Shown: piece after piece, positions 1 to 21,638 of the stretch
Layout of the letters: every line of letters begins with the position of its first letter
Position numbering within the stretch: the first letter of the stretch is position 1
Virus record (IMG/VR): IMGVR_UViG_3300027834_000031
Location: 1 to 21,638 of that record
DNA: 21,638 nucleotides
From: a virus
Direction: 5' to 3' (one strand)
The notes under the pieces: model-generated
What the model was told of the DNA's origin: nothing
The model's input: only the letters and a program-made list of their open reading frames with translations
Database searches by the model: none
Position numbers and translations under genes: made by a program

Positions 1-2353
1 CCTTCCCTGTTAGCTGCGTAAAGCCGCGTCCACGGTAGCGGTAACCATCACCGGGTTCAGTATTGCCCATGCGACCGCCGTACATAAGCTCGGCAATAGC
101 TTCAGGGCCCTGGGCCATAGCGGCTTCTACCGCTTCGGGGCCTTGGTTTCTGGCGGTGCGGCTAACAGCCATGATGCGATCAGCAGAGGAGTAGTTAAAG
201 CTCTCCTCCATAGTGCGAAAGCCGCCCGACTCATGATGCATCTGCCCCATGAAAGCCGCTTGCTCATTGGGGTCAGTAATTCCGGCCTCTGCCATAGCCT
301 GAGTGAGCGCTGGCGTTGCCGATGCCTCGTTATGGGCATTTCGCACTGCATTAACCGCGGTTGATACCCCGGACTTTTCGCCCACCCAGCTCGCACCCGC
401 TGATATCTTGCTACCCAGCCAGCTAGTAGCACCCTCGACACGATCGGCTGCCGCCTCGGCGCGACCTGCTACCCATTCTGTTGATTCGACTGCCCGATCT
501 GACACCCATTCGCCGGCATCGCGAGTAGCCTGTCCTATATCAACGCCCGTTTTTTCAGCTATCCAGTCGTTGACGCCACCCATGGCATCGGTAAGCGTAC
601 TCCAGCCTTCGGCAGCGATGGATACGGCGCCGCTCCAGATGCCTTTCATCTCATCAGTAACGGATGCCCATCGTTCAGCAAGGGAGCCGGACAGCGATTC
701 CCAAGTGCTGTTGAATTTGGCGGTGCTGCTATCCCACAGGCCCTGGAAAGCATCAGTGGCAACGTTCCAGCGCGCCGCTACGCCCTCGCTGGTTTGAGAC
801 CACAGGCTGGACATAAATGTGGTGGCATATTCCCAGCGCTGAGCAAGCGATGAGATTAGGTTGGACTGACGTAGATCCGTCACCCATCCACCAACCTCTT
901 CGCCGATAGTCTCGCCTGCGTTGCCACCAAAGTAGCTACCAGCGATCGCACCGATAAGACCGCCGACAACCGTGCCCACCACCGGCACCACTGAGCCTAC
1001 GGCAGCACCGGCAGCCGCGCCGCCCGCCATGCCTGCGATGCCGCCAAGGCCGCCGCCAACCGCGCGCCCAGTCATGGTGTCTTTTTCAGCCCGTGTGGCG
1101 TCGCTACCTTCGCTGGCGGCAACATCGCTAGCCATAAACCCAAGGCCAAGCAGGGCACCGATGCCCGGTATCTTGCGCATGCCGCCTTTCAGGAGGCGTC
1201 CCGCACCACTTCCACCGCTAGCTGCGGGCGCACCACCTAACCGAGACCCACCGCCCTGCTGTCGCTGACTAGCGCCTACGCCTGCTGCCGACCTGGCCGT
1301 ACCACCGCGAGCGCTGCCGCCTCGCTGTGACGTAGACCGCCCACTGCCGGGTATGGTCATTCGGCGGGCTATCTTGCCCATCCCTAGCGCGGTCAATAGC
1401 CCCTTGAGCCCTGCTATCACCGCACCCGCTAGCGCAATCGGCAGACCGCCAAGTAGAGATAGCATGCCGGTAATGGGGGCCAGTAACAGCATGATCCCGC
1501 GCCACAGCATAGAGCCGCTGTCGCCGCCTGTTGGCTTGCGCTCAATGTTCTTCAGGATTCGGCGTTGCTGTTTGCCCTCTTCACGATCCTCGCGGCGCGT
1601 GCCGCGCATCATTAGCCAGAAACGGCGGTACCAGCGCTCCTGCTTGCGGTCTGACCCATCGCCCATGATCTTACCGAAGCCGCGGGAAAGGGGCTGTGCC
1701 ACCTCGTTAAAGGCCTTAACAGTGGGGTCGGCCTCTTCGCTGCCTGCCCCTATCTCTCTGGCAGCGCCTGCCATACGATCGCCCAAGCCGTTGATCGACT
1801 TCATCAGCAGCCCATTGCTGTCCTCTTCGTCTTGAGCGTTAGCCGCGGCGCTTCCACCGTCCTTTGGCACGAACCGACCGCTGGCGTCACGGCCACCGAC
1901 CGACTGACCGCCAATGTCTTTGCTAGGGGTCGCTGCTGCGGCATTCGAGCCTACGCTTCTACTGGGGCTGACAGTGGATGCGGTATTGAGATTAAAGGGC
2001 GCCTGGTTAGCGGGAGAGTCAGGCGCTACCGCTTGGCTGTAAACGTACTGCCCTAGATCACGCTGCTGGCTTGTCGCTGCAACTGCCGGGGGCTTTTCCT
2101 GGTCTACCCGAACGACTATCTCATCGTGACGCGGGGTCGCTGCCTCTGGCTTTGCTTGGCGTGGGGCTGGGCTGCTATTGGCCTCTGTTGGCTTATTGGC
2201 TACAGGTGCTCCACGGCTACCGACCGACTGACCGCCAATGTCTTTTCGTAGCGCACGCAACTCATCCCGAATCGCGTCCAAACGGCCTGTAACATCCTCG
2301 GCACTAAGCCGCTCACCGACCAAGAAGCCGCTGTTGTCGTGATTTAATTGCAT
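1..2353 (-). CDS. Tail tape-measure protein with C-terminal GH19-type lysozyme domain (partial, C-terminus beyond window)
   Basis: The frame is open from an ATG at 2353 to the window edge, giving at least 784 residues; the stop is not in the window. The N-terminal ~260 residues are polar and Pro/Ala-rich. Residues ~281-325 are strongly hydrophobic, and ~426-488 are a Gly/Ala-rich hydrophobic stretch ending in GGNAGETIGEE. Eight tryptophans then follow at exactly 11-residue spacing (codons between 835 and 602), a pattern known from tape-measure proteins. From about residue 683 the sequence looks like a GH19 chitinase/lysozyme domain: MHHESGG with candidate catalytic Glu at ~708, then TMEESFNYS, YGGRMGN and YRGRGFTQLTG. 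I infer a protein that sets tail length and carries a peptidoglycan-degrading domain for DNA entry. The start lies 2 nt after the previous stop, with only a weak SD, so translation is probably coupled. A lysozyme-tailed structural protein other than the tape measure is the main alternative. Confidence 0.75.
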   Translation of the reverse strand, partial: MQLNHDNSGFLVGERLSAEDVTGRLDAIRDELRALRKDIGGQSVGSRGAPVANKPTEANSSPAPRQAKPEAATPRHDEIVVRVDQEKPPAVAATSQQRDLGQYVYSQAVAPDSPANQAPFNLNTASTVSPSRSVGSNAAAATPSKDIGGQSVGGRDASGRFVPKDGGSAAANAQDEEDSNGLLMKSINGLGDRMAGAAREIGAGSEEADPTVKAFNEVAQPLSRGFGKIMGDGSDRKQERWYRRFWLMMRGTRREDREEGKQQRRILKNIERKPTGGDSGSMLWRGIMLLLAPITGMLSLLGGLPIALAGAVIAGLKGLLTALGMGKIARRMTIPGSGRSTSQRGGSARGGTARSAAGVGASQRQQGGGSRLGGAPAASGGSGAGRLLKGGMRKIPGIGALLGLGFMASDVAASEGSDATRAEKDTMTGRAVGGGLGGIAGMAGGAAAGAAVGSVVPVVGTVVGGLIGAIAGSYFGGNAGETIGEEVGGWVTDLRQSNLISSLAQRWEYATTFMSSLWSQTSEGVAARWNVATDAFQGLWDSSTAKFNSTWESLSGSLAERWASVTDEMKGIWSGAVSIAAEGWSTLTDAMGGVNDWIAEKTGVDIGQATRDAGEWVSDRAVESTEWVAGRAEAAADRVEGATSWLGSKISAGASWVGEKSGVSTAVNAVRNAHNEASATPALTQAMAEAGITDPNEQAAFMGQMHHESGGFRTMEESFNYSSADRIMAVSRTARNQGPEAVEAAMAQGPEAIAELMYGGRMGNTEPGDGYRYRGRGFTQLTGK
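602..835 (-). repeat. Tryptophan ladder: eight Trp at 11-residue spacing
   Basis: Inside the tape-measure gene, TGG codons recur every 33 nt from 835 down to 602. Seven consecutive intervals are exactly 11 codons. The residues between them vary, so this is a protein-level period and not a recent DNA duplication. Regularly spaced aromatic residues at 11-residue intervals are known in tape-measure proteins. Further Trp continue downstream at less regular spacing (13, 19, 11, 18 and 11 residues). Confidence 0.85.
1888..1921 (-). repeat. 34-bp direct repeat, copy 2 in reading direction
   Basis: This 34-nt stretch matches 2212-2245 with a single mismatch (1894 versus 2218). The copies start 324 nt apart, exactly 108 codons, so both are read in the same frame and give KDIGGQSVG followed by G-R. 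It lies in the polar N-terminal part of the tape-measure gene and marks a recent short in-frame duplication. Confidence 0.85.
2212..2245 (-). repeat. 34-bp direct repeat, copy 1 in reading direction
   Basis: Partner of 1888-1921. It encodes KDIGGQSVG followed by S-R at about residues 37-47 of the tape-measure protein, just after a short helix-forming stretch (RLDAIRDELRALR). Confidence 0.85.
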
Positions 2354-2355
2354 GG

Positions 2356-3255
2356 CTAGGGACTCATGAAGGTATCAAGCTGCGTAAACGTCATTTGCAG
2401 CTCTTCAAGGGCGTCTTCGCGGCGCGAAAGAGACACTTCGTAGGACTGAGCGCGACACAGGACGCGCCCCGTAAAGCCACCTACATCACCTACAAAGGCG
2501 TGCTGGACGGTAAAGACAATTGAGTAATCAGCAGGCACCCCAAACGTCCCATCCTGCGCAGCAACCGCGGCAATGTGGGCCTCAAACCAGCGCTTTAACG
2601 TGCCTGCCCGGTCATCCATAGTGGTGATTCGCAGCACGACAGGCTCGGCTTGGGTAAGCGTGTCTAGCTGCGCACTTCCGGCGCGCACTTTGCCGCCAGA
2701 AACCTCGCTAGGGCCTCGCTCAATATCGGTGCAGAAAAGGTTAAATTCATGGGAGAAGTCGCCAGCCAGCGCGCTTTGCACGGTCAGCAGGAAAAGGTTC
2801 TTTTTGGCACGCTTGGCGTCTACCGCCTCTTGAAAAATGCGCTTGGCTTCAGTGGGAGTAATGCCGCCATACAGCATATTGGCGCCGCCCCAATAGCGAC
2901 CTTGGCTGGACTGCCCCCCTAGCAGGTTGCCTAGCGCGTCACCAGCAAAGCCAGACTCAAGCGCGGTTAAGAGCCCACCTTCAATATCGCCACTGGCAAT
3001 TTGACTAAGCGAATTCGCGCCTGAATTGATCGCATTGCGCATCGTAGGGGGAATATGGCTATTGACGGCACGGCTAACCGCCTGAGACCCCATGGAGGCC
3101 CCGGCCTGAGAGATAGCGCTTGCTAGCTTGCCACCTCCGGCCATGTTTCCAGCCTGATTGCCTAGGCTGGCAGCGCCGCTGCGTATCGCGCCGTCAGTGC
3201 GCCCCAGTAGGTTGCCGCTTTTGCCTGCCGCGCTAATGCTGTCAAAGAGACTCAT
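2356..3255 (-). CDS. Tail tube / baseplate-tube junction-like structural protein (299 aa)
   Basis: This is a 299-aa protein. Residues 1-~125 are low-complexity and rich in Gly, Ala and Ser, with runs such as AGNMAGGGKLASA. The second half is more globular and predicted beta-rich, with segments like NLFCTDIERGPSE, PVVLRITTMDDRAGTLKRWF and a C-terminus ending EELQMTFTQLDTFMSP. That half reminds me of tail-tube-fold proteins, including the tube-initiator proteins of contractile tails; the position just before the tape measure supports this. The family call is from general resemblance only. I chose ATG 3255 because it overlaps the portal stop as ATGA and has a G-rich SD upstream. An in-frame GTG two codons earlier is possible. 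Confidence 0.5.
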   Translation of the reverse strand: MSLFDSISAAGKSGNLLGRTDGAIRSGAASLGNQAGNMAGGGKLASAISQAGASMGSQAVSRAVNSHIPPTMRNAINSGANSLSQIASGDIEGGLLTALESGFAGDALGNLLGGQSSQGRYWGGANMLYGGITPTEAKRIFQEAVDAKRAKKNLFLLTVQSALAGDFSHEFNLFCTDIERGPSEVSGGKVRAGSAQLDTLTQAEPVVLRITTMDDRAGTLKRWFEAHIAAVAAQDGTFGVPADYSIVFTVQHAFVGDVGGFTGRVLCRAQSYEVSLSRREDALEELQMTFTQLDTFMSP

Positions 3256-4811
3256 GGCCACCCCTTGCCGCCGCCTTCATCCTTGGCAGTCTCTGCAAGC
3301 TCGGCATAAATTTCGGCCTGCTCTTCGTCTAGCTGCATGGTTTCGGTCAGGAAGGTCTTCATTAGCTTCTTGGAAGCCCCCATGTCGCGCATGGCCCCGA
3401 TGGCTTGCGCTAAGCCGATACCAACGCCCATGCCATCGTTCAGCGTGCGTTGACGCTCTGCCTCCAGGGCAGAAATGGAGCCATAGAACGAAATGCGCCA
3501 AGGGCGCTCACTGGCCGGGAATACAGTTCCATAGCGCTTGAGCGTGTGCATGTCGATAATGTGGTTGAACGCTTCGGCCAGGGAAACGCGGATCACGCGG
3601 GCGCTCTCGGCTGCCTGTGCGGACGTTCGGAAGAATCCCCCTTCGCCCAGCCCGCCGCTCATCTGGTCAGCAAACCCGATCATTGATAGATCCACGCCGA
3701 TCGCGCCGGAAAGCAGTCGGGCGTGAAGCATCACGTCCTCGATGCTGATATTGTCTGCGCGACCTGACTGCCCGCCTCCCTCAACGCGGGTTAGCTGCTT
3801 TTCGCCAAACACCGGTATGACGTGCCGTACCCGCTCCATGATGGGCTTGCCGCCTTTTACGGCTTCCTCAGCAATCTCCTTTGAGCGTTTCAGCATCTTG
3901 GTGACGGAGTCCATGAAGCTCTTTTGCATGTCCTTCGACATGTCATTGAGGTTCACCGTCAGCATTTGCTCGTCAATGCTGTCCATCCAACGTTGACCCA
4001 CCAGGCCTAACAGGCTTGCGGTCAGATTGTCGTAGGGCTCTTCGGCGGGATAGATCAGCGACCCACCTGCCATGGCGGGCATTAGCGGTAGATCGTTTAC
4101 ATCGTCGGTTCCTAAGGCGACCTTAAGCGACTTCTCAAAGACACCGTGCTGGGGTACCCACTGACTGCGCGGCATCTTCATGCGCACCATCTGCGACGTA
4201 TCCAGGCGCTGAAAATTGCGCTCACCGGTATAGATGGCGTAGCCCACGGTGCGACTGCCTCGATCGAACGGCTGGACCAGCGGAGGGCGTACTAATTCGT
4301 CAACGTAAAGATCCACAACGCCACGGGCGTCGGTATAGATGCGGGCGTAGGAGTCACCGAACACGCTGCCTAAGTAGGCCATTGGGTAAGCGGCACGGTT
4401 AAGTATCGCGGAGAGGTCTTCGCGAATATCGTCGACCATCTTGCCTAGCTGCTCATCCTTTTCGGCAGCAGGGCGCTTTTCGATAAACACAATATCGCCA
4501 GAGGTTTCATGCCCCCCTAGCGCGGACGTGACAAGCAGCTTAACGGCGGACGACACAATGGGGTCGGCCTCCATTTGCGCCCACTTGTCATAAATGGCCT
4601 GTCGTGTGCGCGCCTGCCGATTCCCAGAGGCCAGCAGGCTTGCAACAGTCGTCGTACCGGCACCATAGAGCATGGTGTCGGCTGGCGTGATTTCGTGGCT
4701 CTCGGGGAGATGTTCGTTTTCCCACTTCTTGGCACCGATGCCGAGTCGTGAGAGGAAGCCTCGCCGATGCCCTGAGGGGGATGATTTAGGCATGGCCTGA
4801 TAGTGGGCCAT
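3252..4811 (-). CDS. Portal protein
   Basis: A 519-aa protein of normal portal length. Portals form the dodecameric ring at one capsid vertex through which DNA is packaged and ejected. Portal-like features are the early segment YDKWAQMEADPIVSSAVKLL, the middle part with regular beta segments on peptide binding to the membrane-free core (YAIYTGERNFQRL), and the C-terminal half with GAIGVDLSMIGFADQMSGG followed by SAQAAESARVIRVSLAEAFNH, the typical 'choose the start, then long stem helix' stretch of phage portals. Residues 455-519 are helical and acidic. The SD before ATG 4811 is weak; ATG 4793 six codons later is an alternative. The gene is unusual in having no terminase or capsid gene next to it; its neighbours here are the DarB-like operon and tail genes. 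Confidence 0.75.
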   Translation of the reverse strand: MAHYQAMPKSSPSGHRRGFLSRLGIGAKKWENEHLPESHEITPADTMLYGAGTTTVASLLASGNRQARTRQAIYDKWAQMEADPIVSSAVKLLVTSALGGHETSGDIVFIEKRPAAEKDEQLGKMVDDIREDLSAILNRAAYPMAYLGSVFGDSYARIYTDARGVVDLYVDELVRPPLVQPFDRGSRTVGYAIYTGERNFQRLDTSQMVRMKMPRSQWVPQHGVFEKSLKVALGTDDVNDLPLMPAMAGGSLIYPAEEPYDNLTASLLGLVGQRWMDSIDEQMLTVNLNDMSKDMQKSFMDSVTKMLKRSKEIAEEAVKGGKPIMERVRHVIPVFGEKQLTRVEGGGQSGRADNISIEDVMLHARLLSGAIGVDLSMIGFADQMSGGLGEGGFFRTSAQAAESARVIRVSLAEAFNHIIDMHTLKRYGTVFPASERPWRISFYGSISALEAERQRTLNDGMGVGIGLAQAIGAMRDMGASKKLMKTFLTETMQLDEEQAEIYAELAETAKDEGGGKGWP

Positions 4812-4843
4812 GCCAATGTGCTGAAGGCGGGGGTTTTTCCGGT

Positions 4844-5260
4844 TTAGGCGGTGACGCGCTCTTCCATGTCAGGATCTTCCAAGGTGTAGATCGCGCCTGT
4901 ATCACCGTCTAAGACAAACTGATTCGTGCCTACTGCCTGTGTCGCTAGGTAGAGGGTGCGAAACGCGTCTGCCATGACAATCGTTTCAGCGGGGGAGTCA
5001 CCTTGATACGTGGCGCGTACCAACGGGTCGTCCCGCTCGCCAAGCTCGCGATCGCTGTCAATCAGTAGCGCTTTGACTGCCCACCAGTAAGGGCCGTAGT
5101 CGCGGTACCGAAGCGGATCCTTCGCCAAGCGGCGCTCAATAACCCCCAGCGCAAAGCCGGGGAAGTCACTATAGCCGCGGTTTTCTTTGAGCGCGCTCGC
5201 CTTCTGCTGGACTAGCGCCGCAATCTCTTCTTTGTCAAACAAGTGCTCGGTAAGTGCCAT
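4844..5260 (-). CDS. Unrecognised phage protein between DarB-like and portal genes (138 aa)
   Basis: I do not recognise a family. The 138-residue protein is soluble and acidic, with no signal peptide or membrane segment. It has a charged N-terminal helix region (EEIAALVQQKASALKENRG), an aromatic core (RYRDYGPYWWAVKALLID) and a C-terminal beta-like part (NQFVLDGDTGAIYTLEDPD). The ATG at 5260 lies one base after the stop of the DarB-like gene, with AGAGG five bases upstream, so the two genes are probably co-translated. The portal gene follows after 32 bp. The place suggests a virion assembly or head-tail connection role, or a helper for loading the Dar-like proteins; neither can be shown from the sequence. 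Confidence 0.6.
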   Translation of the reverse strand: MALTEHLFDKEEIAALVQQKASALKENRGYSDFPGFALGVIERRLAKDPLRYRDYGPYWWAVKALLIDSDRELGERDDPLVRATYQGDSPAETIVMADAFRTLYLATQAVGTNQFVLDGDTGAIYTLEDPDMEERVTA

Positions 5261-5261
5261 G

Positions 5262-8200
5262 CTAGCCTCTCAGGTTAAGTTCTTGCGCCGCACGCGGATG
5301 GTCGGACGTTAACGCGCTCCATGCTTGGCGCCGGACACGCCACGCCAGGTCTTTGCGCACCCAGCGGCGATAGCTGCCGTACCGAGTGCCATACTCCTTG
5401 ATGCGGTCTTTCCATGCCCGCGTGTCGCCCTCAATCAGCACCATTTCGTCAGGATCTTCACCTGACGCGGGCTCAGGCTCCGCTTCCGGCGCTTCTGCAG
5501 GATCATCGATAGCCTTAGCGGCAACTGCCATCATAGCTTTGCGCTGTAGATGAAAAGGCAAGTATGAATGCGCCTCCCCATCAAAGTCGAACCAGGGCAC
5601 GGTGCTTTCCATATACCGCTCAACACTATTACCAATCTCTTCGCCGGTATCCCCGACCAGCGCGCGATCAAACTGCTCATCATCAATGCTTTCATGGATC
5701 AGCGCTTTTATGGGGTAAGTCTGCCCTGCGACATCTGACAATGACAGCTTCAGGCTGTGGGCTATGGCGTAATCACGCAGCGCCTCCACGCGCGGGGGCT
5801 TCTCGCGAACTACCTCAACGCTATTGTTCACCACAAAATGCATGTCTTCCCAGCGCGTAATGACGGCCTTTTGCTCATCATAGATACGCGCCAGTAAAGG
5901 CGAGTCTTCCGCCTCGCTCGGGCGAATGGGTAGCGGGAAGTGCGGGCTTGGCAGCGAATAATGGTAAACCGGATAGCTCGCTGAAATGTCCGTCTCTCGC
6001 TGCGTGGCCACTGCAGGGCACGCGTCGGAATAAAGCGACACAGTTTTGCCGTTGCGCTCCTCGGTATCTTCAATTTTGGCAGCCGCAAACAAGCATTCGT
6101 CATGCTTGGCCGATCCCGGGTAAGCAACTTCGCCCATCGGTACCAGCGCGTGCAGCGGCGCGGTATCAATATCACCACCCACATAGCCGATCGCCGAAGG
6201 CCGATAGCTGGAAAGGCTCTCTTTGCTGACCACGTAGTAATTGCCGCTAGTGACGATAAAGCATTCTGCGATAACCGGCGTATCGGCAACCATAACACCC
6301 TCGCCATTGGCAAACGCATCGGCAACACCTTTTGGCATGCCGCCAGCTAGGCCCGCTTGCTTGGCGTAGCTCTTCACCGCCTGGCTGCGCATCTGCGAGG
6401 CCATATCAATTTCAGCGTGCCATTCATTGACCAGCTCAGCCGTTTCATTGACCTCAATTTCAACATGGCCATAGCCCAGCCTGCCGCCGCGCAAGGCGTC
6501 GATTAAGTCAGGCGCCCTGTTCTCCCCGCGCTTGGCGCGATCAAGGAAGGCTGTCACCACGGCGCGAACATCAATAGGCGGCTCGCCCTCCATGCGCGTG
6601 GTTGAGCGTGACTGGTAGTCGTAGCTCGCCTTGTAGAACGTTGCCGCTTCCTCGATTTGGCGCTGCAGCCCGCGCTCTTTAACTTCCAGCTCAGCGAGGA
6701 TTGATTCGTTTTTAGCGCGCGCTGACTCGCTCATTTTGGGCTTGGAGAGGCGCGACCGCACTTTCTCGGATTGCCCCATGGCGTTCATGAACTGCCCCAT
6801 CGTACGGGCCACCCAGTCGCTAGCGCGTTCGTTTTCAGTCAAGAACTGATTTTGCTTGGTGATGGTGTCCAGGTTGATACGCTGACGTTCACGGTTAGAA
6901 GTGGCCCGCCGCTCGGCGTCCTTGGCCGCTATCGCCTCTTGTACGCGCGTCACGGCGTCGCCATCCCCTACCGCGTCGATAAGTGCTTCCATCTGCTCGC
7001 GACTCATGCCGCCGCTGATAGCCAGGCTGTCGCCACCATCAGGCTTCATCATTTCGCCTATCCAGTCAGCCTTGCTATTGACCAGAGAGCGCTTCGCCGT
7101 ATCGAAGGTGCCGTCTGCATCGTAGTGATACACGGTGACCTGATCGGTTTTGTTGCCTTGGCGAACACCGCGGCCGTTGCGCTGGGTAAGGCTGTCCGGC
7201 GTCCAGCCGATCGTTAGGTGGTGGATGGCCTGTGTGCCCTTTTGCAGGTTAATGCCCACCTCTGCCTTTTCGTTGGCAATGATCGCGCGGTACTGGTTGC
7301 TTTCCCCCGGTGCGTTGAAGCCGTCCTGTACCTCCATGATCTCTTCAGGGCTGTTATTACGCTGCCCTGTGACGATGGCGATAGCAGAAGAAGGCACGCC
7401 AGCGCGCCGCGACAACAGCCGGCGGATTTTGTTATGCATGCCCAGCAGGTCGCAAAAGATAAGCTGCTTGGCGAAGGGGATACGATTGCCTTCCGAGTCT
7501 ACGCCGCGTGGCGTCGCTGCCTCGGTCTGCACGTTCTCGATCATGGCTGCCAGCTTAGGCGGAATCGATACATCCACCTCAACCTTGGCCTTGTCGGCCA
7601 TGGCTTCAAAGCGATCTTGTGTAGATGAGTTGACGGTATCCAGAACGATAGCGCCGTTTTCAATCCATGCTTTAACCGGCATCTTGTACTGACGACCAAC
7701 CACCTCGCGACTCACGTCACGGATGGTTTTAACGCTTACCGCTTCCTCAGCGGTGGCATTAGGCCCCGGTCGCGTGCGCTGCTCGGTAGGCGGCTTGGCA
7801 TTCCACGTATCCACCAAGGCCTGCGCCTCTTCCATCTGCCCTTCACCAATCAGATAGCGAGAGACGCGAGCATCCAGGTCAGGGTCCGCAATCAGCATGG
7901 TCATCTTGTTAATCAAGTTAAAGGGATGGCCGATCAGCTCCATTGACTCCCCAAACTTGCCCGCAACGCGCTCATAAGAAGCAGCATCGCCGCGGTTCTG
8001 GCCACGCTCTGCCAGGGCATCAGCGGCGTAGCGGTATGCCTCCTTGTACTCTTCCAGCCGGACAATGGTTTCTTGCGGTAGCTGGATGGTGCTGGCTCTT
8101 TCAGGCGCGCTCGGCACCTTGATTTGCCCGCCTACGTCATTAGCGTTCTTGATGGTGGCTACTTGACGCAGTGCACCGCGAAGCATTTCGACGTTATTAA

Positions 8201-11200
8201 GGCCCTTAAAGACGTTAATCGCGCGGCTTTCACCGTCGATGGTTTCATCATCTTCATTCTCAATTTGGCATACCGCGTCCATGAAGCCGTCAGCGCCGGA
8301 CGTACCCACAAACAGATCGTTAACGCGATCGTGGCCCACCGCCAACGCCATCATGGAGTACATTTCAAGCGGGCTATTGGTGATAGGTGTTGCGGTCAGG
8401 GTGATAACGCCATCGCCACGGCTTCCACTGCCACCTCGAATGGCCCACGCCTTAGCCTGCGCATCTAGCCCACGAATCGATGCGGGGGAAAGAGACAAAT
8501 ACTTGCCGCCCGTGAAGTCCACGGTAGTCGCAGAGTTCTTGTAAGCGTGCGCCTCATCAATAACCAGGGAGTCGACGCCCATGTCTTCCAGGTACGGCGC
8601 AGCACCGCTCTTCTTGCCCAGCACATCGACAATGGTGGCTGCCTTGCCTTTGGCGCGCTCATCAGCTTTGCGGTCTTCGCTTTCGGCAAAGGAGCTATCC
8701 GCACTGCGCATGTATTGTTCGTAGCGCTTGATCGTCTCGCCACGCAAGCGGATACGCTGAAACGCTTCCATGGTCATGAATATCTTGCGGTGCCGGTTCT
8801 CCATTATGCGGCTTAGGTCTTCATCGTAGGCCGCTGAGTCTACCTGCCCATCGCGAAGCCCCACGTAGAGGCAGTCATCAATGCTGGCATAGGCCTTGGC
8901 GCTCTCCTTTTGCCAGTTGGATAGCACCGAATTGGGCACTACAAAAAAGGTTTTCTTTTTTACGCCGATCGACTGCGCGTACTGGGTGACTGCCAGTGAC
9001 GTAAAAGTCTTACCTAAACCAACATCGAACCCGTTAATGCCGGAGAAGTCCCGCGCGCGTGAACGTACGTAGGCATTTTGATAGCCGTGCAGCTCAAGCT
9101 CTGGATTCATACCCGGAATCGATAAGGGGCTTTCGTCCTCTGGCTGTGCAAAGCGAAGCTTTTTAGGGTCGTTTGCTTGGCTTTCAAGCCGCGATACGAC
9201 GCCGCTGTTACCGCGCGCCCAGCCGTTAAACTGCTCATTGGCCTTATTGACCATAGCGCGCAGCTCGCGAATGCCTTCAGCGTCACCCATGTCCAGCTTG
9301 GTGCCGCCCAGCGTGATAGTGCCGTTCTTGAGGTAGGCGCTAACGCGACGAATCAGCTTTTCACGGTCGGTTAACTGGCTGCCTGGGATATCGAACTCAA
9401 CGCGCGGTTCACTGGTCTTCTCGTCAAAGGTGACGACGGCTCCAGGATGCACGAAACGGCGAAGGAACTCGGCCTTCTCCTCCATCGTGACGTAAGGACT
9501 AAAGAGGTTGAATGTGATGCGCGACACGTCAACGCGGTCAATACGCTCGCTGGCGGCTGCTTTTTGTCGCTGAAGCTTGGCGCGAAGAGCATCATTGGGC
9601 GCTGACGCCATCTCTGCATCAATGCGCTTAACAAAGTCGCCATAGCTGCCAATGTAGTAGTCATCGGCACGGCATATCTGACTGCCATCGGCAGACACGC
9701 ACCAGTCGTCCGACTCAAACGGGCTAAAGCTATCGCCTAGCACTGTTCGGGCTTGCTCCAAGCTGACCCAGCTAGACTGATTCTCATATAACAGGCCTTC
9801 AAAGCCATGCTCGGCGCTCACTTGGGCAACCGGCGCATCTTGCACATCACCACGCCATAGCGCGCTGTAACCGCCCTTGCGACCATAGTGAGTCGTTAGC
9901 TCGCCAAGCCCGCGACGTAGATCCCCATCCACACCCTTGATGCGCTTAGCGGCAGCTGCGTGTCGCTGCATTGCTTCAGAAAGCTTGGCATAACCACTTA
10001 GGAAGTCGGTACCGCTGCCCCTGCCGTTCTCATCTAAAACCTGCGTAACGGCAAGCCCCACCAGCCCAGGCGCCCACGCACGCTCGCGCGTATCGCTATC
10101 AGGCAGCTTGTCTAAGGCGGAAAGCGCAGAGGCTAGCCAACCGGGCATGTCCAGCGCTTGCGAGCTGTCACGCATGTACTGGCGAAGCGTAACGGCATCG
10201 TCATAGCTCATACTGGCATCAAAGGCTGCATAGGCGTCTTTGAAGCGAGATAGAAGCGCCTGCCCTTCGGTGTCGTTACCACTGGCAGCAAGCGCCTGCC
10301 ATTCGCCACCGGTAAGCACTAACGTCTGTCCCGCCTGGGTGATCGTATCCCCTTCGCGGTAAACGATCGGCTGTGTCTCTGACGCCTCCAATAGCGCCCA
10401 GTCGACCCGGCTGCCGGGTAGGCGGCGAATCATCTTAGCCACCTCGGGAATGCTTGCCGGGTTCTTTACGCGGTCTACATCACGGAACTTCTCGGGATCC
10501 TTGGGCACGAACTCACCCAGAATGAAGCGCTTCCCTTCGCCCTTGAAATACTGCCCCTCAACAAAGTCGCTCCACATGACGTTGGCGGAGGAAAGCGTGT
10601 CTGGCGATTGCTCCTGCAGTTCGGCTATCTTCTCGGCAGCCTCACGGCCGTATTTGCGGAAAAAGATAATGTCGGTGATCGTGTCGGCATCAGCAGCACC
10701 AAAGACGCTATTGGGAAGTCTGAAGGCGCCTAGAAACTCCCCTTTGATGCTTGCCCGCTGTCGCAACTTAACCTCAGCCCCACCTCTCCCCGACACGCAG
10801 CGCGGCGGCACCAGGAAGGCTGCTAAGCCGCCTGGCTTCAGCTTATCCAGCGACCTCAGGATAAAGTAGGCTTCCAGGGTCTCTTTCTGATACTTGGGAT
10901 CTAGGTTCTGATTGCCACCGCGATCAGCAACGGTGCCAAACGGTACGTTGGTAACGACAGCATCATAGCTTTCGTCTGGCGTCGCGGCGGCCACCGCCTC
11001 AAAGGCGCCAATGGTTGTCGTGTAGCCGGGGCCTGAATTGACCAGGTCGTTAATGCTGCCAGACGTTTCATCGAGCTCCACCGCATCAACGGCCGCATTG
11101 CGTGGCGCGGCCGCACCAAAGACACCGGTACCGCTAGCAGGATCCAGCACTTTGCCGCCGCTAAAGCCCATTGTGCCCAAGGCGTCCCAGATACCCTCAG

Positions 11201-11699
11201 CGATCGGCGTGGGGGTGTAATACTCGTAGGCAGAACCTTTCTTGCCATCCGCGCCCACCAGCGCGCCACCGTTACCCGAATAGCCAGCCAGCACGGCCCG
11301 GTCGTCGTCGGTCAGCTCATCACGCGAGAGCTCGCCAGACTGCACCCTGCTAAGCAGCTCAATAGCGGCGTCGTTGGCTTTTTGGCGCTGTCCTTTGGTG
11401 CGCTTCTCATCATGACTATAAAGCCCGACCGTGGCCCGACGCGGCGCCTCGACAGGCTCGGGCGCATCGCGCCCATGCTTCATTGCCTTAGCAGGGTCAG
11501 CAGCCAATGAGGTGGCCTTTAGCTCTGCGCGCACTTCGTTGGCCCGCTTAACCAGCTTCAGCCTTTCGGCCATGCCAGAGAAACCTTTTGGCAGTGCAAT
11601 CAGGTCTTTTCTGACCCGGCCAAGCTCGGAGACCAGTCGCAGCCTTGCCATCATCGCGTGAGCGCCGCCACCGGAAGAGGCATCGTCAAAAATCTTCAT
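5262..11699 (-). CDS. darB-like: DarB-like anti-restriction polyvalent protein: N6-methylase-like domain plus SNF2-type helicase (2145 aa)
   Basis: Residues ~180-350 look like an adenine-N6 DNA methyltransferase: SAM-binding motif I KVLDPASGTGVFG (~183-195) and catalytic motif IV in the form NVPFG (~251-255). A superfamily-2/SNF2 helicase follows: Walker A DVGLGKT (~892-898), DEAH box VIDEAHAYKN (Asp ~1048), motif III TATP (~1102) and motif VI RNGRGVRQGN (~1503-1512). Residues ~1540-1700 are charged and coiled-coil-like; the C-terminal ~450 residues I do not recognise. The same methylase-helicase order and size are known from phage P1 DarB (about 2250 aa), a virion protein that protects incoming DNA from type I restriction in cis. 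The same job here is inference. The ATG at 11699 has a perfect AAGGAG six bases upstream. It is second in an operon after the DarA-like gene, 14 bp away. Confidence 0.8.
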   Translation of the reverse strand: MKIFDDASSGGGAHAMMARLRLVSELGRVRKDLIALPKGFSGMAERLKLVKRANEVRAELKATSLAADPAKAMKHGRDAPEPVEAPRRATVGLYSHDEKRTKGQRQKANDAAIELLSRVQSGELSRDELTDDDRAVLAGYSGNGGALVGADGKKGSAYEYYTPTPIAEGIWDALGTMGFSGGKVLDPASGTGVFGAAAPRNAAVDAVELDETSGSINDLVNSGPGYTTTIGAFEAVAAATPDESYDAVVTNVPFGTVADRGGNQNLDPKYQKETLEAYFILRSLDKLKPGGLAAFLVPPRCVSGRGGAEVKLRQRASIKGEFLGAFRLPNSVFGAADADTITDIIFFRKYGREAAEKIAELQEQSPDTLSSANVMWSDFVEGQYFKGEGKRFILGEFVPKDPEKFRDVDRVKNPASIPEVAKMIRRLPGSRVDWALLEASETQPIVYREGDTITQAGQTLVLTGGEWQALAASGNDTEGQALLSRFKDAYAAFDASMSYDDAVTLRQYMRDSSQALDMPGWLASALSALDKLPDSDTRERAWAPGLVGLAVTQVLDENGRGSGTDFLSGYAKLSEAMQRHAAAAKRIKGVDGDLRRGLGELTTHYGRKGGYSALWRGDVQDAPVAQVSAEHGFEGLLYENQSSWVSLEQARTVLGDSFSPFESDDWCVSADGSQICRADDYYIGSYGDFVKRIDAEMASAPNDALRAKLQRQKAAASERIDRVDVSRITFNLFSPYVTMEEKAEFLRRFVHPGAVVTFDEKTSEPRVEFDIPGSQLTDREKLIRRVSAYLKNGTITLGGTKLDMGDAEGIRELRAMVNKANEQFNGWARGNSGVVSRLESQANDPKKLRFAQPEDESPLSIPGMNPELELHGYQNAYVRSRARDFSGINGFDVGLGKTFTSLAVTQYAQSIGVKKKTFFVVPNSVLSNWQKESAKAYASIDDCLYVGLRDGQVDSAAYDEDLSRIMENRHRKIFMTMEAFQRIRLRGETIKRYEQYMRSADSSFAESEDRKADERAKGKAATIVDVLGKKSGAAPYLEDMGVDSLVIDEAHAYKNSATTVDFTGGKYLSLSPASIRGLDAQAKAWAIRGGSGSRGDGVITLTATPITNSPLEMYSMMALAVGHDRVNDLFVGTSGADGFMDAVCQIENEDDETIDGESRAINVFKGLNNVEMLRGALRQVATIKNANDVGGQIKVPSAPERASTIQLPQETIVRLEEYKEAYRYAADALAERGQNRGDAASYERVAGKFGESMELIGHPFNLINKMTMLIADPDLDARVSRYLIGEGQMEEAQALVDTWNAKPPTEQRTRPGPNATAEEAVSVKTIRDVSREVVGRQYKMPVKAWIENGAIVLDTVNSSTQDRFEAMADKAKVEVDVSIPPKLAAMIENVQTEAATPRGVDSEGNRIPFAKQLIFCDLLGMHNKIRRLLSRRAGVPSSAIAIVTGQRNNSPEEIMEVQDGFNAPGESNQYRAIIANEKAEVGINLQKGTQAIHHLTIGWTPDSLTQRNGRGVRQGNKTDQVTVYHYDADGTFDTAKRSLVNSKADWIGEMMKPDGGDSLAISGGMSREQMEALIDAVGDGDAVTRVQEAIAAKDAERRATSNRERQRINLDTITKQNQFLTENERASDWVARTMGQFMNAMGQSEKVRSRLSKPKMSESARAKNESILAELEVKERGLQRQIEEAATFYKASYDYQSRSTTRMEGEPPIDVRAVVTAFLDRAKRGENRAPDLIDALRGGRLGYGHVEIEVNETAELVNEWHAEIDMASQMRSQAVKSYAKQAGLAGGMPKGVADAFANGEGVMVADTPVIAECFIVTSGNYYVVSKESLSSYRPSAIGYVGGDIDTAPLHALVPMGEVAYPGSAKHDECLFAAAKIEDTEERNGKTVSLYSDACPAVATQRETDISASYPVYHYSLPSPHFPLPIRPSEAEDSPLLARIYDEQKAVITRWEDMHFVVNNSVEVVREKPPRVEALRDYAIAHSLKLSLSDVAGQTYPIKALIHESIDDEQFDRALVGDTGEEIGNSVERYMESTVPWFDFDGEAHSYLPFHLQRKAMMAVAAKAIDDPAEAPEAEPEPASGEDPDEMVLIEGDTRAWKDRIKEYGTRYGSYRRWVRKDLAWRVRRQAWSALTSDHPRAAQELNLRG

Positions 11700-11705
11700 T
11701 CCCTA

Positions 11706-11711
11706 CTCCTT
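11706..11711 (-). promoter_or_regulatory. Shine-Dalgarno site of the DarB-like gene
   Basis: AAGGAG, six bases before the ATG at 11699, inside the 14-bp gap after the stop of the DarA-like gene. It is much stronger than the SD of the gene in front and supports the chosen start. Confidence 0.8.
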
Positions 11712-11713
11712 GG

Positions 11714-14700
11714 TTAAAGTTCTTCAGTGGCGCTCAGCATGGCCCGCTCGTAAGCGGCCCCCGCTTGCTCAATCATCTCTTCCGTTTCGGCGTCTCCGGC
11801 CTGGCGTTCCATAATCGCCAGTATCTGGTCGGCAAGGTCAGGGGAGTGAATGTCGGGTACGGTGCCGTCAATGACGGACTGCAAGAACTCTCTGTCTTGG
11901 CGGCGCATGGTTTCCTCTTGGCTTTCGGGCGCTTCAGGCGCGTCATTAGTCGCGGCACTCTGCGCGGCATCAGGATCATTCCCGATCGCCTCAGGGCCCA
12001 CGGGTGCTCTCTTGTCGAACAGCGGGCTAAAGCGCTCCCAGTCATCGACCGACTTCCACACGGCATTGCGGTTGGTGATAGCGGGCTTGTCCCACGGCTT
12101 TTTCATTTGCTCGTTCAGCCATGCCAGCAGGACGCCACCTAACACAGGGTCACGCTTGGCGCGGGTTTTGATCTTGTTGGTGATTGAGCTGACAAACAGC
12201 GAGCGCTCCATGCCCGGCATCGTCCCGGCATCGATCCCCTTGATGGTGCCTAGCGAGTTTGTAAAGTCGCGGGTAGTGCTTAGGAATTCATCGCTTTCAA
12301 TGAGGCTGCGCGCAGCCTCAAGGGCGTCACCTTGCTCGACAGGCTCCCCCTCTCCTGCTGGCTCTTCGCTATCCGTGGTGGGCTCGGGCTCTTCACTGGC
12401 GGTAGCAGGCACGCCAGCGCTTGCGGTTGGCAACCAGGCGTTCAACTCGTCAACGGTCATTTCCTGCACGCTGCCCATGTTCCAGCCAGCGGGATAGTTA
12501 GAGAGATAGCCTTGCTCAGCGGACTCCTTTGACTCAAAGCCCAGCATTACCTTGTGCTCGTCAAATTCGCCGTCCTTGCCGACTTGGTTAATAACGAATA
12601 CGCGCTCGCTTTCCAAATCGGGGCCAATGAACACGTCGACTTCATCACCATCGGCGCCCTTGGTGCCCTTGATGTAGCCATAGTCATGAGCGATCGACAC
12701 CGACCACTGCTCACCCTCTTGTGTAGTGCTAGAGCGTTCGCTGCCTTTAGGGTTTTCAATGGCAATATCCAGCCCTAAGAGGGAAATATCGCCTTTGGCA
12801 TACTCGCCGGATTCCTTTTCTTCGTCGGTAGGCTCGGTATCGGTGGATTGCCGCGCTTGCTCAATCTCCTCTTCGGTAGGCGCTGGCGGCTCGGAGGAGG
12901 CGCCAAACATATCTAGCGACTCAATGGCGTAGCTGCCTTCGCCGTACTCCTTATCCAGCTCCAGATTGGCCGCTGCGATAATCTGCTCAAGCGTGGCTTT
13001 CTGGCTCTCGCCAAACATATCGACGGTCTGCCCGCGCTCGGCCTCTTTGCGCACGAACTCGGCCATTGCGCGGAAAGCGACGCCTAAGCGCTTACCGCTG
13101 CGGTTGTTCTGATTGATAAACATCGCCATGGCAGCAGTTGCCGGCGGAATATCGCCGAACAGGCCAAGCTGACTAATCACCTCTTCCACACTGGCGCCGT
13201 TCGCCTTCGCCTGACGCACAAGGTTGGTGGCCTCAATGATGGCTTGAATGGCCTGCTCGTTTAGCGAGGTCTCAACGCTGTCCACGATCTGGCTAGTTAA
13301 GGCATCAGTGCCCGCCTGATCGGCGGCTTGCGCGCGGATGAATTCAGGTGCGCTGACGTTGAGTGCGCTGATAACGTTGGCCACCTCCGGCTTGCTGGCG
13401 TCCGCCGTTAGCTCCAGGAGGCGATCATCGTTGTAGGCTTTAGAAAAGATGGCTGCCTGTACGCGGGCAATGAGCGCCCCCGTAGGGTTTCCGTCAGTCG
13501 TCATGTACTGGGCAGCTTCAGTGTCACCCAGCGACTGTAGAAAGCCGTTGATGAAGTCACGATTGGCAGCTGATAGCAGGTTGCCATCGTCGGCAAGCTT
13601 GGAAATGAGCGCTTCATCCAAGCGATCGGCATCGGCCCGGGCCTTCTCGGTTCCGGTCATGCTCAATTTGTCGTCCTGGTTGGCCTCTACGGCAAACTCA
13701 CGGCGGTCAATCTGCGACGTACGCACGCGCACAAGCACCGGCGCCGTCATGGCCTTGATGCGTCCCGTATCGAGGTTGTAGTGGTGCGCCTCTTCCTCTA
13801 GCCACTCACGGTACTCGTCGGCGCTTCCGCTGCGATAGGCTTCCTGTATCGCCATTGTGCGACCGTTGCCCGACTCGACTACACGATCCGGCCCCACGAT
13901 GGGCGCTCCAGTGTCAGCACGGCGTGTGCGTCCAAGACTGTCGGGGTCAAGTTGCCTAGCCGTTTTCTTCACCCAGGCAATAGATGCGTCACGCCCACGA
14001 TCCCGTGGCTGCAATTCTTCCGGAAAGGCGGGGTTGGGGTCGCCATTAATGTCATGAGAAGCGATTAGCTCGCTCGCTTCTACGACGGTAAAGCCTGTCT
14101 GCACCTCAGTGCCTTTAGCGGTCTTAACAATGTTTTCCGCACCTTCGGGGGCAAGCTCGCCATCTTCATTGACCCCGATTAGCGTCTCGCTAGGCGTGAG
14201 CTCACCGGGCTCGGGCTCATCGGGTACGACTTCCGGCTCGGGGGGCTGCTCTTCGCTTACGGGGGTAACCTGGCTAAGTGGTTTAGGGTCGAAATACAGA
14301 TCCAGCTCAACGCCAGCGCCGGTTAGCTCGTCTACGCCAATGTAGCCAAGCTCGGGCTCGCCTGTTCCGGCATTCGCCAGCCCAAACGCTTGCTCGGTAC
14401 CGTTGCCCTTGGCATCTTTTTCAGTGATGTACCAATCGCCACCACCACGGAAGTAGTGCAGATAGGCAGTGGAATCATCGCCTTTACCATCTTGCTCGTA
14501 GGTTTCGGCCATGCCGTCGATGATGCTGGCCAGCACCTTGGCGCGGTCGATGTAGGCGGCGGACTCTTCGCCGTTGCGAATAACGTCCGCCATGGCGCGA
14601 TACTGCTGACGCGAAAGCCACGGACGCAGATCGTCTAAGAGGCTTAACCCCTCCTTGGCGGTTATCGGCTTGGGCGCGTTCAGGGCTGCATCTTCGGTTT

Positions 14701-15367
14701 CGATATTGGCTATTTCAATCTGCTTGGTCAGGCTGTCTAGCTCGGTCTCAAGCTCGCCAATCTCACCCTTTAGGCCGTCGATGTACTCAAGCCGCTCGGC
14801 ACGCTTTTGGTTCATGCGCGCGAACGTTTTAGAGTTCTTTTCAGCCAGCCCCATGATGCGGCGCGCTACCTGCCGGATGGGTACGTCGCTGCCACGCTCG
14901 GGTGCCACGACGATGGTGATATCTTTCTTATTCAGCAGCCATTTCCAGCTAATGAGCTCATCGCTGGGCTTGAGTGCCTTCGCAGTGCCTGCATCGGGGT
15001 TGTGGAACATGATGGTGACGGTTTGGCCGTCGCTTAGCTCAAAGATGGCCGCAACGTTAATCACGCCTTGCCGCTTAAAGGGGCTGGATACCTGCGAGGC
15101 CGCAACGCTGACGCTCTTTCCAGAGGCGTTCATGATGCGCTCAATGGTCGTAATCTTGCGGCTCAGCATGGACCCGGTCGACACCAGGGCGTCTAGCTCA
15201 TAAACGGCGTCAGCGTCTTCCAGGATGTCGTCTAGCGTCACGCTGTCAAAGATCAAGCCATCTTCAGAGTCGGAGCGGCGAATACGGTAAAGCAGTTGAT
15301 CCAGCGAGATGCCCAAAGGCACACCGCTTTGGTCGTTCCAAAGAACGGGAGGTGATGAAGCTGTCAT
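11714..15367 (-). CDS. DarA/DdrB-like polyvalent protein with pyrophosphatase-like domain (1217 aa)
   Basis: Several domains are strung on acidic, Pro/Glu-rich linkers. Residues ~10-195 match the 'defence against restriction A' N-terminal domain as I know it: IFELSDGQTVTIMFHNPD, ELISWKWLLNKKDITIVVAP and VARRIMGLAEKN. A coiled coil (KGEIGELETELDSLTKQIE) follows. Residues ~425-640 look like the DdrB-type ParB-superfamily domain, with RDRGRDASIAWV, GPDRVVESGNGRTMAIQEAY and FAVEANQDD. Residues ~855-968 resemble the inorganic-pyrophosphatase domain of phage polyvalent proteins: AHDYGYIKGTKGADGDEVD, VDVFIGPD and HKVMLGF. Residues ~1020-1100 (KTRAKRDPVLGGVLLAWLNEQ) are unassigned. In P1, related proteins are packaged and injected to block host restriction; that role here is inferred. 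I chose ATG 15367 because AGGGG lies seven bases upstream; ATG 15418 in the same frame has no SD and would add 17 residues. Confidence 0.75.
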   Translation of the reverse strand: MTASSPPVLWNDQSGVPLGISLDQLLYRIRRSDSEDGLIFDSVTLDDILEDADAVYELDALVSTGSMLSRKITTIERIMNASGKSVSVAASQVSSPFKRQGVINVAAIFELSDGQTVTIMFHNPDAGTAKALKPSDELISWKWLLNKKDITIVVAPERGSDVPIRQVARRIMGLAEKNSKTFARMNQKRAERLEYIDGLKGEIGELETELDSLTKQIEIANIETEDAALNAPKPITAKEGLSLLDDLRPWLSRQQYRAMADVIRNGEESAAYIDRAKVLASIIDGMAETYEQDGKGDDSTAYLHYFRGGGDWYITEKDAKGNGTEQAFGLANAGTGEPELGYIGVDELTGAGVELDLYFDPKPLSQVTPVSEEQPPEPEVVPDEPEPGELTPSETLIGVNEDGELAPEGAENIVKTAKGTEVQTGFTVVEASELIASHDINGDPNPAFPEELQPRDRGRDASIAWVKKTARQLDPDSLGRTRRADTGAPIVGPDRVVESGNGRTMAIQEAYRSGSADEYREWLEEEAHHYNLDTGRIKAMTAPVLVRVRTSQIDRREFAVEANQDDKLSMTGTEKARADADRLDEALISKLADDGNLLSAANRDFINGFLQSLGDTEAAQYMTTDGNPTGALIARVQAAIFSKAYNDDRLLELTADASKPEVANVISALNVSAPEFIRAQAADQAGTDALTSQIVDSVETSLNEQAIQAIIEATNLVRQAKANGASVEEVISQLGLFGDIPPATAAMAMFINQNNRSGKRLGVAFRAMAEFVRKEAERGQTVDMFGESQKATLEQIIAAANLELDKEYGEGSYAIESLDMFGASSEPPAPTEEEIEQARQSTDTEPTDEEKESGEYAKGDISLLGLDIAIENPKGSERSSTTQEGEQWSVSIAHDYGYIKGTKGADGDEVDVFIGPDLESERVFVINQVGKDGEFDEHKVMLGFESKESAEQGYLSNYPAGWNMGSVQEMTVDELNAWLPTASAGVPATASEEPEPTTDSEEPAGEGEPVEQGDALEAARSLIESDEFLSTTRDFTNSLGTIKGIDAGTMPGMERSLFVSSITNKIKTRAKRDPVLGGVLLAWLNEQMKKPWDKPAITNRNAVWKSVDDWERFSPLFDKRAPVGPEAIGNDPDAAQSAATNDAPEAPESQEETMRRQDREFLQSVIDGTVPDIHSPDLADQILAIMERQAGDAETEEMIEQAGAAYERAMLSATEEL

Positions 15368-15463
15368 CGCATAACCCCTATGGTTGGCAGGAAGGCGCGT
15401 TGCGCGCATAGGGGTCATGCTATGGGAGAGATAAGGCGTTAATGCGCCTGCTTTTCCTGGTGG
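15368..15463 (-). other. Non-coding leader between PAAR gene and DarA-like gene
   Basis: A 96-bp gap, one of only two sizeable ones in the window. Besides the inverted repeat it contains a short AGGCG-CATTAA-CGCCT stem-loop near 15433-15450 soon after the PAAR stop. No T-run follows it, so I do not call a terminator. I see no convincing -35/-10 pair. Confidence 0.5.
15370..15419 (-). promoter_or_regulatory. Inverted repeat covering the SD site of the DarA-like gene
   Basis: Left arm 15370-15382 (CATAACCCCTATG) and right arm 15407-15419 (CATAGGGGTCATG) are complementary at 12 of 13 positions, separated by 24 nt. In the minus-strand mRNA the downstream arm contains the AGGGG SD (15375-15379) for the ATG at 15367, and the upstream arm contains an alternative in-frame ATG at 15418. 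The loop holds a smaller GCGC-GTT-GCGC hairpin. It could be an RNA hairpin hiding the SD or a DNA operator; the sequence does not decide which. Confidence 0.6.
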
Positions 15464-15754
15464 TTACCCGCCTGCAAAGACATCGGGGGAGCCCGCCGCG
15501 ACAGCAGACCCACAGTCCACGGCATCGCCCACACGACCCAAGGGCTGCCCATTGACGTTAACGCTGCCTGAGCCGCTAGCAAGCGCGCCTGCATGGCAAA
15601 CCGGTGTTGGGTTGCAGTGCGTCTCCCAGCCATCGCCAACGCGGTGGGCTGGGATGCCATTAATCATGACATTGCCGCTACCACTGGTGCTGTTGCGCGG
15701 CGGAAAGCCACCGTGCCCTGTACAGCTATCCCCTAATCTAGTCACGGCGGGCAT
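15464..15754 (-). CDS. PAAR-domain spike-tip protein (96 aa)
   Basis: A small Gly-rich protein with the PAAR layout: MPAVTRLGDSCTGHGG, then SGSGNVMINGIPAHRVGDGW, HCNPTPVCHAG, SGSVNVNGQPLGRVGDAV and SPDVFAGG. The paired short beta repeats (VMINGIPAHRVGD and VNVNGQPLGRVGD) and the conserved His and Cys residues that bind a metal at the apex are typical. PAAR proteins form the sharp cone on the tip of the central spike of contractile tails and help pierce the outer membrane. The ATG at 15754 is chosen because AAGGAG lies eight bases upstream (15763-15768); it overlaps the end of the gene before it by 17 nt. Confidence 0.9.
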   Translation of the reverse strand: MPAVTRLGDSCTGHGGFPPRNSTSGSGNVMINGIPAHRVGDGWETHCNPTPVCHAGALASGSGSVNVNGQPLGRVGDAVDCGSAVAAGSPDVFAGG

Positions 15755-16232
15755 CGACTTCACTCCTTAGCCGGTCTTTTCCGGCTGTCCAGTCTTGGTG
15801 AATTTCAATAAGGTAAGAGTTATAGGCTTGGGTGCCATCGGCCAGGCTGGCTATTACGTCCAGTCGAAAGGCGCGCGTTTGCTCACGGCTGGGACGAAAA
15901 TCAACCAGCTCCTCAGCGCTCTCCGGAAGGCTCTCCCAGTCAGGCGCGCGAACAATCTGGCCATCCTGCAGGTAGTCGATAAATTCAATGGGGAAAAGCC
16001 CGGCTAGGCTTGGCGATCGAATAGTGAGCTCGCTTGGCCCGCCTTCGACAACCAGTACGTCCTGCTCAGGTGTAATGCTACCTTCATAGCCGGTCACCGC
16101 GATAGGTGCAGGCGCGCCCGTTAAAGGGTCGACGCCCTCCACCTGAACGCTAATCGCGGTAGAAACAGGCCCCGCCGTCTCGGGCAGGCTAAACAACACC
16201 TCTGGCGATGGTGACCATGTAGCGGTTGGCAT
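15738..16232 (-). CDS. Unrecognised baseplate-region protein (164 aa)
   Basis: No family recognised. The sequence is beta-rich and acidic, with Ig-like or fibre-like character: VLFSLPETAGPVSTAISVQVEGVD at the start (shown here only for its alternation of hydrophobic residues), VLVVEGGPSELTIRSPSL in the middle and FRLDVIASLADGTQAYNSYL near the end, closing with a charged tail. No signal peptide or membrane segment. It begins 5 nt after the stop of the coiled-coil gene, without a clear SD, and its end overlaps the PAAR gene. Position between spike and spike tip suggests a minor baseplate or spike-associated protein. Confidence 0.55.
   Translation of the reverse strand: MPTATWSPSPEVLFSLPETAGPVSTAISVQVEGVDPLTGAPAPIAVTGYEGSITPEQDVLVVEGGPSELTIRSPSLAGLFPIEFIDYLQDGQIVRAPDWESLPESAEELVDFRPSREQTRAFRLDVIASLADGTQAYNSYLIEIHQDWTAGKDRLRSEVDARRD
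15763..15768 (-). promoter_or_regulatory. Shine-Dalgarno site deciding the PAAR start
   Basis: AAGGAG with eight bases to the ATG at 15754. A GTG at 15763 in the same frame overlaps this SD and is therefore an unlikely start. Confidence 0.75.
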
Positions 16233-16237
16233 AAGGG

Positions 16238-16723
16238 CTAGGCGGCCGCTTCAGGCTTTAGCTCGGAAAGCTGCTTGCGGGCATCCTCGACCGCCTCTTT
16301 CAGAGCGTCGCGCTTTTCTTCCAGTCGCTTCTCCATGCGCGGCGCTGCCGTGGTCATTCGCTTGGGCAGCTTCACCTTCGCCTTAGCCATGCGCTTTTGA
16401 AATGCACTCCGGCCCTGATCCATGGCTCGTATGATTTCGCCGATTGCCTTGGCATGGTCGTCCTGGTTGGCCATAGGTATAACCTTGCGGTTTAGCATGA
16501 CTTGGTAGATATCACCCGGTCGCTTAATGCGCAGCTTGACCACTTGGCTGTCGCTAAACGTGATACTGATTTCCCGGTAACTGACGCCGCTTGCGCGCTT
16601 GATGCGCGGATCCACGTCAACGCTCACGACATTGGCGCCCGCACGCTTGAAATACTTTTCGAGCACCTTTACCGACTTGTCTTTTTGCGTCAGATCATCA
16701 AACGAAAATAGTAGTTTTGCCAT
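16238..16723 (-). CDS. Small basic coiled-coil protein, possibly Dar-associated (161 aa)
   Basis: The N-terminal two thirds form a compact alpha/beta region (FKRAGANVVSVDVDPRIKRA, YREISITFSDSQVVKLRIK, PGDIYQVMLNRKVIPMANQ). The last third is a lysine-rich stretch (KRMAKAKVKLPKRM) followed by a long charged helix (KRLEEKRDALKEAVEDARKQ). It does not look like a standard tail protein. From memory, proteins with the signature 'GDIYQV.LN.K..P..NQDDH' occur next to DarA-type polyvalent genes in other phages, so I suspect it belongs to the Dar-like module, but I cannot confirm this here. ATG 16723 has AAGGAG eight bases upstream, overlapping the spike-gene stop codon. Confidence 0.6.
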   Translation of the reverse strand: MAKLLFSFDDLTQKDKSVKVLEKYFKRAGANVVSVDVDPRIKRASGVSYREISITFSDSQVVKLRIKRPGDIYQVMLNRKVIPMANQDDHAKAIGEIIRAMDQGRSAFQKRMAKAKVKLPKRMTTAAPRMEKRLEEKRDALKEAVEDARKQLSELKPEAAA

Positions 16724-16735
16724 TTGGCGGACTCC

Positions 16736-17206
16736 TTAGTTGAGGTTGATCATGCTGGCTAGCTGTGTGATATCGCCTGGCGTTAAGGTGACCGTTGAGC
16801 TGCCCACTTGCAGCGTGATGCTGTCTTTGGCACTGACGTGTACCAGCCCGCCCGACTGCAGGCGCATCTCGGCATCTGTCAGCAACTGCATGTTGGCGTG
16901 GTGCCAGCGTCGCCAGCCGGTGTCGTTGCCAACGGTAGGGTTTCGCCAGCCGGTGATAAGCGGATAGCGCGGATCGCCCTGAATGAACTCTACCCACACC
17001 TTGTCGCCCCCTAATATCTCAATCTCGGTCATGGTCTCATGCCGGGATTTGTCGCCAATGGGGTACTCAATCTCGGCAACAAGGCCGCTCTCAGCCCCGT
17101 CAGTGATGCCGGGTATGTTGACCGTGCACGTTCGTGACGCACCATCGTAGCTCTCAATCACCGCTGGCCACTTGCCCGACAGCAGCCCGCTGCCATTAGC
17201 GCTCAT
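16736..17206 (-). CDS. Baseplate spike protein, gpV/gp45-like (156 aa)
   Basis: Residues ~10-100 fit the OB-fold domain of contractile-tail spike proteins (P2 gpV, Mu gp45, T4 gp5 N-terminal domain): WPAVIESYDGASRTCTVNIP, EIEILGGDKVWVEFIQGDP and RYPLITGWRN. The C-terminal ~50 residues are a short beta-helix-like stretch of alternating hydrophobics (GLVHVSAKDSITLQVGSSTVT) that would form the trimeric needle. It follows the hub-like gene and precedes the PAAR tip gene by two genes, the usual functional grouping. I chose ATG 17206 because it overlaps the hub stop as ATGA and has GGAGG eight bases upstream; a TTG seven codons earlier is less likely. Confidence 0.8.
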   Translation of the reverse strand: MSANGSGLLSGKWPAVIESYDGASRTCTVNIPGITDGAESGLVAEIEYPIGDKSRHETMTEIEILGGDKVWVEFIQGDPRYPLITGWRNPTVGNDTGWRRWHHANMQLLTDAEMRLQSGGLVHVSAKDSITLQVGSSTVTLTPGDITQLASMINLN

Positions 17207-18102
17207 CGCTCCCACCTCCCCAGCCAAACGCGCGTGAACTGCTCATTTTCGCCACCATCGGCACTGGGTGCGAACAGGCTGGCGACCGTCATGGCGACCA
17301 GGGGCTCTCCCCCGATAACGCCGATCAGGTCACCCGCCGCAATCTCTTGGGTGTATTTCAGTCGTGTGGTTTTAGTCAGCACCAGGCAGCCGGTCATGTT
17401 GCGCAGTGAAATAGCATTAGCGCCTGGCTGATAGCGCGCGGTACGCGCCTTGCCGCGATTGCCGTAAACAAATTCGCCATCGGCATCGACGCTATAAAAC
17501 GTGGGTATATCGTGACGCTCTAAAAAACCTGATTGCACGTCATCAGAGGCGGAATCAACGATCTCCTCGATCGGCTCTTGATCAAACAACGATCCCAGCG
17601 CAATAAACGCCAGCCTCCCATCCCGCCACCGCACTACGCCGCCCGCCTCCTGAAGCGCGCGCGCAATATGATAGGTGTGCGCTTCGCCAGCCAAGCACGT
17701 AAACCGCGGTACAGCGAAGTCGCCCTCAATGCCGCGCAAGGTGGCCCCGCACGCGCGGTAAATGTCAGAAAGCGTCGCGTTATGCTTGATAACGGCGCGC
17801 TCTTTGATAAAAGCAACTGGCGTCACCGGCTTTAGCGTGGCAACCAAGCGAACGTAGCCCGCCATGCTCTCGCCTTGCATGCGCGCCTGCTGGATATGCT
17901 CACTCTTAATAATCTCCAGCTCATCACCGCCGTAGGTAGTGATAGAGCGCCCCTCGGCAAACTCAGCCACGGTGTCGGTATCGACACGGATGTCGGCTTC
18001 TAGCGTCAGTGGTATGGGTACCAAGTCAGAACGAAGCACCGCGCGGCGAATAAAGTCACCCCTTATCCGCTGGTCGCCATTTTCACCGAAGTAGAGTTCC
18101 AC
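17203..18102 (-). CDS. Baseplate hub-like protein (299 aa)
   Basis: A 299-aa soluble protein with no membrane segment. It opens with MELYFGENGDQRIRGDFIRR and a beta-rich first domain (LVPIPLTLEADIRVDTD), has a central helical segment (TYHIARALQEAGGVVRWRDG) and ends with beta segments (TTRLKYTQEIAAGDLIGVIG) and RVWLGRWER. The size, the position directly before the spike gene and the overall pattern match hub proteins of the gp27/Mu gp44/P2 gpD type, which hold the spike at the centre of the baseplate. The call rests mainly on order. The start is a GTG at 18102 with a poor SD, one codon-length after the preceding stop, which points to coupling. Confidence 0.55.
   Translation of the reverse strand: MELYFGENGDQRIRGDFIRRAVLRSDLVPIPLTLEADIRVDTDTVAEFAEGRSITTYGGDELEIIKSEHIQQARMQGESMAGYVRLVATLKPVTPVAFIKERAVIKHNATLSDIYRACGATLRGIEGDFAVPRFTCLAGEAHTYHIARALQEAGGVVRWRDGRLAFIALGSLFDQEPIEEIVDSASDDVQSGFLERHDIPTFYSVDADGEFVYGNRGKARTARYQPGANAISLRNMTGCLVLTKTTRLKYTQEIAAGDLIGVIGGEPLVAMTVASLFAPSADGGENEQFTRVWLGRWER
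17215..17219 (-). promoter_or_regulatory. Shine-Dalgarno site deciding the spike start
   Basis: GGAGG with eight bases to ATG 17206, inside the end of the hub-like gene. It supports the inner ATG over the upstream TTG at 17227. Confidence 0.75.
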
Positions 18103-18105
18103 GGG

Positions 18106-18480
18106 TCACACCGTCACGATAGGAAGGAAAAACACGCGGCGCGGTAGATCGGCCTCCATTTGCATGATTTCACCGCCAACCTCGGAGCTTGAGCGCCCAA
18201 ACACGTCAGCACCCATGCCGCGCGTAGCCTCCATTTGCAGCGCCGTTTCACGCTCCACGTAGAGTATGAACAGCGGGCGAATTTCGGCCCACTCCGACAA
18301 AGTAATTTCAAGGCTGCCGTCAATATCAGCACCCTCAACCAGGTGGGTTAGCTCTGCAAAGCCTGCGTAGAACGATACCGCCGCCACGGCCTGAGCCGTG
18401 ACGGAATCAATGGGTAGAATGTTGGCAGCGCCGCGCTCATTATCGGCGAAGCGCTGAACCAAGGCGGTCAGCGTGGCCAT
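18106..18480 (-). CDS. Unrecognised tail/baseplate-region protein (124 aa)
   Basis: No family recognised. The protein starts MATLTALVQRFADNERGAAN, has an alanine-rich helical middle (TAQAVAAVSFYAGFAELTHL), a segment with LSEWAEIRPLFILYVERETALQ and ends in a beta-like hydrophobic tail (RRVFFLPIVTV). The hydrophobic stretches are too short or too interrupted to be clear membrane spans. It is locked to the gene before it by a TAATG overlap and lies 3 nt before the hub-like gene. I infer a small tail-completion or baseplate component. Confidence 0.55.
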   Translation of the reverse strand: MATLTALVQRFADNERGAANILPIDSVTAQAVAAVSFYAGFAELTHLVEGADIDGSLEITLSEWAEIRPLFILYVERETALQMEATRGMGADVFGRSSSEVGGEIMQMEADLPRRVFFLPIVTV

Positions 18481-18980
18481 TAGCGATAATCCGAGCTATT
18501 GCCTTCCACGATTTCACCGAAGTAATGGAAGAACATGGTACCGGCAAACGTCAGCACCTGGCTGCGGTTCTCCCAGTCACGATCGGGGTCATCAATCTGC
18601 AGGAATGCGTCGGTAATGCGCTTGTAGCGCAGGTAGCGTTCAGGCGTGCCCTCGTAAATCTTGGCGTTGAACGTGCCGCCGTTGGCGATGATATCCACCA
18701 GCATTTGATCAATACTGCCAGCGGTCACCTCCATGAAGGTCACGGCCCCTTGGTGGTTCACGCGAACCTGTTGAGGTTCCCAGGCAGAGGCGCCCATCGG
18801 TGTAGGAACCTCAATTTCGCCTTGGGTCGCCACATTGGGCCACGGACATTGGCGGGCTAGCAGGTAGTTTTGCTCAAAGCCTTCAATCTCAAACGTGAAG
18901 TCAGAGTTAACGGCCTTTAGGCCCATGGCCTTGGTCTGGTCGTAGAACCCCTTTAGATAGGCGGCATTGGATACGGTCAT
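18480..18980 (-). CDS. Tail-tube-like protein (166 aa)
   Basis: A 166-aa soluble protein with features of tail-tube monomers of contractile tails: a helical start (YLKGFYDQTKAMGLKAV), then a beta-rich body SDFTFEIEGFEQNYLLARQC, P-rich turn (WPNVATQGEIEVPTPMG), VRVNHQGAVTFMEVTAGSID and a C-terminal LTFAGTMFFHYFGEIV. The length fits tube proteins. The call is by resemblance and position, with moderate confidence; a baseplate tube-fold protein is the alternative. I chose ATG 18980 over the upstream in-frame start at 19022 because AGTGAGAG lies just upstream and the extra 14 residues look like non-coding leader. It is the first gene after the lysis block. Confidence 0.5.
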   Translation of the reverse strand: MTVSNAAYLKGFYDQTKAMGLKAVNSDFTFEIEGFEQNYLLARQCPWPNVATQGEIEVPTPMGASAWEPQQVRVNHQGAVTFMEVTAGSIDQMLVDIIANGGTFNAKIYEGTPERYLRYKRITDAFLQIDDPDRDWENRSQVLTFAGTMFFHYFGEIVEGNSSDYR

Positions 18981-19109
18981 AGCGAAGCTCTCACTTGGTG
19001 GAAATGAGCCATGGCGTACCACGGCCTGAGTGCAAATCGTATCGCCTCACATCACGCAGGAAGCGTCATTTTTCCCTGCCGAAAGGCGGCATAAGGCTGC
19101 CAAAGGCTG
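18981..19109 (-). other. Non-coding gap between lysis and tail blocks
   Basis: About 130 bp separate the Rz1 stop from the tail-tube-like start, the largest gap in the window and a likely place for a promoter or processing site. It holds a tandem 10-bp repeat next to the Rz1 stop and a small TGCCG/CGGCA stem at about 19077-19091. I see no T-run for a terminator and no -35/-10 pair I would defend. Confidence 0.5.
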
Positions 19110-19110
19110 C
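19081..19110. repeat. Three tandem 10-bp units
   Basis: On the + strand the units are GAAAGGCGGC, ATAAGGCTGC and CAAAGGCTGC, sharing the core AAGGC(G/T)GC. They end at the first base of the Rz1 stop codon and lie fully in the non-coding gap. They could be a protein-binding array or a slipped-replication remnant. Confidence 0.6.
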
Positions 19111-19364
19111 TAATGGGTAGTTTTGATAATGTCTTCCAGGCGCTCAACATGCTTTATTAGCGTCGCATCGCGCACCGCAAGCCCTTCATAAGCCTCGTCG
19201 GACAAACACTGCATCTCGTCGCTAGGCATTAGGGGTAGATTCGGCCTGTCGGGAAGGGGTAGCGGATCCTGCAAGAAAACGGTCTCAGTCTTCGTCGCGC
19301 ACCCAGCCAGACTCAAAATGATCACGCTGGCCACTGCGAGCTTCATTGCGGACGCTTTCAACAT
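19110..19364 (-). CDS. Rz1-like: o-spanin lipoprotein, Rz1-like (84 aa)
   Basis: The N-terminus is a lipoprotein signal peptide: basic start MLKASAMK, hydrophobic LAVASVIILS and lipobox LAGC, with the Cys as the expected lipidated residue. After it comes a proline-rich stretch (LQDPLPLPDRPNLPLMPSD) and a short C-terminal helix (DATLIKHVERLEDIIK). Outer-membrane o-spanins join inner-membrane i-spanins to fuse the two membranes in the last step of Gram-negative lysis. ATG 19364 is chosen because AAGGGG lies six bases upstream (19371-19376) and because it leaves a clean signal peptide; a longer frame upstream lacks this. The gene starts inside the Rz-like gene in another frame and overlaps it by 80 nt. 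Confidence 0.85.
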   Translation of the reverse strand: MLKASAMKLAVASVIILSLAGCATKTETVFLQDPLPLPDRPNLPLMPSDEMQCLSDEAYEGLAVRDATLIKHVERLEDIIKTTH

Positions 19365-19575
19365 GCCTATCCCCTTCTGCTTTGGCGTTTGCGCTGGCGT
19401 TATCCGCCGCTTGGCGCTGCTCAATTCGTTCTTCAGACGTATCAGCACGGCGCTTTTGCTTCTCCGCGCGCTCTGTAGCCGCTTCACTCTTGCGCTGGGC
19501 GCCTTTCAGCAGCACCCCCAGCACCAAGGCAACAAAGCCCATAACGGCTGCCAGTAATTGCCAAATCTTGCTCAT
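19285..19575 (-). CDS. Rz-like: i-spanin, Rz-like (96 aa)
   Basis: One N-terminal transmembrane segment (residues ~5-24, LLAAVMGFVALVLGVLL) is followed by a long, highly charged coiled-coil region (RKSEAATERAEKQKRRADTS and further), the usual shape of an inner-membrane i-spanin. It would pair in the periplasm with the Rz1-like lipoprotein encoded within its 3' end. It is short for the family. The ATG at 19575 overlaps the stop of the gene before it as ATGA and has a GGAGG-type SD. The pairing and overlap with Rz1 are what make the call firm. Confidence 0.85.
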   Translation of the reverse strand: MSKIWQLLAAVMGFVALVLGVLLKGAQRKSEAATERAEKQKRRADTSEERIEQRQAADNASANAKAEGDRHVESVRNEARSGQRDHFESGWVRDED

Positions 19576-19859
19576 GGTCGCCTTCCTCCGCGATTATCCA
19601 GCATGGCTAGCCCGCTATCGGCCATATAACCGAAACCAAACGCGGCCATTGCCGTTACGTCACCCGAATCAAACAAGTAGCCCATCGCGGCTGCGCTGCC
19701 CGCGACCCCAAGCGCTGTGCGATAAGGGCGCGACAAGACAAAGCCGACCAGGCCTATTTGCTCACCCGACGCCCTTAGCTCAACCACCTTTTTCAGCAGA
19801 TGGACCAAGTGACCAAGCGCGGCCATCATGACCCCCATTACCACCAGTGCAGGCGTCAT
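19572..19859 (-). CDS. Small membrane protein of the lysis cassette, holin-like (95 aa)
   Basis: About three hydrophobic segments are visible: residues ~2-18 (TPALVVMGVMMAALGHL), ~37-65 including GVAGSAAAMGYLF, and ~67-86 (VTAMAAFGFGYMADSGLAML), ending in a basic tail (RGGRRP). Position between the endolysin and the spanins makes a lysis role likely, such as holin, antiholin or membrane regulator, but I do not recognise the family. The ATG at 19859 overlaps the endolysin stop as ATGA, and AAGGAGG lies four bases upstream, so it should be well translated. Confidence 0.6.
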   Translation of the reverse strand: MTPALVVMGVMMAALGHLVHLLKKVVELRASGEQIGLVGFVLSRPYRTALGVAGSAAAMGYLFDSGDVTAMAAFGFGYMADSGLAMLDNRGGRRP

Positions 19860-20656
19860 GCTGCCTCCTTGAGCGTTTCGCTATGGGCATCGAAAGCATC
19901 CGACATACGACCGTGGTAGTTATGCTTTGCATAAGCAGGGCCGTTATAGATGCGCGCGAAGGTTGCCCAGTCCAGGCTTTTCAGCGCGCGGTGCAGGCGT
20001 GGATCTGCCTCGATGAACGCGGCGAACATTTCAAGCTGCGCGCCTTCGCTATCGTTGGCAGCCGCCTCCATCGCTTGGGGAGACTCAAAGCCTAGCGTTG
20101 CGTAATGGTGACCCATGATCTGAAATAGGCCCCACGATGCCGCACTGATAGCGCTTGCCTCATCAACTTGTCGGGCCAAATGGAGACGATCGTACTCAGC
20201 TTCGCCGCCTCTGTAGCCACCCGGCGTGCTGTTAATGATGTCGGGCAAATACTTGCTTAAAAGGTCGGCATCGCGCCCAATGCCTTCTAGGTTGCGGCGC
20301 ATGACGTGGCGCTCGAATAGAATCACCGCACGCCCATCGCTTAAGAAGCCGCTACCATTGGACTCAACTTCATTGGCAGCCATTACGGCAGCCACCTCGA
20401 CATTCAGGCGATCGGCAATGCGCTCAATGTCGCGCTGGCTAAGCCGTTTAATCTTGACCTTGCCAGTACCTGACAGTGCTTCCAGCGTTTTAGGCCCTGC
20501 TATGCCATCAGCCACCAGGTCGTTACGCTTTTGAAAGGCCTGCACGGCACGCTTAGTTGCTGGGCCAAAATCACCATCAACGTCATCGCCAGTAAAGCCC
20601 AGGCTGCGCTGTAGCTTGAGCACTGCCTTGCCCTCGTCACCTCGCCGTAAGATCAT
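19856..20656 (-). CDS. Endolysin: peptidoglycan-binding domain plus N-acetylmuramidase domain (266 aa)
   Basis: Residues ~4-62 form a PG_binding_1 domain (LRRGDEGKAVLKLQRSLGF, DGDFGPATKRAVQAFQK, VADGIAGPKTLEAL). Residues ~75-262 match the phage N-acetylmuramidase domain formerly called DUF3380: AANEVESNGSGFLSDGR with the candidate catalytic Glu in EVES (residues 96-98), ILFERHVM, SASWGLFQIMGHHYATLGF and FARIYNGPAYAKHNYH. It cleaves the glycan strand of the cell wall at lysis. No signal peptide is seen, so it should need a holin for release. The ATG at 20656 lies inside the end of the holin-like gene with an AGGG SD upstream. This modular order (binding domain first) is usual in phages of Gram-negative hosts. 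Confidence 0.9.
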   Translation of the reverse strand: MILRRGDEGKAVLKLQRSLGFTGDDVDGDFGPATKRAVQAFQKRNDLVADGIAGPKTLEALSGTGKVKIKRLSQRDIERIADRLNVEVAAVMAANEVESNGSGFLSDGRAVILFERHVMRRNLEGIGRDADLLSKYLPDIINSTPGGYRGGEAEYDRLHLARQVDEASAISAASWGLFQIMGHHYATLGFESPQAMEAAANDSEGAQLEMFAAFIEADPRLHRALKSLDWATFARIYNGPAYAKHNYHGRMSDAFDAHSETLKEAA

Positions 20657-20945
20657 GATGCACCCTCATTAGTGTGGCCACGTTCCCGCGCGCACGAAGC
20701 GTCAAGACGCAAAACATCAGCGCTAAAGCGCTTTGAAAAATACTGATATCCGGCTTGAAAAATACGATCTCTAACCCGGCGCACAAGAAGGTGCCTACAA
20801 GGGCGCTGGCCAACAGCGACACATGCCGCTTGTAGCGCAAGCTGCCACGCCGAAAGAGGACTAACCGCAGCGCAGCGATAAAGTAGCTAAACGCCGCGAC
20901 CGTGGGTGCGATAGTTTGAATGAACGCTGCCTCAGCCATTGCCAT
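20637..20945 (-). CDS. Putative 3-TM holin (102 aa)
   Basis: A small protein with three hydrophobic segments: ~8-27 (IAPTVAAFSYFIAALRLVLF), a middle one after RYKRHVSLLASALVGTFLCA and one near the C-terminus (FQSALALMFCVLTLRARGN). The pattern 'ALRLVLFRRG..RYKRH' and the ending 'LTLRARGNVATL' is the one I know from the three-TM phage holin family (Phage_holin_3 type). Such holins form the timed membrane lesions that let the endolysin out. I chose ATG 20945 (MAMAEAAF) because GAGG lies six bases upstream; GTG 20957 and ATG 20951 and 20939 are other in-frame options. It overlaps the gene before it by 14 nt and the endolysin by 20 nt. Confidence 0.75.
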   Translation of the reverse strand: MAMAEAAFIQTIAPTVAAFSYFIAALRLVLFRRGSLRYKRHVSLLASALVGTFLCAGLEIVFFKPDISIFQSALALMFCVLTLRARGNVATLMRVHHDLTAR

Positions 20946-21315
20946 TGTCATCCTCACCTGCCTTTCCTTTTCGGCGATCTAGCCACGTCGAAACATCCAG
21001 CTTATCGACGTACTTAATGAGTTTTAGCGACAGCGGCACTATCACAATGGCCCCCACAAACCCGCCAGTGCCGTCATGCGTTACTGGCGTTTGGGCAATA
21101 ATCTCAGGGGCCATCAAGTAGCCACACAGCGCCGAAAACAATAACGCGCCGATGCGCTGCCACGCCCTTAGGTCATTCTTGCTATAGGCCACCAGTCCCG
21201 CCCCCAATGCAGCCCCCATAAGGGAGCTGGCATTGATCCATGGCAGCAAGGCTGCAAGGCCTATCCCGGTCGCCGTCATCGTTGCCGCCGCTGCGCTAGT
21301 CGCTGGTTCTGCCAC
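20932..21315 (-). CDS. Holin-like membrane protein (127 aa)
   Basis: Three hydrophobic segments (~13-33 with GIGLAALLPWI, ~47-70 with IGALLFSALCGYLMAPEI and ~86-105 with GFVGAIVIVPLSLKLI) end in a highly charged tail (WLDRRKGKAGEDDNGNG). The N-terminal ATSAAAATMTATG and APEIIA segments look like a family of putative phage holins seen in phages of Pseudomonas and Burkholderia, but I am not certain. Two adjacent holin-like genes suggest a holin/antiholin pair. The start is a GTG at 21315 with AGGAGG four bases upstream; the first ATG in frame lacks an SD. Confidence 0.65.
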   Translation of the reverse strand: MAEPATSAAAATMTATGIGLAALLPWINASSLMGAALGAGLVAYSKNDLRAWQRIGALLFSALCGYLMAPEIIAQTPVTHDGTGGFVGAIVIVPLSLKLIKYVDKLDVSTWLDRRKGKAGEDDNGNG

Positions 21316-21357
21316 ATTGCCTCCTATTGCGCATGGCTGGACACCTCATGACGTCTT

Positions 21358-21600
21358 TCAGCGACGCCCCAGTGATGCCACCGTTTTTACTATTGCGCCG
21401 CAGGCGCGTATGACCCCGTTAAGGCGATCGTTTACCGCTGCCTGCAGCTTTAGCTCTTGTTCCTTCCCTTTGCGCCACTCTGCGTGGGCCTTGCCCTCAA
21501 AGAAGGCTTCAACCTCGCTGTGCGTCATCTGTAGCGCTTCGGGAAGCGATGTAGACGAATATAGGGTGAGGCTATGCGCTAGATACCGCTGATTTTCCAC
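21358..21600 (-). CDS. Unrecognised small phage protein (up to 80 aa)
   Basis: No family recognised. The protein is helical and charged in the middle (HSEVEAFFEGKAHAEWRKGK) with a mildly hydrophobic, basic end (VIRACGAIVKTVASLGRR). The longest defensible start is GTG 21600; ATG 21528 would give 56 residues. Neither has a good SD. The frame is open upstream to the window edge, so the true gene could be longer or could be reached by frameshifting from the gene before it, which it overlaps by 29 nt. A tail-assembly-chaperone-like role is one possibility, with weak support. Confidence 0.5.
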   Translation of the reverse strand: MENQRYLAHSLTLYSSTSLPEALQMTHSEVEAFFEGKAHAEWRKGKEQELKLQAAVNDRLNGVIRACGAIVKTVASLGRR

Positions 21601-21638
21601 CCAGGTACTTCGCGAGGTCGGTGATGCAGGCGCTAACT
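21572..21638 (-). CDS. C-terminal end of an upstream gene (partial)
   Basis: From the right window edge a frame reads SACITDLAKYLGGKSAVSSA and stops with TAG at 21572-21574. Only about 21 codons are visible, so no function can be given, but the composition looks like a genuine protein end. It overlaps the start of the small gene after it. Confidence 0.45.
   Translation of the reverse strand, partial: VSACITDLAKYLGGKSAVSSA

Follow-up and report, generated by a model that had tools for sequence, protein, structure and literature searches.

The virion of bacteriophage P1 holds six Dar (defence against restriction) proteins (PMC9024508). In P1, DarA-Hdf pairs bind both to DNA and to the inner face of the capsid, and the Dar proteins are incorporated in the order Hdf/DarA, DdrA, DdrB, DarB, and Ulx (PMC12810830). 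P1 DarA was resolved from residue 70 to 382 in a 2026 cryo-EM study, which left density near its alpha-helix and penton-binding domains unassigned (PMC12810830), and the first 30 residues of P1 DarB send a reporter to the capsid (PMC9024508). For P1 darB, plasmid tests have been found to suffer from confounding (PMC11109961). Here we compare this system with a locus in a 21.6-kb virus record (21,638 nucleotides, a fragment, referred to as the window), for which the nearest sequenced phage is Xanthomonas phage Rb1 (PQ569993). Our preferred reading, with a probability of roughly 80%, is that the window carries a P1-type Dar cluster condensed in one late gene run, with P1-like packaging, ejection, and protection. 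All genes discussed are on the minus strand and are listed below in transcription order, with parts of a protein placed under its gene.

21315-19856, minus strand: holins and endolysin, first in transcription order
After the endolysin, minus strand: spanin-like gene
19022-17203, minus strand: tail tube and tail genes
16736-17227, minus strand: baseplate-spike-like gene, upstream boundary of the cluster (weak Phage_base_V/DUF2345 matches)
16238-16723, minus strand: Hdf homologue, 161 aa, with a DarA_N domain (Pfam DarA_N, 1.3e-21; PHROG 1620 Hdf-like, 2e-39)
Between Hdf and the DarA fusion, minus strand: a 164-aa ORF and a doubtful 73-aa ORF
11714-15418, minus strand: DarA::DdrB::InPase fusion, 1234 aa from the first ATG
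14255-15256, minus strand: predicted DarA head-docking core, aa 55-388 of the fusion (similar to P1 DarA in sequence and fold)
12914-14197, minus strand: DdrB/ParB-like part, aa 408-835 of the fusion (similar to P1 DdrB)
12428-12835, minus strand: polyvalent-type inorganic pyrophosphatase domain, aa 862-997 of the fusion (Pfam InPase, 1.1e-50)
11717-11914, minus strand: conserved C-terminal motif of the fusion, aa 1169-1234, LQSVIDGTVPDI...
5262-11699, minus strand: DarB homologue, 2145 aa, N6-adenine methylase and SNF2-type helicase
11502-11699, minus strand: tandem-helix tag of DarB, aa 1-66, two RLKLVxELxxIRxxL-type repeats
4844-5260, minus strand: Ulx homologue, 138 aa (PHROG 1629 Ulx-like, 5.7e-27)
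3252-4811, minus strand: portal, P1 Prt homologue, downstream boundary of the cluster (PHROG 1497 portal, 6.5e-158)
After the portal, minus strand: tail-tube-like gene, then tape-measure/lysin-like gene

The Hdf homologue matched P1 Hdf in a sequence search of the PDB (9ukm_H, 2.5e-10) and was 32% identical to it in pairwise alignment. For the fusion gene, an alternative ATG at 15367 (1217 aa), the start taken in the initial annotation, has a better Shine-Dalgarno-like sequence, AGGGG, and is the more likely start than the ATG at 15418. The DarA_N domain of the fusion scored 2e-39 in Pfam, residues 44-339 were 29% identical to P1 DarA residues 28-346, and the core matched P1 DarA in the PDB by sequence (9ukm_I, 9e-20). 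The AlphaFold2 model of the DarA core alone was of moderate confidence (pLDDT 69.5), and its top PDB match in Foldseek was also 9ukm_I (E 5.7e-11). Because the superposition of this model on P1 DarA was loose (TM about 0.3-0.5), the fold match serves solely as support for homology. A model of the DarA core together with the DdrB part was discarded as too poor (pLDDT 55).

Behind the core, residues 408-828 of the fusion aligned with residues 11-434 of P1 DdrB (41% identity, E 2e-92), and the ddrB-ParB domain scored 4e-36 in Pfam. The C-terminal metallopeptidase of P1 DdrB (HELGH, an HExxH motif) is absent from the fusion, and a separate DdrA had no blastp match in the window. The pyrophosphatase domain matched the InPase part of portal gp19 (PDB 9b41). 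A single late-region ORF therefore joins two or more effector-type domains (DarA_N, ddrB-ParB, and InPase) in one polypeptide. The last 66 residues of the DarA fusions are kept among relatives despite differing payloads, and two loci (L058 and L061; relatives' loci are given by L numbers throughout) also have this C-terminal motif on small proteins encoded after DarA.

Pairwise alignment of the DarB homologue with P1 DarB gave 39% identity in the methylase region (E 1e-61) and 26% in the helicase region (E 2e-64), and its Pfam scores were 1e-9 for N6_Mtase and 5e-9 for SNF2. Its methylase motifs (DPASGTG and NVPF) and helicase motifs (GLGKT, DEAH, TATP, and QRNGRGVRQG) are intact and conserved over 31 homologues. 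Protection may work through methylation or through physical shielding, and the retention of these motifs argues for a probable enzymatic contribution to it. Ulx was 37% identical to P1 Ulx over 70 aa. Ulx was present in 26 of 27 loci with DarB and in none of the 7 loci without it (Fisher p 1.5e-6, for loci that are not independent).

The initial annotation had described the two giant genes as a tightly spaced P1 Dar-like pair. Both genes exist, with a gap of 14 bp between them, and all of the domains that it had named (DarA_N, ddrB-ParB, InPase, N6_Mtase, and SNF2) scored above the Pfam cut-off when the profile search was run. The P1 Dar identification holds as well, with matches to P1 Dar proteins in family, pairwise, and PDB searches. 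While the giant genes are Dar genes, the set is larger than a pair, as Hdf and Ulx, the latter 1 bp from DarB, also belong to it. The location had been given as between a PAAR tip gene and the portal gene. The portal does follow the cluster, but the supposed tip gene is baseplate-spike-like, with 58% identity to an Rb1 gene annotated as a baseplate protein, and it adjoins Hdf rather than the giant genes.

Since the lysis, tail, baseplate, and portal genes are all on the same strand as the cluster, and since its products are homologous to P1 virion proteins, we infer that these proteins are probably expressed late and packaged. Homology gives good support to both virion packaging and DNA protection as the probable roles of the window's proteins. 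A promoter scan was uninformative, with one weak site found in the window and more in shuffled sequences. The portal was 24% identical to P1 Prt and matched it in the PDB (9ums_C, 4e-41). The window fragment has no P1-type prohead protease or gp23-type capsid gene. A homologue of the P1 prohead protease, Pro, was found in the genomes of 10 of 10 relatives, including those with about 80% DarB identity, and the Rb1 capsid protein had a homologue in 11 of 11 records, including P1 (E 5e-17). Close relatives of the locus were found in Halomonas salipaludis and Ectothiorhodospira mobilis. Their Dar loci lie on contigs 826 kb and 132 kb long, as would be expected for integrated prophages. The order Hdf-DarA-DarB-Ulx-Prt recurs in many relatives, and the Hdf-Prt synteny is kept over dozens of phages.

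The part of DarA behind the core is variable. Among 60 ORFs with a DarA core, taken from the first possible start and therefore possibly overlong at the N terminus, there were eight architectures, with InPase N-terminal, C-terminal, or absent and DdrB/ParB present or absent. Other members carry LPD3, LPD29, PBECR1, or MutS_I domains. In relatives with a DarB 79-81% identical to that of the window, the DarA core is about 76-81% identical and DarA lengths vary between 1199 and 1556 aa; the extra segments lie on either side of DdrB, toward the core and toward InPase. The payload of the fusion thus differs between close relatives, which is a new finding.

A second variable position is that of DarB. 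Residues 1-66 of the window's DarB contain a helical motif twice, RLRLVSELGRVRKDL and RLKLVKRANEVRAEL. A simple pattern for this tag matched no shuffled ORFs, and its only matches in a set of 4154 ORFs (100 aa or longer) were ORFs of Dar clusters. With a profile made from DarB tags alone, eight ORFs other than DarB were matched (E 2e-14 to 7e-24), and in loci that lack DarB, the tag is at or near the start of the ORFs that occupy the DarB position. These slot ORFs include LPD1 proteins with an HE-x-x-H/D-like motif in L022, L028, L033, L039, and L049 (2e-14 to 7e-24) and in L030 (3e-8), with LPD1 assigned by Pfam for L022, L028, L039, and L049 and by sequence for L033 and L030. The slot ORF of L015, with a nuclease-like PBECR1 domain, matched at 8e-19, and two metallopeptidase ORFs (L044 and L023) matched more weakly, at about 3e-6 to 2e-5. 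The profile also matched two small ORFs in the DdrA slot, in Rb1 and L048. Beyond the tag, the DarB, LPD1-type, and PBECR1-type proteins have no significant mutual similarity. A search with single tag peptides led to one further locus, L105, whose cargo is likewise of the LPD1 type. Homologues of the C-terminal half of the L015 cargo were found near or inside ORFs of about 3000 aa in other phages, without the tag.

The exchange at this slot is seen between closely related loci. In the closest pairs with a swapped slot protein, Hdf, DarA, and the portal are 70-93% identical. L028 and L046 share 90% identity in Hdf, 79% in the DarA core, and 93% in Prt, and L015 and L014 share 93% in Hdf and 93.5% in DarA over 834 aa, with 78% identity of the tag DNA over 194 bp. 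The tag was present in 21 of 25 genome records, usually once, and its sole occurrence outside a Dar cluster was one Rb1 ORF. Among about 570 bacterial genomes it was found in two, both of them the Dar prophages. We propose the tag as a candidate signal for docking or packaging, serving a slot in which the cargo can be exchanged. It is a good candidate because P1 DarB is packaged via its first 30 residues. The tag profile had no match in P1 or D6, and the P1 DarB N terminus is not detectably homologous to the tag, so the suggested packaging role rests on the position of the tag and its sharing between cargos.

Taken further, the constant dock (Hdf and the DarA core) together with the short N-terminal tag may be a general head-loading device. 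DarB-Ulx would then be swapped at the locus for metallopeptidase-like or nuclease-like proteins and payload domains would be swapped inside DarA, making Dar one loadout of a modular delivery system. We regard the arguments for and against this extension as about evenly balanced. What is novel in the cluster is its fused platform and the exchangeable slot that follows a shared tag; no description of either was found in the main texts of the open-access literature searched.

The PBECR1, LPD1/HExxH, and InPase domains of the relatives' payload and slot proteins belong to the effector repertoire of polyvalent proteins (PMC5512222). This is consistent with a function in which the injected proteins, through nuclease, pyrophosphatase, metallopeptidase, and PBECR1-type domains, target the host cell or competing elements instead of shielding DNA, with the Dar frame as a general effector-loading device. 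We consider this somewhat unlikely, as the slot of the window is occupied by the classical DarB-Ulx, and P1 DarB-Ulx is known for protection against EcoB and EcoK. The two views are also compatible, with protection here and other functions in relatives.

A different account of the tag is that it is a domain derived from DdrA, with its own activity, that was fused to DarB and is not a packaging signal. Small tag proteins occupy the DdrA slot in Rb1 (L002:35480-35944), in L048, and, by eye, in L058. The P1 and D6 DdrA sequences align with the tag in register, and the hhalign score of 20.6 (P 0.004) exceeds the best score (17.5) of 100 column-shuffled controls. The hhalign probability was only 8.6%, though, and the tag profiles scored DdrA at E 2.5 or worse, so that we treat possible homology of the tag to the P1 DdrA N terminus as a lead and consider this account of the tag unlikely. 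An origin from DdrA would still allow a docking role.

For the P1-type Dar cluster that we favor, the following course is proposed. By analogy with P1, Hdf and the DarA core would attach to the inside of the prohead and make up a platform there. The covalently attached DdrB part would sit on this platform; in P1, the separate DdrB helps DarB enter the head. DarB would then dock by its N-terminal tag, with Ulx as a putative DarB-specific helper. The genes are arranged as Hdf, DarA-DdrB, DarB, Ulx, which matches the sequence of entry of the P1 proteins into the head. All Dar proteins would be ejected with the DNA. DarA and Hdf would coat it, and type I restriction enzymes would be kept off by the methylase-helicase DarB, possibly aided by the ParB and pyrophosphatase domains. 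BREX enzymes may also be kept off the ejected DNA, and protection would act in cis on the packaged DNA. The docking part (Hdf, DarA core, and tag) would stay constant, with exchange possible in the DarA payload and in the protein that follows the tag. Because the natural fusion puts DdrB directly after the resolved part of DarA, DdrB may be considered a candidate for the unassigned P1 density near the DarA penton-binding domain. From the DarA::DdrB fusion, DdrB is predicted to rest directly on DarA, behind this domain.

In P1, DarA and Hdf also set head size and are required for the entry of the other Dar proteins (PMC12810830), and here it is Hdf and the core of DarA that change least, while the payload varies. 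These observations would fit a cluster that serves chiefly in head assembly (size determination and capsid stability), with antirestriction secondary or lost. We consider this quite improbable, since a purely structural role leaves the intact methylase and helicase motifs of DarB without explanation and some relatives replace DarB yet keep the Hdf/DarA/Prt frame. That the giant ORFs are a mobile insertion without virion function is hardly credible and largely refuted by the conserved synteny, for although their size and payload vary between relatives, their G+C content (57.5-58%) and GC3 equal those of their neighbors, their spacing is tight, and the gene order recurs; horizontal insertion, as implied by the word "inserted" in the initial annotation, is not supported and was rejected on composition and synteny.

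With the P1-type Dar reading retained, the same docking genes and shared start sequence, with unrelated enzymes behind them, suggest modular protein loading into phage heads. The shared tag is a concrete docking-signal candidate and predicts that the unrelated slot proteins of the relatives are virion cargo.

Among known systems, the internal proteins of T4 are similar in having a short N-terminal head-targeting signal (T4 IPIII, as cited in PMC9024508). The tag described here is instead a tandem helical motif on unrelated proteins of one slot, and the likeness drawn here is one of function. The polyvalent proteins (Iyer et al. 2017, PMC5512222) are likewise multidomain virion-linked effectors with DarA-N, DdrB-ParB, InPase, MTase-helicase, PBECR, and LPD domains. 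The survey gives domain repertoires, whereas the loci compared here have a constant dock with exchangeable payload; neither this arrangement nor a tag shared across cargos was found in the searched text passages of the survey. Rb1 is similar in its portal (63%), DarB (45%), Hdf (52%), and Ulx (49%). It differs in that InPase is N-terminal on DarA, no DdrB-ParB part was detected, and the metallopeptidase is a separate gene. The Rb1 tag is on a small 154-aa protein rather than on DarB, and its portal is distant from the Dar genes. The likeness to P1 Dar is in content, as Hdf, the DarA core, the DdrB/ParB region, the DarB methylase-helicase, and Ulx are all homologous, the genes are linked to portal and lysis genes, and the Pro and capsid proteins of the relatives are homologous as well. 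Five of the six P1 Dar components are represented, with DarA and DdrB as one fusion. In P1, DarA, DdrA, and DdrB are separate, whereas here DarA, DdrB, and InPase are fused and the metallopeptidase part is absent, and the DarB tag that is present here was not detected in P1. The P1 genes hdf, darA, ddrA, and ddrB lie in one run, darB and ulx lie in a second, and prt is oriented divergently, whereas the window has a single cluster.

The tandem-helix tag that begins DarB was also found in an unannotated 125-aa ORF of Xanthomonas phage Rb1 (positions 1197 to 1574 of L119, from the Rb1 record), where it spans residues 65 to 118 (7394 to 7540 in the Rb1 record). This ORF is distant from the Dar cluster and is possibly one more tagged protein.

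Among the relatives in which another cargo occupies the DarB slot, the LPD1-type protein of L033 (7442 to 10276) carries an additional C-terminal stretch, which by eye resembles a PBECR-type nuclease. In the L015 contig, no portal gene was found downstream of the PBECR1-type cargo (after 14144). The contig is possibly a prophage that has been degraded or rearranged, which makes it a weaker example of a working swap.

The 2,061-aa DarA protein of L045 (9920 to 16102) contains MutS domain I (1.5e-18) and LPD3, with PBECR3 as a possible further domain. DarB is encoded as two ORFs in L042 (12911 to 19420) and the near-identical L043 and is broken into several ORFs in L035; these divisions could be frameshifts or genuine splitting. 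Ulx of L029 (21554 to 21961) is on the strand opposite DarB.

Other features of the window were as follows.

2-2353, partial ORF of 784 aa, cut off by the window end
15738-16232, ORF of 164 aa between Hdf and the DarA fusion
19285-21315, compact lysis cassette of two holin-like genes, an endolysin gene, and a spanin-like gene

The PHROG matches of the partial ORF were mixed, of tape-measure and endolysin types, and the sole match of the 164-aa ORF was a weak one to PHROG 1168 (unknown function). The lysis cassette lies upstream of the tail genes; in P1 the lysis genes lydA and lydB are immediately upstream of hdf.
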